Shown here: piece by piece, positions 1-64,000 of the stretch
Layout: each line of letters begins with the position of its first letter
Numbering within the stretch: the first letter of the stretch is position 1
Source of the DNA: Devosia pacifica
GTDB taxonomy: Bacteria > Pseudomonadota > Alphaproteobacteria > Rhizobiales > Devosiaceae
Length of the DNA: 64,000 bases
NCBI RefSeq assembly: GCF_014652635.1
Contig: NZ_BMZE01000002.1
Location: 229,562-293,561 of the forward strand
Direction of reading: 5' to 3'
The notes under the pieces: generated by a model
Databases searched by the model: none
What the model was told of the DNA's origin: nothing
Seen by the model: only the letters and a program-made list of their open reading frames with translations
Position numbers and translations under genes: made by a program

Positions 1-48
1 GCGGTCAATGGCCAGCACCCGGCCCACACCTGAAACTGGAGGACGACC

Positions 49-756
49 ATGAGAACCCAATTCACCCATGCTGACTTCAAGACGGCGCGTCTTGCGGGCC
101 TGCTCTATCTCATCATTATCGTTTGCGGCATTTTCTCCGAAGTTGCCCTACGCGGCCCTCTGGTGGATTTTGCCAACGCAGGATCGACAGCCACCGCCAT
201 TCTTGGCGCTCTCGACGCCTACCGGCTCTCGATCGCGGCCGACATTGTCATGGCCATCGCCGATGCCGGACTTGCGATCCTGCTGTTCGTCTTGTTCCGT
301 CCGGTGGCGCCGCGCCTAGCCCTGGCGGCGATGATCTTCAGGCTCATCCAATCGGTCATGATCGGCATCAATCTGATGAACATGCAGGCCGCGCTCTTGT
401 TGATCGCGGGCGGCCAGGATCTGTCTGGCCTCGCATCCGGCACCGCGGAAGCACTGGCCCTGCTTTTCCTTAACATGCACGCACACGGCTATGACTTGGG
501 CCTGATCTTCTTCGGCATCAATTCCCTGATGACCGGCGTGCTGATCTTGCGCTCAGGTCTGGTGCACAAGAGCATTGGCGTGGGCGTTGCCCTTGCCGGA
601 GCCGTCTACCTGATGGGCAGCGGCCTGCGTTTTTTTGCACCCGAGTTCTACGACGTCTTTGCCTCGGCTTATGCCATCCCGGTGGTAACCGAAACGGCCT
701 TCTGCGTAGCGCTCCTTTTGGTCGGCTTGCGTTCCCTTAGGACACAGGCGGCCTGA
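49..756 (+). CDS. DUF4386 family integral membrane protein
   Basis: A 235-residue hydrophobic protein with about six membrane segments, starting after a short N-terminal tail. Order, length and hydrophobic pattern match the DUF4386 family of bacterial membrane proteins, for which I know no established function. The ATG is preceded by a good ribosome site (GGAGGA, about 6 nt upstream). No catalytic motif is visible. It lies 64 bp upstream of a broken VOC/HxlR gene and could once have shared a transcript with it. The family call is from overall sequence character, not from a signature motif. Confidence 0.7.
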   Translation: MRTQFTHADFKTARLAGLLYLIIIVCGIFSEVALRGPLVDFANAGSTATAILGALDAYRLSIAADIVMAIADAGLAILLFVLFRPVAPRLALAAMIFRLIQSVMIGINLMNMQAALLLIAGGQDLSGLASGTAEALALLFLNMHAHGYDLGLIFFGINSLMTGVLILRSGLVHKSIGVGVALAGAVYLMGSGLRFFAPEFYDVFASAYAIPVVTETAFCVALLLVGLRSLRTQAA

Positions 757-820
757 TCCGCGCCCTCCGGGCCGGTCAACGACCGGCCTGATTTCACCAA
801 ACAGAAATGGAGACTTTTCG

Positions 821-1050
821 ATGGCCTCACGAACGAAGCCCAGCGTCAACCGCCTTGTCGAGACGGCCATCTATTTCGACGACATCGCCACTGCCAGCGA
901 TCTCTATGACACGGTTCTTGGTTTTCCTGCCCTGGTCCGCGATAGCGCGTCGTTGCTTCGGTCTTCCTGCTATTCAAGCGGGGCGCTACCCTCTTTGGCG
1001 ATCGCTGGAGCCTGATTATCCTGCGTTACGCCATGTACGGTCATGTATGA
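821..1050 (+). pseudogene. Remnant: VOC (glyoxalase-like) N-terminus joined to an HxlR-regulator fragment
   Basis: The first frame (from ATG 821) reads like the start of a VOC/glyoxalase-fold protein: a beta strand VNRLVETAIYFDDI, then the helix and strand ASDLYDTVLGFPALVRDS. After about position 945 that frame loses meaning. The frame starting at 961 then reads SVFLLFKRGAT, a typical continuation of the VOC fold, and runs straight into LFGDRWSLIILRYAMYG. This is the signature N-terminal helix of HxlR-family winged-helix regulators. It stops at TGA 1048-1050. So two gene pieces are fused and frame-broken, and no functional product is expected. Identification of both pieces rests on short motifs. 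Confidence 0.6.
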
Positions 1051-1145
1051 AATCGGCGGAAGACCGACATCTTCTATTCCGCATAGTTCTGCATGTCGTC
1101 AGTAATGCGAGGGCGACGGCAAAAAACCACGCGGCCCTAATTCTC

Positions 1146-2174
1146 TCATCGTGTGAACGATGAAGGTTCGCTATTTTCCTTGATCAACACCTCATCGAGT
1201 ATCGTGACCAGCAAGGCTGCCGCAAGCGCGCCGAGAACGGTCAAGCAGGCACGCTGCATGAAAGCAAATCCCGGCTCCGATGATGCAAGGGCGCTTCCGA
1301 CAAGAGCGATCACGGAGGCTGCATCTTGGTAGGCCATGGAAGGTAGACGCCCGGTCAGCATCTTGTTGCCCAGCCAGAGCGTGATCAGGAACACGAGGCC
1401 GAACAGGACAGCAAGATGACCAACCGCGTTCAAGATCGCGAGAACGCTCAGTGCCAGACAACCTCCCAACACGACCGAGAAACTGCGCTGGCCAGCTTCT
1501 ACCCACAGCGATCGGCGTGTTGAATGCACGAGCACGAACATTCCCGCTACGGCCAGCATGACATTTGAAAAGTCGAGGATGGTGTAAAGATAAAGCGAGT
1601 AAGCCAGCATCACGCCGGTGCGAATTGCTGCTCTACGACCCCATCCGTAACTAAACGCTGGCGAGTAATGATCGACGTTGATTTCCTGCGTTCTGGTCGG
1701 CAGCAATGCGTAAAGAACGGGAACGACCAAGGCAGACAGTAGCGCGGCCTTCGTCATCTCGTTGCGTAGAAAAATCATGCTTGGATAGGAGCCAAGGCCC
1801 ATTATCGTCATCAGTGCCGCCGCGACGATAATCAGCATGCCGAGGGCATTGCCGGTTCTCTGGATAAGATAAAATGCCAGAAAATATATGACACCCATCG
1901 TCACGACGAGAGCCAAGGGAACCCCTTGCAGCGCGATGACGACGCCCGACATCAACCACAGCATCGCGCTGAAGATTATTGGCGCGCCAAACACCCGCTT
2001 CGGGTCGAACGCTTTCCTGTTGCCAGCCAGTAGTGAGAACATCAGTGTCGGATAGACCATGGCCAGCGGTGAGCGCAGCGCCATGGCGAGTGACAGGCCA
2101 ATAAGAGGCATGAACGCGACCCGCACCGCAAACAGCGGATCATCATCGATCGATGGGCGCGGAGCGATAAACAT
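1146..2174 (-). CDS. DUF2955 / FUSC-like inner-membrane transport protein
   Basis: A 342-residue polytopic membrane protein with two blocks of hydrophobic helices (about residues 10-160 and 190-330) around a more polar linker, the layout of DUF2955 and related fusaric-acid-resistance-like (FUSC/AaeB) efflux components. Its start lies 7 bp past the stop of the HlyD-type gene, so the two form one operon. Such pairs usually export aromatic acids or other drugs, with the HlyD protein as periplasmic adaptor. The outer-membrane partner is not encoded here. Substrate unknown. The divergent MarR gene suggests induction by a small aromatic ligand (inference). Confidence 0.75.
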   Translation of the reverse strand: MFIAPRPSIDDDPLFAVRVAFMPLIGLSLAMALRSPLAMVYPTLMFSLLAGNRKAFDPKRVFGAPIIFSAMLWLMSGVVIALQGVPLALVVTMGVIYFLAFYLIQRTGNALGMLIIVAAALMTIMGLGSYPSMIFLRNEMTKAALLSALVVPVLYALLPTRTQEINVDHYSPAFSYGWGRRAAIRTGVMLAYSLYLYTILDFSNVMLAVAGMFVLVHSTRRSLWVEAGQRSFSVVLGGCLALSVLAILNAVGHLAVLFGLVFLITLWLGNKMLTGRLPSMAYQDAASVIALVGSALASSEPGFAFMQRACLTVLGALAAALLVTILDEVLIKENSEPSSFTR

Positions 2175-2180
2175 TGCCGG

Positions 2181-3386
2181 TCAATAAAGGTAGGAGAAGT
2201 AGGCGGAAGCCGTCTGCAAGGCACCTGCCAAAAGTGCCACAGGGCTGGAACGACCTTCAGCATAGACCAGCGCACTGGCCTTGGACCCGACTCGCACGTT
2301 GTGCGGCCAGTCTTGCCCTTCAGCCAATTCAATATGCACGGGGATGGTCCGGGCAGGCTCGAACCAACGCGCCATGGACTGGTTCTGCGGCAATCCATTG
2401 GCTGCTGTGCGACCAGGATCGATACCCCAGGCGACCCCTTGGACCCGAGCGGGAAACTTGCGACCGGGCACGCCATCGAAGACGACGTCCGCTTCGTCAC
2501 CGACATCGACATTCGCAAGCTGGTTCTCGCGCATATCGACGACAATCCAAGAACTGCCGCTTTCGATAAACGTGAGTGCCGGGGTGCCGGCATTTACGAA
2601 CTGGCCCACGGCAAGCCGCAGATTGGTAATCACACCATCAGCGGGGGCCACAACGGTCGCAAAGGAGCGGTTCAGTTGTGCCTGCTCAAGCTGCACTTGC
2701 GCGGCCATAAGCTGCGGGTTGGCGCCACTCACACCCGCTTTCAGACGTGCACTCTCAAGTTCCGCGGTTGCAGCGTCAAGATTTGCTTGAGCCGAGGTGA
2801 GCTGAGAGAGGGCCCCGTCGAGTTGAGATTGCGATGCAAGACCACGATCGAACAGAGTTCTCGTGCGCTCAGTCGCGGCCGTTGTGCTGTCGAGGTTTGC
2901 CTGCGCCTGGCTAACCTTTGCTTCAACGGACGTGAGCGACATTACCGATGCATCGACAGTTTGAGCCACCTGGGCCAGATTGGCCTCGGCCTGGCGTACG
3001 GCAAGCTCCAGTGGCGCCGGATCCAGAGTGAAGAGGGGCTCACCCGCCGTCACCGCCTGGTTGTCCTCGACGAACACCTCCTGCACCTGACCTGCAACAC
3101 GCGGAGCAACAAGCGCGGTCAGCGCCGCTGCCGATCCCGTCGTGCTTGAAGGCGCGAGAAGATCAGTCGTCACATGCCAAGCAAGAGAGGCAACGAGAAG
3201 CAGGAGAATTACCAAGGCAACTTTTCGGGCAGGGTTGCTGCTCTCGCTAGTGGCTGGCTTCTGATTGTCGCTCGCGATCGGCTTCCGATCGTCGTCGCCG
3301 CTCCCTTGCGATGGGGACTCCGCTGGGACAGTAGTATCATGATGCCGAGAAGCGAGTTCAGTCACAGTGCCCGTTCGTCCTTGCAA
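2181..3386 (-). CDS. HlyD/EmrA-family membrane fusion (periplasmic adaptor) protein
   Basis: A 401-residue protein with a polar cytoplasmic N-terminus, one membrane anchor (about residues 54-72, VALVILLLLVASLAWHV), a first biotinyl-lipoyl half (VAPRVAGQVQEVFVEDNQAV), a long coiled-coil hairpin rich in Gln/Ala/Leu (about 130-230), a second lipoyl half (VVAPADGVITNLRLAVGQFV) and a C-terminal beta barrel. This is the EmrA/HlyD order. It connects the inner-membrane pump (next gene, 7 bp away) to an outer-membrane channel. The start is uncertain: TTG 3386 has a distant AGGAG, and GTG 3365 (VTELAS) is an alternative. The gene is divergent from the MarR gene, with an operator-like dyad between them. 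Confidence 0.88.
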   Translation of the reverse strand: MQGRTGTVTELASRHHDTTVPAESPSQGSGDDDRKPIASDNQKPATSESSNPARKVALVILLLLVASLAWHVTTDLLAPSSTTGSAAALTALVAPRVAGQVQEVFVEDNQAVTAGEPLFTLDPAPLELAVRQAEANLAQVAQTVDASVMSLTSVEAKVSQAQANLDSTTAATERTRTLFDRGLASQSQLDGALSQLTSAQANLDAATAELESARLKAGVSGANPQLMAAQVQLEQAQLNRSFATVVAPADGVITNLRLAVGQFVNAGTPALTFIESGSSWIVVDMRENQLANVDVGDEADVVFDGVPGRKFPARVQGVAWGIDPGRTAANGLPQNQSMARWFEPARTIPVHIELAEGQDWPHNVRVGSKASALVYAEGRSSPVALLAGALQTASAYFSYLY

Positions 3387-3423
3387 TAAAGCCGGAACGC
3401 TCCTAGTAAGCCAGAATGGTATA

Positions 3424-3442
3424 TATCTCTATGATCGAGATA
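3424..3442. promoter_or_regulatory. Putative MarR operator (inverted repeat)
   Basis: TATCTC (3424-3429) and GAGATA (3437-3442) form a perfect 6-bp inverted repeat around a 7-nt centre that itself has AT/AT symmetry. It lies just before the marR start codon (3447) and between the divergent marR and HlyD genes. This is the usual place and size for a MarR dimer site, so autoregulation and control of the efflux pair are likely (inference). Confidence 0.5.
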
Positions 3443-3446
3443 GTTT

Positions 3447-3911
3447 ATGGTAGAGACACCGTCAAGAGAGTATGCCGTTCGTGAAAGGCGTCTGATGCGC
3501 ATCGGCGAGGCGCTGCAAGATTTTCTGCGCAACGTCGAAGCGGCAAGGGATCAAGCGGCGCGGGAGCAGAATCTTCACCCGACCGACTTCGCTTGCATCG
3601 GGTACCTTTTTCGTGTCGGCGTGCCGGTAAGTCCCAAGCAGATTATCAGCCGCATGAACCTGAGTTCGGGGTCCGGCACAGCTCTGCTGGACCGTTTGCA
3701 GTCGCTTGGGTACACGCGCCGGCTACCCAATCCAGATGACCGGCGGAGCGTTCTGATCGAACTGGATCAGAGAGCCGCCGCCGAACCATTGAAGCGCTAT
3801 CTCGAGCTGGAAGAAAGCTATCGACGCGCCACGGACCAGTTCTCAGATGAAGACCTGGAAGTAATTGCAGAGTTTGTCTCGAAGATCAGCACCCTGACTA
3901 GCGAGACGTAA
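3447..3911 (+). CDS. MarR-family winged-helix transcriptional regulator
   Basis: 154 residues, the normal MarR length. The winged-helix core is clear: helix PTDFACIGYLFRVG (about 46-60), recognition region SPKQIISRMNLSSGSGTALLDRLQSLGYTR and the wing LPNPDDRRSVLIEL, with the conserved D-x-R of the wing. N- and C-terminal helices would form the dimer interface. The gene is divergent from the HlyD/DUF2955 efflux operon and probably represses it, releasing DNA on binding a small aromatic compound (family knowledge). The start at 3447 is close to the dyad at 3424-3442. An internal ATG (3495, MRIGEA) is possible but would drop the basic N-terminus. Confidence 0.88.
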   Translation: MVETPSREYAVRERRLMRIGEALQDFLRNVEAARDQAAREQNLHPTDFACIGYLFRVGVPVSPKQIISRMNLSSGSGTALLDRLQSLGYTRRLPNPDDRRSVLIELDQRAAAEPLKRYLELEESYRRATDQFSDEDLEVIAEFVSKISTLTSET

Positions 3912-3976
3912 GTCTGACACCGGTCAGTGTGGGAGGCGACCTGCCCTCCACAGCTGACCTGAAATCGGCGCCAGCC

Positions 3977-4333
3977 TTAGTCTTCGTCGCTGTAGGTAAG
4001 GCTCTGTGGCGCATTGGTAAAATCGGTGGCCGAAAAACCCGACCCGGTATTCCCGAGTTGGCTGCGATTGCCAGCAGAGATCGTGCTGAGTGGCTGAAGG
4101 GTGTCCTTGTCGACGAGCAGCACGCCGAGCGAACCATCTGCCTGACGTACATCAACGCGGATGGCTTCGCCCCATTCTTCAACCCGCTCGGCGGCAATAC
4201 CGTTCTCGGCAAGTGCCGCGGTCAAGGCGAAGTCGGAACGACCGTGAACCTCGTGGTCATCGGAAGCAAAGGATGCTGCAGGGGCCAGAGAAACGGCAGC
4301 GAGGGCGGCAACAAGTGCTATTTTGATATTCAT
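3977..4333 (-). CDS. Small secreted PepSY-like protein
   Basis: 118 residues with a clean Sec signal peptide (MNIKIALVAALAAVSLAPAASFA). The mature part has one compact domain ending VDVRQADGSLGVLLVDKDTLQPL. This resembles the PepSY pattern: strand with acidic residues, a D-G turn, then a strand with D-x-x-T. The start chosen at 4333 has AAAGGA at the right distance; the frame stays open upstream but would bury the signal peptide. It lies downstream of, and in the same direction as, the two-component genes. PepSY-type small periplasmic proteins often sit beside OmpR-class systems and modulate the sensor or bind metal or peptidases. A direct-repeat box (4379-4395) in its promoter region supports control by the neighbouring regulator. 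Family assignment is by pattern only. Confidence 0.62.
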   Translation of the reverse strand: MNIKIALVAALAAVSLAPAASFASDDHEVHGRSDFALTAALAENGIAAERVEEWGEAIRVDVRQADGSLGVLLVDKDTLQPLSTISAGNRSQLGNTGSGFSATDFTNAPQSLTYSDED

Positions 4334-4378
4334 CGAAGTGTCCTTTCTTTTGAACACCCCCACTCTCGTCCGCACGGA

Positions 4379-4395
4379 TTGCGCCAACATTGCGC
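4379..4395 (-). promoter_or_regulatory. Putative response-regulator box (TTGCGC-N5-TTGCGC)
   Basis: Two perfect TTGCGC hexamers (4379-4384, 4390-4395) are spaced 11 bp start to start, the one-turn direct-repeat geometry typical of OmpR/PhoP-class regulator sites. The box lies 46-62 bp upstream of the PepSY-like gene start. The contained 12-mer CGCCAACATTGC (4382-4393) recurs as CGCGAACATTGC in both arms of the large inverted repeat upstream of the response-regulator gene (6648-6659 and 6690-6679). Confidence 0.5.
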
Positions 4396-4596
4396 GGAAA
4401 AAAAACGCTGGCACCTTTTTGGTCCTTCAGTTTTTAGCAAGGTCATTCAGTGTCTTAGCGTGATTTTTTCGGCCTCACCGGCGTCGTACTTGCCTTTCGA
4501 TCGCGAGCCGACAATGGTTCAGTTTCGAACCGCATGCGCGCCAGAAGCTTCGAGGCCAGAGAACATCACGGACTAGGAAGTCTGCTATACGGGCCA

Positions 4597-5949
4597 TCAA
4601 GCTGCGGGAGCCTGGGGAAGGCGTATTTCGAACAGGGCACCGCCTCCCTCGTTCGCCCCTGCGACGACCCTGCCATTGTGTCGATGCACAATGTCTCGTA
4701 CCAGACTTAGCCCCAGACCTGCACCCTGGCGAAGGGGAGCAACACGATGAAAGGGCTCAAAAATCTCCTTCAGTTGCGAAGGATCGATCCCCGGCCCCGT
4801 ATCGGCCACCTGCAATCGAGCGTCGCGACAGACACGAACGGAAATCCGCGCATGTTCGCCGCCATGCGCGATGGCATTCTGTATAACGTTCGTCAGGGCT
4901 CTCCCCAACGCTTCAGAATCCCCGAGAACTTCGATCCTGTCCGCCTCTGCCTCGAAGTCGATCTCGTCGCCGGCGGCTATCGCCAGGGGCGCAAGCTCTC
5001 CCGTAACGTTGCTGGCCAGTTCTACAAGATCCAGCTTTTGGAGGCGCATGCCGGACAGATCCATTCTTTGCAGATCAAGCAGCTGGTCCGCCATGCTGCT
5101 CAATCGCGCTACGTCAAGCAGCAACTGCTTGCCTTTCTCATCATCCGGCAGCAGCTCAAGTTTGGTGTGAAGGATGGCAATCGGGGTGCGTAGTTCGTGA
5201 GCAGCATCAGCCATGAAACGTTGTTGCCGAGCGACACCCGCATCGATCCGCTCAAGCGCATCGTTCACAGCCTGAACCATGGAGTGCAACTCGGTCGGCA
5301 CGCGCTCGGCCGACAGGCGAACCCCGGGCTGGTCCACATCAATTGAGGCGGCTTCCGATGCCAGAGCTTCCACGCCACGAAGCTGGCGGCCAACGAAAAC
5401 AGGTATCGTCAGCATTGTCGTCGTCGCGAGCAGCAGGATAAATCCCAAAAACCAGGGATTAGAAAACGCCATGAGCAGGACCGACGGACCGAGCGTCGGC
5501 CCGCCGGCGGTGATTATCCACAGCCTGCCCACCGGACTCGGATGATGGCGCACGATCGCGAATGGCGTGGAATCATCGCCGATATTGGAGATATTTGCCG
5601 AACTGATCCGGGTGATGTCGCTCGTCAGCGACTGGATGTGTTCCGGCACGTCACCAAGTTGCACCGTATCGCCTGCTTCATCAACAGCATAAAACCAGAA
5701 ATCGGGATGATCAGCACTCACCCGTTCGAGCTCACGGGTAGACCTGACATTGAGGCCGCCCCCGATGGCAGGCCGCACCGCATCGGCGATCACCTTGATA
5801 ACGCCAGAATCAAGCCGCTGCTCCTCGCTGAGGAAGTGGAACACCGGAAGCACAGCTGCAAAAGTGAAGCACAGCACCACGACCGTTTGCATAAGGATCA
5901 TGCTGCGCATGAGCGCTCGTCGCAGTGACCGGGGCCTCGGGCTGCTCAT
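4597..5949 (-). CDS. Sensor histidine kinase, OmpR-system (QseC/TctE-like)
   Basis: 450 residues. An N-terminal membrane helix (about 16-40) and a second (about 163-185) enclose a periplasmic sensing region. HAMP-like linker about 185-240. The HisKA motif is AAHELRTPIAIL with the phospho-accepting His at about 251. HATPase_c follows: N-box NVIQNAIAHGG (about 354-364), DTGPGID (about 383-389) and GLGLSL (about 411-416). All catalytic motifs are intact. Its start overlaps the stop of the response-regulator gene by 4 bp, so the two are co-translated. The stimulus is unknown; a partner PepSY-like secreted protein lies downstream. Confidence 0.93.
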   Translation of the reverse strand: MSSPRPRSLRRALMRSMILMQTVVVLCFTFAAVLPVFHFLSEEQRLDSGVIKVIADAVRPAIGGGLNVRSTRELERVSADHPDFWFYAVDEAGDTVQLGDVPEHIQSLTSDITRISSANISNIGDDSTPFAIVRHHPSPVGRLWIITAGGPTLGPSVLLMAFSNPWFLGFILLLATTTMLTIPVFVGRQLRGVEALASEAASIDVDQPGVRLSAERVPTELHSMVQAVNDALERIDAGVARQQRFMADAAHELRTPIAILHTKLELLPDDEKGKQLLLDVARLSSMADQLLDLQRMDLSGMRLQKLDLVELASNVTGELAPLAIAAGDEIDFEAEADRIEVLGDSEALGRALTNVIQNAIAHGGEHARISVRVCRDARLQVADTGPGIDPSQLKEIFEPFHRVAPLRQGAGLGLSLVRDIVHRHNGRVVAGANEGGGALFEIRLPQAPAA

Positions 5950-6617
5950 CTGGATGCCTTCAAAAGGTACCCCAGGCCGCGAATACCGTGGATTTCTACA
6001 GCAGCCTCTGAGAGTTTTCGACGCAAGCGCGAAATATGCGCGTCTAACGTATTGGATGCAATCTCATCATCGAAGCCATATACAGCCTCCTCAAGAGCGC
6101 TGCGCGAAACGGTTCTCCCATTGCGTCGAGCAAGCAGTTCGAGCGCAAGCAGTTCGCGTCGTGTGAGCTCGATTGGCTCATCGGCCACATACGCGATCCG
6201 TTCGGTGAGATTGAATTTGAGCTTTCCTACAGTGACAACTGATGGTCCCATCTGTGCGGGTCGTCGCAGCACCGCCCGAAGTCGCGCCAACAATTCGTCA
6301 GTCGAGAACGGTTTAGGCAGGTAGTCGTCCGCACCAGTGTCGAGACCGTCGATGCGTTGTTCGAACGAGCCCAGCGCAGACAGCACGATGATTGGCAGGC
6401 CGGGTTGGCCGCTTCGAATGATCGGGATCAGCGACAAGCCGTCGCCGTCCGGTAGCTTTCGATCAAGCAGAACCGCGTCGTGGACGCCGCTCTTACTCGC
6501 TTCCTCGGCCAGTTCGAGCGTTGCGGCGTGGTCGACGATTATATCCTGCCGATGCAGCGCTGCAGTCAACGCCCCGGCCATGTCCAGCTCATCTTCAACC
6601 AGCAATATGCGCATCAT
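5946..6617 (-). CDS. OmpR/PhoB-family response regulator
   Basis: 223 residues. The receiver domain has the acidic pocket VEDE (8-10), the phospho-acceptor Asp at about 52 (LLDRKLPDGDG), conserved Ser/Thr (VLSALG) and Lys (YLPKPF). The C-terminal winged helix ends with LDAHISRLRRKLSE and a GLGYLL tail typical of trans_reg_C. Start: two ATG codons in tandem (6617 and 6614). A 10-bp inverted repeat (6607-6638) overlaps them and could affect translation. The large dyad at 6645-6693 upstream probably marks autoregulation. Confidence 0.93.
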   Translation of the reverse strand: MMRILLVEDELDMAGALTAALHRQDIIVDHAATLELAEEASKSGVHDAVLLDRKLPDGDGLSLIPIIRSGQPGLPIIVLSALGSFEQRIDGLDTGADDYLPKPFSTDELLARLRAVLRRPAQMGPSVVTVGKLKFNLTERIAYVADEPIELTRRELLALELLARRNGRTVSRSALEEAVYGFDDEIASNTLDAHISRLRRKLSEAAVEIHGIRGLGYLLKASR

Positions 6618-6638
6618 CTACTTCCCGTTGATGCGCAT
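6607..6638. repeat. 10-bp inverted repeat over the response-regulator start
   Basis: ATGCGCATCA (6607-6616) and TGATGCGCAT (6629-6638) are perfect complements with a 12-nt spacer. The left arm contains the tandem start codons of the response-regulator gene read on the minus strand, so in mRNA this hairpin would sequester the start. Confidence 0.6.
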
Positions 6639-6644
6639 AAAATA

Positions 6645-6693
6645 AACCGCGAACATTGCCGGTCCATTGCGGCGACCCGCAATGTTCGCGGTT
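6645..6693. promoter_or_regulatory. Perfect 15-bp inverted repeat upstream of the two-component operon
   Basis: AACCGCGAACATTGC (6645-6659) and GCAATGTTCGCGGTT (6679-6693) are exact complements around a 19-nt spacer. No U-tract follows on either strand that would make it a convincing terminator. Each arm holds CGCGAACATTGC, nearly identical to CGCCAACATTGC in the promoter of the PepSY-like gene, which favours a regulator-binding site, probably for the adjacent response regulator. Confidence 0.6.
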
Positions 6694-6970
6694 AAGGGTC
6701 AGGATCCCGAGGTTGCGCACGCAGCGCGCGCCCAAGTCCGGAAGAGCGCTCGCTTGTATTGCATCGAAGTGAAGTCATGACAGTGCGTTCGCAGGATGTG
6801 GATGAACATCTAGGACACTGTGAGATACCCATTTTCAGTCTCCTTCGGCCATTATCGGCCAATCGGAGAACGATTGAGACGAACTATTCGACAGCAGGCG
6901 CCGCTCGTACGCGCCAGAATGTTCCTCGGCTCGGGCCGGACGGCTTCACACCCACCTTGGCCTCTGGACG
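6694..6970. other. Non-coding stretch between two operons
   Basis: No gene is supported on either strand. It lies downstream of the ABC ATPase gene (minus) and upstream of the two-component operon (minus), so it should hold the terminator of the first. I see no hairpin with a U-tract, only a weak GGCC-N6-GGCC dyad near 6848-6863. Confidence 0.4.
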
Positions 6971-8056
6971 CTATGCAATCACGCGCTGCTCTGCGTTGAA
7001 GAAGTGGCAAAGGTCCTGACGGACATAGGTCTGGATCACGTCCCCGCTCTTTGGCCGCACCTGGCCTTCCATGAGCATCGTGATTGGCTGGTCGCCGTCG
7101 AGCGATGCGTAGATGAGCGTCTGGGCGCCAAGATTCTCCACCAGCTTGACGTGCATCTTGACGAATTCGGCATAGCCTGGGCGGTCTTCGGCGCTGAGAT
7201 GTTCAGGACGCACCCCGAGTTCCACCGCGCCCGTCAGATCCCCTGCGCCGGAAGGCGTCGCCCAGCGGATGGACTGCGTTCCGAGAGTGAGCTCAAGCCC
7301 GGTGTCCCCTTGCGTGACCGCATTGAGGGGCAGGAAATTCATCTTCGGACTACCGATGAAGCCCGCAACGAAGCGGTTTTCCGGATGGTTGTAAAGATCA
7401 AGCGGTTCGCCGTGCTGCTCCACCCGACCGTCGCGCAACACCACAATCCTGTCGGCCATGGTCATCGCTTCAACCTGATCATGGGTCACGTAGATCATCG
7501 TGCTGCCCAAGCGCTCGTGAAGCTGGGCGATCTCGACGCGCATCTGTACGCGAAGCTCCGCATCGAGGTTCGATAGCGGTTCGTCGAACAAGAAGGCGCG
7601 TGGGTGGCGTACGATCGCCCGGCCGATGGCGACGCGCTGGCGCTGACCGCCGGACAGTTGCGCTGGCTTGCGCTTGACCAATGGCTCCAGCTGCAGAATG
7701 CGCACAGCCTCGGCAACGCGTTCCGCGGTTTCCTGCTTGCTGGTCCCGGTCATCCGCAGGCCGAAGCTCATGTTCTGTTCGACGCTCATATGCGGGTAAA
7801 GCGCATAGGTCTGAAACACCATGGCCAAGCCGCGTCGCGCTGGCTCGATATCGTTGCACCGTTTGCCGTCGATGAGCAGATCGCCGCCCGTGATGTCCTC
7901 AAGACCCGCGATCATACGCAGCAAAGTTGACTTGCCGCACCCGGAGGGTCCGACAAACACGTAGAACTTGCCTTCCTCGACCGCCAGATCGACGCCGTGA
8001 ATGACTTCGCTTGCTCCGAAAGACTTTCTAATGCCCTTGAGTTCGATCGCATTCAT
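6971..8056 (-). CDS. Carbohydrate ABC transporter ATP-binding protein (UgpC/MalK type)
   Basis: 361 residues from the chosen start MNAIELKG (8056). Its ATGA overlaps the stop of the glycosidase gene, an operon-type junction. Walker [11 protein letters not shown]-loop [14 protein letters not shown], signature [14 protein letters not shown], Walker [12 protein letters not shown] and H-loop YVTHD are all intact. After about residue 235 there is the OB-fold regulatory domain (GVRPEHL) of CUT1-family importers. It energises the two permeases and binding protein encoded upstream in the same operon (13930-10827). This is the last gene of that operon. Confidence 0.94.
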   Translation of the reverse strand: MNAIELKGIRKSFGASEVIHGVDLAVEEGKFYVFVGPSGCGKSTLLRMIAGLEDITGGDLLIDGKRCNDIEPARRGLAMVFQTYALYPHMSVEQNMSFGLRMTGTSKQETAERVAEAVRILQLEPLVKRKPAQLSGGQRQRVAIGRAIVRHPRAFLFDEPLSNLDAELRVQMRVEIAQLHERLGSTMIYVTHDQVEAMTMADRIVVLRDGRVEQHGEPLDLYNHPENRFVAGFIGSPKMNFLPLNAVTQGDTGLELTLGTQSIRWATPSGAGDLTGAVELGVRPEHLSAEDRPGYAEFVKMHVKLVENLGAQTLIYASLDGDQPITMLMEGQVRPKSGDVIQTYVRQDLCHFFNAEQRVIA

Positions 8057-10764
8057 GCAGCAACCTTTCGCCACCAGGACTTGATCCCTTCAGCACGTGC
8101 AGAGGGGGCCAACGGTTTTTTAGAGCTGGCCGCGTAGCGCGCCAAACTCGCGCGGAGGCATCGTGCCACAGGCCTTTGGTTCAGATCCGTCGTCAAATCG
8201 ATCGCACTGAGGATGAGGCGGCCCTTGCCCAGCGCCACCTCGGCGAGAAGAACAAGATCTCTATTGGCATTCCAATCATCTATGACCCGCATGAGGGCCC
8301 CGACATCGAAGCCAGCAACATCCAGCGCCCGGCGATGAAACGTCAGCTCCCAAAGATGCCAGTCTGAATGCCTGTCGATCGGGAATCCCGCGAACGCCGG
8401 GTGGTCACTGTCATTGAGCAGCCCCATAGTGTGCGGCTCCTGCCCCTGCGTCCACAACGTGTTCCAGAAGGCCGCCGTGTGACCGAGCGAGGCGTTGGGC
8501 TTCATCGCCTCGGGCCGTGGCTGGAAGACCACCGTCTCCCCGTCCTCGACAAGAGCGAGCACCTGATCATCGAGTTCATGAACGATCTTCGGGGGGGCAG
8601 GTGCTTCGTCAGCCGGCAGCACCCAGACGCCCCATCGATTGCGGTACTCGGTGCCGTCCAGCGAAATCACCAACTCATAGCGCTCGGCTGCAGGCAGATT
8701 GCTCGTATCGATTGAAATGCTGCCCACATCGTGCAGATGCCCGGTAGGCAGATTGCCCACCTCGATTGTCCCCTCGGCGGCGCATCCATGGGCCCCCAAC
8801 AACTGCCAGCGAATTCGTGCGTCATGCAGGTGTTTCGGCCCGAACTGAGCGATCTGCACATCGGCTTCAAAGCCAGCACCCTGTTCAACGACAAATTTCG
8901 AAGCGCGCACCAGCGGCACGACAGGGCTACAAAACTCCGAGAATTCCTCTGCGCTCACATATGGCTTGGGATCCCAGAAAGCGTCGACGACCCCCACCAG
9001 AGCTGTCCCTTGACCTGTAAAATCCTGAAGGCCCAGCAATTGCGTACCAAGGAAATCCCTGGTGCGCAGCGCCGCCTCAATATCCTCTTTATAGAGCTGC
9101 GTTTGCAGCTTGCCGTTGTTGATGAAGTAATCGTGCCAGAGGTGCAAAAGTCCCTTCTTGTCTAGATCGTCACGAACAAGCTCGAAACTGCGCGCCTCTG
9201 TAACGCCGGTGTACTTGTCGATTTCATCAAGATTTGGAAACACGCACCACTGCCCGATCTCGTGACTGAGCAGGGGAAGTGTTTCCGCTTCCACGTAATT
9301 GCGCCAGTCGGTTCTGGTCTCGAGTGGGCGCGCATTGAGGCGAGCTTCCAGCCCTTCTTGCCAGCGTTGACTGCGAGCCTCCGGTTTGCTGGCGTAGTCT
9401 GCGCGTTGCGTGGTGGGCCAGCCGGAGCCCCCGGTATAGGCGCGGCGCTTGTCGCGGGCCTTCCATTCCCCAATAAACCGCTCCAGAAATGCGTGCAGTC
9501 CGTCGCCATGCACCTCGTTGCCGACGCAGAACATTACAAAACTTGGGTGATTGCCGTAGGCCTTGATGATGCGCTCCGCTTCGGCATGGATATACCGATC
9601 AAGATTCGGGTCCGCCCCCAGTACGGGCCAGACAGGCGTCTCCACATGCAGCAGAATGCCCATCTCGTCCGCGACATCAAAGGCGGCTTCCGGCGGGCAC
9701 CAGGAATGGTAGCGCACGTGATTGAGGCCGTACGCTTTCACTGCTCCGAACACCTTGCGCCACCCTTGATGATCGGTGGGCGGATAGCCGGTGAGGGGAA
9801 AGATGGCGCAATCGAGCGTACCGCGCAAAAAGACGGGCCGGCCGTTCAAAAGAAGACGCCTGCCGTCTCGTTCGAAGCTGCGAATGCCGAAGCTCGTGGC
9901 GTGTCGATCCTGCTCGATACCGTCCCGTAGCCAGGTCACTGCCAGTCGATGCACGACGGGATCGAATTCATCCCAGCGCCGGGCATCCTCGGGAAGCGCG
10001 ACTTCGATCTCTGCTTCAAGGAAGGCGCTGTCGAGCCGAAACGGATGCCGGATCTCGAGCGGCTGGGCGTCGTCGCCAAAATCAAATGAAAGCACCAACT
10101 CGTCGGTGTGTTCTTCGGTCCAGTATGTCGGCCAGCGCAGCGAAGGGTCGTAAGCTTCCAGTTCGATCTTTACCTGCGCCTCGTGGCTGCGCGCATCGAT
10201 ATCAAGCCGGGCGATCGATGCACGGGCGGCTTCGATTGCCATGCGGCCGACGACGCCGTTCCAGTTGGTCTGCGTGTGGTCCGATTGTGAGTGGGCAACA
10301 TCAGACATCATCGAGTTTTCGCGGATGACCGCTTCGCCCACGGCCTCGTAGCGAGCATTGTCGATCATCATCACCAACCGGTGTTTGCCAGCCGAGAGCT
10401 GGCCGATCAGCAGACGGTTTGGTGTGGACAGGCTGTCGTCGCGTCCGAGCTTGTAGCCATCGACCCAGACATTGAGCTCACCATGGACACGCTCGAGAAA
10501 CAGATGATGAAACAGCCCATGGGCATTTTCCGGTACTTCGAAATCCCGCGCATACCAGGCCTTGCCCACATAGGGATGCTTGCGGGACAGGAAGAACATG
10601 GTTTTTTCTGTGGTGAGGGGCGTTTTCGCTGCCTCGTCCACGCTGCCTGGCAACGCAATGGTCTCGGGGAGCGTGCCATCAAACCACTTCTCGCGTTCGC
10701 CGACGGATTCCGAATCTAGAGCGAATTCCCACTCGCCGGCCAAAGCCGTTTCAAACAACATCAC
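8053..10764 (-). CDS. Glycoside hydrolase family 2 (beta-galactosidase/beta-glucuronidase-like)
   Basis: 903 residues with no signal peptide, so probably cytoplasmic. An N-terminal jelly-roll sugar-binding domain (about 8-180), an Ig-like domain (about 185-300) and a TIM barrel from about 300. Barrel landmarks are NHVRYHSWCPPE (348-359), the acid/base region FCVGNEVHG (Glu at about 417) and the nucleophile region LLSHEIGQW (Glu at about 502), all as expected for GH2. A long C-terminal beta region follows. It hydrolyses a beta-glycoside brought in by the importer of the same operon. The divergent sugar dehydrogenase and galactonate-dehydratase-like genes suggest a beta-galactoside, but beta-glucuronidase and other GH2 activities cannot be excluded. 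Start 10764 (MMLFE); the second ATG is 3 nt on. Confidence 0.85.
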   Translation of the reverse strand: MMLFETALAGEWEFALDSESVGEREKWFDGTLPETIALPGSVDEAAKTPLTTEKTMFFLSRKHPYVGKAWYARDFEVPENAHGLFHHLFLERVHGELNVWVDGYKLGRDDSLSTPNRLLIGQLSAGKHRLVMMIDNARYEAVGEAVIRENSMMSDVAHSQSDHTQTNWNGVVGRMAIEAARASIARLDIDARSHEAQVKIELEAYDPSLRWPTYWTEEHTDELVLSFDFGDDAQPLEIRHPFRLDSAFLEAEIEVALPEDARRWDEFDPVVHRLAVTWLRDGIEQDRHATSFGIRSFERDGRRLLLNGRPVFLRGTLDCAIFPLTGYPPTDHQGWRKVFGAVKAYGLNHVRYHSWCPPEAAFDVADEMGILLHVETPVWPVLGADPNLDRYIHAEAERIIKAYGNHPSFVMFCVGNEVHGDGLHAFLERFIGEWKARDKRRAYTGGSGWPTTQRADYASKPEARSQRWQEGLEARLNARPLETRTDWRNYVEAETLPLLSHEIGQWCVFPNLDEIDKYTGVTEARSFELVRDDLDKKGLLHLWHDYFINNGKLQTQLYKEDIEAALRTRDFLGTQLLGLQDFTGQGTALVGVVDAFWDPKPYVSAEEFSEFCSPVVPLVRASKFVVEQGAGFEADVQIAQFGPKHLHDARIRWQLLGAHGCAAEGTIEVGNLPTGHLHDVGSISIDTSNLPAAERYELVISLDGTEYRNRWGVWVLPADEAPAPPKIVHELDDQVLALVEDGETVVFQPRPEAMKPNASLGHTAAFWNTLWTQGQEPHTMGLLNDSDHPAFAGFPIDRHSDWHLWELTFHRRALDVAGFDVGALMRVIDDWNANRDLVLLAEVALGKGRLILSAIDLTTDLNQRPVARCLRASLARYAASSKKPLAPSARAEGIKSWWRKVAA

Positions 10765-10788
10765 ATCTGTCCATTAGCTTGAGACAAA

Positions 10789-10819
10789 GGCGGGAGACGA
10801 GCCGCAGCCGCCTCCCGCC
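10789..10819 (-). terminator. Intercistronic hairpin after the binding-protein gene
   Basis: GGCGGGAG (10789-10796) pairs with CTCCCGCC (10812-10819) across a 15-nt loop, directly downstream of the binding-protein stop and upstream of the GH2 gene. A short TTTG tract follows on the minus strand. It may attenuate transcription or protect the upstream mRNA end, giving more binding protein than downstream products. Confidence 0.5.
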
Positions 10820-10826
10820 CCGAAGG

Positions 10827-12110
10827 TTACATGCGCGCCTGAACCGTTTCCTTGGCAGAAGCCAGGGCCTCGTCGACACTCATGATGTCCCGCGCGATAT
10901 TGTCGACCGCTGTGCGCATCGCGTTCGCCGCAACACTATCGAGCGGATGCAGAACGAACGGGATCAGCTCTTTCTGAGCTGGCGCGAAGATCTCATTGAC
11001 GTTCTGACCGTCATAATAGGGGTCTTCAAAGTTCATCCAGTCAGCGTCACCTGCCGGATTGTAGGCCGGGTACAAGTCATCACTCTGGAACTGCTGCTTA
11101 AGGCTCGCCTCGTCCGACACGATCCACTTCACAAAGGCCCACGCAGCTTCCTTGTTGTCGGAGGTCTCTAGGATGCCGATGTAGTCTCCGCCGCTGTTGA
11201 ACGAACGGTTACCCTCCAGTGCCGGGGCCGACGCGACGCCCCACAAACCTTCCTGATCCGCCGCATAGGCGCGTTTCAGCAGACCGCCGAACCAGTTTCC
11301 GTACATCACAGTCGCGAGTTGACCGCGCTGGAATGCACCCTGCCACTCAGGCGTCCAGGCAGCGAATGGCGAGATCATTCCGGCATCGGCGGCAACTTCC
11401 ACCTTCTCGAGCGCTTCCCGGAAGACCGGGTGATCGAACTGAAGGTTGCCCTCCTCGTCAAAATAGCTGACGCCAGCCTGAGCCATCATCGCCCGCACGA
11501 TTTCCTCGCCATTGCCGATGACCCAGCGCTCGTTCGGCACGACCAGTTTCTGCCCCTCTTCGATGAAGGCATCCCAATCGCTGAACAATTCCGAGATTGC
11601 CTCGGGGTCGGTCGGCAGGCCTACTTCTTCAAAGATGTCGCGGCGATAGAACATGCCGCCGGGACCGGTGTGCTTGGGCATCGCGACGACCTTGCCGTCA
11701 TCCAGGGTGACATTGTTCACCGTGAATTCGGCGAAGTCCCCCAGCATTTCGCCGGCATTATAGGGCTCTTGCGAGAGATCCACCCATTGCGGCCTGTCGC
11801 GCAGCAGTGCCATCATCCCGATTTCGATCATTGCAACGTCCGGACCACTGCCCGACAGCATCCCGCGCTGCAGCGTGTTGAGATAGGCGTCATTGGCAGT
11901 CGGGTAGCCCTGAATCTCAACATTGATGTTGGGGTAGGCTTCCGCGAACGCCGGCAACAACGCCTCGAAGGTGCGGTCGTTGTTTGGCCAGGTCCATACG
12001 CTGATGTCGCCGGAAATTTCTGTATTGGCCGTATCCTGCGCGATAGCGGGCAGCACGGTGATCAGCCCGGCTGAAAGTACAGCCATCGTCTTAAGCCAAG
12101 GTTTGGTCAT
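10827..12110 (-). CDS. Extracellular sugar-binding protein of an ABC importer (family 1)
   Basis: 427 residues from MTKPWLK, with a Sec signal peptide (AVLSAGLITVLPAIAQ, cut near residue 22). The mature protein has the SBP_bac_1 pattern: VWTWPNNDRTFEALLPAFAEAYPNI near the N-terminus, a middle YGNWFGG segment and a C-terminal helical lobe (KEAAWAFVKWIVSDE). The frame opens upstream at 12128, but the signal peptide favours 12110. It lies between the permease pair and the GH2 gene, flanked on both sides by short GC-rich hairpins. Substrate probably an oligosaccharide with a beta-linked sugar (from GH2 context). Confidence 0.9.
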   Translation of the reverse strand: MTKPWLKTMAVLSAGLITVLPAIAQDTANTEISGDISVWTWPNNDRTFEALLPAFAEAYPNINVEIQGYPTANDAYLNTLQRGMLSGSGPDVAMIEIGMMALLRDRPQWVDLSQEPYNAGEMLGDFAEFTVNNVTLDDGKVVAMPKHTGPGGMFYRRDIFEEVGLPTDPEAISELFSDWDAFIEEGQKLVVPNERWVIGNGEEIVRAMMAQAGVSYFDEEGNLQFDHPVFREALEKVEVAADAGMISPFAAWTPEWQGAFQRGQLATVMYGNWFGGLLKRAYAADQEGLWGVASAPALEGNRSFNSGGDYIGILETSDNKEAAWAFVKWIVSDEASLKQQFQSDDLYPAYNPAGDADWMNFEDPYYDGQNVNEIFAPAQKELIPFVLHPLDSVAANAMRTAVDNIARDIMSVDEALASAKETVQARM

Positions 12111-12155
12111 TTGGGCCCTCCACTTCATGTTGTTATGCCGCTTTGGCGGCTTACC

Positions 12156-12181
12156 GACCCGGCGCGTTGCTGCACCGGGTC
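12156..12181 (-). terminator. Hairpin between permease and binding-protein genes
   Basis: GACCCGG (12156-12162) and CCGGGTC (12175-12181) are perfect complements; the stem overlaps the permease stop codon. No U-tract follows. Likely an mRNA-stabilising or attenuating stem between cistrons. Confidence 0.4.
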
Positions 12182-13022
12182 ATTTGACGGCTCCTGATGT
12201 GAGACCGGCAATGAATTGCCTGCTGAGCAGGGAAAACAGGATGAAGACGGGCACCAGACCCATCAATGTCGCCAGCATCACGGCCGGCATGTCCGAATAA
12301 TGCGTGGTCGACAGGGACGTCAGCGCCAGTGGCACCGTGAATTTTTCACTGGCGCCGAGAATGACCAACGGCAGCTGGAACTCGTTCCAGGTCTCGACCA
12401 GCGTCCACACCGCCAAGGCTGCCAAGCCCGGCCGGATAATCGGCACGACAACGAAGAAGAATGTCGCGATGCCCTTGGCGCCGTCCATTTCGGCGGCTTC
12501 ATACAATTCGCGTGGTACGGTTGAGCCAATATAGGTGTACATCCAGACGACACCGAAGCCGGAGGCGGCCGCCGGCAGGATGAGCGGCCAATATGTGTTC
12601 AGCCAACCGATCCAGCTCATCTGCAGGAAGAACGGTATCAGCGCCAGTGACGGTGGGAAAAACAGCGTCGCAAAGCTCACTAGCAGTAGCGTCTTGTGCC
12701 CTGGCGCCCGGGTGTATCGAGATAGCCCGTACCCGGCCAGCGCACTGACGAAAACGAGCAGAATGGTCTTTGGTATCGCAACAGCCAGCGAGTTGATGAT
12801 CGGCCGGAACGGCGGATAGACGCCGGCAATGTTCTCGAAGTTCTGAAAGATGTTGTCGCCGTAAAATAGCGGCGGCGGGAACTGGAATACCTCCGCCAGC
12901 GACCGTGTGGCGAAGACAGTCGTCCAGTACAGCGGCAGCACAAACAGCGCAGACAGAGCAAGGATGATCAGGGTTAGCAGCAGATTGAACCTGCGCTCGC
13001 GATTTGCCAGCAAGCGTTTCAT
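12180..13022 (-). CDS. Carbohydrate ABC transporter permease (MalG-like)
   Basis: 280 residues, about six membrane helices, starting with the typical cytoplasmic basic tail and first helix (LLTLIILALSALFVLPLYW). The EAA loop is YEAAEMDGAKGIATFFFVVVPIIRPGLAA (about 170-198), matching the coupling motif EAA-x3-G. This is the second permease of a CUT1 heterodimer. Its start overlaps the stop of the first permease gene by 4 bp. It works with the binding protein and ATPase of the same operon. Confidence 0.93.
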   Translation of the reverse strand: MKRLLANRERRFNLLLTLIILALSALFVLPLYWTTVFATRSLAEVFQFPPPLFYGDNIFQNFENIAGVYPPFRPIINSLAVAIPKTILLVFVSALAGYGLSRYTRAPGHKTLLLVSFATLFFPPSLALIPFFLQMSWIGWLNTYWPLILPAAASGFGVVWMYTYIGSTVPRELYEAAEMDGAKGIATFFFVVVPIIRPGLAALAVWTLVETWNEFQLPLVILGASEKFTVPLALTSLSTTHYSDMPAVMLATLMGLVPVFILFSLLSRQFIAGLTSGAVK

Positions 13023-13930
13023 TGCGCCCCCATCCTCGAGCGACGCAACGCTGCCTGATAGATTAGGGTGAGGGTTACGACACCTGCAAAGATGTACCAG
13101 GATACGGCCGCACCCAGTCCGAAATTGAATTGCGAAAATGCAGTGGCATACAGGTACATGCCAAGCGTCGTGGCACTGTTGTTGGTCCCGCCAGTGCCTT
13201 GGGTGAGCACAAATGGCTCATCGAACATCTGCACGCCGCCCAGCGTCGCGGTGATGACAGAGAACGCCAGGGACGGAATGAGCAACGGAACGGTAATGCG
13301 CGAGAAGATCGCCCACCGCCCGACGCCGTCCATGCGCGCCGCTTCATAAATATCGCGGGGGATCGACTGCAGCCCGGCAAGGAAGATGATCATGTGCCAG
13401 CCGGTCCAGCGCCATATTACGAGTAGCACGACCAGCGGCTTGATCCAGAACTCGGACCCCAGCCAGTCGAAGTAGCTCGGCGTGCCGGTAACGGCGCCGG
13501 TCATCAGGTTCACCAGGCCGCCATTCGACGTGAAAAACATGCGCAGGATGATTGCCGCGATGGATGGCGCGACGAGCAGCGGCAGGAGGAAGACCATGCG
13601 GAAATAGTTGCGCCCGAAAACGACATAGCTGTCGACGAGGACCGCCAGTGTCAGCGCCAGCCCCACGGTCAGCGCAGTCGACCAGAACCACAAGAAGATC
13701 GTGTTGCCCAAAGCCTTGCGAAAGATCGGATCACCGAGCGCGCGGCTGTAGTTTTCGAGGCCCACGAACACCGGCTCGCCAAATCCGTCCCAATGGTTGA
13801 AGCCCAGATAGGCCGAGAAGAACACCGGAAAGATGCTGAACAAGGCGAACAATACGAGGAACGGCGCGACGCAGATGTAAAGCGCGCTGTTCCGCTTGAT
13901 ATTCGCAGCAATGGAAGCCCTGTCGCTCAC
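13019..13930 (-). CDS. Carbohydrate ABC transporter permease (MalF-like)
   Basis: 303 residues from GTG 13930 (VSDRASIAANIKRN), which has a strong AGGAGG ribosome site 5-6 nt upstream. The frame continues further upstream but into the divergent dehydratase gene, so that extension is rejected. Six hydrophobic helices and the EAA loop YEAARMDGVGRWAIFSRITVPLLIPSLA. First gene of the importer operon. Its promoter lies in the divergent region 13931-14056, with a consensus -35 and an operator over the spacer and -10. Confidence 0.92.
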   Translation of the reverse strand: MSDRASIAANIKRNSALYICVAPFLVLFALFSIFPVFFSAYLGFNHWDGFGEPVFVGLENYSRALGDPIFRKALGNTIFLWFWSTALTVGLALTLAVLVDSYVVFGRNYFRMVFLLPLLVAPSIAAIILRMFFTSNGGLVNLMTGAVTGTPSYFDWLGSEFWIKPLVVLLVIWRWTGWHMIIFLAGLQSIPRDIYEAARMDGVGRWAIFSRITVPLLIPSLAFSVITATLGGVQMFDEPFVLTQGTGGTNNSATTLGMYLYATAFSQFNFGLGAAVSWYIFAGVVTLTLIYQAALRRSRMGAQ

Positions 13931-13954
13931 GACCCCTCCTCGGCAACCTATTCT

Positions 13955-13970
13955 TTTAATAATCAGATGA
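13955..13970. promoter_or_regulatory. Operator copy 1 (FadR/GntR-type candidate)
   Basis: TTTAATAATCAGATGA at 13955-13970; the core AATCA-GA-TGATT (13961-13972) is a perfect inverted repeat. A second copy, TTTAATCATCAGATCA, lies 75 bp away at 14030-14045. This copy overlaps the -10 and spacer of the importer promoter. Probable target of the FadR-family regulator encoded at 16019-16786. Confidence 0.6.
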
Positions 13971-13986
13971 TTTGTCGCGCTGTCAA
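13959..13986 (-). promoter_or_regulatory. Promoter of the importer/GH2 operon
   Basis: On the minus strand, a perfect -35 TTGACA (13986-13981), 16-bp spacer and -10 GATTAT (13964-13959), about 30 bp upstream of the GTG start at 13930. The palindromic operator core lies inside it, so repression by steric exclusion is expected. Confidence 0.6.
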
Positions 13987-14029
13987 GGATTGCCCTCGGC
14001 TTGACCGCACGGAATTTGCTCATTAGTCC

Positions 14030-14045
14030 TTTAATCATCAGATCA
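14030..14045. promoter_or_regulatory. Operator copy 2 (FadR/GntR-type candidate)
   Basis: TTTAATCATCAGATCA, 14 of 16 bases identical to copy 1 at 13955, in the same orientation. It lies 12 bp before the start of the dehydratase gene, where it would block that promoter or its early transcript. Confidence 0.55.
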
Positions 14046-14056
14046 AAGGGCATTTC

Positions 14057-15229
14057 GTGAAGATTACATCCATCAAGACGAAGGTCGTGAATGCGGAGAT
14101 GCGGAACTGGGTTTTCGTCAAGGTGGAGACCGACGAGCCGGGGCTGTTCGGCTGGGGCGAGGCCACGCTTGAGTGGAAAACCCGAGCCGTGGTCGGGGTC
14201 ATCCAGGATCTGGCCCCTCTGCTGATCGGGCGCGACCCGCGCGACATCGAGCAGGCCGTCCGCGCCATGACCAAGCAATCCTTTTGGCGGCTTGGTGCCG
14301 TGGGCATGAGCGCCGTCTCGGGCGTCGAGCTCGCGCTATGGGACATCCTTGGCAAGCATCTGAACGTGCCGGTCTGGCGGCTTCTCGGCGGGAAAGTCCG
14401 CGACAAGGTGTCGGTTTATACCCATCTCGGTATGGGCGACATGCGTGCCGTTTACGAAACCAACGAAGCCAATGCCTTGGCCGATCGGGCGCTGGAAGTC
14501 ATCGGCAATGGTTACACCGCGTTCAAGGCGGTGTTCATTCCCTACACGCACTACCATGCCCCGCTTCCCGAGATCGATCAGGTCGCACGCATGATGGAGG
14601 CTCTGCGCGGTGCTGCCGGTGATTCCGTCGAGATCATGGTCGACTTTCATGGGCGTCCGGCCTCCGCCGGCGCCGCCCAGGCCTATATCGATGCCCTCGC
14701 GCCGTTCCGCCCAATGTTCATCGAAGAACCGGTCCAGCCCGCAGATTTCAACAGCCTCAAGAAGCTGTCGCAGAAAACCCAGGTCCCGCTGGCAACCGGC
14801 GAACGTCTGATCGACAACAGCGAGTTCGATACGTTGTTGTCACTCGGTGCCATCGATATCGTTCAGCCGGACATCTGCCATTGCGGCGGGTTGCTGGAAG
14901 CCAAGAAGATTGCTGCCCGCGCAGCATCGGTTGGCGTTGGCGTTGCGCCGCACAATCCTCTCGGACCGATCGCTGGCGTTGCCGCGCTTCACTTCGCCGT
15001 CTCGACGCCCAATCATGTGATTCAGGAGGAAATGGTCGGCGCCGTGCCGTGGTATTTCGATGTGGTGCAGGGTCCAATCAAGATGATCGATGGGTTCTGG
15101 CAGGTGCCGGATGCGCCGGGCCTTGGCGTTCATGTCGACGAGGACGAGTGCGATCGTCATCCTTTCAAGCAGGAAGTCCTCCATACTCAAAACGCGGTAA
15201 TGCCCGACGGCACTCTGGTGGACTGGTAG
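14057..15229 (+). CDS. dgoD: Enolase-superfamily sugar-acid dehydratase, D-galactonate dehydratase-like
   Basis: 390 residues, full mandelate-racemase/muconate-lactonizing fold: N-terminal capping domain (MKITSIKTKVV to about 125) then the barrel. Metal ligands and catalytic residues are in place: VDFHGR (Asp 196, His 198), FIEEP (about 221-225), GER (Glu 249) and the general base PHNPLGP (His 299). The DFH motif and the whole scaffold match E. coli DgoD, which dehydrates D-galactonate to 2-keto-3-deoxy-galactonate. An exact substrate such as fuconate or another aldonate cannot be excluded. It starts the rightward operon dgoD-SDR-gntR, divergent from the importer/GH2 operon. The 2-keto-3-deoxygalactonate kinase and aldolase are not in this window. 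Confidence 0.78.
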   Translation: MKITSIKTKVVNAEMRNWVFVKVETDEPGLFGWGEATLEWKTRAVVGVIQDLAPLLIGRDPRDIEQAVRAMTKQSFWRLGAVGMSAVSGVELALWDILGKHLNVPVWRLLGGKVRDKVSVYTHLGMGDMRAVYETNEANALADRALEVIGNGYTAFKAVFIPYTHYHAPLPEIDQVARMMEALRGAAGDSVEIMVDFHGRPASAGAAQAYIDALAPFRPMFIEEPVQPADFNSLKKLSQKTQVPLATGERLIDNSEFDTLLSLGAIDIVQPDICHCGGLLEAKKIAARAASVGVGVAPHNPLGPIAGVAALHFAVSTPNHVIQEEMVGAVPWYFDVVQGPIKMIDGFWQVPDAPGLGVHVDEDECDRHPFKQEVLHTQNAVMPDGTLVDW

Positions 15230-15230
15230 G

Positions 15231-15989
15231 ATGCGGCTCAAGGAGAAGATCTGCATCGTCACTGGCGCCGGCCGCGGCATTGGCAAAGCGATTGCCGAAG
15301 CGTTCGTACGTGAGGGCGCATTCGTCATAGTCGCTGAACTCGACCCGGGGACCGCTGCTAGCACCGCGGAACTGCTCGGAGACAGCGCCGAGTCCTTTGT
15401 GCTGGACGTCACGGATCTGAGCAGCGTCGAGGCGCTGGCGGATCATGTTCGCACCAAACACGGTCGGCTGGATGTGCTGGTGAACAATGCCGGCATCAAT
15501 GTGTTCTATGAGCCGCTTGAGACCACTGACGAAGAATGGTCCCGGTGCATGTCGGTCGACCTCGATGGCGTTTGGCGCATGTGCCGCGCCCACTTGCCGC
15601 TGATGCTCGACAAGGGCGGCGCGATCGTCAACATCGCCTCGTCCCACAGCTTCACCATCATCCCCGGCACCTTCCCATATCCAGTCGCCAAGCACGGCCT
15701 GTTGGGGCTGACCCGCGCCCTCGGGATCGAATATGCGCGCCGCAATATACGCGTGAACGCGATTTCGCCGGGCTATGTGGAAACCCAGCTCGCCGTTGAA
15801 TACTGGGACGAGTTCGAAGACCCGGAGGCAGCGCGGAAAAAGACCTACGACATGCACCCGCCCGGCCGCATTTGCCAGCCCGAGGAGGTCGCAGCGACGG
15901 CGCTCTTGCTCGCCAGCGATGAGGCCCCGTTCATCAACGCACAGAACATTGTCATCGACGGCGGGCGCTCGGTTCTCTACCACGACTAG
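15231..15989 (+). CDS. SDR-family sugar 1-dehydrogenase (probable galactose/aldose dehydrogenase)
   Basis: 252 residues, classical short-chain dehydrogenase. The NAD(P) motif is TGAGRGIG (11-18), with NNAG (about 85-88), catalytic Ser near 138 (IASSHS) and YPVAK (Tyr 150, Lys 154). Next to a galactonate-type dehydratase (1 bp after its stop) the likely job is oxidising the free sugar released by GH2 to the aldonolactone, the first step of a De Ley-Doudoroff-type route. No lactonase gene is visible here; spontaneous hydrolysis or a gene elsewhere would be needed. Substrate assignment is from context. Confidence 0.75.
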   Translation: MRLKEKICIVTGAGRGIGKAIAEAFVREGAFVIVAELDPGTAASTAELLGDSAESFVLDVTDLSSVEALADHVRTKHGRLDVLVNNAGINVFYEPLETTDEEWSRCMSVDLDGVWRMCRAHLPLMLDKGGAIVNIASSHSFTIIPGTFPYPVAKHGLLGLTRALGIEYARRNIRVNAISPGYVETQLAVEYWDEFEDPEAARKKTYDMHPPGRICQPEEVAATALLLASDEAPFINAQNIVIDGGRSVLYHD

Positions 15990-16018
15990 ACAAGCCGGAC
16001 TGGAACGGAGAGATAGCG

Positions 16019-16786
16019 TTGGATACGGTCGACCGCGTACTGGTCAAACCTCGCGTGCACAAGATCGTGGTGAAGGAACTTGCTGTACGCATTCTGGATC
16101 GGCGCTGGACCTCTGGCATGGCGCTGCCTACCGAACCTGAGTTGTGCGAAGAACTGAATGTCAGCCGCAGCGCCTTGCGCGAAGCCATAAAAGTTCTTGG
16201 TAGCAAGGGACTTTTGACGACCCGACCACGAGTGGGAACAGTAATTCAGCCTACCGAGAATTGGAATCTGCTCGATGAAGACCTGTTACGTTGGTCCATG
16301 GATCTTGCTCCCAGTCCTCAACTCGTGCTCAGCCTTATCGAGGCAAGGCAGGCTATAGAACCGGCAGCCGCACGTCTGGCGGCATCGCGAGCTTCGGCGA
16401 GGGATATCGACCCCATTGAGAGGGCTTTCGATGAAATGTCACGATACAAGGCAGAGCAGGATTTCGAAGCTTTCAATAATGCCGACATAGCCTTTCACAC
16501 GGCATTGCTGAGAGCCAGCGGCAACGTCGTTTTTCATCAACTGGCCAACATGATAGGCACAGCCCTAGCCTACTCGTTTCGCGTTACGATGGAACGCGCG
16601 CGAGAACCGGGCGCCTCCCTTCCCAACCATGGCGAAGTGATTGAGCGCATCCGCGCCAGGGACGCCGAGGGTGCATTTGCCTCCATGTCGCGTCTTCTCA
16701 ACATTGCAGTAGTGGATTTGGGTCTGGGTAGCGGTTCTTTCGGTACACGGTTTACTGACTCGGCAATCTCTCAAGAACCTACATGA
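16019..16786 (+). CDS. FadR/GntR-family transcriptional regulator
   Basis: 255 residues. The winged helix at about 15-75 has the GntR signature (LPTEPELCEELNVSRSALREAIKVLGSKGLLTTRPRVGT). The FCD ligand-binding domain (about 95-235) has the His-containing helices (NADIAFHTALLRASGN and NHGEVIERIRARDAEGA). The start is TTG with GGAGAG 6 nt upstream. Last gene of the dehydratase operon and the obvious candidate to bind the two TTTAAT-N-ATCAGAT operators at 13955 and 14030, repressing both divergent transcripts until a sugar acid binds. Confidence 0.9.
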   Translation: MDTVDRVLVKPRVHKIVVKELAVRILDRRWTSGMALPTEPELCEELNVSRSALREAIKVLGSKGLLTTRPRVGTVIQPTENWNLLDEDLLRWSMDLAPSPQLVLSLIEARQAIEPAAARLAASRASARDIDPIERAFDEMSRYKAEQDFEAFNNADIAFHTALLRASGNVVFHQLANMIGTALAYSFRVTMERAREPGASLPNHGEVIERIRARDAEGAFASMSRLLNIAVVDLGLGSGSFGTRFTDSAISQEPT

Positions 16787-17031
16787 CATTCTGCCCAGCT
16801 GCGCCCATTTCGCGAGCCGGTTTTGCGACTTCCTCAGCCGTACTGAGTTTGCCTCCCACCGCCGGCGAAGACTTTGGGTGATCAGATATCGGTTGGTCCG
16901 CAGACAGGACGCGGGGGACACTGGGTCACCAAGGCCGGGCTTCATTGATCGCAGAAGATACTCCCGAAAAATGGTCCACAGACATACCAATAGCCGTTAC
17001 ACATAGAGCCACTGTCTCATAGGAGGAACGA

Positions 17032-17922
17032 GTGGACCTTCTTGCTCTTGCCGATTTCAATCTAGTCGCCCGCCATGGTGGCTTTGGAAGGGCGGCCCGT
17101 GCAGCAGGACGGCCCAAGGCTACGTTATCGCGCCGCGTTAGCGAACTGGAAGCCGGACTTTCGGTGCGGCTTTTCGAACGAGGAGCGCGCACCCTCAAGC
17201 TTACCGAGGAAGGTCGCGCGCTTTTTGAGCGCACGGGACAATTGCTCATAGAGCTCGACGAGGCTGCTACGTCTATCGCGTTTGGCGGAGCCAGCCCCCG
17301 TGGTCGATTGCGAATCAGCGCGCCGCTCTTATTTTCGCAGACGGCTATGGGAAAACTCGCCGCGGAATTTGGGATGAAGTATCCCGAAGTGCACCTTGAG
17401 GTGACGACCGATCGAGAAGTCGACATGATCGAAGAGGCCTATGACCTGGTCATCCGAGTTAACCCTCAACCCAATGAAGCCCTTGTTGGCCGGGCCTTCC
17501 TGCGCGACCGCCTAGTGGTCGTAGCCGGCCCGGCGCTTATCCGTCCGGCAGACAAGGTGGCTGTTCCGGCGGTCGTGCGGGGGCTTACCGATCGCGCAAC
17601 CGAATGGAAAATAAAAACCTCCAACGGCAATGGTGTCATGACGGTCGAGCCAGTCCTGCAACTGTCTTCGATGATCATGGTCCGCGACGCGGTTCTGACT
17701 GGCATTGGCGCGGCGCGGCTCCCCATATCGCTTGTAAGCCATGACTTGGCCGCCGGGCGCCTTGTGCACTGGGGCGATGTCGATGCGCCGGACATCGCGT
17801 TATGGACACTTTATCCGTCGCGCCGCCTGTTGAGCGCGAGGGTCTCAGCCTTTCTTGAACATCTCAAGCAGTCCTTTCCAAAAGGCACGCCTGACGAACT
17901 ATCGGCATATATCGGCCACTGA
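17032..17922 (+). CDS. LysR-family transcriptional regulator
   Basis: 296 residues from GTG 17032, with AGGAGG 6 nt upstream. N-terminal HTH (FNLVARHGGFGRAARAAGRP...RRVSELEAGLSVRLFERG) and the substrate-binding domain from about residue 90 (GRLRISAPLLFSQTAMGKL). It is close in style to the AaeR/DhcR-like group with ARTLKLTEEG. It lies upstream of, and in the same direction as, an SDR and a cupin gene and may control them. No divergent partner is present. Confidence 0.9.
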   Translation: MDLLALADFNLVARHGGFGRAARAAGRPKATLSRRVSELEAGLSVRLFERGARTLKLTEEGRALFERTGQLLIELDEAATSIAFGGASPRGRLRISAPLLFSQTAMGKLAAEFGMKYPEVHLEVTTDREVDMIEEAYDLVIRVNPQPNEALVGRAFLRDRLVVVAGPALIRPADKVAVPAVVRGLTDRATEWKIKTSNGNGVMTVEPVLQLSSMIMVRDAVLTGIGAARLPISLVSHDLAAGRLVHWGDVDAPDIALWTLYPSRRLLSARVSAFLEHLKQSFPKGTPDELSAYIGH

Positions 17923-18277
17923 AGGCAAAATAGCCTCCGCGCTGTCTGACAGCATGGACGGCACTATTTCCTATTACCGAAATTTCCTGCGAGCGAAGGC
18001 CAAGGAACACGGGGTAGTCCTTCGAGCCTCGGGCGAATTGACGCCCGGCTCTTAGAGTCTCGACATCGCCAGGACTTGTCCGGCTCAACGCTGCACCGCC
18101 CACGAACCAGGACGACGCCTCTTCAGTCCAGCCACATCGATCCGCTGGTGAGACGCTGCGTCTAGATTTTGCGGCTATTGGCGTCAAACTTGGACAGCTA
18201 CTTTCAAAGGGCACAGAGGCACAGCCACCGGCGCAAGGCGTCAGGTTCACCCAAAAGCACTTGAAAGGACAAGTTCC
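17923..18277. other. Intergenic stretch without a supported gene
   Basis: 355 bp between the LysR and SDR genes. The only open piece is a 33-codon frame at 17954-18055 (MDGTISYYRNFLRAKAKEHG...), without a good ribosome site and of no recognised family; it may be a gene tail. No terminator with a U-tract is visible. Confidence 0.4.
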
Positions 18278-19030
18278 ATGCAGACGACAGGAAATACCAT
18301 TCTCATCACCGGCGGTGGCACGGGCATTGGCAAAGCGCTCGCTCACCGCTTTCATGATCTGGGCAACACAGTCATCATCGCTGGGCGAAGGATGGAGGTT
18401 CTGCAGACGGCAATCGGCGGACGGCCCAATATGCACGCTTTGACACTTGATCAGGATGATCCTGCCAGCATCGCAGCCTTTGCCGAAAAACTTGTGACGG
18501 AATTTCCCGATTTCAACGTGCTGATCAACAGCGCCGGCATCATGCGCATGGAGATGGGGATCGATAAAGCGCGCGATCTGAGTGATGCGGAAACCTCTGT
18601 CACCAGCAACCTGCTTGGGCCGATCCGGCTCACCAACGCACTGATCGAACATCTCAGCGCTCAGTCAAACGCCGTCATCGTAAACGTCACCTCAGGACTG
18701 GCTTTCGTGCCCCTGGTGATCGCCCCCACCTATTCGGCAATCAAGGCTGCCATTCACAGTTACACGATTTCGCTGAGAGCCGTGCTCAAGGGCAAGGTCG
18801 AGGTCATCGAACTGGTGCCGCCAGCGGTGCAGACGGATCTGACCCCCGGCCAGAAGACCAACGAGCGCTTCATGCCACTCGATGCCTTCGCCGATCAGGT
18901 CATGGCTCTCTTTCAGCACAAGCCGACGCCAGCCGAAATCCTTGTTGAAGGGGTCGACTTCATGCGCAATGCCGAGGCCGAGGGCCACTTCGATGCCACG
19001 CTGGCGGCGATCAACCCGTTCTTGAAATAG
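18278..19030 (+). CDS. SDR-family oxidoreductase, DltE-like
   Basis: 250 residues. Cofactor motif TGGGTGIGKA (11-20), INSAG (83-87), catalytic Ser (VNVTSG, about 139) and YSAIK (Tyr 152, Lys 156). Overall it resembles the DltE/YdfG-like group, with LDQDDPASIAAFAEKL after the second strand and VELVPPAVQTDLTPGQ near the C-terminus. Natural substrate unknown. It has a ribosome site (AAAGGA) before ATG 18278. A cupin gene follows 87 bp later and the two may form a small stress or detoxification unit under the LysR gene upstream. Confidence 0.85.
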   Translation: MQTTGNTILITGGGTGIGKALAHRFHDLGNTVIIAGRRMEVLQTAIGGRPNMHALTLDQDDPASIAAFAEKLVTEFPDFNVLINSAGIMRMEMGIDKARDLSDAETSVTSNLLGPIRLTNALIEHLSAQSNAVIVNVTSGLAFVPLVIAPTYSAIKAAIHSYTISLRAVLKGKVEVIELVPPAVQTDLTPGQKTNERFMPLDAFADQVMALFQHKPTPAEILVEGVDFMRNAEAEGHFDATLAAINPFLK

Positions 19031-19117
19031 GTCAGGATCGTCTCCTCATCTCACCACCGAAGTCACCCAGGCGGGGTTCCTCGCGATGAATTCGGCTGGC
19101 CAAAAATCAGAAGGAAA

Positions 19118-19651
19118 ATGCAAATGACGAACCAAACTGACGTTCTCCCCGCCGACGATCTAAGCCGCACGGCAACCATCGTTCATGCCGATGATCCCGG
19201 TCTCCTCCATCTCGGTATTGGCGCGGGTACCTACACGGTCGTGATCTCGGGAGACCTGACTGGCGGTCGCTACACCATGCTCGACATGTTCGTGCCGACC
19301 GGTGGTCCGCCGCCGCATCGACACGACTTCGAGGAGATCTTCCATATCCTGGAAGGCGAGCTTGAGATCACCTTCCGTGACGAGGTGCATCTCGTCGGGC
19401 CGGGCCAGATCATCAATATTCCCGCCAACGCTCCACATGGTTTCCGCGTTGTCTCTGCCACACCAGCCCGCTTCCTCTGCATCTGCCTGCCGTCCGGACA
19501 GGAAGAGTATTTCAAGCTGGTCGGCGAAGTCCTGCCCGCTCGCACTACCCCACCCACGCCTCCAAGCCCGGAAGTCATGACTGAAAGGCGCAGCATCATG
19601 CTGGCCAATGCGGCCCGCTTTCACAGCGAATTCTTGCCTCCTCGGGCTTGA
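19118..19651 (+). CDS. Cupin-domain protein
   Basis: 177 residues with a single cupin barrel. Motif 1 is GGPPPHRHDFEEIFHILEGELEITF (about 60-85), giving His-x-His, a Glu four residues on, and the later His of motif 2 in GQIINIPANAPHGFRV. So the 3-His/1-Glu metal site looks complete. Function unknown (small-molecule isomerase, dioxygenase or sensor). ATG 19118 and ATG 19124 share the same AGAAGGA ribosome site. Co-directional with the preceding SDR gene. Confidence 0.85.
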   Translation: MQMTNQTDVLPADDLSRTATIVHADDPGLLHLGIGAGTYTVVISGDLTGGRYTMLDMFVPTGGPPPHRHDFEEIFHILEGELEITFRDEVHLVGPGQIINIPANAPHGFRVVSATPARFLCICLPSGQEEYFKLVGEVLPARTTPPTPPSPEVMTERRSIMLANAARFHSEFLPPRA

Positions 19652-19673
19652 GCCAAATACTCACACAAGGCAA

Positions 19674-19895
19674 ATGAAAATGACGATCATCACCCATGCC
19701 CAGTACTCCGAAGACCACGCAGTTCTGGCCGCGATCTGCCATTCGTTCCCGAATGGCTTCCGGGAATTAAGAAGGGATAATTGGACGCAAACTGCTCTTT
19801 CTGGGCCATTATTGCTTGGCCGAGAGTTCCTTCTTTTCATCTCGGACGGCATTTATGCGAGCGGGGGCTGCACTGGTCGGCCAGTCTTTAATTGA
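19674..19895 (+). pseudogene. N-terminal remnant of a small hydrolase-like gene
   Basis: Right after the cupin stop, an ATG with AAGG upstream begins MKMTIITHAQYSEDHAVLA. I recall this as the N-terminus of rhizobial alpha/beta-hydrolase (esterase) proteins that follow such SDR/cupin genes. After about 28 codons the sequence turns AT-richer and stops resembling anything. The frame ends at 19895. Probably a gene cut by deletion or insertion. Identification is weak. Confidence 0.35.
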
Positions 19896-20089
19896 ACAAC
19901 CATGGCCTTGGTTCAAATAAGAGGCCGAAGAGGGCCAACGGTCGAGGCCCCCGCTCACAACGATTGGGCCCACCATCGAGTGATCACCAAACTTTCAATA
20001 GAACGCCTGCTGGCGATGATCAGTCGTGAGCCAGTTAAGCAGCCGCCGCGACTTGTGGTGTCGCACCGGCTCCTGGGAAGAGAAAGCGC
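19896..20089. other. Non-coding stretch
   Basis: No gene supported. An imperfect dyad TTGAAC...GGTTCAA lies at about 19891-19917. It marks the junction between the cupin unit and the sulfatase-linked region. Confidence 0.35.
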
Positions 20090-21028
20090 TTAAGTGGAGA
20101 CAGAGTCGTAAGCCAGCCGGAAGCCGATGTGGCTGGTCGACGTATCCGTCGTGTTGGGATGGCGCGCCGCTATACGGTACCGATAGCAATACGAGCGGTG
20201 GCAAAGAAATGACCCACCCTTCATGACCCGTTCGTTGTGAGCCGTGGCATTGAAGTTGTCCGCCTTACTGGCTTTGGCCAAGGAGCGTACGCTCCATCGG
20301 TCCGCCGTCCATTCCCACGTATTACCAGCCATGTTGTAGAGACCGTACCCGTTTGGGGCGAAGGAGCGGGCGGGAGCTACCCAGCGGAAGCCATCTGCTC
20401 CGGTGTTACGGTTAGGAAACTGTCCTTGCCAGACATTGCAGGGCATGAAATCGACATCATCGGGCTCCTGGTCGCCCCAGGGAAACATCGGATCCGTCAG
20501 TCCACCACGGGCGGCGTGCTCCCACTCCGCCTCGGTAGGAAGTCTGCCACCGGCCCACTTGGCGAAGGCGGCCGCATCATTCCAGGTGACATGGGTGACG
20601 GGGTGATCTTCTCGGCCCTCGATCTTGGAGCCCGGCCCTTCCGGCTCCTTCCAGCAAGCGCCATCAACACAACGCCACCAATCTGTACCGACCGCGGCCA
20701 GGCTCGACATGTCAGCAGGCAGCATGTCGTAAAAGACGAACGACCAGCCAAACCGCTCTGTTTCCGTTTCGAAACCGGTTGCGTTGACAAATTCGGCGAA
20801 GCGTCTGTTCGTTACAGCGGCAGCATCCATTCTAAACGGCTTCAAACGAACCAAGCTTTGCGGCGACTCTCCGTCACCCTGGTGTATCGGTTGAGATGTG
20901 CCTAGTCTCGCCACGCCACCAGGTATCTCTACTGTCTCGACGAAGCGCGGCATGCCCCGAGCCGTCAGCGGCATCTCAGGGAGACCGACCGTTCCCCTAC
21001 CGCTCGCTACGCTGCAGCAACTACCCAT
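20090..21028 (-). CDS. Formylglycine-generating enzyme (sulfatase-maturing, SUMF1-like)
   Basis: 312 residues, FGE-sulfatase domain throughout. Landmarks: ETVEIPGGVARLGT near the N-terminus, HPVTHVTWNDAAAFAKWAGGRLPTEAEWEHAARGG split around residues 142-176, NGYGLYNMAGNTWEWTADRW (about 226-245) and the catalytic pair in GGSFLCHRSYCYRYR (Cys 276 and Cys 281, the C-x4-C of aerobic FGE). So it should oxidise the Cys of a CxPSR sulfatase to formylglycine with copper and oxygen. The substrate is plainly the sulfatase encoded 400 bp upstream. Start 21028 has AGAGGA 9 nt upstream. No signal peptide, so maturation is cytoplasmic. Confidence 0.93.
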   Translation of the reverse strand: MGSCCSVASGRGTVGLPEMPLTARGMPRFVETVEIPGGVARLGTSQPIHQGDGESPQSLVRLKPFRMDAAAVTNRRFAEFVNATGFETETERFGWSFVFYDMLPADMSSLAAVGTDWWRCVDGACWKEPEGPGSKIEGREDHPVTHVTWNDAAAFAKWAGGRLPTEAEWEHAARGGLTDPMFPWGDQEPDDVDFMPCNVWQGQFPNRNTGADGFRWVAPARSFAPNGYGLYNMAGNTWEWTADRWSVRSLAKASKADNFNATAHNERVMKGGSFLCHRSYCYRYRIAARHPNTTDTSTSHIGFRLAYDSVST

Positions 21029-21070
21029 TCAGAATGTCCTCTTACCCGGCCGATGGTGATTGGTGCTTAA

Positions 21071-21350
21071 GGGAAGCAAGAGCCCTTACTGCAGGATTCT
21101 CTCCACCTCACCCGGCCCGACAGCGTTTTCTGCGCCAGCGACCACATGGCAAGTCGGCACCTGCGGGGTCTGGCTAAAGCAGGCGTTCAAGTCCCCAACA
21201 CCATATCGGTTGTCGGCTTCGACATGACCCTTTCGCGCAATACCTTTCGTCACTCCTGACGACGATCTATGGGATAGGCCGCAAGGCCTTGAACATCTGA
21301 CCGATCGGCATGAGGGTCGGCTTCCCGAGCACGTCAACGGGATCGTCTAA
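21071..21350 (+). pseudogene. C-terminal remnant of a LacI-family regulator
   Basis: Reads EPLLQDSLHLTRPDSVFCASD, then HMASRHLRGLAKAGVQVP and NTISVVGFDMT in one frame (from about 21071). This is the classic end of the LacI effector domain (VFCASD..A.G..RGL...G..VP..ISVVGFD). The frame stops at 21258-21260. A shifted frame continues LLTTIYGIGRKAL and, after one more shift, EHLTDRHEGRLPEHVNGIV, the expected LacI tail, ending at TAA 21350. The N-terminal HTH is absent. At least two frameshifts make this a dead gene. It lies between the FGE and sulfatase genes on the opposite strand. Confidence 0.75.
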
Positions 21351-21435
21351 CTGCCATTCCCCTGCCTTGCCCGAGAAACTGCCACAAGACCCGGCATAGC
21401 CCCGCTCTCTAGCCTAGCTCGGGTCTCGCACCCTA

Positions 21436-22719
21436 TCAGCTCTGTCCACTGCTACGGTCTTCCAGACGAAAATTGGCCGGCGGTTTCCAGTGCGGGTCGA
21501 GAAGAGGATCATTCGTTTCTTCCATCCACTTCTCCAGGCGATCTCGTAGGTCTGCAACGATATCGCTGTAGTCTGGATCGTTCACCAGATTAACCTGCTC
21601 ATGCGGATCAAGCACCGAGTTGTAGAGCGCCTCCCGGTCTGGGGCCTGTTTGTGCCAACCGTGCGATCTCATCAAGGTTTTGGCATCGCCATCATCCACA
21701 TTCGGAAGGATCCGAAACTCCGCGCCGTCAAATCGGCGCATGAAGAGCCACGCTCCGCGGCGAATCGAGCGCATCGGTTCCGCAGCTGCATGGCAGGTAA
21801 CCTCGGCAAACAGTTCATCGCGGATGCTCTCCGACTCGCCCGCTACAAGCGGACGCAAGCTCGTCCCGCGCAGCCATTCCGGCGCGGCAATTTCTGCAAG
21901 CTCGGTCAGGGTAGGAAAGATGTCGATCTGCGAGACCATGGCATCAACGACCTTCCCTCCGGAAAAGCCCGCCGGTCCCCGCATTATGAGGGCAACACCC
22001 GTGCCGGCATCACCCACCGTACATTTGGCATTCGGCCAGGGTAGCCCGTGATCTGTTGTGAATATAACAAGCGTATCTGCGCTGAGCCCGGTTTCGTCGA
22101 GCGCCTGAAGAACGTCTCCGACCGCATTGTCTGCAATGCGCAGGCTTGCATGCAAACGCGCAGTGTCCTCGCGGATCTCGGGGGTATCGGGATAGCCGGC
22201 CGGAACCGCGATATAGCGTGGATCATCGGCCTCTGTTGCCTCAGGGTAAACGCGATGCGTCTCGCTGAAACCCACCGACAGAAAAAAGGGCTTCTCGCTA
22301 CGCCGGCTCCGCAGCCAGTCCGCTGCCGCGGGTCCGACGTCGTAACCATGAAAGCTACCCGGAAAAACCACTTCGCCGTAGCCCAGTTCGGAGAGTTCAT
22401 CCTCGGGCGCAACGTGCTGAAAACCAACCAGGGCGCTTTCGTAGCCGGCAGCGTTTAGGACATTCGCCAGATGCTGCGAGGGATCGCTAAGCCTCGCCCC
22501 GCGATGGACCAGTCCGATCATTCCATTTTCGTGCGGCCAGTTCCCAGTGAGCAAGGCAGCGCGGCTGGGGCTGCACGTAGGCGCAGCAGAGAATGCCCGT
22601 CTAAATAAGACACCCTGACGGGCAAGACCCGCAATATGCGGGGTTGGGACGGCATAGCCGTACGGTGATACGAACCGGCCCGTGTCGTGAGTGTGAATAT
22701 AGATGATGTTCGGTGCCAC
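21436..22719 (-). CDS. Type I (formylglycine) sulfatase
   Basis: 427 residues from GTG 22719 (GGAGG upstream). The maturation motif C-S-P-S-R with ALLTG (Cys 49 to Arg 53) is exact for Cys-type sulfatases. The alkaline-phosphatase fold continues with IFTTDHGLPWP (Asp 223, His 224) and a conserved Lys (K232). Oddity: the first metal-ligand region is IHTHDTGR (His 11, Asp 12), where most S1 sulfatases have Asp-Asp. This HD variant is shared by heparan-N-sulfatase-like bacterial subfamilies as I recall. No signal peptide, so it acts in the cytoplasm on an imported sulfated sugar. A binding-protein gene lies just upstream. Confidence 0.9.
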   Translation of the reverse strand: MAPNIIYIHTHDTGRFVSPYGYAVPTPHIAGLARQGVLFRRAFSAAPTCSPSRAALLTGNWPHENGMIGLVHRGARLSDPSQHLANVLNAAGYESALVGFQHVAPEDELSELGYGEVVFPGSFHGYDVGPAAADWLRSRRSEKPFFLSVGFSETHRVYPEATEADDPRYIAVPAGYPDTPEIREDTARLHASLRIADNAVGDVLQALDETGLSADTLVIFTTDHGLPWPNAKCTVGDAGTGVALIMRGPAGFSGGKVVDAMVSQIDIFPTLTELAEIAAPEWLRGTSLRPLVAGESESIRDELFAEVTCHAAAEPMRSIRRGAWLFMRRFDGAEFRILPNVDDGDAKTLMRSHGWHKQAPDREALYNSVLDPHEQVNLVNDPDYSDIVADLRDRLEKWMEETNDPLLDPHWKPPANFRLEDRSSGQS

Positions 22720-22784
22720 CCGCCCCTCCTCGCATTCAAATAGTTCAAGGGGGCAGACTGCCCCCTCGGTCCTTGCAAACCGCG

Positions 22785-24068
22785 CTAACCAGCGCGGTCC
22801 AGAGCTTCGTTGCCGGCCGAGACAAGAGCAGCCCCGGCATCTTCAGGTGATCGAGCCCCGAAGGCAACTTCCTGGCTTGTCAGAACCAGAATGGATTCGT
22901 TGATTTCGCCGGCACCACTCGGCGAGGTCACCGGAGGGGGACTAAGTAATGGCCCAAGCCCGCCGACATACTCCACCGCTGCTCTACCAGCCTCGTCCAT
23001 GCTTGAGGCAATGCCCTCGCGCACAGCGGCGGAACACGGAATACCACGCTCAGCATTCAAAATGCGGTTGGCCTCAATGTCGTTGACGAAATAGCTGACG
23101 AAGCGCGCCGCCGCTTCCTTGTCGCTGGAGTTGTTGCTGACTGAAAAGAACATGGATGGACGGCGGTAGTGTCCACCCGGGGCGTCTGTGGCGATCCGCG
23201 GCAAATTGGTCAAAACGAGCTTGTCAGAATTGAGCGCCTGGTAAGCGACCAGCAGGTTCGAGAATTCCGCAGCCATCGCGACTTTGCCGGTGGTGAGAGC
23301 CGATGTTGCAGGGCTCGTATCCAGAGCTTGCAGTTCTGCGGATAGACACACACCGTCATCGCGCATGCGCTGCCACAACGCAAACCACTCAGCAGCATCC
23401 TCGACTGAGAACCCCATACGGCCTTCCGCGGTGTAAAGTGATTTGCCTCGCTGACGCAGCCAGTTCTCGAGTGCCGACCAAGATCCAGAGGCGTCTGTGA
23501 TGACCGCTATATCCTCTCCCGCCGCAGCAAATGCCTCTCGCATATCCCACAAATCATCATACGTTGTCTGCTGCCCTGGCAGCTCGATCCCTGCCTGTTG
23601 GAACTTGCTCGTATTCGCTATCAGGCCAGCCGCATTAGCGCCGAGACTTATCGCATACAGCTTGCCGTCGACGCGCCCCGCCTCGAGCTGATCTACATCG
23701 AAATCGTTGAGCTTGAGAACGTCTCCAACGAACTCGTCGAGCTCGGCTATTGCGCCACGGCTCGCATACTCGGCGACGTATCGCCCTGCGCCATCCATTT
23801 GAAGCACGTCAGGCGCCTCACCAGCAGCGGTCTGCGTAGCGACCTTGGCCCAATAGTCGGAGAATGAAAGAAATTCACCGTCAATTGTTACTCCGTGCTC
23901 AGCTTCATAAGCGTCCAAGACCGCATAAGTGCGATCGGCACGGTTCTGCCCGCCCCAGAATATGAGCCTTAGCCTAGCGTCCTGGGCGAGCGCCGGGCTC
24001 AAGTGTCCCGCAGCCAGTAATGCCGAACAGGACATCAAGAACTGCCGGCGCCTCATCGTGATATTCAT
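22785..24068 (-). CDS. ABC sugar-binding protein with Tat-like signal, no adjacent permeases
   Basis: 427 residues from MNITMRRRQFLMSC (ATG 24068, GGAGAGGAG upstream), with a twin-arginine-type leader RRRQFLMSCSALLAAG. The mature N-terminus LRLIFWGGQNRADRTYAVLDAYEAEHGVT and the region VDGKLYAISLGANA closely parallel the binding protein at 27186 (FWWGNPERDKRTFAVIDIYNEK, VDGKFYALSIGANS), so the two are paralogues. No permease or ATPase is adjacent; those at 28544-31402 may serve both. It precedes the sulfatase gene on the minus strand and is divergent from a LysR gene. Ligand perhaps a sulfated saccharide (context). Confidence 0.88.
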   Translation of the reverse strand: MNITMRRRQFLMSCSALLAAGHLSPALAQDARLRLIFWGGQNRADRTYAVLDAYEAEHGVTIDGEFLSFSDYWAKVATQTAAGEAPDVLQMDGAGRYVAEYASRGAIAELDEFVGDVLKLNDFDVDQLEAGRVDGKLYAISLGANAAGLIANTSKFQQAGIELPGQQTTYDDLWDMREAFAAAGEDIAVITDASGSWSALENWLRQRGKSLYTAEGRMGFSVEDAAEWFALWQRMRDDGVCLSAELQALDTSPATSALTTGKVAMAAEFSNLLVAYQALNSDKLVLTNLPRIATDAPGGHYRRPSMFFSVSNNSSDKEAAARFVSYFVNDIEANRILNAERGIPCSAAVREGIASSMDEAGRAAVEYVGGLGPLLSPPPVTSPSGAGEINESILVLTSQEVAFGARSPEDAGAALVSAGNEALDRAG

Positions 24069-24335
24069 AAGAATCTCCTCTCCAGAATTCGACAACCCAG
24101 TCACCGCCCGTTTCCTCGCCAAGGCGCGCAGGATACTACGTGCCCATCGGGGCGTGACAGCAGCCGACTGGGCCGAAAAGCACTGTCATGGGGCCATGGA
24201 TCGCAAAGATTTGTCGAACCGTTCGCCGCCCCTGCTTCTTCCGGCGGGTGTTGGCGGCGTCGGCTTGTCCAACCTTCGAACGGAACATAAGCACAGGCGC
24301 GGCCATCTTTAAAAATACGAAAGATCGGCAGCAAT

Positions 24336-24350
24336 ATAGACGTAATCTAT
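24336..24350. promoter_or_regulatory. LysR box (T-N11-A dyad)
   Basis: ATAGA (24336-24340), 5-nt centre, TCTAT (24346-24350): a perfect inverted repeat containing T-N11-A (24337 and 24349), 17 bp before the lysR start. It lies in the divergent interval 24069-24366 with the binding-protein gene, so it probably serves autoregulation and control of the leftward sulfatase operon. Confidence 0.5.
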
Positions 24351-24366
24351 GAGCTGAGGAGCCATT

Positions 24367-25296
24367 ATGGATCGATCGTTGCGCCAATTCCTGGCTATCG
24401 CCGATGCTGGGAGCATCACTGCGGCAGCTCGTGCGCTCAATGTGACGCAGCCGACATTGACGGTGAACATGCAGCGTCTTGAAAGGGAAGTTGGCGTACC
24501 GCTGCTCACGCGGACTTTCGAAGGTGTACGGCTAACCAGCTACGGAGAAATGTTCCGCGACAAGGTGCGCCAGATGCAGCGCCTTTACGACAATGCGGTG
24601 ATTGATCTGCGCGATACCAGAGAACGGGCGCAGACAGGCATCTCCATGGCCTGCGGATATACCTGGTGGTCTCTATTCGTGCGACTTATGGTGAGAGAAT
24701 ATCATGCTGAGCATCCGAGCGCCCCGATCAAGGTCAATATAGGCGACCAGATCCAATGTATGGATCAACTTATCTCGGGCGATATCTCCTTGTTCGTCTC
24801 CAATGAGTTCGACGGGCTCAAGAGCAACGTCGGAGCGAAGTTCATTCCCCTCAGCCAGTCCCGCACCGGCTACTTCGTACGCGCCGGACATCCACTGCTG
24901 GCAGCGCCTCAGTTGCGCGCCGATATTCTCAGCCACCCTCTCGCTATAACCGCGCCTCCGGAAAATCGTTTTCGCGGCTTCATGAATGAAACGCAGCGGC
25001 TCGAGAGTATTTCTGTGGTTTTCGAGCACAGTGCTTTCTCATTCGCGTCCAACTCAATGGCTGCATGTGTCGACTACGTTCAAAATACCGAAGCTGTACT
25101 GGCCCACACCCGGCTAATGGCCGATACCTTCCGGGAGCTGGGCCTTCACGAGATTGAACAGTTGGAGCCAAAGCGTCCGCAGACGGTCGGAATATACCTT
25201 TTGGCAGAGCAAGCGAACGATCGGAGAGTTCACTCACTTGTTGAACGTGTCATTTCAGCCGGGCGGTCTGTACTTCCGCCGCTTGAGGGTCGTTAA
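24367..25296 (+). CDS. LysR-family transcriptional regulator
   Basis: 309 residues. HTH at 1-60 (LRQFLAIADAGSITAAARALNVTQPTLTVNMQRLEREVG), effector domain from about 92 (GISMACGYTWWSLFVRLMVREYHAEHP). The extended TQPTL recognition helix is standard. It is divergent from the binding protein/sulfatase/FGE genes and lies before the PhyH/importer operon, so it is the only intact regulator in the 20-33 kb module and the best candidate to control both directions. A dyad with T-N11-A lies immediately upstream. Confidence 0.92.
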   Translation: MDRSLRQFLAIADAGSITAAARALNVTQPTLTVNMQRLEREVGVPLLTRTFEGVRLTSYGEMFRDKVRQMQRLYDNAVIDLRDTRERAQTGISMACGYTWWSLFVRLMVREYHAEHPSAPIKVNIGDQIQCMDQLISGDISLFVSNEFDGLKSNVGAKFIPLSQSRTGYFVRAGHPLLAAPQLRADILSHPLAITAPPENRFRGFMNETQRLESISVVFEHSAFSFASNSMAACVDYVQNTEAVLAHTRLMADTFRELGLHEIEQLEPKRPQTVGIYLLAEQANDRRVHSLVERVISAGRSVLPPLEGR

Positions 25297-25544
25297 CCTG
25301 CAACACCGACTTCTGAGTACCGAAGCCCGTGAACCTCGCCAAAGCCTCCCATTGAGGTTCGTTTATCATATTCGTCAACTACGCAGCGCCTCGGCCCATT
25401 AGTCGCTCACCTCGACGATCGATGACTTGGCCCACCGAACTTGCAAAGACCGTCGATCGATGTGCTTCAAGCTCGAGGTGAGTGCTCGAAACAGAACAGA
25501 GCAACGAGGACCATCGATGTCCGCGCGGAAGGATGTCGTCCTGC

Positions 25545-25813
25545 GATATCCTTAACTTCGCCCTGGCTGCGCACCGCAGTTGGCGCGAGTTCAAGGGAAA
25601 GATCTACGCCCTGCACAGGCAGATCTACGCCGCGCCGTCAGTTTTGACGTCAGGCAAGGCGAAAAGCCTGCGCCCGAAGCTGCAAGACGCCAAACGCACA
25701 AGGACCTTTCGGCCGTGGTTTCGGCAATCGAAGCGCGCGACGGCAAGCAAGCCGAGGAACTCACATCGGATCATCTGATGCGTACCTTGTCGACCATCAA
25801 TATCTGGCACTGA
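25545..25813 (+). pseudogene. Remnant of a GntR-family regulator (FCD domain end)
   Basis: In one frame (to about 25650) the sequence gives KIYALHRQIYAAPSV, like the FCD metal-binding helix (FHRQIYAASGN). In another frame, ending at TGA 25813, it gives HKDLSAVVSAIEARDGKQAEELTSDHLMRTL, the canonical last FCD helices (HR.IV.AI.ARD...AE.....HL). The N-terminal HTH is missing and the frame is broken, so this is a decayed gene. Confidence 0.55.
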
Positions 25814-26225
25814 GAACTGGCGCCGGTCGCCGCTTAGTCTGCGCGCTGCGGTTGTTCTAACTGCTGCCCCATCTGGGTGAAAGCCCGGCCTGGGCAAGGT
25901 CTCCGAACGCCGCTTCAGCAACGACACGAACATCTCTTGACTTGTATGGAAGACGAGGCGATCTTGTGATCCTCTGAGCGGGATAACCTCTCAGGAACGG
26001 CCGGAGACACGTCATGGGCCCAAGGGCCCAGCCAGGGTATGTGGTAAAGCGTGAGCTACGCGGTACGTCTTCTGTCTGACCGATGCCGACCCACGGACAG
26101 TTGCTCGTATCGACCTTCTGAGTTGCCTGCCCAGTAAACAACCGTGCGGTCGCGGTTGGCGGGAACCAACACCCTCCCAGCAACGCCGCATCTGGTGACC
26201 CTGAATGGGGCAGTGGGGAGGCGAA
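25814..26225. other. Intergenic stretch before the dioxygenase gene
   Basis: About 410 bp with no supported gene on either strand. A long minus-strand frame through here is only the antisense of the dioxygenase gene. It must contain the promoter of the PhyH/importer operon, but I see no clear -35/-10 or operator. Confidence 0.4.
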
Positions 26226-27062
26226 ATGGCAGAAGCGGCAAGCGAACTCGAGCAGTATCTGTTCGACCTCAACGGGTACATAGTGATCCGGGGTGCGCTG
26301 TCTGCTGATGAGTTGGCGGGATGCAACGCGACGCTGGACGAAGTCCAAGATTTTGTCGGGGACGGCTGGCAAGGCAATGTTCGGCTCTACAACAACGTCG
26401 AACGCCAGGAAGGACTGATCCTTCAGCAGGTCTATGAGGCGGGCCCTTCTTGGGAAGCGCTGATCGACCACCCTGCCTGGTTCGCCAAGGCGGTCCGTTT
26501 CATCGGCTCCGACGATCCCGAGAATTTCGACGGCTTTCATGGCCCCGCATTCATCGACGAGTGCTTTGCCTCTGTGCGCGGCCCGGGCCAGGCATTGCGT
26601 CTGCATTCTGGCGGACATGTCGGCACAATCCGCACGCAGTATAGATTCCACGCCGGCAAGTTTCATTGTGGCCAAGTGAACGTATTGGTGGCGCTCAACG
26701 ATATCGGTCCCGGCGATGGTGCCACCATGGTCATTCCAGGCAGCCACAAATCCAATTTGCGGCATCCACAGACGGTGGCGGTCGACAAACGCGACGAGCC
26801 GACCTCGGTCGACGGCATTGCAGGCGCGGTCGAGGTGCATCTCAAGGCCGGCGATGCGCTGATGTTTGTCGATGCGATCATGCATGGATCGGCGCGCCGG
26901 ACGAACCCCGGCCAGAGGCGCATGACGGTTTATCGCTATGGGCCGAGCTGGGGCTATTTCCGGCATGACATGGTGCCAAGCAAGGGGCTTCTGGAGCGCC
27001 TGACGCCCGAGCGCCGCCGCATCGTAATGCCACACAAATTGCCGGTGACCGCCATCGCTTGA
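26226..27062 (+). CDS. Phytanoyl-CoA dioxygenase (PhyH)-family Fe(II)/2-oxoglutarate enzyme
   Basis: 278 residues from ATG 26226 (GGGGAGG 6 nt upstream). N-terminal FDLNGYIVIRGALSADELAGCN is the typical PhyH opening. The double-stranded beta-helix core carries LVALNDIGPGDGATMVIPGSHKSN and the distal MFVDAIMHGSARRTNPGQRRMTVYRYGP, with the second iron His and the 2-oxoglutarate-binding Arg. The usual first HxD is not obvious; the corresponding segment reads FHCGQVN, so the iron site may be atypical. It precedes an importer and may hydroxylate or cleave a modified sugar or a sulfo-/phospho-compound. Real substrate unknown. Confidence 0.82.
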   Translation: MAEAASELEQYLFDLNGYIVIRGALSADELAGCNATLDEVQDFVGDGWQGNVRLYNNVERQEGLILQQVYEAGPSWEALIDHPAWFAKAVRFIGSDDPENFDGFHGPAFIDECFASVRGPGQALRLHSGGHVGTIRTQYRFHAGKFHCGQVNVLVALNDIGPGDGATMVIPGSHKSNLRHPQTVAVDKRDEPTSVDGIAGAVEVHLKAGDALMFVDAIMHGSARRTNPGQRRMTVYRYGPSWGYFRHDMVPSKGLLERLTPERRRIVMPHKLPVTAIA

Positions 27063-27185
27063 GGAGGAGTGGCGACCGCACACCGGTGCCACCAAGAAAG
27101 AGGTGCGTTCGTCAGCGGCAAGGTTGGCCCCACGGCAGAGGAGTCCGGGGGCGAGACAAGACTAAAGCGATCAAGGGAGGAACAC

Positions 27186-28475
27186 ATGAACAAACTGAAC
27201 AGAAGGCATTTTCTGGGAGCCTCAGGCTCCGTACTGGCCTTGGCGGCCATGGGACGACCGGCATTTGCCCAAAACACCCAGATCCGCCATTTCTGGTGGG
27301 GCAATCCGGAGCGCGACAAGCGCACCTTCGCCGTCATCGACATCTATAATGAAAAAACGCCCGGTGTGACGGTCGTGGGCGAAACGCTCGGTTTCGCCGA
27401 CTATTTCACAAAGCTGACGACCCAGATCGCCGGCGGCAACATGCCCGATGTGATCCAGCAGGGGTACGGAGTGCTGTTCGAGTACATCGCCAACGGCGCT
27501 GTTGTGCCGCTCGACGAGTACATCGGCAACAGCCTCGACATCTCCAAGATCGACCAGAGTGCCATTGATGCCGGCACCGTGGACGGCAAGTTTTATGCCC
27601 TATCCATCGGCGCCAATTCGCACATGGCAATGTACAATACCCGCATGTTCGAAGAAGCTGGTGTCGTTCCGGGCGAGACCTTCGATCCCTATGCCTACAC
27701 CTATGATGAGCTGGCCGAGTTCGCCGCGACCATCAAGGATGCAACCGGCGTACCAGGTACTGACGACAACACAGCGGACTACCAGAACTTCTCCGACTTC
27801 GTCGTCCAAAAGGGGGCGATGCTCTATAACGAAGACGGCTCGTACGGTCCTACCCAGGAGATCGTCGAGGAATACTGGTCGACTTGGGAGAAGATCCGCA
27901 ATGCCGGCGGCACACCGCCCGCTCAGGAAACCGCCGGCCTTGCAGGCGTCTCCGAACTCAGCCAGATGGGCGTCGTCACCGGCAATACGGCCATGACCTA
28001 TCTGTGGAGCAACCAGCTGGTTGGTGTCCAAAGCCTGATGGAGGACAAGCTCGGCGTTGCCACATATCCCAACACGCCGGATATGGTGCCGGGATCGGTG
28101 ATCCAGCCAAGCCAGTTCGTCTGCCTCACCCGTGACAGCAGCGATCCTGAAGCCGCCACTGCCTATATGAGCGCCTTCGTCAACGACCTCGAGATGACCA
28201 AGGTACTTGGCCTCGAACGCGGCATCCCCAGCCAGAGCGAAGTGCGTGCGGCCCTGCAGCCGGATCTGACCGAAGTCGAGGCGCTGTCGGTCGAGTATTT
28301 CGACAAGATCCAGGGCAGTACGGCCGCGTTGCCGCCGCCGCCGCCCAGCGGCTCCAACGAAGTCGAGCAGACATTCGAACGTCTGGCCGTCGCGGTGCTG
28401 CTCGAGCAACGCTCCATCCCGGAAGTCGCCAGCGACTTCCTCAGGCAGGCCAACGCCATTCTGCGACGCGCCTGA
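27186..28475 (+). CDS. ABC sugar-binding protein with Tat-like signal
   Basis: 429 residues from ATG 27186 (GGGAGGAA upstream); a longer frame upstream is rejected because the leader MNKLNRRHFLGASGSVLALA starts here. RRHFLG is a twin-arginine-type motif. The mature protein is SBP_bac_1-like and clearly paralogous to the protein at 22785-24068. It ends TAALPPPPPSGSNEVEQ then a C-terminal helix, a tail shared with the paralogue (GPLLSPPPVTSPSGAGE). First transport gene of a complete importer (27186-31402). Confidence 0.92.
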   Translation: MNKLNRRHFLGASGSVLALAAMGRPAFAQNTQIRHFWWGNPERDKRTFAVIDIYNEKTPGVTVVGETLGFADYFTKLTTQIAGGNMPDVIQQGYGVLFEYIANGAVVPLDEYIGNSLDISKIDQSAIDAGTVDGKFYALSIGANSHMAMYNTRMFEEAGVVPGETFDPYAYTYDELAEFAATIKDATGVPGTDDNTADYQNFSDFVVQKGAMLYNEDGSYGPTQEIVEEYWSTWEKIRNAGGTPPAQETAGLAGVSELSQMGVVTGNTAMTYLWSNQLVGVQSLMEDKLGVATYPNTPDMVPGSVIQPSQFVCLTRDSSDPEAATAYMSAFVNDLEMTKVLGLERGIPSQSEVRAALQPDLTEVEALSVEYFDKIQGSTAALPPPPPSGSNEVEQTFERLAVAVLLEQRSIPEVASDFLRQANAILRRA

Positions 28476-28543
28476 TAGCGACGATGCGACCCGCCGTCCT
28501 CTGGGCCGGCGGATCGCTCCCGGTTTAGCGTTTGGAGCCAGAC

Positions 28544-29437
28544 GTGCTGAAATTCTTGCGCCGCAACTTTGCCGGCTATGCGTTCCTGTCGCCTTGGCTG
28601 GTGGGCTTTTTCCTGCTCGCTATCGGGCCGATTCTGGCTTCGCTGTATCTCAGCTTCACGAAATACAATGTCGTGCGCCCGCCCCAATGGATCGGCCTCG
28701 AGCACTATTTCTACATGTTCGAGTTCGACGACCGCTTCAAGAAGGCCCTGCAGGTCACATTCACCTTCGTTGTAATTTCGGTGCCGCTGAAACTGATATT
28801 CGCCCTTGGCGTCGCCATGGCACTGGACAAGGGGATCCGCGCCATCGGCTGGTATCGGGCGCTGTTCTACCTGCCCTCGATTCTGGGGGGCTCAATCGCT
28901 GTAGCGATCCTGTGGCGCCAGCTCTTCAATTACGAGGGCGTGGTCAACTCGGTGCTGAGCCTCATAGGCATTCAAGGGCCTTACTGGCTCGCCGATCCTG
29001 ACTATGCGCTGTGGACGCTGATCGTCCTCGCCGTATGGCAATTCGGTTCGCCGATGCTGATTTTCCTCGCGGGCCTTCGCGCCATTCCGCAGGACCTCTA
29101 TGAGGCCGCCGAGATCGATGCGGCGGGACCGGTGAAGAAATTCTTCGCCATTACCGTGCCGCTTCTGGCGCCCGTGATTTTCTTTAATCTGGTGCTGCAG
29201 ATGATCGAAGCCTTCAAGAGCTTTTCGGGCGCCTTCATCATTTCCGGTGGCTCGGGCGCACCACTCGACAGCCTGCTGTTCTTCACCGTCTATCTCTACA
29301 ACGAGGCCTTTTCCTTCTTGCGCATGGGCTACGCCTCGGCGCTGGCCTGGGTGCTGCTGCTCATCATTGCGCTGTTCACCATCGTCGCATTCTGGACCAG
29401 CAAATACTGGGTCCACTACGAGAACGAGAGAGGCTGA
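28544..29437 (+). CDS. Carbohydrate ABC transporter permease (MalF-like)
   Basis: 297 residues from GTG 28544, preceded by GGAG at 6 nt; a TTG 12 nt earlier is in frame but lacks a site. Six membrane helices, first AFLSPWLVGFFLLAIGPILASLYLSF split around residues 12-38. EAA loop YEAAEIDAAGPVKKFFAITVPLLAPVIF (about 186-213). Partner of the next permease. Confidence 0.92.
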   Translation: MLKFLRRNFAGYAFLSPWLVGFFLLAIGPILASLYLSFTKYNVVRPPQWIGLEHYFYMFEFDDRFKKALQVTFTFVVISVPLKLIFALGVAMALDKGIRAIGWYRALFYLPSILGGSIAVAILWRQLFNYEGVVNSVLSLIGIQGPYWLADPDYALWTLIVLAVWQFGSPMLIFLAGLRAIPQDLYEAAEIDAAGPVKKFFAITVPLLAPVIFFNLVLQMIEAFKSFSGAFIISGGSGAPLDSLLFFTVYLYNEAFSFLRMGYASALAWVLLLIIALFTIVAFWTSKYWVHYENERG

Positions 29438-29439
29438 CG

Positions 29440-30333
29440 ATGACAGACGTTTCCGCCTCCACTACCGCCGAGATCGCTCGCGAATACCGCGCAGAGCGGG
29501 CCCGCCGCGCCAAGCGTGCCGCTGTTCTCAAACATATCTTTCTGGCACTCACTTCCCTCATCATGATCTATCCGCTGATCTGGATGCTGGCCGCATCGCT
29601 CAAGCCGGACACGCAGATCTTCGGCGATATTGGGCTTTGGCCGGGCACGTTCGAGTGGCAGAACTACGCACAGGGCTGGAACGCGCTTCCGGTCAGCTTC
29701 ACCACGTTCTTCTGGAACTCCACCGTGGTGACGGTGCTGTCGGTAGTCGGCAACGTGATCAGTTGCTCTTTTGCCGCCTACGCTTTCGCCCGGCTCGAAT
29801 TCAGCGGCAAGACCATCTGGTTCGCATTGATGATGATGACGTTGATGATCCCGTATCACGTGGTGCTCATCCCCCAGTACATCCTGTTCATGAACCTGGG
29901 ATGGGTCGATACTTATCTGCCGCTCATCGTGCCGAAGTTTCTCGCGGGGGACGCCTTTTTCATTTTCCTGATGATCCAGTTCTTCCGGCAATTGCCAAGG
30001 GAACTGGACGAGGCGGCGATGATCGATGGTTGCTCACCGTTCAAGATCTACTGGGCGATCATCATGCCGCTGTCGCTGCCGGCGATGGCCACGGCGGCCA
30101 TCTTTTCGTTCATCTGGACCTGGGAGGATTTTCTGGGCCCCTTGGTCTACCTCAACGACCAGGCCGACTACACCGTGCCGCTGGCGCTGCGCAGCTTCAT
30201 CAGTTCGGACGGTGTCAGCCAGTATGGGCCGATGTTCGCCATGTCGATCCTGTCGATCCTGCCCATTCTCCTGTTTTTCATTGTTTTCCAGCGCCTGATC
30301 ATTCGCGGCATCGCGATGAGCGGCCTCAAGTAA
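29440..30333 (+). CDS. Carbohydrate ABC transporter permease (MalG-like)
   Basis: 297 residues with a charged N-terminal tail rich in Arg/Ala ([15 protein letters not shown]) before the first helix. Six helices, EAA-type loop [29 protein letters not shown] (about 188-216). It starts 2 bp after the previous stop. Forms the transmembrane heterodimer of this importer. Confidence 0.93.
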
Positions 30334-30343
30334 AAGGACGCTC

Positions 30344-31402
30344 ATGGCTTCCGTCACGCTCTCTGAAGTGCGCAAGGCCTATTCCGGCTTCGCGGTTATT
30401 CACGGCATCGATCTCGAGGTGCAGTCTGGTGAGTTTTTGGTGCTTGTCGGCCCTTCCGGCTGTGGGAAATCAACACTGTTGCGCATGATTGCCGGGCTTG
30501 AGGAGATCACCGACGGCACGATCTCTATCGCCGACCGCATCGTCAATGATTTGCCGGCCAGCCAGCGCAATCTGTCGATGGTGTTTCAGTCATATGCGCT
30601 TTACCCACATATGAGCGTGCGCAAGAATCTTGCCTTCGGGCTATCCAACCTGCGCATGCCAAAGGACGAGATCCAGCGTCGCGTTGCCGACGCGGCGCGC
30701 ATCCTCCAGATCGAGGAATTGCTGGAGCGCAAGCCGCGCCAGCTGTCTGGCGGCCAGAAGCAGCGCGTTGCCATCGGGCGCGCCATCGTGCGCGAGCCGC
30801 AGCTCTTCCTGTTCGATGAACCGCTCTCCAATCTCGATGCCGAGTTGCGGGTGCAGATGCGCGTCGAGTTGGCCGGGCTCTACAACCGCCTGGGCACGAC
30901 GATGATCTATGTCACCCATGACCAGACGGAAGCCATGACCATGGCGACCCGGATCGCGGTGCTCAACAAGGGCAATCTTGAACAGATCGGGACCCCCTAC
31001 GAACTCTACAATGCGCCGAAAAATCTGTTTGTCGCCAGCTTCATCGGTTCACCCAAGATGAACCTGCTTTCGGGCAAGGCAACAGGCAACAAAATCGAAC
31101 TGCCGGGCTTCGGCGCCCTGGCTTTTGTCGGCGCGGCTGGTGAGATGACCGTGGGCGTTCGCCCGGAGCATCTCTCGATCGGCGAACCGGATGGTCGGAG
31201 AGCCGAAGGCACGGTGACGCTGGTGGAATATCTTGGCAGTGAAGTGTTCATCTACGTCGCCCTCATCGACGGGCAGACGCTGCTGGCGCAGGCGCCGGGA
31301 AATGCCAGCTACAAGCGCGGCGACAAGGTTCATCTGAGCTTTCGTGGCGCCGACGCACATTTCTTCGACAGCAAAGGACTGCGCATCGAGGCGCCGCGTT
31401 GA
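30344..31402 (+). CDS. Carbohydrate ABC transporter ATP-binding protein (UgpC/MalK type)
   Basis: 352 residues. Walker [11 protein letters not shown]-loop [14 protein letters not shown], signature [14 protein letters not shown], Walker [14 protein letters not shown]-loop YVTHD and the C-terminal OB domain ([10 protein letters not shown]) are all present. Last transport gene of the operon. It could also energise uptake through the orphan paralogous binding protein at 22785-24068. The stop overlaps the start of the downstream glycosidase gene. Confidence 0.94.
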
Positions 31403-33045
31403 CGCATCCTCTGCTCGAAAAGCTGCGCACCACCACCGTAGGCGATCATGTCGGGCGGCGCGCCGACCCGTCTCGGCGAGCGCTTCTAGAAGAGTGGAAT
31501 CGGTCTGGTGTCCGCTTTGTTTCAAGTAGCGATCGGCTGACCGAGCGCTACTATCAGGCCGTCAGCGAGCTGTTCGATTGCATCGGGCCTGCGGACGATG
31601 ACACGCCGATCCTCCACGAAGGTGGCATCTATCATGGCTGCTGGCTCGAGAGCACCGGGACCATCAATGCCGAACTTCTCAGCCGCTTTCTACCATCGGT
31701 AACCACCGCGACCTATTCCGCGTTCGCCAACCACCAACGCGAAGACGGTCTCTTCCCCTATAAGATTACCGCAGGGGGGCCGGCATTCAGCCAGATCCAG
31801 CTGGTCAGCCCTCTGGCCCGCTCGGTCTACAACCATCATCGTCTCAACAAGCTCGACAGCGGCTGGCTGAGACACATGTATGACGCCATGTCGCGCTACG
31901 ATGGCTGGCTGGCGACGCACCGGGATTCACTGGGAACTGGTGCTGTCGAGGCATTCTCGACCTACGACACCGGCCATGATCTGTCCTCTCGGTTTTGGCA
32001 TGTGCCGGATAGCCCTTTTGGCAACGATCCGACGCGCTATGATCCGCAAAATCCTCTCCTGCCGTTTATCGCACCGGACCTGACGGCCAACGTGACGTGC
32101 CAGCGCACGTATCTCGGCCTGATCAGTCAATCGCTCAGCATCGATGGAACAGAGTGGCACAAAAAGGCGGAAGCCAGCCGCGAAGCCCTGTTCGCGCAGT
32201 GCTTCGAGGCGGAGGACGGTTTTTTCTACGACCGCGACCGGCATGGCAGGTTTGTGCGTGTTCAGTCGGAGGTGCTGCTGCGGGTGCTGGCCTGCGAAAT
32301 CGGCGATGCCGAATTGTTTCGATCGGCACTCGAACGCTATCTGCTCAACACCCGCAAGTTCTTTGCCAAATTTCCATTGACGTCGATTGCACTGGATGAC
32401 CCGCGGTTCGACCATAACTTTGCCCAGAACAGTTGGGCAGGGCCAAGCAATTTCCTCACACTCATCCGCACGCCACATGCCTTTGAGCATTATGGTCACT
32501 ATACTGAACTGACGTGGATCATGCTGCCAGTTGTTGCGGCGCTCACCGATGCAGATCGCTTCCCGCAAACGCTCAACCCGTTCACTGGCGCCGCCGGATT
32601 CACAGAGAAATACTCACCCGCAATCCTCTGCCTGCTCGATTTCGTTGAGCGAATGTCCGGTATATTGCCGCGTCCCGACGGGACGGTCTGGTTCACCAGC
32701 GTCCTGCCGAAGCCTGTGCTGCACAAGCACGAGACCTGGGAGGCCGCCTACGCACGAACGATCGACGGCGTGACGTTCGAGCTGGTCAACACCGAGGCTG
32801 GTGGAGAAATCTATCGCGACGGCCCCCTGCTTTGCCGCTTTCCGCCAGGAACCCGCGTTGTTTTGAGTCGATCTGGTCAGATCGAAGGCGTGGTAAACTT
32901 GGTGAGCGTGAAGATTGATGACAGCATTTGGTACGAAGGCCAGGAGTTGGCTATCTCTATCCTGCCAAACCAGACGCTGGCCATAAGAGGCGGCGCTCCA
33001 TTCTCCGCTCAGGGCCCCGAACTGGTGCTGCCGCAGTACGCCTAA
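31399..33045 (+). CDS. (alpha/alpha)6-barrel glycoside hydrolase (GH63/MGH1-like)
   Basis: 548 residues from TTG 31399, overlapping the ATPase stop (TTGA), so translationally coupled. Helical-barrel glycosidase pattern: [19 protein letters not shown] (about 115-133), [19 protein letters not shown] (about 188-206, acidic residues suitable as catalytic acid), [30 protein letters not shown] (about 343-372, likely base region) and a C-terminal beta domain (about 460-548). No signal peptide, so intracellular. It probably trims the oligosaccharide imported by the preceding genes. Exact family (GH63-like glucosidase, mannosylglycerate hydrolase-like, or an unclassified clan GH-G member) is unsettled. 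Confidence 0.68.
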
Positions 33046-33678
33046 GAAGACGTTTCGCATCAGTGGAGGCGGGACCGTTGTCTTGAGGCATGACCGTGCT
33101 GATATTGTCGGCAATGCGGTTAGCCCAAATGTTCAGGGCGGTTCTCGTGGAAACCCAATGATTCCTTTCATCGCAGGCGCTCGCGCCTGACACCGCAGGG
33201 CTGATGGTCAAATCGAGTTTGCAAGCTCCCCTGGATAGACGACGGCCATGCAAGAGCCTTGGCGGGGCTGGCTCACTTCAAGAATGTCGCACAGTGCCGA
33301 GAGGCCCTACTCGGAACGGCTGTCTCTTGATCTCTTTGGCGAGAACCGGAACGTCTCGTTTCCAACCCGAATTCGACGCCTGTGCCGCTACAGGGTAGTG
33401 CGATTTGGTCGCGAGGCTTTGAATATACGAAATGAGGGCGTTGAGGCCGGCCAGCCTCAAGTCAACAGAAACACATCCGCCGAGAAATGGAGGGCAGCTC
33501 GTCTGATACGCTTGCTACATTTAACTGAAGTCAGAGGTGCCCATTCAGCCATTGAAGCCGAACCGCCCGCTCCGGTATCGCCCCTAAGCGCGCTCTATCT
33601 CAATCAGGCTTCCCTACTCCGGTCGTCCGACGCGTTTACCTTCGCCGATCGCGTACGCAGGCATCGCAGGTTCTCTGG
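33046..33678. other. 633-bp gap between convergent genes
   Basis: No gene supported on either strand; open frames here are antisense extensions of the flanking genes. A perfect short hairpin CAGGCGC/GCGCCTG (33174-33189) without U-tract is present. Base composition is a little lower in GC than the flanks, which fits decayed sequence between two catabolic modules. Confidence 0.4.
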
Positions 33679-34764
33679 TTATGAGGCGGTCGCCAAGTTG
33701 CGCCCGTCAGCTCCGAACAGCAGGATGTCCTTCGACTCCGCAGCAAAATTCACTGCCTCTCCCTGCTTAAGCACAATATCGCCGGAGAGCACCGCGAGCC
33801 ACTGCGCACCTGTCGCAAGACGGAAATTTACGATTGTCTCGTTGCCCAGCCGCTCAACAAGATCGACCGTGCCTTTCAACGCGCCGATACTGTCAGTCGT
33901 AAGCACATGCGGACGGATTCCCAGCGTCAATTCGTCGCCGACGTTCAGCTTTCTGCCCGATAGGGGGACCATCACGTCCACCAGCTCGTCCGAGCCAACT
34001 ACCACGCTCGTGGCATCCGCCGAGCGCACCTTCACCTTGGTGAAATTCATCTTCGGTGAGCCGATGAAACCGGCCACGAAGAGGTTGGCCGGCGAATTGT
34101 ACAAATCGATGGGCGCACCTTGCTGCTGGACCTCACCGCCGTTGAGAACCACGATCCGGTCCGCCAGCGTCATGGCTTCGATCTGGTCGTGGGTTACGTA
34201 AATCATGGTGGCGCCAAGCTGCTGGTGCAGCTTCGAGAGCTCCATGCGCATGTCGACGCGCAGCGCAGCGTCAAGGTTGGACAACGGCTCGTCAAACAGG
34301 AACACTTCGGGCTGGCGCACAATGGCGCGGCCAATGGCGACACGCTGACGCTGACCACCCGAGAGCTGCGATGGCTTGCGATCCAGCAAATGCTCCATCT
34401 GAAGGATCTTTGCCGCGTCCATCACCTTGCGCTCGCGCTCCTCTTTCGGCGCGCGTGCCAGCGTCAGGCTGAAGCCGAAATTCTCGGCGACGGTCATATG
34501 CGGATAAAGTGCATAGGATTGGAATACCATCGCGATGCCGCGATCGCGTGGCTCGACATCATTGCACAGCTGATCGCCGATCCACAATTCGCCCGAGGTG
34601 ATATCCTCGAGCCCCGCCGTCATTCGCAGCAAGGTCGACTTGCCACAACCCGATGGGCCGACGAACACCACGAACTCGCCATGCTCGATCTCGAGATCGA
34701 CGCCCTTGATCACGTCCACTGCGCCGAAACTCTTGCGCAGATCCTTCATCTTGAGTCCGGACAT
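33679..34764 (-). CDS. Carbohydrate ABC transporter ATP-binding protein (UgpC/MalK type)
   Basis: 361 residues. Walker [11 protein letters not shown]-loop [14 protein letters not shown], signature [14 protein letters not shown], Walker [13 protein letters not shown]-loop YVTHD and a C-terminal regulatory OB domain (GIRPHVLTTD, slightly different from the usual GVRPEH). Last gene of the rhamnosidase-importer operon; it starts 19 bp after the permease stop. One of three such ATPases in the window. Confidence 0.94.
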   Translation of the reverse strand: MSGLKMKDLRKSFGAVDVIKGVDLEIEHGEFVVFVGPSGCGKSTLLRMTAGLEDITSGELWIGDQLCNDVEPRDRGIAMVFQSYALYPHMTVAENFGFSLTLARAPKEERERKVMDAAKILQMEHLLDRKPSQLSGGQRQRVAIGRAIVRQPEVFLFDEPLSNLDAALRVDMRMELSKLHQQLGATMIYVTHDQIEAMTLADRIVVLNGGEVQQQGAPIDLYNSPANLFVAGFIGSPKMNFTKVKVRSADATSVVVGSDELVDVMVPLSGRKLNVGDELTLGIRPHVLTTDSIGALKGTVDLVERLGNETIVNFRLATGAQWLAVLSGDIVLKQGEAVNFAAESKDILLFGADGRNLATAS

Positions 34765-34783
34765 TGCTCGAATACGCTCCGTT

Positions 34784-35611
34784 TCAGCCCTTGATGGCGC
34801 CAGCGCTCATGCCCGCCACGATCTGGCGGTTGAAGAACAGGAAGACGACCAATGGGGGAATTGTGATCAGCAGGATGTTCATGAAGAGCAGGTTGTACTC
34901 GGTCACGAACTGGCTCTGAAAATTGTAAAGGGTGAGCTGCACAGTGGCGTTTTCGCGTCCTGGCAGATAGTACAGCGGATTGACGAAATCGTTGAAGATA
35001 GCAACGGTCTGAACAACGATTACGGTGACCGTAACCGGCTTCAGCATAGGCAAGATGACTCTGAAGAAGAGGCTCAGCGGGCGTGCGCCGTCGATGATCG
35101 CCGCCTCATCGAGTTCTCTCGGGATGGTTGCAATGAAATTGCGGAAGAGGATCACCGAGAACGACATGTTGTAGGCCACCTCGATCAGCACGAGGCCGTG
35201 GATCGTCTTGAAAATCCCCAGTTGCTGCATCAGCGTGATGGTGGGCACGACCGCCGGCGGCATCATCAGGCCGGCGAGGATGAAAAAGTCGACCCAGGGC
35301 GTCCACCACGTCACCCGACGCTGAAGCACGAACCCGACAAGCGCCGAAAGCACCACCAACAGCGCAACCGAGGTCACCGTGATCACGGTCGAGTTGATGT
35401 AAGCCGTGATCAGCATGAAATCACGGGCCTGAATCACCTGCACGAAGTTCTCGACGACGTGAAAGCTCGTCGGCCAGGAAAAATCCATCTGGGCGGACTG
35501 CTGCTGATCCTTCACCGCCATGAAGATGATGAAGATGAACGGCACGACGAAGACAACCAGAGATATGGCGATTGCCGCGGCGCTTAGGCCGTATTTCTTA
35601 ACCCAGCTCAT
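34784..35611 (-). CDS. Carbohydrate ABC transporter permease (MalG-like)
   Basis: 275 residues, six helices, EAA loop LDEAAIIDGARPLSLFFRVILPMLKPVTV (about 166-194). Overlaps the previous permease by 4 bp. Works with the binding protein at 36595 and the ATPase at 33679. Confidence 0.93.
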   Translation of the reverse strand: MSWVKKYGLSAAAIAISLVVFVVPFIFIIFMAVKDQQQSAQMDFSWPTSFHVVENFVQVIQARDFMLITAYINSTVITVTSVALLVVLSALVGFVLQRRVTWWTPWVDFFILAGLMMPPAVVPTITLMQQLGIFKTIHGLVLIEVAYNMSFSVILFRNFIATIPRELDEAAIIDGARPLSLFFRVILPMLKPVTVTVIVVQTVAIFNDFVNPLYYLPGRENATVQLTLYNFQSQFVTEYNLLFMNILLITIPPLVVFLFFNRQIVAGMSAGAIKG

Positions 35612-36522
35612 CGCGTCACCACCTTGCGATTCAAGAACATGTTCAGTGGCACCGCAAGCACTGCAATCAACACGAACAGCACGACATTTCCGGCTGTGGA
35701 AAGACCATAGAAACCAGACTGGTACTGCTTGTAGACAACAGAGGCCATCACGTCAGACGAGAAGCCTGGCCCACCTTTGGTCATCGTCCAGATCAGATCG
35801 AATAACCGCAGGCCGCCGATGAACGAGAGAATAATGACGGTGAACATCGCGGGGCGCACAAGTGGCAGCGTTATATGCCGGAACTGCTGCCAGCGCGTTG
35901 CCCCGTCAATGCGTGAGGCTTCGTAGTAATCTGCAGGAATCGACACGATACCGGCGATATAGATGACAGTTGCGAGACCAACGCCACGCCAGACATCGAC
36001 CAGCGCCACCGAATAGAGCGCAAGGTTGCGGTCGACCAGCCAACCCGGTCCGTCGATGCCGATCATCGCCAGTGTCTCGTTGATGACGCCTTCCGTCGGG
36101 TGCATCAGAATCGTGAAAGTGATGCCAACCCCCACGGTGCTGACCAACACGGGGAAGAAGACTACCGAGCGCAGAAAGTCCCGTGCGATTAGAGGCGAGG
36201 TCAGCAGCACCGCCAGCGCCAGCCCGAGGACCACCTTCAGGCCGGAGGTCACAAAGGCGAAGATGACGGTATTGATCAGCGCCTGGTAGAGGAATGGCTC
36301 CTGGAAGAACTGGATGAAGTTGTCGAAGCCGATGAACTCAGAATTGAAAAGCGTCCACCGGGTGAGGCTGTAGTATAGCGAGGTGATGGTCGGCAACAGG
36401 AACAGAATGCCGTAGATCGCGGCTGCAGGATACAGCAGCCAGATCGGATACATGGACGCCTGGCGGTCCTTGACCCTCGATTTCTTCGGCGCATTCACTG
36501 CGCCCGCCGTTGCCACTGCCAT
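35608..36522 (-). CDS. Carbohydrate ABC transporter permease (MalF-like)
   Basis: 304 residues from MAVATAGAVNAPKKSRVKDR (36522); the open frame further upstream would run into the hairpin after the binding-protein gene. Six helices (first YPIWLLYPAAAIYGILFLL), EAA loop YEASRIDGATRWQQFRHITLPLVRPAMF (about 202-229). The ribosome site is weak (GGATAG), so translation may depend on coupling or be low compared with the binding protein. Confidence 0.9.
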   Translation of the reverse strand: MAVATAGAVNAPKKSRVKDRQASMYPIWLLYPAAAIYGILFLLPTITSLYYSLTRWTLFNSEFIGFDNFIQFFQEPFLYQALINTVIFAFVTSGLKVVLGLALAVLLTSPLIARDFLRSVVFFPVLVSTVGVGITFTILMHPTEGVINETLAMIGIDGPGWLVDRNLALYSVALVDVWRGVGLATVIYIAGIVSIPADYYEASRIDGATRWQQFRHITLPLVRPAMFTVIILSFIGGLRLFDLIWTMTKGGPGFSSDVMASVVYKQYQSGFYGLSTAGNVVLFVLIAVLAVPLNMFLNRKVVTR

Positions 36523-36555
36523 CGCTTCTATCCAAGCCCCATGCAGAAATAGACA

Positions 36556-36582
36556 TGCCGCCCCGCGCAAAGCGGGGCGGCA
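36556..36582 (-). terminator. Strong intercistronic stem-loop after the binding-protein gene
   Basis: TGCCGCCCCGC (36556-36566) and GCGGGGCGGCA (36572-36582) form a perfect 11-bp stem with loop GCAAA. It lies between the binding-protein stop (36595) and the permease start (36522). No long U-tract follows on the minus strand, so it more likely causes partial termination or 3'-end protection, raising binding-protein mRNA over permease mRNA. Confidence 0.6.
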
Positions 36583-36594
36583 CTCGGGACGATC

Positions 36595-37887
36595 TTACCA
36601 GCCTTCTAGGCCAAGCTGCTGCGCCTGCTTGCGCACGTCCTGGTCGTAGAGTTCGGCAGCGCTTGCAGGATCGCGGAAACCGGAGCCAACTTCGACTGTG
36701 ATCTGCTCAAGAGCTGGCCCCTTGATCGGCGACAGGAACTCGAGAGCAGGCTCGACACGCCCTTCTTCGAAATAGGGCAGCATGTCACGCACGGCGGGCA
36801 CCACATCATCAGGCAGACCGCAGCCTTCGATCAGGTACGGCCCATTTGCGCCGACCGCATCGATCATCGCCTCGCAGCCCTCGACGCTCGCGATGAAACC
36901 GAGGAAGTCCATCGCAACTTCAGGATTTGAGGTGGTCTGGGGCACGTACACACCAGCCGGCATCCAGGTGGTCAATCCGTTGCTATCAGCATCATCGCCA
37001 GGCAAGGCAAAAAAGCCGATATCGTCGACCTGATCCGGATAGTTGGTTTCCAGCGAGGGGATAGCGAAGGTGATCATCGGATAATGCGCACCTTCCTTGT
37101 TGGCGAGCATTTCCAGGCCTTCCTGGTAGCCGAGGGCGTTGAAATCCTCGTTGGTGTAGCCGGCCTCATGGATCGCCGCGAGCCGTTCGAAGCCCTTCTG
37201 CGCCGCTTCACTAGTGGCGTATTTGGCTTCGTTGTTGGTGTAGCGCTCGGCAAAGTCCGGCTCTGCCTGCAGCACGTTGTAGAAATCGGCCAGAACGAAG
37301 ATCTGCGATGTCCAGCTCTCGCGGAAAGTCTGAATTACCGGAATGTACCCGGCCTCATCGATCGCGGAATTGTTCTCCATGAAGGCATCCCATGTCTGCG
37401 GGACTTCAAGACCAAGCTCTTCATAGATTGCGCTGTTATAAAGGATGCCGCCGCCTTGTGCTGCGCCATAGGGCACACCGAAGACCTCGCCATCAGTCGA
37501 AACCACGCTCTGGAAGGCTTCCTGAACGTTGTCCATGAAAGGCTGGTCGGTGAGCGGCATCAAGGTCTGCTGCGGCGCGATGGCCTGTAGGAGCGAACCC
37601 GAGTTATAAACGAAAATATCGGTCATCTCGCCGGTTGCCAGGCGGGTCTTGACGATATTGTCACCCTCGCCGCCACCCGGACGGATTTCCAGCTCAATGC
37701 TTACGTTGGGGTTCTTTTCCTCATACGCCGCGACCAGCGCCTCTGCGATATCGACAGTGCTCGGGCCATTGTCGACGAGCCAGGTCAGTTCGACCTGATC
37801 CTGCGCATATGCGGGCGCGGCCAGTGAAAGGGCCAACGCGGTCGCGCCGCCCATAGCCAGTGTTGCGTTCAACTTCTTGAGCATCAT
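36595..37887 (-). CDS. ABC sugar-binding protein (family 1)
   Basis: 430 residues from ATG 37887 (GGGAGGAAAA upstream), Sec signal peptide NATLAMGGATALALSLAAPA cut near AYAQ. Mature start VELTWLVDNGPSTVDIAEALVAAYEEKNP is SBP_bac_1-like. The C-terminus ends ELYDQDVRKQAQQLGLEGW, seen in several rhizobial sugar-binding proteins. It lies just downstream of the GH78 rhamnosidase gene, so the ligand is probably a rhamnose-containing oligosaccharide or glycoside. Confidence 0.92.
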   Translation of the reverse strand: MMLKKLNATLAMGGATALALSLAAPAYAQDQVELTWLVDNGPSTVDIAEALVAAYEEKNPNVSIELEIRPGGGEGDNIVKTRLATGEMTDIFVYNSGSLLQAIAPQQTLMPLTDQPFMDNVQEAFQSVVSTDGEVFGVPYGAAQGGGILYNSAIYEELGLEVPQTWDAFMENNSAIDEAGYIPVIQTFRESWTSQIFVLADFYNVLQAEPDFAERYTNNEAKYATSEAAQKGFERLAAIHEAGYTNEDFNALGYQEGLEMLANKEGAHYPMITFAIPSLETNYPDQVDDIGFFALPGDDADSNGLTTWMPAGVYVPQTTSNPEVAMDFLGFIASVEGCEAMIDAVGANGPYLIEGCGLPDDVVPAVRDMLPYFEEGRVEPALEFLSPIKGPALEQITVEVGSGFRDPASAAELYDQDVRKQAQQLGLEGW

Positions 37888-37949
37888 TTTTCCTCCCTTG
37901 GTGGCACCCGCAGCACAGGCCACGAGCACAGATGCAAAACTAGTGCGAG

Positions 37950-40325
37950 TTACGGCGTGTTGTTTGAGGGCGCAGCCACGTCGAGCCCCTCTCGTAGTGG
38001 CGCGATCTCAAAGGTTACCTTGTGCGACCCCGGAGAAAGCAGGACGTCAGACGAGGCATCGACAGCCTCTCCATCGACAGTCGCATTCGAGTATTCGGGG
38101 CGCAGACGCAGCACGCCGCGGCTCTCTGCAGGCACAGCCACATCATATGTCACGGTGCTGGCACTCAGCGTCCAACTGGCAGCGATGTCGCCGCGCTTGC
38201 TCGTGTGCCGAGCGGAAACCGGCGCCAGTTCCGGCAAAATTACCGGCGAAAACACAATCTCCTCAAAGCCAGGATTCTCTGCAGTGGGGCTAAACCCGGC
38301 TACTGCCTCGAACAACCACTGGCAAACCGCCCCATAGGCATAGTGGTTGTAGGAATTCATCTGCGGATTAAAGATCGAACCATCTTCCTGGATCGCATCC
38401 CAGCGCTCCCAGATCGTCGTGGCGCCGCGCTTGACCTGATAAAGCCAGCCGGGAACCTCCTCCTGCAAAAACATCTGCTGCGCCAGTCCCAATTCGCCAA
38501 GCTTGACCAGAGCGGGCAGCAGTGCCGGCGTTCCGATGAACCCGGTGCCAATACGGCCACCGCAGCGGGCGATCGCGTTACGGAAATGCTTGCGCACACC
38601 GTCGAGCTTGTCTTCCGGCACGAGATCATGGACGACCGCAAGGGCGTACGAAGTCTGATCGTCTCCACCAACGCGGCCCGAGGGGGTGATAAATTCATCC
38701 TGGAAGGCGGATCTCACCTTGGCTGCCATTTCGGCCATGCGCTTGGCGATTTCGTTTTCGCCAACGCGCTTGGCAATCTGCGAGACGAGATCGGTGCAGA
38801 TATACAGGTAGATCGTTGCCGAGGCTTCATCGCTGATTGTCGGTAGCGGCTTCGCACTCGGGCCTTTCGGCTGAAGCCAATCGCCGAAAGAAAACCCACG
38901 CTGCCCCCATGCACGCGGCGGCGAGACGATCGGTCCATCGCTGATCGACCAGACGAAATCTGCCCATTTCACCATGGCCGGCAAAGCTTCGCGCAAGATC
39001 GCCTCGTCGGCATAATGCAGGAACAGCGTGTGCGGGATGATTTCGATCGCATCGCCCCAACCGGTGCTGCCGAAGAATCCGGGGTAGAGGTCCGGACGCA
39101 TGCGAGTCGGATCAGGCGAGACGTGCGGAATCGCACCATCCTCGCGCTGATCAGCCATCAGGTCGCGGACATACTTGGTCAGAAAACCATGGCTGTCGTG
39201 CAGGTAGCATGCGGTCGAAGAAAACACCTGCGCATCGCCAGTCCAGCCGAGACGCTCGTCGCGCTGCGGGCAGTCGGTCGGCACTTCGATGAAGTTTGCG
39301 CGCTGCGACCAGATCGTGTTTTCGACAAGCCGATTGACGAGTTCGTTCCCGGACGTGAACGAGCCGATCAGCGGATAGACGGAGCTGATGGGCACCGATT
39401 TGACGTCGGTGACATCCGCCTTGCCTTCAATCGTTATGCGCGCATACCGAAAGCCCTGAAACGTAAAGTGCGGCCGGTAGGATTCGGGCACCCCGCCCTT
39501 AAGCGTGTATTCCAGGCGGCATTCAGCGGTACGCAGATTGCCATTGTAGAAATTGCCGTCCTTGTCGAGGATTTCAGCGTGCTCCACGATCACGCGTGCG
39601 CCAGCCTCGCCGATGACCGTGAAGGCTACATAACCGCCGGCATTCTGTCCAAAATCATGAATGGCGCGGCCTTCTTCATCCTGCCAGCTTTTTACGGAGG
39701 CCAGCGGGTCAAGCTCATGCACCGGCTTGCATTCGTGCGGCACCAACAGGGAGGTGTCGAAGCTGATGACTTCAGCTCCCTGCTCCGCCGCTCCGCCTTC
39801 CAAACGGGCGTCATAGATCTCGCCGAAATAGATTCCCGACTTACGAATCGGAAGCTCGCCGCTTTTCCAGCTCTCGTCGGTGGCAACCACAAGATCATCA
39901 CCCGAGGTCAGCTCGGCAATCGCTGCGATCTGATCACCCCAGGTGTTGTGGATGGGGCGCTTACCCCACATCAGCTGCGAGCGGTACCAGCCATCGGCGA
40001 GCCAGATCTCGATTGTATTTTCGCCTGAGACCAGAGACTCCGAGACATCATAGGTCTGATAGGAAATGCGCTGATCGTACGCCGTCCAACCCGGCGTCAG
40101 AATGTCGTTGCCGACCCTCTTGCCATTGATGAAACAGATATAAGCTCCGAGGGCGCTGATACGCAGTTGCGAATCCGCCGGCGAACCTTGGAGCGTGAAC
40201 GTCTTGGTCAGGAAGCTCGCGGGCCGCTCGACGCCCTTATCACTCAGCGGGCGAACCATCTGCGCCTGCCAGGATGAAGTTTGCGTCTTCTGCGCTCCAA
40301 ACGAACGCTCGCCAGCCAATTCCAC
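37950..40325 (-). CDS. Alpha-L-rhamnosidase, glycoside hydrolase family 78
   Basis: 791 residues from GTG 40325 (GGAGGG upstream). Bac_rhamnosid_N region: LRISALGAYICFINGKRVGN...LTPGWTAYDQRISYQTYDV (about 54-94). Concanavalin-like domain about 200-305. (alpha/alpha)6 barrel with the GH78 signature PTDCPQRDERLGWTGDAQ (about 349-366; general acid within DER, Asp 364 further on) and WERWDAIQEDGSIFNPQMNSYNHYAYGA, then C-terminal beta domain. No signal peptide, so it acts on imported glycosides, releasing L-rhamnose. No rhamnose isomerase or dehydrogenase genes are in the window. First gene of the operon; LacI-type gene divergent. Confidence 0.94.
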   Translation of the reverse strand: MELAGERSFGAQKTQTSSWQAQMVRPLSDKGVERPASFLTKTFTLQGSPADSQLRISALGAYICFINGKRVGNDILTPGWTAYDQRISYQTYDVSESLVSGENTIEIWLADGWYRSQLMWGKRPIHNTWGDQIAAIAELTSGDDLVVATDESWKSGELPIRKSGIYFGEIYDARLEGGAAEQGAEVISFDTSLLVPHECKPVHELDPLASVKSWQDEEGRAIHDFGQNAGGYVAFTVIGEAGARVIVEHAEILDKDGNFYNGNLRTAECRLEYTLKGGVPESYRPHFTFQGFRYARITIEGKADVTDVKSVPISSVYPLIGSFTSGNELVNRLVENTIWSQRANFIEVPTDCPQRDERLGWTGDAQVFSSTACYLHDSHGFLTKYVRDLMADQREDGAIPHVSPDPTRMRPDLYPGFFGSTGWGDAIEIIPHTLFLHYADEAILREALPAMVKWADFVWSISDGPIVSPPRAWGQRGFSFGDWLQPKGPSAKPLPTISDEASATIYLYICTDLVSQIAKRVGENEIAKRMAEMAAKVRSAFQDEFITPSGRVGGDDQTSYALAVVHDLVPEDKLDGVRKHFRNAIARCGGRIGTGFIGTPALLPALVKLGELGLAQQMFLQEEVPGWLYQVKRGATTIWERWDAIQEDGSIFNPQMNSYNHYAYGAVCQWLFEAVAGFSPTAENPGFEEIVFSPVILPELAPVSARHTSKRGDIAASWTLSASTVTYDVAVPAESRGVLRLRPEYSNATVDGEAVDASSDVLLSPGSHKVTFEIAPLREGLDVAAPSNNTP

Positions 40326-40384
40326 TTAACCCTCCCACGGCCAGGCCGTCTTGGTGCGGCCATGACCTGTATGTATCGTTCTAC

Positions 40385-40398
40385 GTATAACCTTATAC
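40385..40398. promoter_or_regulatory. Putative LacI-family operator
   Basis: GTATAACCTTATAC is a perfect 14-bp palindrome (CC/GG centre) in the divergent region between the rhamnosidase operon and the lacI-type gene. About 13 bp to its left lies a related weaker site TGTATCGTTCTACG (40372-40385) with GTA/TAC ends. Tandem sites of this kind fit a LacI-type dimer. Confidence 0.55.
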
Positions 40399-40475
40399 AT
40401 CCACGAACGGCGTGCAATCGCTTTTTTGGAAAAGTGATGCCATAAAGGCCTTTTCCGCATGAGACCGGCCGATTC

Positions 40476-41525
40476 ATGGACAACACTTTCGCGCCCCCGC
40501 TAAAGAAATCGCGCGCCAAGCCAGCCCCGGCGCGCGTTACAATTCGCACTGTCGCGGAGGATGCCGGCGTTTCCGTTTCGGCGGTGTCGAAGGTTTTGCG
40601 CAATGCCTATGGCGTCAGTGACGGCTTGCGCGCCAGGGTCATGGCTTCGATTGAAAAGCTCGACTACCGGCCGAGCGCTTCGGCACGCGGCATGCGCGGA
40701 CAAAGCTACACGCTCGGTGTACTGCTAACCGATATTCGCAACGTGTTTTTCGCCGAGATCATGGAGGGTATAAACGATACTCTCGCTCCTACCCCCTATC
40801 AGCCCTTGCTCGGCGTCTCGCAACTGCGCAGACGTGTCGAGCGGTCACTGGTGGACGCGATCATCGACCGACAAATGGATGGTTTGATCCTGGTGGCGCC
40901 CCGCATGCCGTTGCCCGAGATAGAAGACGTCGCCAAGCGCCTCCCTACGGTGGTGATCGGCTCGCATCCGGCAGGAACGTCTCGTTTCGACACCGTCAAC
41001 AACGACGACATCCTGGGCGGAGAAGCGGTGGTCGATTATCTCAACGGGCTTGGCCTGCGGCGCATCACCTTCTTCACGCTCACCGAACCCGATGACGATG
41101 ACGACGAAAACACCGTGATGATGCATCGCGAGCGCGGGTACGTCTCTGCGATGACACGGCTCGGCCTCGATGTGAACATCGAGCGCGCGGCCCACGATAC
41201 AGTGGCGGAGGCCGCCAGACGACTCGTTGCATCAAAGGACCGCCCCGAAGCCATTTTCTGCTGGGGTGACGCATGGGCACTTCGCGTTATCAGTGCAGCT
41301 ACCGATTTGGGCGTGCGTATCCCGCAAGACATCCGCGTCGTGGGATATGACAACAATCAATACTGTGAGCTGGCACAGAACAGCCTGACCAGCGTCGACC
41401 AGTCTGGCCGTGAGTTGGGCAAGCAGGCCGCCAGGCTCCTAATTGAGCGCATAGAGGGCCGCCGCGAACCCTATCATTTTACTGTCACCCCAAGTCTGAT
41501 CGTTCGCAACAGTACCGGTGGGTAG
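40476..41525 (+). CDS. LacI-family transcriptional regulator
   Basis: 349 residues. A basic N-terminal extension precedes the HTH (VTIRTVAEDAGVSVSAVSKVLRNAYGVSDGLRARV, about 21-55) and hinge helix YRPSASARGMRG. The periplasmic-binding-like effector domain follows (YTLGVLLTDIRNVFFAEIMEGI, RVVGYDNNQYCELAQNSLTSVDQ). An acidic insertion (EPDDDDDEN, about 205-213) is unusual. Divergent from the GH78/importer operon, which it probably represses in absence of a sugar ligand. Confidence 0.93.
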   Translation: MDNTFAPPLKKSRAKPAPARVTIRTVAEDAGVSVSAVSKVLRNAYGVSDGLRARVMASIEKLDYRPSASARGMRGQSYTLGVLLTDIRNVFFAEIMEGINDTLAPTPYQPLLGVSQLRRRVERSLVDAIIDRQMDGLILVAPRMPLPEIEDVAKRLPTVVIGSHPAGTSRFDTVNNDDILGGEAVVDYLNGLGLRRITFFTLTEPDDDDDENTVMMHRERGYVSAMTRLGLDVNIERAAHDTVAEAARRLVASKDRPEAIFCWGDAWALRVISAATDLGVRIPQDIRVVGYDNNQYCELAQNSLTSVDQSGRELGKQAARLLIERIEGRREPYHFTVTPSLIVRNSTGG

Positions 41526-41565
41526 TAGTCTCACTCATTGGCGTGGGCGGCTACGGCTTCGTCGC

Positions 41566-41593
41566 GATGCTGATGCTGATGCTGATGCTGATG
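41566..41593. repeat. Hexanucleotide tandem repeat (GATGCT)4
   Basis: Four perfect GATGCT units (41566-41589) followed by GATG, in the gap between the convergent lacI-type and deoR-type genes. Not inside a supported gene. Copy number could vary by slippage. Confidence 0.85.
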
Positions 41594-41676
41594 ACGCTAC
41601 CGCCGCCGCGTGACGGCTAAACACTTCGCTTTATTTTTGGTTTTTTCGAATTCTGGCGATTTAGTAAGGAGCACCG

Positions 41677-42501
41677 TTAACGGGCGACGATAACTTCAAC
41701 GCCGCGCCGCTCGAACTCGGCACGGTTCTCGGCTGAAATTCCATCGTCAGTAATCAGCGTGTGCACCATCTCGACGCCGCCGAGAGCCGAGAAGGCTACC
41801 CGGCCGATTTTGGTTGAGTCTGCCAGCAAATAGACATGCGAAGCGGCCTTCACCATGGCGCGCTTGACGTAGATATCGCCAATTGAGGGGTAAGTCAGAC
41901 CAACATCGAAGGAGACACCGGCAGTCGCGAGGAAGAGCTTCTCGGCGTAGATCCCGACGAAGAACTCAACGGATTTCTCGCCACTGAGTGAAAGCGTTGG
42001 CGCCTTGAACTGCCCAGCGGGCATATGCACCGTGTTCGTCGGCATTGCTCCCAAGATGAGTGCGATATTCAGGCCATTGGTGATGATATTCAGTTCTTGG
42101 CGGGTGCGCAGGTTTTCCGCGAATTGGGTAGTTGTCGATCCTGAATCGATGATCAAGGTTTCGTTATTGCCGACCAGGGACGCAGCAACCTGACCGATCT
42201 TGCGCTTTCGCTCCATGTTATCGACGTGCTGCAGGGACATAGACTGCACTTGGTGCGGAACAGATCGCAGGTATGCACCGCCGTGCTCCCTAGTGATGAA
42301 CCCTTCCGCGTCAAGTCGCTCCAGGTCCTGCCTTATGGTGGCTTCGGAAACATGGAAGGCCCCCGACAAGTCACGAACCCGAGCGCTACCCTCTTCCTGA
42401 AGCCACTCCAGTATGCGCATGCGGCGCGGCTCAGCCAATAGCTGTGGCTGCGCACTCTGCTCAGTTGCCCGTTTGCGTCGAGCCCTTCGAACTCTATCCA
42501 C
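41677..42501 (-). CDS. DeoR-family transcriptional regulator
   Basis: 274 residues from GTG 42501 (GGAGG close upstream); an alternative start is the internal ATG of MRILEWLQEEG (residue 28). HTH: ARVRDLSGAFHVSEATIRQDLERLDAEGFITREHGGAY (about 40-77). The DeoR_C sugar-phosphate sensor domain follows (LIIDSGSTTTQFAENL, FLATAGVSFDVGLTYPS, LLADSTKIGRVAFSALGG). These match the usual effector pocket, so a phosphorylated sugar is the likely inducer. Divergent from the transketolase/kinase operon and most probably its regulator. Confidence 0.92.
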   Translation of the reverse strand: MDRVRRARRKRATEQSAQPQLLAEPRRMRILEWLQEEGSARVRDLSGAFHVSEATIRQDLERLDAEGFITREHGGAYLRSVPHQVQSMSLQHVDNMERKRKIGQVAASLVGNNETLIIDSGSTTTQFAENLRTRQELNIITNGLNIALILGAMPTNTVHMPAGQFKAPTLSLSGEKSVEFFVGIYAEKLFLATAGVSFDVGLTYPSIGDIYVKRAMVKAASHVYLLADSTKIGRVAFSALGGVEMVHTLITDDGISAENRAEFERRGVEVIVAR

Positions 42502-42765
42502 CCCACCTCCGGCAATCTTGTCGAAAACGCGTTAGATGCCTTTAGCATGATCCGGTGCCTGTCAGACAATGAAAACAGGCTTCCAAACGCACACATGCAC
42601 ATTATAACGCAGAAAAACGCATAAATCGAACAATATCGCCATTGCGTCGCCATCCTGAGCGCTGTAGCACTCGGGACAATCTGGGAAACGCAAGCTAGCA
42701 GCCATGACGCCGTGCAACACACGACTAGCTCTGCCAGCGCCACCAAATTGATAGGGAGGCCATTG

Positions 42766-43605
42766 ATGTCATCGTCCACAAAAGTGCCAAGGAATGACGC
42801 CGTAACCCAGATCGCGTCCAAATCGCTCTGGATTCGCAGGCGCAGCTTTCAAATGGTCTATGAGGCTCAGCAGGGACACCCCGGCGGTGATTTTAGTGCC
42901 GCAGACATTCTCGCAACACTCTATTTCGGTGTGATGCGGTTTGATCCGCGAAAGCCGAATGATCCCGGTCGCGACCGGTTCGTGATGAGCAAGGGACACT
43001 GCTCCGGCGCCTTTTACGCTGCGCTGGCCGCCGCTGGATATTTTCCGGAGGATGAGTTGAAGACCTACATGGAGCCGCTCAGTAAGCTCAACGGTCACCC
43101 GAACCGCAACTACCTGCCAGGCGTCGAGACCAACACCGGTCCTTTGGGCCATGGACTACCTGTCGCGACCGGCATCGCCATCGCCGGCCAGCTTGACAAC
43201 GCCGATTTCCGCACGTTCGTTTTGACAGGCGATGGCGAGTTGCAAGAAGGCAGCAACTGGGAGTGTGCACTGACTGCTGCTCATCGCAAGCTCGAGAACC
43301 TCACGCTGATCGTCGACCGCAATCGCCTGCAGCAGGGCGCGCGCACCGAGGACACGGCGACACTTGACCCTCTCGACGAAAAATGGCGCGCCTTCGGTTG
43401 GCATGTCGAAATGGTCGACGGCCATGATCATGCCCAATTGCTCGATGTGCTCTCGGCACCAGCGAAAGGGCGGGGCAAGCCGCTTTGCGTCATTGCCAAT
43501 ACCTTTAAGGGCAAGGGCGTCAGCTTCATGCATGACAACGTGTCCTGGCACCACGGCGTGCCCAACAAGGAACAGTACGAACAGGCGATGGCGGAACTGG
43601 TCTGA
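42766..43605 (+). CDS. aptA: Split transketolase, N-terminal subunit (apulose-4-phosphate transketolase A-like)
   Basis: 279 residues from ATG 42766 (AGGGAGG upstream); an earlier in-frame ATG (42712) is less likely. The TPP domain has GHPGGDFSAADILATLYF (38-55), MSKGHCSGAFYAALA, NTGPLGHGLPVATG and the metal motif GDGELQEGSNWECALTA (155-171). It needs the next gene as C-terminal partner. Split transketolases are found in several organisms, but the neighbours (FGGY kinase, TIM-barrel isomerase, DeoR regulator) match the D-apiose route, in which AptAB converts D-apulose 4-phosphate and an acceptor into dihydroxyacetone phosphate plus a longer sugar. The symbol is tentative. Confidence 0.68.
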   Translation: MSSSTKVPRNDAVTQIASKSLWIRRRSFQMVYEAQQGHPGGDFSAADILATLYFGVMRFDPRKPNDPGRDRFVMSKGHCSGAFYAALAAAGYFPEDELKTYMEPLSKLNGHPNRNYLPGVETNTGPLGHGLPVATGIAIAGQLDNADFRTFVLTGDGELQEGSNWECALTAAHRKLENLTLIVDRNRLQQGARTEDTATLDPLDEKWRAFGWHVEMVDGHDHAQLLDVLSAPAKGRGKPLCVIANTFKGKGVSFMHDNVSWHHGVPNKEQYEQAMAELV

Positions 43606-44564
43606 TGAGCGCAGTTGAACAAACAACGGATGAGCTGTTCGACTGCCGCGAGAGCTTCGCGCAGACGATCGAGGCGCTCGCTGCGGAAGATCCGCGTATT
43701 GTTACAGTAGTAAGCGACAGCGTCGGATCCTCCAAACTGGGTGGCTTCCGCACCAAGTTTCCCGACCGCATGGTCAATGTCGGGATTGCCGAGCAGACAT
43801 TAGTGGCCGTCGGCGCCGGACTCGCCAATGGCGGCAAGGTGCCCTTCGTTTCCGCCGCGTCATGCTTCATCACCGGCAGGGCGATGGAGCAGGTCAAGGC
43901 CGACATCGCCTACTCCAACGTCAATGTGAAGCTCATTGGCCAGTCGAGCGGTGTTGCCTATGGTGAGCTTGGGCCGACCCACCATTCGATAGAGGACCTG
44001 GCCTGGCTTCGCCTGTTCAACAACATGAAGCTGATCGTGCCAGCGGATCCCTGGCAGACAAGCGAGGCCATTCGGGCCGCGGCTGCTCATGACGGGCCGG
44101 TTTTTGTTCGTATCAGCCGCATGAAGGTCCCGGCCCTAGAGCGGTCCGCTGATGCCCGATTCGAGATTGGCAGCGCGGAAACCCTGGTCGAGGGCGACGA
44201 CGCGACGATTATCGCCAACGGCACCATGGTGCATCGCGCCGTCGCTGCTGCTCGTCTTCTTGCTGACGAAGGCATTGCCACCCGCGTCGTGAACATGGCG
44301 ACCGTCAACCCGCTCGACGAAGCGGCAATCGCCGCAGCAGCCGACACCGGAGCCATTGTCACCCTCGAAGAACACTCCGTCCGTGGTGGGCTCGGGGGCG
44401 CAGTTGCCGAACTGGTCGCCACGACCAATCCCGTTCCCATGCGCATACTCGGCTTTCCGGGCTTCGTGCCCACCGGCTCTGCAGAATTTCTGTTCGATCA
44501 TTTCGGGCTCAACCCCGCCGGTATCGCCGATGCCGTTCGCCAGACTGTCGCGCGCAAGAGATGA
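43605..44564 (+). CDS. aptB: Split transketolase, C-terminal subunit (apulose-4-phosphate transketolase B-like)
   Basis: 319 residues; its ATG overlaps the TGA of the N-terminal subunit. Pyrimidine-binding domain: FPDRMVNVGIAEQTLVAVGAGLANGGKVPFVSAAS (catalytic Glu in IAEQ), AYGELGPTHHSIEDLAWLR, then the C-terminal domain ATVNPLDEAAIAAAADTGAIVTLEEHSVRGGLGGAVAE with the usual EEH. Together with the upstream gene it forms a complete two-chain transketolase. Substrate assignment is from operon context. Confidence 0.68.
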   Translation: MSAVEQTTDELFDCRESFAQTIEALAAEDPRIVTVVSDSVGSSKLGGFRTKFPDRMVNVGIAEQTLVAVGAGLANGGKVPFVSAASCFITGRAMEQVKADIAYSNVNVKLIGQSSGVAYGELGPTHHSIEDLAWLRLFNNMKLIVPADPWQTSEAIRAAAAHDGPVFVRISRMKVPALERSADARFEIGSAETLVEGDDATIIANGTMVHRAVAAARLLADEGIATRVVNMATVNPLDEAAIAAAADTGAIVTLEEHSVRGGLGGAVAELVATTNPVPMRILGFPGFVPTGSAEFLFDHFGLNPAGIADAVRQTVARKR

Positions 44565-46060
44565 CAAGCGAGTTGATCCTCGCCATCGACCAGGGCACTA
44601 CCAACACCAAGGCGCTGTTGGTCGATGCCGCAGGTCAGATTCGGCACCAGGCTTCGGTACCGAATCTGGTGAACTATCCTCAACCCGGTTGGGCGGAACA
44701 GTCGGCAACGGCGCTGTTCGATGGTGTCAGGCAGGTGATCGCAAAGGTGCTCGACAGCGCCGGCGGTGCCACCATTGCCGGCATCGGCATTTCCAATCAG
44801 CGCGAATCTGTTCTGGTCTGGAATGCGCAGACCGGCTCGCCGATAGGCCCGGTCGTCGTCTGGCAATGTCGCCGTTCGGCGCCCAAATGCGATGCGCTGC
44901 GCGCTTCAGGGCATGAAGACCTGATCGCGGCGAAGACCGGATTGGCGCTCGATCCCTTGTTTCCCGCAGCAAAGATCGCGTGGCTCCTCGACAATATACC
45001 GGGCGCCCGAGAGCAAGCCGAGCGTGGTGACCTGCGTGCGGGCACCGTGGATAGCTGGCTGTTGTGGAATCTCACCGGCGGTACGACGCACGCAACGGAC
45101 CATTCAAACGCGGCGCGTACCCAGCTCTTCAATACCGAGACCCTGAGCTGGGACGAAGAGCTGTGTGCGTTGTTCGAGGTTCCGGTCGCGATGCTGCCAG
45201 AGGTGAAGGCATCCGAGACCCGCTTTGGCGTGACAGCCGAGGGGGCGACCGCCCTGCCCGCCGGAACACCGGTTCTGGCAATGATCGGGGATTCACATGC
45301 CGCTCTGTTCGGTCATGGCGCGCGCCAGCCCGGAGCAGTCAAGGCAACCTATGGTACGGGCACCTCGCTTATGGCGCTTACGCCATCGCGCCTGCACTCG
45401 CGCAATGGCATTTCAAGCACGATTGCCTGGAGCCAGAAGGACACGATCCAATATGCACTCGAAGGCAATATTTCCGTTTCCGGACAGGCAGCTGCGTTCA
45501 TCGCAGAGCTGCTGGGTCTGGAGAACGCCGCAGCGCTCACGGCGCTGGCGCGGACGGTACCGGACAGCAATGGGGTCGCCTTCGTACCGGCCCTAGTCGG
45601 CCTCGGGGCGCCTTATTGGCGTTCAGACGCGCGCGGAACGGTCACCGGAATGAGCCTTGGCACCAAGCCGGCCCATATGGCGCGCGCAGCACTTGAGGCC
45701 ATCGCCTTTCAGGTTGCCGATGTCTATTCAGCCATGCAGGCGGACATGGATAGTGAACTTGGAGAGCTTCGGGCGGATGGCGGCGCATCGCGCAACGATC
45801 TGCTCATGCAGTTTCAGGCCGATATCCTGTCTCGACCTGTCGCGGCCGCGGCCGCGCCGGAAGTGAGCGCCCTCGGCGCTGCCGCGCTGGCATTTTCGTC
45901 GCTGGGCCACGACCTGCCGGCGGTTGCAGCAGCCAAGCACTTTACGCCTCAGATCAAGGCGAGCTTTGCGCAACAGCATCGTCAGCGCTGGCAAATAGCC
46001 GTGGCACAGACCTTGGCTGGCCACCCGCAAGAGCATGAGACTTCAGGAGGAAACCAATGA
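44561..46060 (+). CDS. aplK: FGGY-family carbohydrate kinase (apulose kinase-like)
   Basis: 499 residues, full-length FGGY kinase. N-terminal phosphate loop LAIDQGTTNTKALLVD (7-22), GISNQRESVLVWN (about 75-87), AGTVDSWLLWNLTGG (about 160-174), MIGDSHAALFGHG, YGTGTSLM and the C-terminal LRADGGASRNDLLMQFQADIL region (about 405-424). Glycerol kinase is the nearest textbook relative, but the operon suggests D-apulose (or another short or branched ketose) as substrate. Overlaps both neighbours by 4 bp (ATGA). Missing from this window: glycerol-3-phosphate dehydrogenase or a glycerol facilitator that would argue for glycerol. Confidence 0.68.
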   Translation: MTSELILAIDQGTTNTKALLVDAAGQIRHQASVPNLVNYPQPGWAEQSATALFDGVRQVIAKVLDSAGGATIAGIGISNQRESVLVWNAQTGSPIGPVVVWQCRRSAPKCDALRASGHEDLIAAKTGLALDPLFPAAKIAWLLDNIPGAREQAERGDLRAGTVDSWLLWNLTGGTTHATDHSNAARTQLFNTETLSWDEELCALFEVPVAMLPEVKASETRFGVTAEGATALPAGTPVLAMIGDSHAALFGHGARQPGAVKATYGTGTSLMALTPSRLHSRNGISSTIAWSQKDTIQYALEGNISVSGQAAAFIAELLGLENAAALTALARTVPDSNGVAFVPALVGLGAPYWRSDARGTVTGMSLGTKPAHMARAALEAIAFQVADVYSAMQADMDSELGELRADGGASRNDLLMQFQADILSRPVAAAAAPEVSALGAAALAFSSLGHDLPAVAAAKHFTPQIKASFAQQHRQRWQIAVAQTLAGHPQEHETSGGNQ

Positions 46061-47043
46061 CAACACAGCGTTTTGGCGCCGGCATCTGGCACTTCGCGAC
46101 CTATCTCGACCGCTATGCCACAGATGGCTACGGGGCGCCGCGCAGCGTCATCGATGCAATCGATCTGGCGGGCAAAGTACGCGACCTTTCGGTCGTCGAC
46201 ATCAACTATCCTTTTTTCGGCGGCGACTTCTCCAACGCCCAGATCAAGGAAGCGCTCGAGCGTAACAATCTCGGTGTCATCGGCATCACCCCCGAGATCT
46301 ACACGCGCGAGTTCACCAAGGGTTCGTTCACCAATCCCGACGCCGGGATCCGCCGGCGCGCGCATGAACTCGTAACCGAGGCCTGCGATGTGGTACGCGC
46401 GTTCGATGCCGACTACGTCAAGCTATGGCCCGGCCAGGATGGCTGGGATTATCCGTTCCAGGTGGACTATGGCACGCTGTGGAAGAACTCCATCGACGGG
46501 GTCGCTCAGCTAGCCAGCGAAAACCCCGATCTCAAGTTCGTAATCGAGTACAAGCCGCGCGAACCACGGGTTCGCATGAGCTATGGCTCCGTTGCCCGGA
46601 CGCTGCTCGGCATCGAGAAGATGGGTCTGCCCAATGTCGGCATCCTGCTCGATTTCGGGCACGCCATCATGGCCGGAGAGTCGGCAGCGGACAGTGCTCA
46701 GCTTGCCATCGACTATGGCCGTCTGTTCGGCATGGACGTCAACGACAACTACCGGTCATGGGACGATGACCTCGTTGCCGGCAGCTTGCATCCGCTGGAG
46801 CTTTTCGAGTTCTTCTACGTGCTCAGGAAGAACAACTGGGAAGGGGTCTGGCAGCTCGATCAATTTCCCTTCCGCGAGGACAGTGTTGCCACGGCCGATC
46901 ACGCCATCGACTTTTTGAAAGCCGCAGCCAAGGGCCTCGATGCCCTCGATGTCGATGCACTCAGGGAAGCGCAGGGCCGCCACGATGCCATTTCCGCCCT
47001 AAAGATCGCACAAAAGGCGCTCTTCGGCGCCATGGGAGAGTAA
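46057..47043 (+). CDS. Xylose-isomerase-like TIM-barrel sugar isomerase (D-apiose isomerase candidate)
   Basis: 328 residues of the AP-endonuclease-2/sugar isomerase fold. Metal-site strands are visible: KFVIEYKPREPR (Glu, about 170), VGILLDFGHAIMAGE (Asp and His, about 203-205), GMDVNDNYRSWDDDLVAGSLH (about 228-248) and WQLDQFPFRED (Asp, about 267). This arrangement (E, D, H, D) suits a divalent-metal aldose-ketose isomerase. In the apiose pathway an enzyme of this fold turns D-apiose into D-apulose. An L-rhamnose-isomerase-type or epimerase role is an alternative, notable as a rhamnosidase operon is adjacent. Overlaps the kinase gene by 4 bp. Confidence 0.65.
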   Translation: MTTQRFGAGIWHFATYLDRYATDGYGAPRSVIDAIDLAGKVRDLSVVDINYPFFGGDFSNAQIKEALERNNLGVIGITPEIYTREFTKGSFTNPDAGIRRRAHELVTEACDVVRAFDADYVKLWPGQDGWDYPFQVDYGTLWKNSIDGVAQLASENPDLKFVIEYKPREPRVRMSYGSVARTLLGIEKMGLPNVGILLDFGHAIMAGESAADSAQLAIDYGRLFGMDVNDNYRSWDDDLVAGSLHPLELFEFFYVLRKNNWEGVWQLDQFPFREDSVATADHAIDFLKAAAKGLDALDVDALREAQGRHDAISALKIAQKALFGAMGE

Positions 47044-47049
47044 ACCGAC

Positions 47050-47955
47050 ATGACCAATCTGCCCCGCGAGAAGCGCGCCCGCCTCATCCTCAATACCGAC
47101 GCGAAGAACGAAGCGGACGACCAGTTCACAATCGTTCATGCCTTGCTCACACCGACATTCGATTTCCACGGCCTGATACCGGCGCATTTCGGCGATCACC
47201 GCTCGAAGACGGCAATGGAAGACAGCCGCAAGGAGATCGACCATCTGCTGGCGCTGATGGATCTGTCCGGCCGTATCCCAGTTGCTAATGGCGCGGCAAC
47301 CGCCCTGCCTGACGAGCAGACGGCCGTCCCCTCGCCCGGCGCGCAGATGATCATCGACGAAGCGATGAAGGATGACGACCGGCCACTGTACGTCGCGTTT
47401 CTTGGCCCGCTCACCGATATGGCCTCTGCCCTCCTCATGGAACCCAGACTGAATGAGCGCAACGTCATCTGCGTCTGGATTGGCGGCGGCGTCTGGCCCA
47501 CCGGCGGCCGAGAATTCAACCTGATGAACGATATCGCCGCAGCCAATGTCGTCATGCGGTCGAATGTCGAGGTCTGGCAGATTCCCTCCACCGTTTATCG
47601 CATGATGTCGGTAAGCTATGCCGAATTGCAGGAACGCTGCGAGGAGAAGGGGCCGATCGGCAAGTACCTCGTCGACCAGCTCATCGAGTGGAACCTGCGC
47701 GTGCACAAGGGGCCGATCGAACATCGCTCGCTGGGCGACACCCCATCGCTGTCTGTCATTCTTAACCCGATGGGTGGCACCTATGAATGGCGCCCCGCCC
47801 CTGAGTTCAGCCCGCATATGCACTACGTTCACACCGGGCAGCACCGGCCGATCAAGGTCTACGACACGATCGACATCCGCTACATCCTCGAAGACTTCTA
47901 CGCAAAGCTCGCCCGTTTCCATCGCGGCGTGCAGGAACTGGCGAACTTCGGTTGA
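47050..47955 (+). CDS. Nucleoside-hydrolase-fold protein, non-canonical
   Basis: 301 residues. The N-terminal calcium/ribose-site motif, canonically DxDPGxDD, reads NTDAKNEADDQF here (15-26), two residues longer and of the TDxxNExDD kind seen in Sde182-like/DUF1593 nucleoside-hydrolase relatives. Other fold markers are kept: FLGPLTDMASAL (about 117-128), WIGGGVWPTGG (143-153) and EFNLMNDIAAANVV (155-168). Classical enzymes bind a ribofuranosyl group. It lies 6 bp after the isomerase gene in the apiose-type operon, so a furanosidase role (for example on apiofuranosides) is an attractive but unproven idea; a nucleoside hydrolase role remains possible. Confidence 0.72.
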   Translation: MTNLPREKRARLILNTDAKNEADDQFTIVHALLTPTFDFHGLIPAHFGDHRSKTAMEDSRKEIDHLLALMDLSGRIPVANGAATALPDEQTAVPSPGAQMIIDEAMKDDDRPLYVAFLGPLTDMASALLMEPRLNERNVICVWIGGGVWPTGGREFNLMNDIAAANVVMRSNVEVWQIPSTVYRMMSVSYAELQERCEEKGPIGKYLVDQLIEWNLRVHKGPIEHRSLGDTPSLSVILNPMGGTYEWRPAPEFSPHMHYVHTGQHRPIKVYDTIDIRYILEDFYAKLARFHRGVQELANFG

Positions 47956-48392
47956 TTTTCCCCTGCTGGAACCGGCCAGGTCCATCCTGGACGGTCCTGC
48001 CCCACTCTTTTTGACGGTGCGATCGTAGGCATACCCTACAGCGCATCGTCATATGCACCTCGAGACATTCGAATGCCTAAAGGCAGCACCGACCAGCGGC
48101 GCATCTCCAGTAGGTTAAGTCCTACGCCCGAAAAAGTGAAGTGGTCACTCCCCCGACCAGCAAGCGCATGTCATACAGCCAGCGGCTGCTAGACCACTAA
48201 GCGATTGATCAAGAAGTCCTCAGAACACAAACCGCGTTGCGGCGGGAGTGACCAACACCCTGCTTGCTGGCCCATCCTGTCAGCATTGTACAATACAATG
48301 CGACCGGCCGTCGAAACCTAATGTCTCCAACCGTCTGATCGCCAGGCGTGTCAAACGGCAATGTCCGCTTTTTCGAGTACCGAAAGGCGCGT
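47956..48392. other. Gap between apiose-type operon and integrase remnant
   Basis: 437 bp with no gene supported. It may contain decayed sequence of the missing C-terminal part of the integrase, but I cannot read the conserved R-H-R-Y residues in any frame. Confidence 0.4.
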
Positions 48393-48767
48393 CTAACGGC
48401 CAAAGTGGGCGCGTTGCTGACCGGCAGCTGCCGACCCAGATCTGGCCAGGCCGGCGCAGCTGTCTGCGTGGGCCATGTCGAGCACGAGACTGCACAGGAG
48501 CGCAGCCCTGCGTCCCGCGATCCGTGCCCGCCGCCGGGACATCTGTCCCATCGACACGCGGATGCTAGGGCAGGAGTTAGCAAGAAAAGAATCTGATCTG
48601 AGAGATTTCGGAATCCGCATCTGGAACCGCCAGCCCTCTCGCGTCAGGGTCAGGTGCGGAATCCGTGCCGAGCCGGGGGTTTTGGCTCCAGGCGCGCCGG
48701 GATCCCGGATGGTTCCGGGCAATGGGCCGACTGGTACATTTGCTGGTACATTTGGCGTTCGCGACAT
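48393..48767 (-). pseudogene. Truncated tyrosine integrase at the tRNA-Ser gene
   Basis: ATG 48767 (GGAGAG upstream) opens a 124-codon frame. It reads RIPHLTLTREGWRFQMRIPKSL and PSIRVSMGQMSRRRARIAGRRAALL, the N-terminal arm-binding layout of rhizobial phage/island integrases (strand-strand, IR-x-SLG-like, then a basic helix with RRRARIAG). The core-binding and catalytic domains (normally another 250 or more residues) are missing; the frame ends at 48393. It is next to the 3' end of the tRNA-Ser gene, the normal position of an island integrase. Confidence 0.6.
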
Positions 48768-48802
48768 GAACACTCTCCATTTGGAGACGTCCGATTCGCT
48801 AT

Positions 48803-48825
48803 AAACCCTTGAATTACAAGGGTTT
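48803..48825. repeat. 9-bp inverted repeat by the tRNA-Ser 3' end
   Basis: AAACCCTTG (48803-48811), loop AATTA, CAAGGGTTT (48817-48825): a perfect stem between the tRNA-Ser 3' end and the integrase start. It could be the tRNA terminator stem (no U-run follows) or an arm site near the attachment site. Confidence 0.55.
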
Positions 48826-48852
48826 GAGAACTGCCGGTAGAGCGGAAAGTAA

Positions 48853-48942
48853 TGGCGGAGAGAGAGGGATTCGAACCCTCGAGACGGTTCCCCGCCTACA
48901 CACTTTCCAGGCGTGCGCCTTCGACCACTCGGCCATCTCTCC
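48853..48942 (-). tRNA. tRNA-Ser (GGA)
   Basis: Read on the minus strand from 48942: acceptor GGAGAGA pairs with TCTCTCC (7 bp), D-loop GGCCGAGTGGTCGAAGGC, anticodon loop CTGGAAA with anticodon GGA, a long variable arm typical of class II tRNA-Ser, T-loop GGTTCGAATCC, discriminator G and an encoded CCA (48853-48855). 90 nt with CCA. Decodes UCC/UCU serine codons. An integrase remnant lies directly at its 3' side. Confidence 0.96.
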
Positions 48943-49187
48943 GCGATGCCCTTTGGGTCATGAGTCATGGACCCGGGGCAAGCGCGGCGCACTATAGTCA
49001 GGAATGGCTTTGGTGCAAGGGATCACAGGGCCGATATTGGCTATTGTTTTGCCGCCTGCAGCGCTTATCTCGTTGATCATGCCCCGTGGCGCCATTTCTG
49101 GCAACGTTTCTGCAAAGTGTGGCATTGCAGAATGGATGGTGCCGGCACTGGCCTAGTGCGGCACGAGCGGAACGCGCCGGGGATACG

Positions 49188-49511
49188 ATGCGGCTGATAT
49201 TTCGGATTGTTGGGACCTGGCTGATTGGTCTGGCATTGGTGGTGGTCGTCATCGACGGTACCAAATCACTGGCGTCCGATGCCATTGTGACAACGCAAAT
49301 GGCGGATATGTGGATGCTGGTGCATGCACCAAGTCTTGAGGCGGTTCGCGAGTTTTTCGCAACGCGGCTATTTGCGGAGTTCCTCGGGGGCCTGTTCGCG
49401 ACCCTCCTGACATGGCCGGCCTTTGTGGTGATTGGTGTGCCGGGATTGGTTCTGGCCTTTCTGGGTCGTCGCAAGCGGCCTTACCGGCTGGTGCGGCAGG
49501 ATGATTATTGA
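49188..49511 (+). CDS. Small integral membrane protein
   Basis: 107 residues from ATG 49188 (MRLIFRIVGTWLIGLALVV). Two hydrophobic segments (about 5-22 and 66-95), a polar middle and a basic tail FLGRRKRPYRLVRQDDY. I recognise this as a conserved hypothetical in Hyphomicrobiales but know no function. The longer frame from 49086 covers the region near the tRNA and lacks a ribosome site. Confidence 0.72.
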   Translation: MRLIFRIVGTWLIGLALVVVVIDGTKSLASDAIVTTQMADMWMLVHAPSLEAVREFFATRLFAEFLGGLFATLLTWPAFVVIGVPGLVLAFLGRRKRPYRLVRQDDY

Positions 49512-49562
49512 GCTGCTACAGATTTCTGCGTTCGCTCACCGTATGACGGTGAAGAAAGGATT

Positions 49563-50225
49563 ATGACGATGTTCTTCAAGCGCAAACCTTCGAGCGTTCC
49601 GGCACTTGGCGAGGCTCTGGCAGGCCGGGACAAGGAGATGCCGGTTGCCTCCGAGCACTTCGTCAACGGAGCCGCTCTCAAGGGTCCCTACCCCGAGGCC
49701 AGCGAGACCATCTATTTCGGTATGGGATGCTTTTGGGGTGCCGAGCGCCTGTTCTGGCAGCTGCCCGGCGTACTCGTCACCGCCGTTGGGTATCAGGGCG
49801 GGCAGACGCCAAATCCCGACTACGACGAGGTCTGCTCGGGCCAGACCGGGCACACGGAAATCGTCAAGGTGGTCTACGATCCGGCGAAGATCTCGCTCGA
49901 AACCCTGCTGAAAACGTTCTGGGAAGAGCACGACCCGACCCAGGGCATGCGCCAGGGCAATGATGTGGGCACACAGTATCGGTCCGCGATCTACACCACT
50001 ACGGATGCGCAGGCTTCGGTTGTTGCTGCGAGCAAACAAGCCTACGAGGCTGCTCTGGGTCAGCGTGGGCTCGGGCCCATCACCACCGAGATCCGGCCCG
50101 CGCCTGACTTCTACTATGCCGAAACCTATCACCAGCAATATCTCGCCAAGAACCCGCGCGGATATTGCGGACTGGCAGGCACCGGGGTCAGTTGTCCGGT
50201 CGGCGTGGGTGTTGCCGCCGAATAA
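49563..50225 (+). CDS. msrA: Peptide-methionine (S)-S-oxide reductase MsrA
   Basis: 220 residues. Catalytic GCFWG (Cys 56) after YFGM, then [50 protein letters not shown] and a C-terminal resolving Cys region ([15 protein letters not shown]). Repairs S-methionine sulfoxide with thioredoxin. The start may be the ATG at 49569 (MFFKRKPSS), which has AAAGGA at ideal spacing; 49563 is 2 codons earlier. Ends before a strong terminator. Confidence 0.96.
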
Positions 50226-50248
50226 CGCATAGGGACTGTATTGAATGG

Positions 50249-50281
50249 GCCCCGCCGCCTTCGTGTCGGCGGGGCTTTTTT
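50249..50281 (+). terminator. Rho-independent terminator of msrA
   Basis: GCCCCGCCG (50249-50257), 9-nt loop, CGGCGGGGC (50267-50275) followed by six T. It abuts the stop of the convergent membrane-protein gene. Confidence 0.9.
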
Positions 50282-52182
50282 CATGCGCCAGGCTGCGTAT
50301 CGACAGGGGTAACGCGGTAAAGGTCGAGAGGCCCTTCGGATGGTATCGGCACCAGCCAGTCAGGCAACGTGCCGTCGCGAAGCTGTCGCACCAGCGCCTG
50401 TGCGTCGGCCAGAAACAGCCCCCGCATTTCCGGCATTTCGGGGCAGATTACCACGAGGTTGATCTGGCGCTCCCTCAAGATCTCAAGTGCAATATGCGGA
50501 TCCTCATTGAGGAACCGGAAGACATCGTGCACGCCTTGCTCATTGCGATGGTAGGGGGCCCCGACAACACTGTGCGGAGTCTCTAGCAGCAGATGTGAGC
50601 CGAGATCGATCGGGGCCATCACTCGTTGCGCCGGCATTTGCGCCAGATCGCGGAAGGCTTCCGGCGCCATGCACTGAGCACGATCGGCGCGGGCCTCGCG
50701 TACTTCGCTCACAGAGTTCGGCAGCACGTTGACGAACGCCGTTACCGCAATCACCACCACCACGCCGGCAAACGCAATCCACCCACTCAGTAGTGCTACG
50801 CCGCGCATCACGGTCTGGCGTGCAATAAAGCGCTCGCGCAAGATCGCGATCAGCCAGGCGGCGGCGGGAATGGCCAGCATCGTCGTCAGCCGGGCGCCAC
50901 GCACCTGTGCCAGCATGACAAGGGCCGCAATACCGAGGAACAATGCCAACAGCCCCCAGGCCGCGCGATCCTCTGGCACACGCAGCAGCCTGAATGTGAT
51001 GATCGCCAAGCCGAAGAGCGGCGGCAGGCCCACCGCAACCGTATAGGCGGGCAGGTTCGACAGGCTCTCCCACCAGGGCTTAGCCTCGGCGATGGCATAG
51101 ATCCAGTTCTCGCGCAGCCAGGGGTCAACGCCTGCGTAAGGGCCGTCGAGACATTGCGGAAACAACATAAAGACTATGGCGACGCTGGCTGCGCCGGTGC
51201 TCACCCCTATCAGCAGCCGCCAAGGCCACTGGCGTGGCGCCGGTATGACACAGAGCAAGAGAAGGGCCGCACCAGCAATGAGGGCCGCTGCGACATAGTC
51301 GATCGAGAGCGCATCGCAGGTTGGCTGCAGCCAACGCTCCGGCGGCAAGGCAATGACGAGGTGCAGCAATGTTGCCGCGGCAAAAGAGATGGCGAAACCT
51401 CGAACCGGACGCAGATTGTCCGGTGCGAATATCCACACAAGTCCGAAGGCGAGAATAGAAGCAGCAATTGCGGGCAGGCTTTCGGTGGCAATGGCAAGCG
51501 CCGTGGCAGCCAGAATGCCGGTCCATACCGCAAAACCGGGTCGCTTCAGCGCCTCGATCGTGGTCCAGGCGATGGCCAGCGTCAGAATAATCTGGACGTT
51601 GTGATGATCGACCCGGCCGGGCCCGAACTCGTTGGTAACTGCCGGGCTCACGATTGGCAGAACCAGCGCTGGTAACAGCCCCTCCGGACCGACCAGCCGA
51701 AGCACAAGGCGTCCGCTCACCCACAAAAGTATGAACAGCAAGAGGAGCGGCCAGATATGGCCAACCGCCGCCATGGTGCCCTCGCCCAGAAATGGACGCA
51801 GCAGCAGCGACAGGCCAGCCAGCGGCAGGTCGATCAGCCGGGACCAGTGAATCTCTGCGCCGAAGGGCGTGTTCAGGCGGTGCTGGACATGATCATACCA
51901 GCCCTGCCCGTTGAGAAGATCGGTAACCACCACCATACGCATGGCGTCGTCGGTGTCGGTGAACAGCGTACCGGTGCTGTTTCCCCAGTGCGCGCGCAAG
52001 AGCGTTACAGCCAGTGCCGCAAGGTAGACGAATGGCAGCACCCTCCATAGCGGAGCGGTGTTCTTTCGCCCCTCGAAGTGCTGATTTGCGGCGATGTGGT
52101 CTCGGCTGCCCAAGGTGCGACCCCTGCCCCGGTGTACTCCGCAAAGTCTTAGATCGGCTTGATTAAGATCGCTTGAAGCCAC
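50281..52182 (-). CDS. GT-C-type polytopic membrane protein (STT3-like)
   Basis: Up to 633 residues with about 11-13 membrane segments. After the first helix comes TDTDDAMRMVVVTDLLNGQGWYDHVQHRLN, with acidic DD and DxxR as in the first external loop of GT-C glycosyltransferases. A second loop motif GPGRVDHHNVQIILTLA follows helix 4-5. The C-terminal part is soluble (about 510-633). This fits undecaprenyl-phosphate-sugar-using enzymes that glycosylate lipid or protein in the periplasm. The start is uncertain: GTG 52182 lies inside the terminator stem of the neighbouring gene, so a later start (for example TTG 52113) is more likely. Confidence 0.72.
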   Translation of the reverse strand: MASSDLNQADLRLCGVHRGRGRTLGSRDHIAANQHFEGRKNTAPLWRVLPFVYLAALAVTLLRAHWGNSTGTLFTDTDDAMRMVVVTDLLNGQGWYDHVQHRLNTPFGAEIHWSRLIDLPLAGLSLLLRPFLGEGTMAAVGHIWPLLLLFILLWVSGRLVLRLVGPEGLLPALVLPIVSPAVTNEFGPGRVDHHNVQIILTLAIAWTTIEALKRPGFAVWTGILAATALAIATESLPAIAASILAFGLVWIFAPDNLRPVRGFAISFAAATLLHLVIALPPERWLQPTCDALSIDYVAAALIAGAALLLLCVIPAPRQWPWRLLIGVSTGAASVAIVFMLFPQCLDGPYAGVDPWLRENWIYAIAEAKPWWESLSNLPAYTVAVGLPPLFGLAIITFRLLRVPEDRAAWGLLALFLGIAALVMLAQVRGARLTTMLAIPAAAWLIAILRERFIARQTVMRGVALLSGWIAFAGVVVVIAVTAFVNVLPNSVSEVREARADRAQCMAPEAFRDLAQMPAQRVMAPIDLGSHLLLETPHSVVGAPYHRNEQGVHDVFRFLNEDPHIALEILRERQINLVVICPEMPEMRGLFLADAQALVRQLRDGTLPDWLVPIPSEGPLDLYRVTPVDTQPGA

Positions 52183-52218
52183 GAAAAAGGGCGGCGAAAC
52201 ACTCGCCGCCCTTTTTCG
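52182..52218. terminator. Bidirectional terminator
   Basis: CGAAAAAGGGCGGCGA (52182-52197) and its exact complement (52203-52218) form a 16-bp stem with loop AACAC, carrying A- and T-tracts at the base in both directions. It terminates the peroxiredoxin transcript (minus strand). Confidence 0.88.
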
Positions 52219-52241
52219 TCAGGGGAGAAACATAAGGCGTT

Positions 52242-52877
52242 TTAGCCTCGGGGCTGCGGTACAACACGCAGATAAGGCTTGAGTTCCTTCCAGCCGCCAG
52301 GAAACTTCACCTTGGCATCTTCATTGGAGACCGCCGGGACGATGATGACATCCTCGCCATCCTTCCAATTCACCGGCGTTGCGACCTGGTGCTTGGCGGT
52401 GAGCTGAAGGCTGTCGATGACGCGCAGAACTTCATCGAAATTACGCCCGGTCGAGGCGGGGTACTCGATCTTGAGTTTCACCTTCTTGTCGGGCCCGATG
52501 ACAAACACCGAACGCACGGTCAGCGTGTTGTCGGCGTTGGGATGAATCATGTCGTACTTGCGCGCGACCTCGCCGTCCCGGTCGGCGATCAGGGGAAAGT
52601 TCAGCGCTGTTCCTTGAGTCTCCTCAATATCGGCGGCCCAGCCGGCGTGATCCTCGACCTTGTCGACGCTCAGCCCGAGAACCTTGACGCCGCGCTTTTC
52701 AAACTCCGGCTTCAGCTTGGCAGTATAGCCGAGCTCCGTGGTGCACACGGGCGTATAGTTTTTCGGGTGCGAGAACAGCACCGCCCACGAACCCTCGATG
52801 TAATCGTGGAAGTGGATGGTGCCTTCGGTCGATTCGGCGGTGAAGTCCGGGGCGGTATCACCAATCAGGATTGCCAT
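52242..52877 (-). CDS. Peroxiredoxin, 1-Cys Prx6-like
   Basis: 211 residues from MAILIGDTAPDFTAEST (52877, AAAGGA upstream); a longer frame lacks homology. Peroxidatic Cys 45 in FSHPKNYTPVCTTELG, with the Pro/Thr of the PxxxTxxC motif. The long C-terminal domain (DGEDVIIVPAVSNEDAKVKFPGGWKELKPYLR) is the Prx6 type. Reduces H2O2 and alkyl peroxides in the cytoplasm. A monocistronic gene with a clear terminator. Confidence 0.95.
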   Translation of the reverse strand: MAILIGDTAPDFTAESTEGTIHFHDYIEGSWAVLFSHPKNYTPVCTTELGYTAKLKPEFEKRGVKVLGLSVDKVEDHAGWAADIEETQGTALNFPLIADRDGEVARKYDMIHPNADNTLTVRSVFVIGPDKKVKLKIEYPASTGRNFDEVLRVIDSLQLTAKHQVATPVNWKDGEDVIIVPAVSNEDAKVKFPGGWKELKPYLRVVPQPRG

Positions 52878-53036
52878 TGTCGTGTCCTTTGCTCGCTCTG
52901 TCAGCGTGCCGTTTGTTATCTCGACAATATCGTTGCAGCAATCGCCGAGATAAGCCGCTTTGGGCGGAATGATTTTACGTTTTGCGCCCTGCCTCCGGCA
53001 AAGGGTTGCCTGCTTGGCAGGGCAAGGCAAATACAC

Positions 53037-53558
53037 CTATTCGGCTGCCACTGCGGGCTCCGGCGCGCCTTCGGTCCAGGTGACGTTCATTCCCTCAAGC
53101 GGGATGACCGAAAGCGACATTTTTCCCGAGCCCTGCTGCACCTCGCGTGCGTGCGCGAGATAGATCAGCGACTGGTTGCGGGAATCGTAAATGCGCGTCA
53201 CGCGCAGGCTCTTCCAGATCAGAGAGCGGCCTTCGCGGAAGATCTCCTCGCCACCCGACCGCGTTTCGATATCACCGATGGTGATCGGGCCTGCAGCAGT
53301 GCAGTCGAGCGCTGAGTAGGACGGGTCCTCGAACCAGTTGCCCTGCTGCAGCCTGTCGATGAAAGAGCGAGAGAAATAGGCGAGATGGCAGACGACGCCC
53401 GCGACCTCGGGATCGGCAATGGCATCGACAACAACGTCGTTGCCGGTCCAGTCGACGCCCACGCTACCGACCTCCTCCTGTCGCGAGCAGCCCGCCACGG
53501 CAAGCAGGGCGACACACAGGGAAAGGACGACGCCGGCGCGCCGGAAGCGTTGGCTCAT
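53037..53558 (-). CDS. creA: CreA-family periplasmic lipoprotein
   Basis: 173 residues. Lipobox LAVAGCS (Cys 24) after a short hydrophobic leader. The body reads VGSVGVDWTGNDVVVDAIADPEVAGVVCHLAYFSRSFIDRL (about 31-71) and DCTAAGPITIGDI, the CreA family pattern. Function not established; widely conserved in proteobacteria. Extended C-terminus EGAPEPAVAAE. Confidence 0.92.
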   Translation of the reverse strand: MSQRFRRAGVVLSLCVALLAVAGCSRQEEVGSVGVDWTGNDVVVDAIADPEVAGVVCHLAYFSRSFIDRLQQGNWFEDPSYSALDCTAAGPITIGDIETRSGGEEIFREGRSLIWKSLRVTRIYDSRNQSLIYLAHAREVQQGSGKMSLSVIPLEGMNVTWTEGAPEPAVAAE

Positions 53559-53622
53559 GATCGTGAGGCTCCGTTTGAATGGTGACCTAAAGATAGGCCG
53601 GCAGTGGCTGCAAACAAGCCGG

Positions 53623-54438
53623 TTAACGCTTTGATCGATCGAGATGGCGCTCGAACAGGCGTACCAGCAGCGACAGCGAAATGGTCATTGTCAGATAGAG
53701 GAACGCGACGACATTGTAGGTCTCGAAGAACTTGAAGGTTCCTGAGGAGTAGACCTTGCCGAGCTGGGTGATGTCCTGAACGCCCAGGGCGGAGACTAGC
53801 GCCGAGTCCTTGATCATCGAGACGAAATCATTGCCGAGCGGCGGCATCACCGTGCGTAGGGCCTGGGGCAAGATGATCAATCGGAAGGTGCGGATGGGCG
53901 ACAAGCCGAGGGAGCGGGCCGCCTCAATCTGGCCCTTGTCCACCGCCTCGATACCGGCCCGAAAGATCTCGGCGATGAAGGCGGAATAGCAGATCGTCAG
54001 CGCAAAGATCGCGCGCCAGACGAAGTCGAACTGGCGCACCGTTACCGCTTCCATTGCACCAGCGCTGATGAGCGGCGTCAGCAGCCAGTTGATGCCGGCG
54101 ATTGTCGCGGGTGCGCCAACGAATGCCACGTAAAACAGGAAGACGAGGATCGGTATGCCACGGATGAGTTCGACATAGAACGTCGCGATCTCGCGCAGCA
54201 CGCGATTGCCGCCCGTGCGCATCAGGGCGAACAGCAGACCAAGCAGCGTTGCCGATACGAAGGCGACTATGGTTACCCACAAGGTGGTCACGACACCATC
54301 CGAAAGGCTTCGGAAAATGTTGCGATAGTCGGCGTCAGCGACGATCAGCCAAAGGCCGAGCACGAACAGCAGCGCCATGGCGACGAGCCACCAGGGCACG
54401 TCGCGCAGGGCGCGGCGGGTCGAAGAGTTTCGGGACAT
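53623..54438 (-). CDS. Amino-acid ABC transporter permease (HisM/GlnP type)
   Basis: 271 residues. N-terminal basic tail and first helix (WLVAMALLFVLGLWLIV), then the His/Glu/Gln/Arg/opine permease core VTTLWVTIVAFVSATLLGLLFALMR, RGIPILVFLFYVAF. Coupling loop EAARSLGLSPIRTFRLIILPQALR (about 180-203). Adjacent binding-protein gene upstream (18 bp). No ATPase gene follows, so the transporter must borrow one or have it elsewhere. Confidence 0.92.
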   Translation of the reverse strand: MSRNSSTRRALRDVPWWLVAMALLFVLGLWLIVADADYRNIFRSLSDGVVTTLWVTIVAFVSATLLGLLFALMRTGGNRVLREIATFYVELIRGIPILVFLFYVAFVGAPATIAGINWLLTPLISAGAMEAVTVRQFDFVWRAIFALTICYSAFIAEIFRAGIEAVDKGQIEAARSLGLSPIRTFRLIILPQALRTVMPPLGNDFVSMIKDSALVSALGVQDITQLGKVYSSGTFKFFETYNVVAFLYLTMTISLSLLVRLFERHLDRSKR

Positions 54439-54455
54439 GCGGATGGAAGGCGGCG

Positions 54456-55247
54456 CTATTGCGCCGCGTTATAATCGTAGAACCATTTCTGCTCGAGCGT
54501 ATCGAGCGTGCCGTCGGCCTTGATGGCTGCAAGCGCTGCGTTGACCGGCTCGACCAGATCTGACCCCGGCGGGAAGATGAAGCCGAACTCTTCGGTGCCG
54601 AGCGCTTCGCCGATGACTTTGAAGGCTCCCGGATTGGCGCCGATATAGCCTTCGGCCGAGGTCGCATCCATCAGCACCGTGTCCACATCACCGGCGGAAA
54701 GTGCCTGAACTGAAGCGCCAAAGGTCTCGAACAGCTTGATGCGCGGATTGGATTCGTCACCATCAAGAACGTCATAGACGGCCACGTAAAAATTCGTTGT
54801 GCCGGCCTGCGCCCCGACGAGGAACTCCTCGTCTGATGCGAAGGTCTCGGCGTTCTCGAACCGGTCTTCGTCGGCGCGAACGAGCATGAATTGCTGGCTG
54901 GTGAGGTAGGGATCGGAGAAATCGATCTGCTCGGCGCGCTCGGCGTTGATGGTGATGCCGTCCATGCCAACATCGAACTGGCCGTCACGAACTGCCTGGA
55001 TCATCACATCCCAACTCGCCAGTTCCCAATCGACCTCTGCATTGAGCCGCTCGGCGATCTCGTTGAACAGATCGTACTCGAGCCCGACGCCTTCACCGGT
55101 CTCGGGATCAGTGAAGTTCAGCGGAACATAGGCGTTCTCGGTCACGGCCACGATGGTGCGGCCATCGAGATCGGGAAGATCCTGCGCGGCAGCCGGCGCG
55201 ACCGAAGCCGCGAGCGCGACGACGAGGAACAGAACGGAGGATTTCAT
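54456..55247 (-). CDS. Amino-acid ABC transporter substrate-binding protein (family 3)
   Basis: 263 residues from [22 protein letters not shown] (ATG 55247), Sec signal peptide. SBP_bac_3 landmarks: [84 protein letters not shown] and a C-terminal WFYDYNAAQ. Polar amino-acid ligand, identity unknown. Confidence 0.92.
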
Positions 55248-55343
55248 GAGGCGGCAGTCTCCTATGTCGCGATTGCGGCCGGAGCCGCGTTGGCGCCACA
55301 TTAAACCAGGCTCTTGCGGTTTGGAACTCGTGATTGAGTGCCG

Positions 55344-55619
55344 TTAGCGGTCAAGATGGCCGAGGTCGCGGTCCGGGTCGAGATGATCGCGTACGCGCTG
55401 CTTGAGCGCCTTCACATCCGGAAAGCCGCCGTCGCGCTTGCGCTCCCAAATCAGCGCGTTGTCGACGTGAATTTCGAAGATGCCGCCAGTACCCGGTACC
55501 AGCGTCACCGATCCCAGGTCGGTGCCGAAAGTCGACAGCACTTCCTGCGCCATCCATGCGCTGCGCAAAAGCCAGTTGCATTGCGTGCAATAGGCGATGG
55601 TGATCTGCGGCTTGCTCAT
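55344..55619 (-). CDS. SelT/SelW/SelH (Rdx)-family thioredoxin-fold protein
   Basis: 91 residues. CxxC at 11-14 (YCTQCNW), the redox motif with Cys in place of selenocysteine, then WLLRSAWMAQEVLSTFG, GTGGIFEIHVDNALIWERKRDGGFPDVKALKQRVRDHL. These small bacterial homologues bind a redox partner or act in metal or thiol homeostasis. Independent gene, short spacing to the amino-acid ABC unit. Confidence 0.92.
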   Translation of the reverse strand: MSKPQITIAYCTQCNWLLRSAWMAQEVLSTFGTDLGSVTLVPGTGGIFEIHVDNALIWERKRDGGFPDVKALKQRVRDHLDPDRDLGHLDR

Positions 55620-55654
55620 CGCATCAGCCTAGTCCGGCTTCGCGGCAAAGCAAA

Positions 55655-55676
55655 GCGCCGCCCCGTGGAGCGGCGC
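55655..55676 (-). terminator. Terminator of the glycosyltransferase operon
   Basis: GCGCCGC (55655-55661) and GCGGCGC (55670-55676) with an 8-nt loop; on the minus strand the stem is followed by TTTGCTTTG. It lies 8 bp after the glycosyltransferase stop. Confidence 0.65.
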
Positions 55677-55683
55677 ACTGTTA

Positions 55684-56490
55684 TTAAACCCCGAGGCGTT
55701 CGATCTCGCGGGCAAAAAAGCTGCCGGGCTGCGGCGTCAGCATCTGGCCTGATCGCCGCCCGGTCAGGGCCGAGTGCCACATATGGATACCAAGCGTTTC
55801 AGCACCGATGCGGCCTGCGATATCGCTACCTGGTTCGAGCAAAGCCGTCGCGGTGCCATACGGCATCGGATAGAACGTCATGCGCGAGCGGATGAACGGT
55901 TCGAGCCCGAGCGTCCGCACGTAATAATTGAGCGGTGCCGGCCCGGTTGCGCCGAACTGCATGTGGTGAACCGGCAGGTCTTCGCCCAAAGCCTTGCGGA
56001 TCCGGACTTCCAGCGCCCGCCACGGCGGAAGACCGGGCGGGATGGCGCCAGGGGCAAACACCGCCTTGAGCGCGTGCAGCAAATCGCATTCCGGCGGGCA
56101 GAGGAACACGGCATTGTTGATTTGCGCGGTGAAACCGTTCCGCCAGCTGGGCTCGGCTTCAATGCCGAATACGTATTCCGGCAGGTTTTCGAACGGGCGC
56201 ACGCAGTAGACATCGCAGTCTGCCCAGATCCCCGTGCCGCGCTCCATCAGCACCAGCCGCATGTAATCCGCGAATACCGCCGGGGTGCGATTGCCCTTGT
56301 AAAAGAACATCTGGTCCTGCGGCACCAGTTCCGATGCATCGCGCAGTTCGGTGCCCTTTGGAACCGGGCCGACTTCATCATAGGCAAAAAGGATAAATCG
56401 GTGCCCCTTCTCAAGGAACGAGGCGATACACACGCGCTCGAGAAAGCTCAACTGGCCGTGCCAGAAGGAAACGATGGGCAACAGGCTCAT
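55684..56490 (-). CDS. Glycosyltransferase with DxD motif (GT32/capsular type)
   Basis: 268 residues. The start region IVSFWHGQLSFLERVCIASFLEKGHRFILFAYDE, nucleotide-sugar motif WADCDVYCVRPF (Asp 91-x-Asp 93) and FADYMRLVLMERGTG match the Gly_transf_sug/TcdA-like group (GT32-like), as found in LPS or capsule loci. Probably transfers galactose or a related sugar to a surface glycan. Last gene of the operon with a GT8 and an O-antigen-ligase-like gene; overlaps the GT8 gene by 4 bp. Confidence 0.82.
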   Translation of the reverse strand: MSLLPIVSFWHGQLSFLERVCIASFLEKGHRFILFAYDEVGPVPKGTELRDASELVPQDQMFFYKGNRTPAVFADYMRLVLMERGTGIWADCDVYCVRPFENLPEYVFGIEAEPSWRNGFTAQINNAVFLCPPECDLLHALKAVFAPGAIPPGLPPWRALEVRIRKALGEDLPVHHMQFGATGPAPLNYYVRTLGLEPFIRSRMTFYPMPYGTATALLEPGSDIAGRIGAETLGIHMWHSALTGRRSGQMLTPQPGSFFAREIERLGV

Positions 56491-57383
56491 TTGCCGGCAA
56501 ACGGATTGAGGCGCTTGAAGCCGCGCAGCAGCCGCTCGCGCCAGAAGGCGTAGAACACCGCGTTGGTCATCACATGCCGGTAGAGCCGACCGAAGGCGAC
56601 GCTTTGCAGCATGCCGGCGGTCAGGCTCCAGGGCCTCACCTCACCGGTGAAGTGCAACAGGAATGGGTCCATCGCCTGGTGCGCCATGCGCGGGTCGACG
56701 ACATTGTAGCGCCAGTCGAGCCGCTTCCAGTTGCCCCGGAAAATCAGGTTGAGCATGTCCTGATCGTAATAGAGGCGATTGAGATAGCCCTTGCGCTCGA
56801 ACTCGGCGAGATGGCCGGCAATATTGGCCCGGGCGAACTTTTCGAGATCGATCACCAGCATGCCCGAATTGAAATAGGGCAGCGCCGGATCGAAGATGTC
56901 GCGCTTCTCGCGCAAATCGCGCCCATTCATGTTGAACAGGCGCCACGGATCCTCGACCGCCGCCAGCGCCTTGCCGTCAAGATCCATCTGCCACAGACGC
57001 TCGATCGGGCCCATCATCATCGTGTCGCAGTCGAGATAGATGACACGCGGCGTACCCTCCGGCAGCAGCCGATCGAGCAGCAGGCGGGCATAGATCACCG
57101 GATGCAGCCGCCGCGCCACGGGAAGGCGCTCACGCATCGCCCTGAACCGGTCGCTTTCGGCCAGGCGGTGATGGACCAGCGTTGCGCCGAACTCCTCGGC
57201 GATCTTGTCGAGCGCGGCGTAGCGCTTTTCGGCAAGCCCCTCATGGCAGAGGTGAAAGACGAGGTCGCGGCGTCGCGTTGTGTTGAGACACACAGAGCGC
57301 ATCACCGCAAACGCCGGCGCCCAAAAATTGTCGTCGAAGGCCAGAGCCACGTGGATGGCCTGAACCGGCTTCATCGCATTCAT
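56487..57383 (-). CDS. GT8-family glycosyltransferase (LPS-type)
   Basis: 298 residues. The GT8 signatures are complete: HVALAFDDNFWAPAFAVMRSV near the N-terminus, VIYLDCDTMM (DxD at 118-120), DPALPYFNSGMLVIDLEKF, YYDQDMLNLIF and LLHFTGEVRPW. UDP-sugar-dependent retaining transfer onto a lipopolysaccharide core or other surface glycan. Overlaps both neighbours by 4 bp. Confidence 0.92.
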   Translation of the reverse strand: MNAMKPVQAIHVALAFDDNFWAPAFAVMRSVCLNTTRRRDLVFHLCHEGLAEKRYAALDKIAEEFGATLVHHRLAESDRFRAMRERLPVARRLHPVIYARLLLDRLLPEGTPRVIYLDCDTMMMGPIERLWQMDLDGKALAAVEDPWRLFNMNGRDLREKRDIFDPALPYFNSGMLVIDLEKFARANIAGHLAEFERKGYLNRLYYDQDMLNLIFRGNWKRLDWRYNVVDPRMAHQAMDPFLLHFTGEVRPWSLTAGMLQSVAFGRLYRHVMTNAVFYAFWRERLLRGFKRLNPFAGK

Positions 57384-58636
57384 TCTTGCAGTGCCCCCGT
57401 CCCGGCCCGCGCGAGGTTGACGATGTAGGCGGCCATGAAACCGAACAACACCGTCTGGGTGATAATGCCGAAAACCGCGTTCGTGAGCCCCAGCGCCAGA
57501 TAGGCGGTGGCGAGTACCAGAGCAAGATAGACCGCAGGTCCCCGATGGTGATGCGGTGCACGGGCGGCTTCAAACAGCGGCGCGAAGATAATCAGGAGAT
57601 AGCTCACGAGGCCAACGAGCCCGCCAATGACTGCAAAATCGGCGATATCGTTGTGCAAATGGTCATAGGTCGGCATCTCAGTGCCAGCGGGCGCATAGCT
57701 TGCGGTGATGGCGATAAAATCAGCCATGCCGTGACCGAAGACCGGCGCGGCGAGAAAGGCATTGTAGGCCGACTGGTACATCAGCAGGCGTTGCGCCACG
57801 GAATCGTCGGGGGCTTCACCGCTGGTGATGATCGCCGCGACTTGATGCAGGGTGCCGCCGCCGGGCAGAACGCCAAGCCAGGCAAGTGTCAGCAGCAGTG
57901 CTACCGCCATGAGCCCGAGTGCCATCGCCAGCACCAGCCGCCGCACGCGCACCCCGATCATGAACAGATACCCAAAGATCGCGATGACCAGCACCGGCAG
58001 GATCGCAAGGATGGGCCCGCGTGAGCCGGAGAGAATGACGGCGCCAGCCCCGGCGGCCGGGGCGCAGAGCATGACGGTCCGACGCCATCCGGTGCTTCGC
58101 GGAATAGCTGCCGGCGGCAGGAAGCCGAGCGTCAGCGCGATCGCCGCAAAATGCAGCGGGTTGTTGACAGAAAAACCCGCCCGCTGATGTCCGGCGACCG
58201 TCACGTCAAACAGCGCCACGGCCAACGCAAAGAATGCCCCCGCCGATGCCGCCAGCGCCGCACGCTCCAGCGAAACCTGCCTGCCACCGGCACCCAGCAG
58301 CGCCGCCATCGGCGCCGTCAGGAACAGCGGCGTGAACAGATAGATGGCCAGAAGATCCTGCGGCCCCTCGGCAGACAGCGAGAAAGCCCCGAGCAGCAGA
58401 AGTGTTGCAACAAGCGGCAGGGTGATGCCCGGATGCTGCAACAATCCCTTCCAGGCAAACAGTGGTGCGCCGACGATGGCCAGGCCGCAGAACACAAAGA
58501 ATGCGATATTGGCGGCTTCGGGCAACCCGGCAGGCGTTGCGAGCGCAACCGTCATCGCGGCAATGGCCAGCCAGCCGCGTGCCGCCACGAGCGTGACGGC
58601 ACGATTATCAACATTCTTGACGTCGCCGGCGTTCAC
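57380..58636 (-). CDS. O-antigen ligase/polymerase-like membrane protein (Wzy_C)
   Basis: 418 residues with about 11 membrane helices. The main periplasmic loop carries YDHLHNDIADFAVIGGLVGL (about 325-344), with the His of the O-antigen ligase/polymerase family, preceded by the Arg-containing SGSRGP segment (about 202-207). It probably ligates or polymerises glycan on undecaprenyl pyrophosphate in the periplasm. First gene of the operon with the GT8 and GT32-like genes; starts 5 bp before the upstream aldo/keto reductase stop. Confidence 0.85.
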   Translation of the reverse strand: MNAGDVKNVDNRAVTLVAARGWLAIAAMTVALATPAGLPEAANIAFFVFCGLAIVGAPLFAWKGLLQHPGITLPLVATLLLLGAFSLSAEGPQDLLAIYLFTPLFLTAPMAALLGAGGRQVSLERAALAASAGAFFALAVALFDVTVAGHQRAGFSVNNPLHFAAIALTLGFLPPAAIPRSTGWRRTVMLCAPAAGAGAVILSGSRGPILAILPVLVIAIFGYLFMIGVRVRRLVLAMALGLMAVALLLTLAWLGVLPGGGTLHQVAAIITSGEAPDDSVAQRLLMYQSAYNAFLAAPVFGHGMADFIAITASYAPAGTEMPTYDHLHNDIADFAVIGGLVGLVSYLLIIFAPLFEAARAPHHHRGPAVYLALVLATAYLALGLTNAVFGIITQTVLFGFMAAYIVNLARAGTGALQE

Positions 58637-58641
58637 GGCTG

Positions 58642-59679
58642 TCAGCGCAGCCAGCCCGTGGGATTCGGGTGCAACTGCATCAGACCGTTCTTCGTCGCTT
58701 CGTCGATCCGGCGGATCTCGTCGTCGTCGAGATCGAGGTTGTTGAGGACGCCGAGATTGTCCTTGAGCTGCTCAAGATTGCGCACACCAATCAGCGCCGA
58801 CGTCACTTCCTTGCGCCGCAACACCCAGCTCAGGGCAAGTTGAACCATGGACTGGCCGCGTGAGCGCGCAATTTCCTCGAGATTCTCGACTGCCTCAAGA
58901 ACGTTCGGCTCCACATGGCTCTGGCGCAGCGACGAATTCTGGGCATCTGCGCGCGTGCCAGCCTTGTCGCCGCGGTTGTATTTTCCGGACAGCACACCCT
59001 GTGCCAACGGAGAAAATGCGATGATGCCGATGCCGAGCTCGTCGCAGGCATCGATGGTTCCATCATCCTCGATCCAGCGGTTGAGGATCGAGTAGCTCGG
59101 CTGGTGAATGGTTGTGGCGACGCCCATCTCCTTGAGGATCCGATAGGCCTCGCGGGTCTGCTTTTCCGGGTAGCTTGAAACGCCGACATAAAGCGCCTTG
59201 CCCGAGCGAACCGCGTGCGCAAGCGCGCCCATCGTTTCCTCGAGGGGCGTTTCGGCATCGTAGCGGTGCGAATAAAAGATATCGACGTAATCAAGGCCCA
59301 TGCGCGACAGGCTCTGATCGAGGCTCGCAAGCAGATACTTGCGGCTGCCGAAGTCGCCGTAGGGGCCGGGCCACATACCGTAGCCGGCTTTGGTCGAGAC
59401 GATCATCTCGTCCCGGTAGGGACGGAAATCGCGTGCCATCACTTGCCCGAAGAGTTCTTCGGCAGAGCCCGCCGGCGGCCCGTAATTGTTGGCAAGATCG
59501 AAATGGGTAATGCCGGCATCAAAGGCATGACCGAGGATCTCCATGGCGCTGGGGTAATCACGTGTCCCACCGAAATTCTGCCAGAGCCCAAGACTGACCA
59601 AAGGCAATTTGAGGCCTGAACGGCCCGAACGGCGGTATTGCATGGTGTCGTAGCGTGCCGGATCGGCCCGATAGGTCAT
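58642..59679 (-). CDS. Aldo/keto reductase, YghZ/GPR-like
   Basis: 345 residues from MTYRADPARYDTMQYRRSG (59679, GAGGAGA upstream). AKR fold: LSLGLWQNFGGT-like opening, ITHFDLANNYGPPAGSAEELFG (catalytic Asp and Tyr), YVDIFYSHRYDAETPLEETMGAL and the C-terminal SWVLRRKEVTSALIGVRNLEQLKDNLG. It resembles the L-glyceraldehyde-3-phosphate reductase (YghZ) group acting on small aldehydes with NADPH. Divergent from trhO. Confidence 0.9.
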   Translation of the reverse strand: MTYRADPARYDTMQYRRSGRSGLKLPLVSLGLWQNFGGTRDYPSAMEILGHAFDAGITHFDLANNYGPPAGSAEELFGQVMARDFRPYRDEMIVSTKAGYGMWPGPYGDFGSRKYLLASLDQSLSRMGLDYVDIFYSHRYDAETPLEETMGALAHAVRSGKALYVGVSSYPEKQTREAYRILKEMGVATTIHQPSYSILNRWIEDDGTIDACDELGIGIIAFSPLAQGVLSGKYNRGDKAGTRADAQNSSLRQSHVEPNVLEAVENLEEIARSRGQSMVQLALSWVLRRKEVTSALIGVRNLEQLKDNLGVLNNLDLDDDEIRRIDEATKNGLMQLHPNPTGWLR

Positions 59680-59756
59680 GTTGTCTCCTCGCGATGATAT
59701 GCTGCCGGATGCGGATAGGCTTGGCGCCGCCGGACCTGTGGTGATATTGGCGAGCC

Positions 59757-60803
59757 ATGACAGCATCGCCCCCAAACGATTTGAGCGCCAATCTGCCCGA
59801 TCGCCGTGGCCCGTTCAAGGTCATGGCGCTCTACAAGTTCGTCGCATTTCCCGATGCCGACGCAATTCAGCCGCAGCTGGCAAAGTTCTGCTGCGGGCAC
59901 GGGATCAAGGGCACCCTCATCCTCGCGCCAGAGGGCATTAACGGCACTGTCGCGGGAACAGAGGCTGCGATCGATGCGCTTGCAGCGCTTCTGCTGCATT
60001 CCGAACTGTTCGGCGACAGGCTGGCGGGCGCCGAAATCAAGTACTCGAGCGCTGCCGAAATGCCGTTCCTGCGCATGAAGGTGCGTCTCAAGTCCGAGAT
60101 CGTCACGCTTCGCGCCCCTGAGGCAAATCCGGTCGAACAGGTCGGGACCTATGTCGCGCCACAGGACTGGAACGCGCTGATCGAGCGCAACGACGTGGTG
60201 CTGGTCGATACACGCAACGATTATGAGGTTGGTCTCGGCAGCTTCCAGCGGGCGCTTGATCCGCACACGCAGAACTTCACGGAGTTCAAACAGTTCGTCG
60301 AGCAAAACCTCGATCCGCAGCGTGACAAGAAGGTCGCGATGTTCTGCACCGGAGGCATACGCTGCGAGAAGGCATCATCCTACCTTCTTAGCCGGGGCTT
60401 CGAGGAAGTCTATCACCTCAAGGGCGGCATCCTTGCTTATCTCGAAACTGTGCCGGAGACAGACAGCCGCTGGCACGGCGAGTGCTTCGTCTTCGATGAG
60501 AGGGTTTCTGTCGGCCATGGACTGGTAGAAGGCGAGGCGAGCCTTTGTCGGGCGTGCCGGCACCCGCTGAGTGCCGAGGATCGCGCGCATCCGGATTATC
60601 ACGAAGGCGAAAGCTGCCCATATTGCGCCGGCAGCGGCTTGGCGGAGCGTGCTGCGGAACGTCAACGCCAGATGCAGCTCGCTGAACAGACCGGACGCGC
60701 GCATCTCGGCGACGAGGCGCGTCAGCATGCCGAGACGATAAAGGCCGAAAAGCGGGCGCGTCGCGAGGCCGACCGTCAGCGTGCGCGCAGCGCCCAGTCC
60801 TGA
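59757..60803 (+). CDS. trhO: tRNA uridine(34) hydroxylase, rhodanese family
   Basis: 348 residues. N-terminal acylphosphatase-like domain (FKVMALYKFVAFPD, GIKGTLILAPEGINGTVAG), rhodanese domain with the active-site loop FCTGGIRCEKASSYL (Cys 197 and Cys 203), and a C-terminal Cys-rich, basic tail (CRACRHPL, SCPYCAGSG). Matches E. coli TrhO/YceA, which hydroxylates tRNA U34 with oxygen. Monocistronic; convergent with opgC, with 2 bp between stops. Confidence 0.92.
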   Translation: MTASPPNDLSANLPDRRGPFKVMALYKFVAFPDADAIQPQLAKFCCGHGIKGTLILAPEGINGTVAGTEAAIDALAALLLHSELFGDRLAGAEIKYSSAAEMPFLRMKVRLKSEIVTLRAPEANPVEQVGTYVAPQDWNALIERNDVVLVDTRNDYEVGLGSFQRALDPHTQNFTEFKQFVEQNLDPQRDKKVAMFCTGGIRCEKASSYLLSRGFEEVYHLKGGILAYLETVPETDSRWHGECFVFDERVSVGHGLVEGEASLCRACRHPLSAEDRAHPDYHEGESCPYCAGSGLAERAAERQRQMQLAEQTGRAHLGDEARQHAETIKAEKRARREADRQRARSAQS

Positions 60804-60805
60804 GC

Positions 60806-62068
60806 TTAGCCGTCTGTGGCTGCGGTTGCCGAGGCTTTCGCCGCGACACTCTCACGGCGCATCTGTGTCGTGATGTCGAGGCTCTTGGCCAGCGCCAGTA
60901 AGAGCAGAAGGCCGGTCGCCAGCAGGATACCATCGAATACCGGGTCCGGCTGGCGCTCGGATTTGAGGATCTGTCCGAACAGCGACAATAAGGTGCCTGT
61001 CGCGAAAACCGGCAGGCCGAACCGGCCCAGAAGCCGAAAGGGCGCAGCGTAGCGCGAAGCCGCAAAATGCCGGATCAGCGTGAGAGACGACAGCACGTAG
61101 AACAGCGCGAACGCATGCACCATGCGCGGCAGGTCGAGATAGCTCTTGTTGAACCAGGTAAAGTGATCCGGCAGGCCGAGATCGTTGATCTCCCCGAGCA
61201 TGCTGCGGCCAGCAGCACCGATTGCGGGGATGCGCATCCACAAGGCGATGAATATCACCAAGGCCGCTGCAAAGCCGAAGAGCATCGGGTTGAATGGCAC
61301 GAAGCTCCGCTTCTGCTTCATCGCAGCGCCGCACAAAAGCCCGACGACGAACAGAAGCTGCCAGGCGAACGGATTGAGGAACCAGCCGCCATTGCCGGGA
61401 AAGTTCGGGAAATTGACCTGAAGAACGCCAACAACTGCCCACACGACAAGCGAGCCGGCAACCAGCAGATAAGGGTGCCGCAGCCCGAGTGGCAGCAGGA
61501 GCGGCGTTACGGCCAGAAGCACGATGTAAAGCGGCAGGATATTGAGGTATCCGAGCTGGTAGGTCATCAGCGGCAGGCCAACCAGCGCCCCGGGCGTCTT
61601 GTCGAACAGCACGGAGATCCCATTGGTCTCGAGCACATCCGGCAGGCCAAACCACAACGCCGCGGCGGCAAACATCGCCAGCGCTATCGCCGTGATGGTG
61701 AGGTGAACGAAATAGAGTTGGCGTGCGCGCGCCAGAACCCGCGCTGCTGCAACCCAATAGCGCTCCTTCAGGAAGGCGGTGGAATAAGCGAGCCCCGCAG
61801 CCATGCCGGACATGAACACGAACGCCTCTGCGGCATCGGAAAAGCCGAAATTGCGGTTCGTGAAGTTTTCGTAGAGTGTGCCCGGCACGTGGTTGATGAA
61901 AATCATCACCAACGCCAGGCCGCGAAACATGTCGAGCCGCGCGTCGCGGCCAAGCGGGACGCCGGCAGTATCGCGGCTGAGTGGCAGGAAGCGGCCAAGA
62001 GCCTCCTTCAGGCTGCGGCGCGGCGGTGTCTCGCGTACCGCCACGGCCGCGGGATCACGCGGATACAC
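60806..62068 (-). CDS. opgC: OpgC protein, membrane acyl/succinyl transferase of periplasmic glucans
   Basis: 420 residues, about 10 membrane helices. The OpgC_C/acyltransferase-3-like start RDARLDMFRGLALVMIFINHVPG (catalytic His near the end of helix 1), AAEAFVFMSGMAAGLAYSTAF, MTYQLGYLNILPLYIVLLA and the later LDLPRMVHAFALFYVLS match OpgC. It adds succinyl or other groups to osmoregulated periplasmic glucans. Overlaps opgH by 14 bp. A polar, probably dispensable tail of about 30 residues at each end. Confidence 0.92.
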   Translation of the reverse strand: MYPRDPAAVAVRETPPRRSLKEALGRFLPLSRDTAGVPLGRDARLDMFRGLALVMIFINHVPGTLYENFTNRNFGFSDAAEAFVFMSGMAAGLAYSTAFLKERYWVAAARVLARARQLYFVHLTITAIALAMFAAAALWFGLPDVLETNGISVLFDKTPGALVGLPLMTYQLGYLNILPLYIVLLAVTPLLLPLGLRHPYLLVAGSLVVWAVVGVLQVNFPNFPGNGGWFLNPFAWQLLFVVGLLCGAAMKQKRSFVPFNPMLFGFAAALVIFIALWMRIPAIGAAGRSMLGEINDLGLPDHFTWFNKSYLDLPRMVHAFALFYVLSSLTLIRHFAASRYAAPFRLLGRFGLPVFATGTLLSLFGQILKSERQPDPVFDGILLATGLLLLLALAKSLDITTQMRRESVAAKASATAATDG

Positions 62069-63815
62069 GTGCGGCGTCCTTCAGCTGCCATCCCTGGGCA
62101 AAGTGATTGACGCCGGTCTTCGACCACGCCTCGAAAACCTCGAGATAGGTGCGCACGACACGCGGCGGATCAAGGCTTTCAGGTGTACCCAGAAGCCACG
62201 AGCGCTTCGCCAATGGCGCTGAGCTAAAGGCGATCAGAAAGGGGGCGAGCAGCAGCGGCAGCGCCACCGGCAACACCCACACCAGGCTATCAAACGTTAA
62301 CACCGCGGTAACACCAATGGCGCTGATGCCGAGGGCGACGATCCACCAGCTGGCGGCGAACCCCTCCGACAGAGTTACCCTGCTGCCATCGCGCGCCGTT
62401 GCCGGCCACCCGCCATCCGTTCCGAGAAGGGTCTGGGCGATGGCGCGAGTCTGCAGCACCAGCATGACCGGCGCCATCACGGTAGAGAAGGCGATCTCGA
62501 CCAGCACCGATATCAACACCGCTCCCGTGCCGCCAAAGCGCTTGTTGCGCCCATCGAGCAGGCCCCTGAGGACGATGAGTAGCTTCGGCAGTACGAGGAT
62601 CGAAAACACTGCGATTGCCAGCGCCATCAGCCCGGCCTCGGCTTCGAGCATGACGGAATCGGCGAAGACGCGCTGCGGCATGACGCTGGCCAAGAGGCTA
62701 GTGAGGAGCAGTGCCAGCCATAGGGGCGAGGCGAGATAGGCCATGATGCCCTGCAACAACGTGAACCGGCTCCACCACAGCAGGCGCGGGGCGCCAAGAA
62801 TGCGACGATGCTGGAGATTGCCCTGGCACCAGCGCCTGTCGCGCTTGGCATATTCGATCAGATTGTCCGGGCCTTCCTCGAAAGAGCCGCCAAGGCGGGG
62901 ATCGACGTGTACCTGCCAGCCGCCACGCGCCAGAAGCGCCGCCTCGACATAATCGTGGCTGAGGATATGCCCGCCATGCGGCGCGGGACCCGACAGTTCG
63001 GGCAATCCACAGCAAGCGGCGAAAGCCGACATGCGCACGATCGCGTTGTGTCCCCAATAAGGCCCCTCGTCGCCCTGCAGCAGCGCGGCGCCACGGGCGA
63101 AGTGCGGTGAAAAGCACCCGGCGGAAAACTGCATGCAGCGCCCGAAGAACGAGCGCGCCGCGATGACCCGTGGGACCGTCTGCAAGAGACCAAGCCGAGA
63201 ATTCTCGTCCATGCGCTGAGCCATTTCCACAATGGTCTCACCGGACATCAGGCTATCGGCATCGAGGATCAGAGCGTAATCGTAGGCGGCGCCTGAGCGA
63301 GACACGAAATCTTCGATATTGCCGGCCTTGCGTCCGATATTGCGCTCGCGGCGACGGTAGTACACCCGACCGGCGGCGCCTGGCTCGTCCAACAGCCTTG
63401 CGAACCAATCTGCTTCCTCAGCCGCCACCGCGTCACGCGTCGTGTCCGAGAGGATGATGAAGTCGAACCGGCTCTCAGCCCCCAAACGCACAAGGTCGCG
63501 GTTCATCGCGGCGATGCGCGCAAAGCTTGCCTGGGGATCCTCATTATAGACCGGCATCAATATTGCCGTGCGACCGCGAGGCGATGCTGCCATGGCAGCG
63601 GGTTTCCGGCCTGCGGGCAGAAGAGATCCCACCAGCCCGAAGGACGTTCCGAGCACCAGCCAGAACAAGGTGATGGCCAGCAACGCGGTTCGCGCCCAGT
63701 CTAGCCAACTCGCACCGCCAGCCGTCGCGGAGGCAAAAAACACATAGGCACCGCCGCCGCTTGCACCCAGCGCAAGGGTGACGAGGCAGACACGCGCAAT
63801 GCTGGATGTCTTCAT
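62055..63815 (-). CDS. opgH: Glucan biosynthesis glucosyltransferase H
   Basis: 586 residues. Two N-terminal membrane helices, then the GT2 domain: TAILMPVYNEDPQASFARIAAM, LDADSLMSGETIVEMAQRM (DxD), YWGHNAIVRM, HDYVEAALLARGGW and the QxxRW-type QGNLQHRRIL region. Several C-terminal helices. Shorter than E. coli OpgH (847), lacking its long N-terminal cytoplasmic domain, as is common in alphaproteobacteria. Makes the backbone of periplasmic glucans. Operon with opgC. The partner opgG is not in the window. Confidence 0.93.
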   Translation of the reverse strand: MKTSSIARVCLVTLALGASGGGAYVFFASATAGGASWLDWARTALLAITLFWLVLGTSFGLVGSLLPAGRKPAAMAASPRGRTAILMPVYNEDPQASFARIAAMNRDLVRLGAESRFDFIILSDTTRDAVAAEEADWFARLLDEPGAAGRVYYRRRERNIGRKAGNIEDFVSRSGAAYDYALILDADSLMSGETIVEMAQRMDENSRLGLLQTVPRVIAARSFFGRCMQFSAGCFSPHFARGAALLQGDEGPYWGHNAIVRMSAFAACCGLPELSGPAPHGGHILSHDYVEAALLARGGWQVHVDPRLGGSFEEGPDNLIEYAKRDRRWCQGNLQHRRILGAPRLLWWSRFTLLQGIMAYLASPLWLALLLTSLLASVMPQRVFADSVMLEAEAGLMALAIAVFSILVLPKLLIVLRGLLDGRNKRFGGTGAVLISVLVEIAFSTVMAPVMLVLQTRAIAQTLLGTDGGWPATARDGSRVTLSEGFAASWWIVALGISAIGVTAVLTFDSLVWVLPVALPLLLAPFLIAFSSAPLAKRSWLLGTPESLDPPRVVRTYLEVFEAWSKTGVNHFAQGWQLKDAARVSA

Positions 63816-63832
63816 GACACAGCCATTGCGGC

Positions 63833-63973
63833 TTAACGCCAGCTGAGCGCGAACAGCGCTCGCTGCAACAGACCGATGCGCGGCTGCTGAGGGCGCTCTA
63901 GAACCTGCTTGGGCATAGCGAGCGGGGCATCAGGCAGTTCGCCATAAGCGGGGTAGAGCGGCTGATACTTCAT
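63833..63973 (-). CDS. Small 46-residue protein upstream of opgH
   Basis: ATG 63973 with GGAGAG 7 nt upstream and an in-frame stop (TGA) just before it, so it is a complete small gene, not the tail of another. The sequence starts MKYQPLYPAYGELPDAPLA, continues with Pro/Gln/Arg-rich residues and ends in a short amphipathic/hydrophobic tail (IGLLQRALFALSWR). Stop 17 bp before the opgH start, so translation coupling is plausible. No family recognised. Confidence 0.55.
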   Translation of the reverse strand: MKYQPLYPAYGELPDAPLAMPKQVLERPQQPRIGLLQRALFALSWR

Positions 63974-64000
63974 TGATCATCTCTCCACTGATACAGCCAG

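Follow-up and report, generated by a model that had tools for sequence, protein, structure and literature searches.

A D-apiose-type operon of a Devosia-type genome encodes a nucleoside hydrolase-fold protein, a candidate intracellular apiofuranosidase

A single operon lies at 42766-47955 of the window (the whole stretch of DNA analysed, 64,000 nucleotides) in a Devosia-type genome, with genes for a split transketolase, an FGGY kinase, a xylose-isomerase-fold protein, and a nucleoside hydrolase (NH)-fold protein. The gene order, the divergent DeoR-type regulator, and the junctions given in a preliminary description (overlaps of 1-4 bases and one 6-base gap) agree with the positions of the open reading frames. 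The Pfam matches of the operon proteins are all above their cut-offs.

41677..42501, minus strand: DeoR-family regulator, divergent from the operon (DeoRC 142 bits, HTH_DeoR 55.6 bits; start codon uncertain)
42766..43605, plus strand: AptA-like transketolase N-terminal chain (Transketolase_N 154 bits; 44% identity to E. coli AptA)
43605..44564, plus strand: AptB-like transketolase C-terminal chain (Transket_pyr, Transketolase_C; 40% identity to E. coli AptB), with a 1-base overlap with the N-part
44561..46060, plus strand: AplK-like FGGY kinase, an apulose kinase by homology (FGGY_N, FGGY_C), with a 4-base overlap with the transketolase C-part
46057..47043, plus strand: ApsI-like isomerase with a xylose-isomerase TIM barrel (AP_endonuc_2), with a 4-base overlap with the kinase
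47050..47955, plus strand: NH-fold protein, proposed intracellular apiofuranosidase (IU_nuc_hydro, Sde182_NH-like), 6 bases after the isomerase

The ribosome-binding-like sequence AGGGAGG is found just 5' of the transketolase N-part, and promoter and terminator scans of the operon gave nothing useful. Of the 15 Devosia-type loci (L047-L061), 12 have a DeoR-type regulator.

The D-apiose pathways reportedly go back to Carter et al. 2018. We take the enzyme roles in the apiose routes to be as named here, an assumption backed by NCBIfam names and by the available part of PMC13001218, which cites Carter et al. 2018. Over near full length, the transketolase chains and the kinase are 44% (AptA), 40% (AptB), and 45% (AplK, across 496 positions) identical to their counterparts in the apiose cluster of E. 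coli SE15, and growth on D-apiose has been shown for carriers of the E. coli cluster (PMC13001218, in the part available). These identities bear out the label of a D-apiose-type operon given earlier, and the possibility raised with it, that the closest homologues act on another sugar, was not borne out for the kinase and the transketolase. The window operon has AplK, AptAB, and a putative ApsI, covering the four enzyme types of the D-apiose transketolase pathway; the E. coli cluster, unlike it, has neither an NH protein nor ApsI and has a ribose-type (CUT2) importer. The NCBIfam matches for the window kinase, transketolase, and isomerase are generic, none of the curated models in the scan labels the three as apiose enzymes, and two glycerol kinase models score the window and E. 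coli kinases at 514/512 and 490/495 bits. The window isomerase has a PDB relative, 3ktc, at 431 bits that is titled Xylose isomerase. Isomerases 91-92% identical to the window isomerase are encoded upstream of AptA, AptB, and AplK on two Rhizobium plasmids, and because a 63% identical relative on a Pantoea plasmid has no apiose markers around it, the ApsI fold subfamily alone is no proof of apiose. A class-wide search of 385 genomes for ApsI gave two positives, including the window's genome; the ApnL lactonase had no match in the window's genome at E 1e-80. Homology supports the reading that the operon would degrade D-apiose via the isomerase, kinase, and transketolase route.

The last protein of the operon matches PF01156 (IU_nuc_hydro) at 65.6 bits (cut-off 34.2) and PF07632 (Sde182_NH-like) at 38.4 bits (cut-off 26.8), the latter match being confined to residues 11-129 and covering only positions 1-134 of the 268 of the profile rather than its full length. 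The structure check proposed earlier for 47050-47955 returned a prediction with a clear NH fold; no signal peptide is apparent by eye. Residue conservation was scored in 64 aligned relatives, the window protein included, with the NH site-residue roles taken from the available part of PMC2898832. The positions of interest are as follows.

47092..47121, plus strand: variant Asp motif NTDAKNEADD, residues 15-24 (alignment of 64)
47185..47187, plus strand: H46, which may contact the leaving group or the sugar (H in 64/64 of the apiose-linked clade)
47512..47520, plus strand: E155-F156-N157, counterpart of RihA E164-F165-N166 in sequence alignments
47737..47739, plus strand: D230, counterpart of the third calcium-binding Asp (alignment with Leishmania NH; D in 64/64)

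The motif NTDAKNEADD, described before as standing in for DxDPGxDD, is real: six of its positions (D17, K19, N20, E21, D23, D24) are invariant in 64/64 relatives, residue 15 is N in 56/64 and D in 8/64, residue 18 is A, V, or L, and residue 22 is A or V. The nucleoside hydrolase fingerprint DxDxxxDD (PMC8910321, in the part available) does not fit it, with the first Asp replaced by Asn in 56/64 and a spacing of D-x5-DD. Compared with ribonucleoside hydrolases (RihA, IU-NH, and plant NRh; PF01156), the window motif is two residues longer; Asn39 and the residue preceding the last Asp also differ, and the gene context is apiose. H46 is missing in 13 of 14 distant relatives, and the one that has His (L038) lies near an apiose operon. 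E155 and N157 are found in 64/64, with Y (38) or F (26) between them. Three putative calcium-binding Asp residues (D17, D24, D230), predicted by sequence alignment with the D17 equivalence a judgement, are kept in 64/64. T122 is not put forward as a backbone calcium ligand, as the RihA ligand T124 aligns with L118. For the ribose O5' ligands (RihA N158 and E164), the Glu is kept in 64/64, and the Asn column holds Asn in 3/64 (2/64 by another alignment); the loop before EFN that would carry this Asn has 8 residues in 57/63 relatives, three fewer than the 11 of RihA, and contains an Asn somewhere in 14/63. The earlier concern that the furanosyl pocket might not be conserved therefore holds for the O5' Asn and fails for the calcium and cis-diol residues, a combination that suits apiofuranose better than ribofuranose.

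For the neighbourhood survey we took the best 80 relatives of one genome scan (53-95% identical) with up to 10 kb of flanking DNA a side, and a route label required at least two markers of that route, the thresholds being set after looking at earlier locus data. The co-occurrence with apiose genes that had been suggested for checking was found: 36 of these best 80 relatives lie beside the isomerase/kinase/transketolase route and 8 beside the oxidative D-apiose route, with a single marker in 3 and none in 33. With the 15 Devosia-type loci set aside, 29 of the remaining 65 relatives have at least two markers of a route. Many of the 33 marker-negative relatives are on short contigs, yet 15 of 43 loci of at least 20 kb are negative too. 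Close NH relatives occur beside both routes in several bacterial phyla. In Microvirga ossetica, an NH protein 72% identical to the window's is encoded last in an operon with the curated D-apionate lactonase ApnL (899 bits, cut-off 750), a sugar importer, and proteins matched best by the OiaX and OiaK models, each with a score under the cut-off. In a quick tree of 29 labelled rows, parsimony needs at least four route switches. Since D-apiose is all that the two routes share, the NH protein should act before free apiose. Among 397 Hyphomicrobiales genomes a close NH occurs in 9, all 9 with AptB or ApnL, against 111/397 overall (Fisher p 8e-6, from three genera only and uncorrected for kinship). 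The oxidative-route neighbours with D-apionate lactonase, the spread over several phyla, and the route switches support the candidate apiofuranosidase put forward in the preliminary description. A viral-contig scan found no NH relative.

As a contrast set we used 14 neighbourhoods of NH proteins 27-36% identical (L006-L008, L010, L011, L038-L046); ApnL was not among the markers, and L009 (a partial-length match at 45%) and other plasmid matches were left out. Apart from a weak match to the FGGY kinase in L044 (65 bits), these 14 showed no apiose catabolic markers. L038 has a DeoR relative at the locus edge and is next to two apiosidase-family genes, with an apiose operon (L143) about 10 kb away; because of this proximity the contrast counts as 13/14.

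Importers of larger solutes are commoner at apiose loci bearing the NH gene, with CUT1- or Opp-type systems in 26 and CUT2 in 8 of 43, and monosaccharide importers prevail in the sampled operons without it (CUT1- or Opp-type in 2 and CUT2 in 18 of 20); the loci were hand-picked and taxonomically uneven, with thresholds set after looking at earlier locus data. Among the 15 Devosia-type loci, 9 have an Opp-type and 3 a CUT2 binding protein. The window's own operon has no adjacent importer, and the best matches in its genome to these Opp-type and CUT2 binding proteins are only 38% and 36% identical. Apiosidase-family (PF13204) genes adjoin the NH gene in L093 (convergent) and in L101 and L110 (same strand), and one stands alongside a distant NH in L143. 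Some loci encode an apiosidase-family protein as well, which argues against a firm assignment of the bond that the NH protein would cut. GH140-type apiosidases (PF13204) would share the proposed kind of substrate with the NH protein, which has no PF13204 domain among its Pfam matches; their fold presumably differs from the NH fold.

Apiofuranose shares the cis-diol of ribofuranose and carries its CH2OH on C3 rather than C4, which would explain the loss of the O5'-binding Asn of nucleoside hydrolases. We propose that the NH protein is probably an intracellular calcium-dependent apiofuranosidase. Such a cytoplasmic glycosidase would free D-apiose from an imported small apioside, possibly an apiosyl-glucoside, apiobiose, or a pectin fragment. 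Ca2+ bound by D17, D24, and D230 would hold the beta-D-apiofuranosyl group by its cis 2,3-diol, as with ribose, and a water positioned by D17 and N157 would attack C1. The data show the conserved residues and the predicted fold; the bound metal, the reaction, and the substrate are proposals. A term look-up in the available parts of NH reviews gave no mention of glycosides as NH substrates.

The same neighbourhood evidence would be expected of a protein acting on or before free D-apiose without glycosidase activity, such as a sensor of apiose or apiosides or a changer of anomer or ring form; in the part available, PMC8910321 reports an NH-like effector binding ADP-ribose at the catalytic-site position and describes Sde_0182 as a furanose-interacting module. 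We consider this role unlikely, as the calcium-site Asp and the water-placing Asn are invariant (64/64), which is expected for a hydrolase. Sugar ring forms, moreover, interchange spontaneously and require no enzyme. The NH protein could also release another branched or furanose sugar for the downstream genes, given the generic NCBIfam matches and the Pantoea ApsI relative outside an apiose context; the identities to the E. coli cluster and the lactonase at the Microvirga locus speak against this, and we hold it to be quite improbable. Still a little less probable is an ordinary ribonucleoside hydrolase, one that would provide pentose and sit in sugar operons by chance: the PF01156 match, the fold, and L010, a distant relative (27%) flanked by a PfkB kinase and a nucleoside transporter, would fit it, but motif and gene context disfavour it, namely the departure from DxDxxxDD, the lost O5' Asn, and the repeated link with two apiose routes, and no nucleoside-salvage genes were seen among the annotated or Pfam-scanned close-clade neighbours (not a systematic search). 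Hydrolysis of a lactone or another intermediate of the pathway is hardly credible: one step of the oxidative route does involve a lactone and a lactonase is present at the Microvirga locus, but that lactonase is the dedicated ApnL, and to our knowledge the isomerase route, the one in the window, has no lactone.

The Sde_0182-type NH-like proteins (PF07632) are also among the closest known systems; like the window protein, they have an alternative Asp motif (same length class) and a link to carbohydrate genes; in Croceibacterium, a Sde_0182-type protein with a signal-like N-terminus is encoded 33 bases after an ApsI-like gene. The window protein differs in being single-domain and without a signal peptide by eye, whereas Sde_0182 combines several domains, with carbohydrate binding among their roles (PMC8910321, in the part available). 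On balance we lean slightly towards regarding the clade as the first group of a family of O-glycosidases with the NH fold. Its members would be calcium-dependent apiofuranosidases and would serve both D-apiose routes in several phyla, also in the Monoglobus- and Lachnospira-type relatives from the gut. By extension, other proteins that combine this fold with an alternative Asp motif (such as the Sde_0182 type, whose function has long been unknown) may be furanoside hydrolases and not nucleosidases. Apiose is widespread in the cell walls and glycosides of plants. The proposal, if true, would name the step that frees apiose inside cells, give the nucleoside hydrolase fold an O-glycosidase function, a new job for an old fold, and offer a concrete test substrate for those NH-like proteins that do not act on nucleosides. 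The genomic argument is that one enzyme would be retained while two unrelated downstream pathways swap.

Beside a divergent regulator gene, five genes lie head to tail and end in that of the nucleoside-hydrolase-fold (NH) protein; the tight packing noted in the preliminary description was confirmed, with overlaps of 1, 4 and 4 bases followed by a 6-base gap.

41677-42501, divergent from the operon: DeoR-type regulator
42766-47955, plus strand: transketolase N-part, transketolase pyrimidine/C-part, FGGY kinase, xylose-isomerase-like barrel and NH-like protein (Pfam)

No importer lies directly beside this operon. Upstream in the window (27069-33045, 34784-37929) are two CUT1-type sugar importers and an MGH1-like glycosidase. 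The 4.0-Mb genome has its closest named relatives by the NH gene in Devosia species (95% identical) and contains no second close copy of it, the two other matches scoring only 27.8 and 21.4 bits. A single gene of the PF13204 apiosidase family is found elsewhere in the genome, outside the window (C1:564253-565341, 122.6 bits).

E. coli strains that carry a cluster with aplK, aptA and aptB can use D-apiose for growth, unlike K-12 (PMC13001218). The corresponding window proteins are 44% (AptA), 40% (AptB) and 45% (AplK) identical to those of the E. coli SE15 cluster over nearly their whole length, and the operon is, judged by its sequence, of the apiose type, as first described. NCBIfam assigns the window kinase to glycerol kinase (514 bits, subfamily model, cut-off 498); E. 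coli AplK nearly reaches the same cut-off (490 bits), so scores of this kind go with the family as a whole. Two Rhizobium plasmids encode a protein 91-92% identical to the window isomerase ahead of AptA, AptB and the kinase, and the window isomerase is related (431 bits) to the solved structure 3ktc, presumably a Pectobacterium protein; as a counter-case, no apiose markers surround the gene for a 63% identical isomerase on a Pantoea plasmid. AptAB/AplK operons that lack a recognised isomerase ApsI often have a fucose-isomerase/sulfoquinovose-isomerase-type protein instead, a candidate for a second, unrelated apiose isomerase type:

L075:5722-7167
L103:4107-5507
Loci L146-L149, L152 and L157-L159

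In Microvirga ossetica, a 72% identical NH protein is encoded by the final gene of an operon unlike that of the window. The best NCBIfam match of its RuBisCO-like protein is OiaX (453 bits, below the cut-off of 700) and that of its kinase is OiaK (575 bits, below the cut-off of 700); the operon also has a PGDH-type dehydrogenase and a MalEFG-type importer, and a protein encoded upstream passes the model of the D-apionate lactonase ApnL (899 bits, cut-off 750). M. lotononidis has the same arrangement. This gene set is that of the oxidative D-apiose route, reportedly described by Carter et al. in 2018.

A scan of genome contigs found 481 loci encoding NH relatives, and the best 80 were analyzed with markers drawn from the window (isomerase route) and from Microvirga (oxidative route). 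The co-occurrence with apiose genes raised in the preliminary description was found: among these best 80 of 481 loci, two or more markers of the isomerase route are present in 36 and two or more of the oxidative route in 8; 3 have just one marker and 33 lack any. The isomerase-route positives include all 15 Devosia-type loci (L047-L061), and the other 65 loci contribute 21 isomerase-route and 8 oxidative-route positives. The 80 loci are partly non-independent, since L056 and L059 belong to one genome and L125 and L126 to one species. In 26 of the 44 positive loci, 150 bases or fewer separate the NH gene from the nearest marker, and in 34 of the 44 this marker is on the NH strand. Many marker-negative loci are short contigs, yet 15 of the 43 loci of at least 20 kb are also negative. 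Positive loci are found in Pseudomonadota, Bacillota, Verrucomicrobiota, Chloroflexota, Thermomicrobiota and Actinomycetota, and also in an unplaced bin (L105). A Myxococcota bin (L098) and a Spirochaetaceae bin (L099) are positive too; these two resemble each other and possibly represent a single organism.

A close NH (at least 67%) occurs in 9 of 397 Hyphomicrobiales genomes, apparently 6 of them also represented among the 80 loci. Each of the nine genomes encodes AptB (4) or ApnL (5), at any position, compared with 111 of the 397 overall (62 plus 63 less 14 shared); the Fisher p value of 8e-6 is inflated by kinship because only three genera are involved. Two of these nine genomes (G225, G130) have the apiose gene far from the NH gene. 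A quick maximum-likelihood tree was built from 63 NH proteins; 22 rows were labelled as isomerase route and 7 as oxidative, L063, which has a single marker and a Gfo/Idh gene, being treated as oxidative and unlabelled rows being ignored. On this tree the route label changes at least four times among the 29 labelled rows, with 20 of 60 inner branches strongly supported and 16 weak. The NH locus L062, on a contig named Mycobacterium sp. KBS0706, resembles those of Inquilinus and falls in the same tree group; this genome is probably misnamed.

The isomerase and oxidative routes have D-apiose in common and no other intermediate before central metabolism. Since the NH gene is kept while the routes exchange, its product should act where D-apiose itself is generated or handled, and on these genomic grounds the NH clade is almost certainly linked to apiose.

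CUT1 and Opp systems commonly take up oligomers, and CUT2 systems monosaccharides. The importer test used 43 loci of at least 11 kb from 46 marker-positive NH loci (44 plus two Microvirga plasmids), and 20 apiose loci without NH: 17 hand-picked (16 from 63 AptB-positive genomes and one from an ApsI search) and three plasmid loci, L143 being excluded because it bears a distant NH. The 43 NH-bearing loci have CUT1 in 18, Opp-type in 9, either in 26 and CUT2 in 8, compared with CUT2 in 18 and CUT1 in 2 of the 20 (Fisher 2.6e-4 and 7.9e-8, kinship uncorrected). The PF13204 apiosidase family accounts for 3 of 91 proteins near NH in marker-negative loci, with ABC permeases ahead at 7 and four other families also at 3 (among the 25 of 105 families listed):

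L093, opposite strand to NH: PF13204 protein with a collagen-binding domain (386 bits)
L101 and L110, both on the NH strand: PF13204 proteins

In the Devosia genome G357 (L143:8371-18115), a distant NH (35%, motif DNDYSGDPDD) follows two apiosidase-family genes and a full Opp system, the set being divergent from an apiose operon; no signal peptide was seen by eye in the apiosidase-family pair, of which one was Pfam-scanned and both were matched by tblastn. The importer types, the PF13204 neighbors and the G357 arrangement favor release of apiose from a glycoside.

A GH78 alpha-L-rhamnosidase is repeatedly found in the vicinity of apiose or NH genes (window 37950-40325, L048, L056, L077, L115, L143, L144), and the common food of such loci may be rhamnosyl-apiosyl plant compounds.

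A review (PMC8910321) describes the NH domain of Sde_0182 as inactive on nucleosides and as a presumed furanose-interacting module. An effector with a DxxxDxDD motif neither hydrolyzed nor bound nucleosides (PMC3608555); the window protein reads DxxxExDD, a motif of the same length class. A Croceibacterium plasmid (L129:7989-10456) encodes an ApsI-like protein (71% identical to that of the window) and, after 33 bases, a protein of Sde182 type whose N-terminus is signal-like; the locus has a TonB receptor. This single case, with AptAB not annotated nearby, points in the same direction. A separate NH group has the motif TDTxNEIDDQ (L007, L008, L011, L039-L046), with ABC importers adjoining in L007 and L008, the latter annotated as of the betaine/proline/choline family.

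In the open-licence literature on apiose catabolism, apiosidase, apionate, GH140 and NH-furanosidase/rhamnogalacturonan we found no paper joining apiose and a nucleoside hydrolase; subscription papers fall mostly outside this scope, and a prior report is possible. The best explanation is that the NH protein, a new variant within a known fold family, is probably an apiofuranosidase, a function that would be new there.
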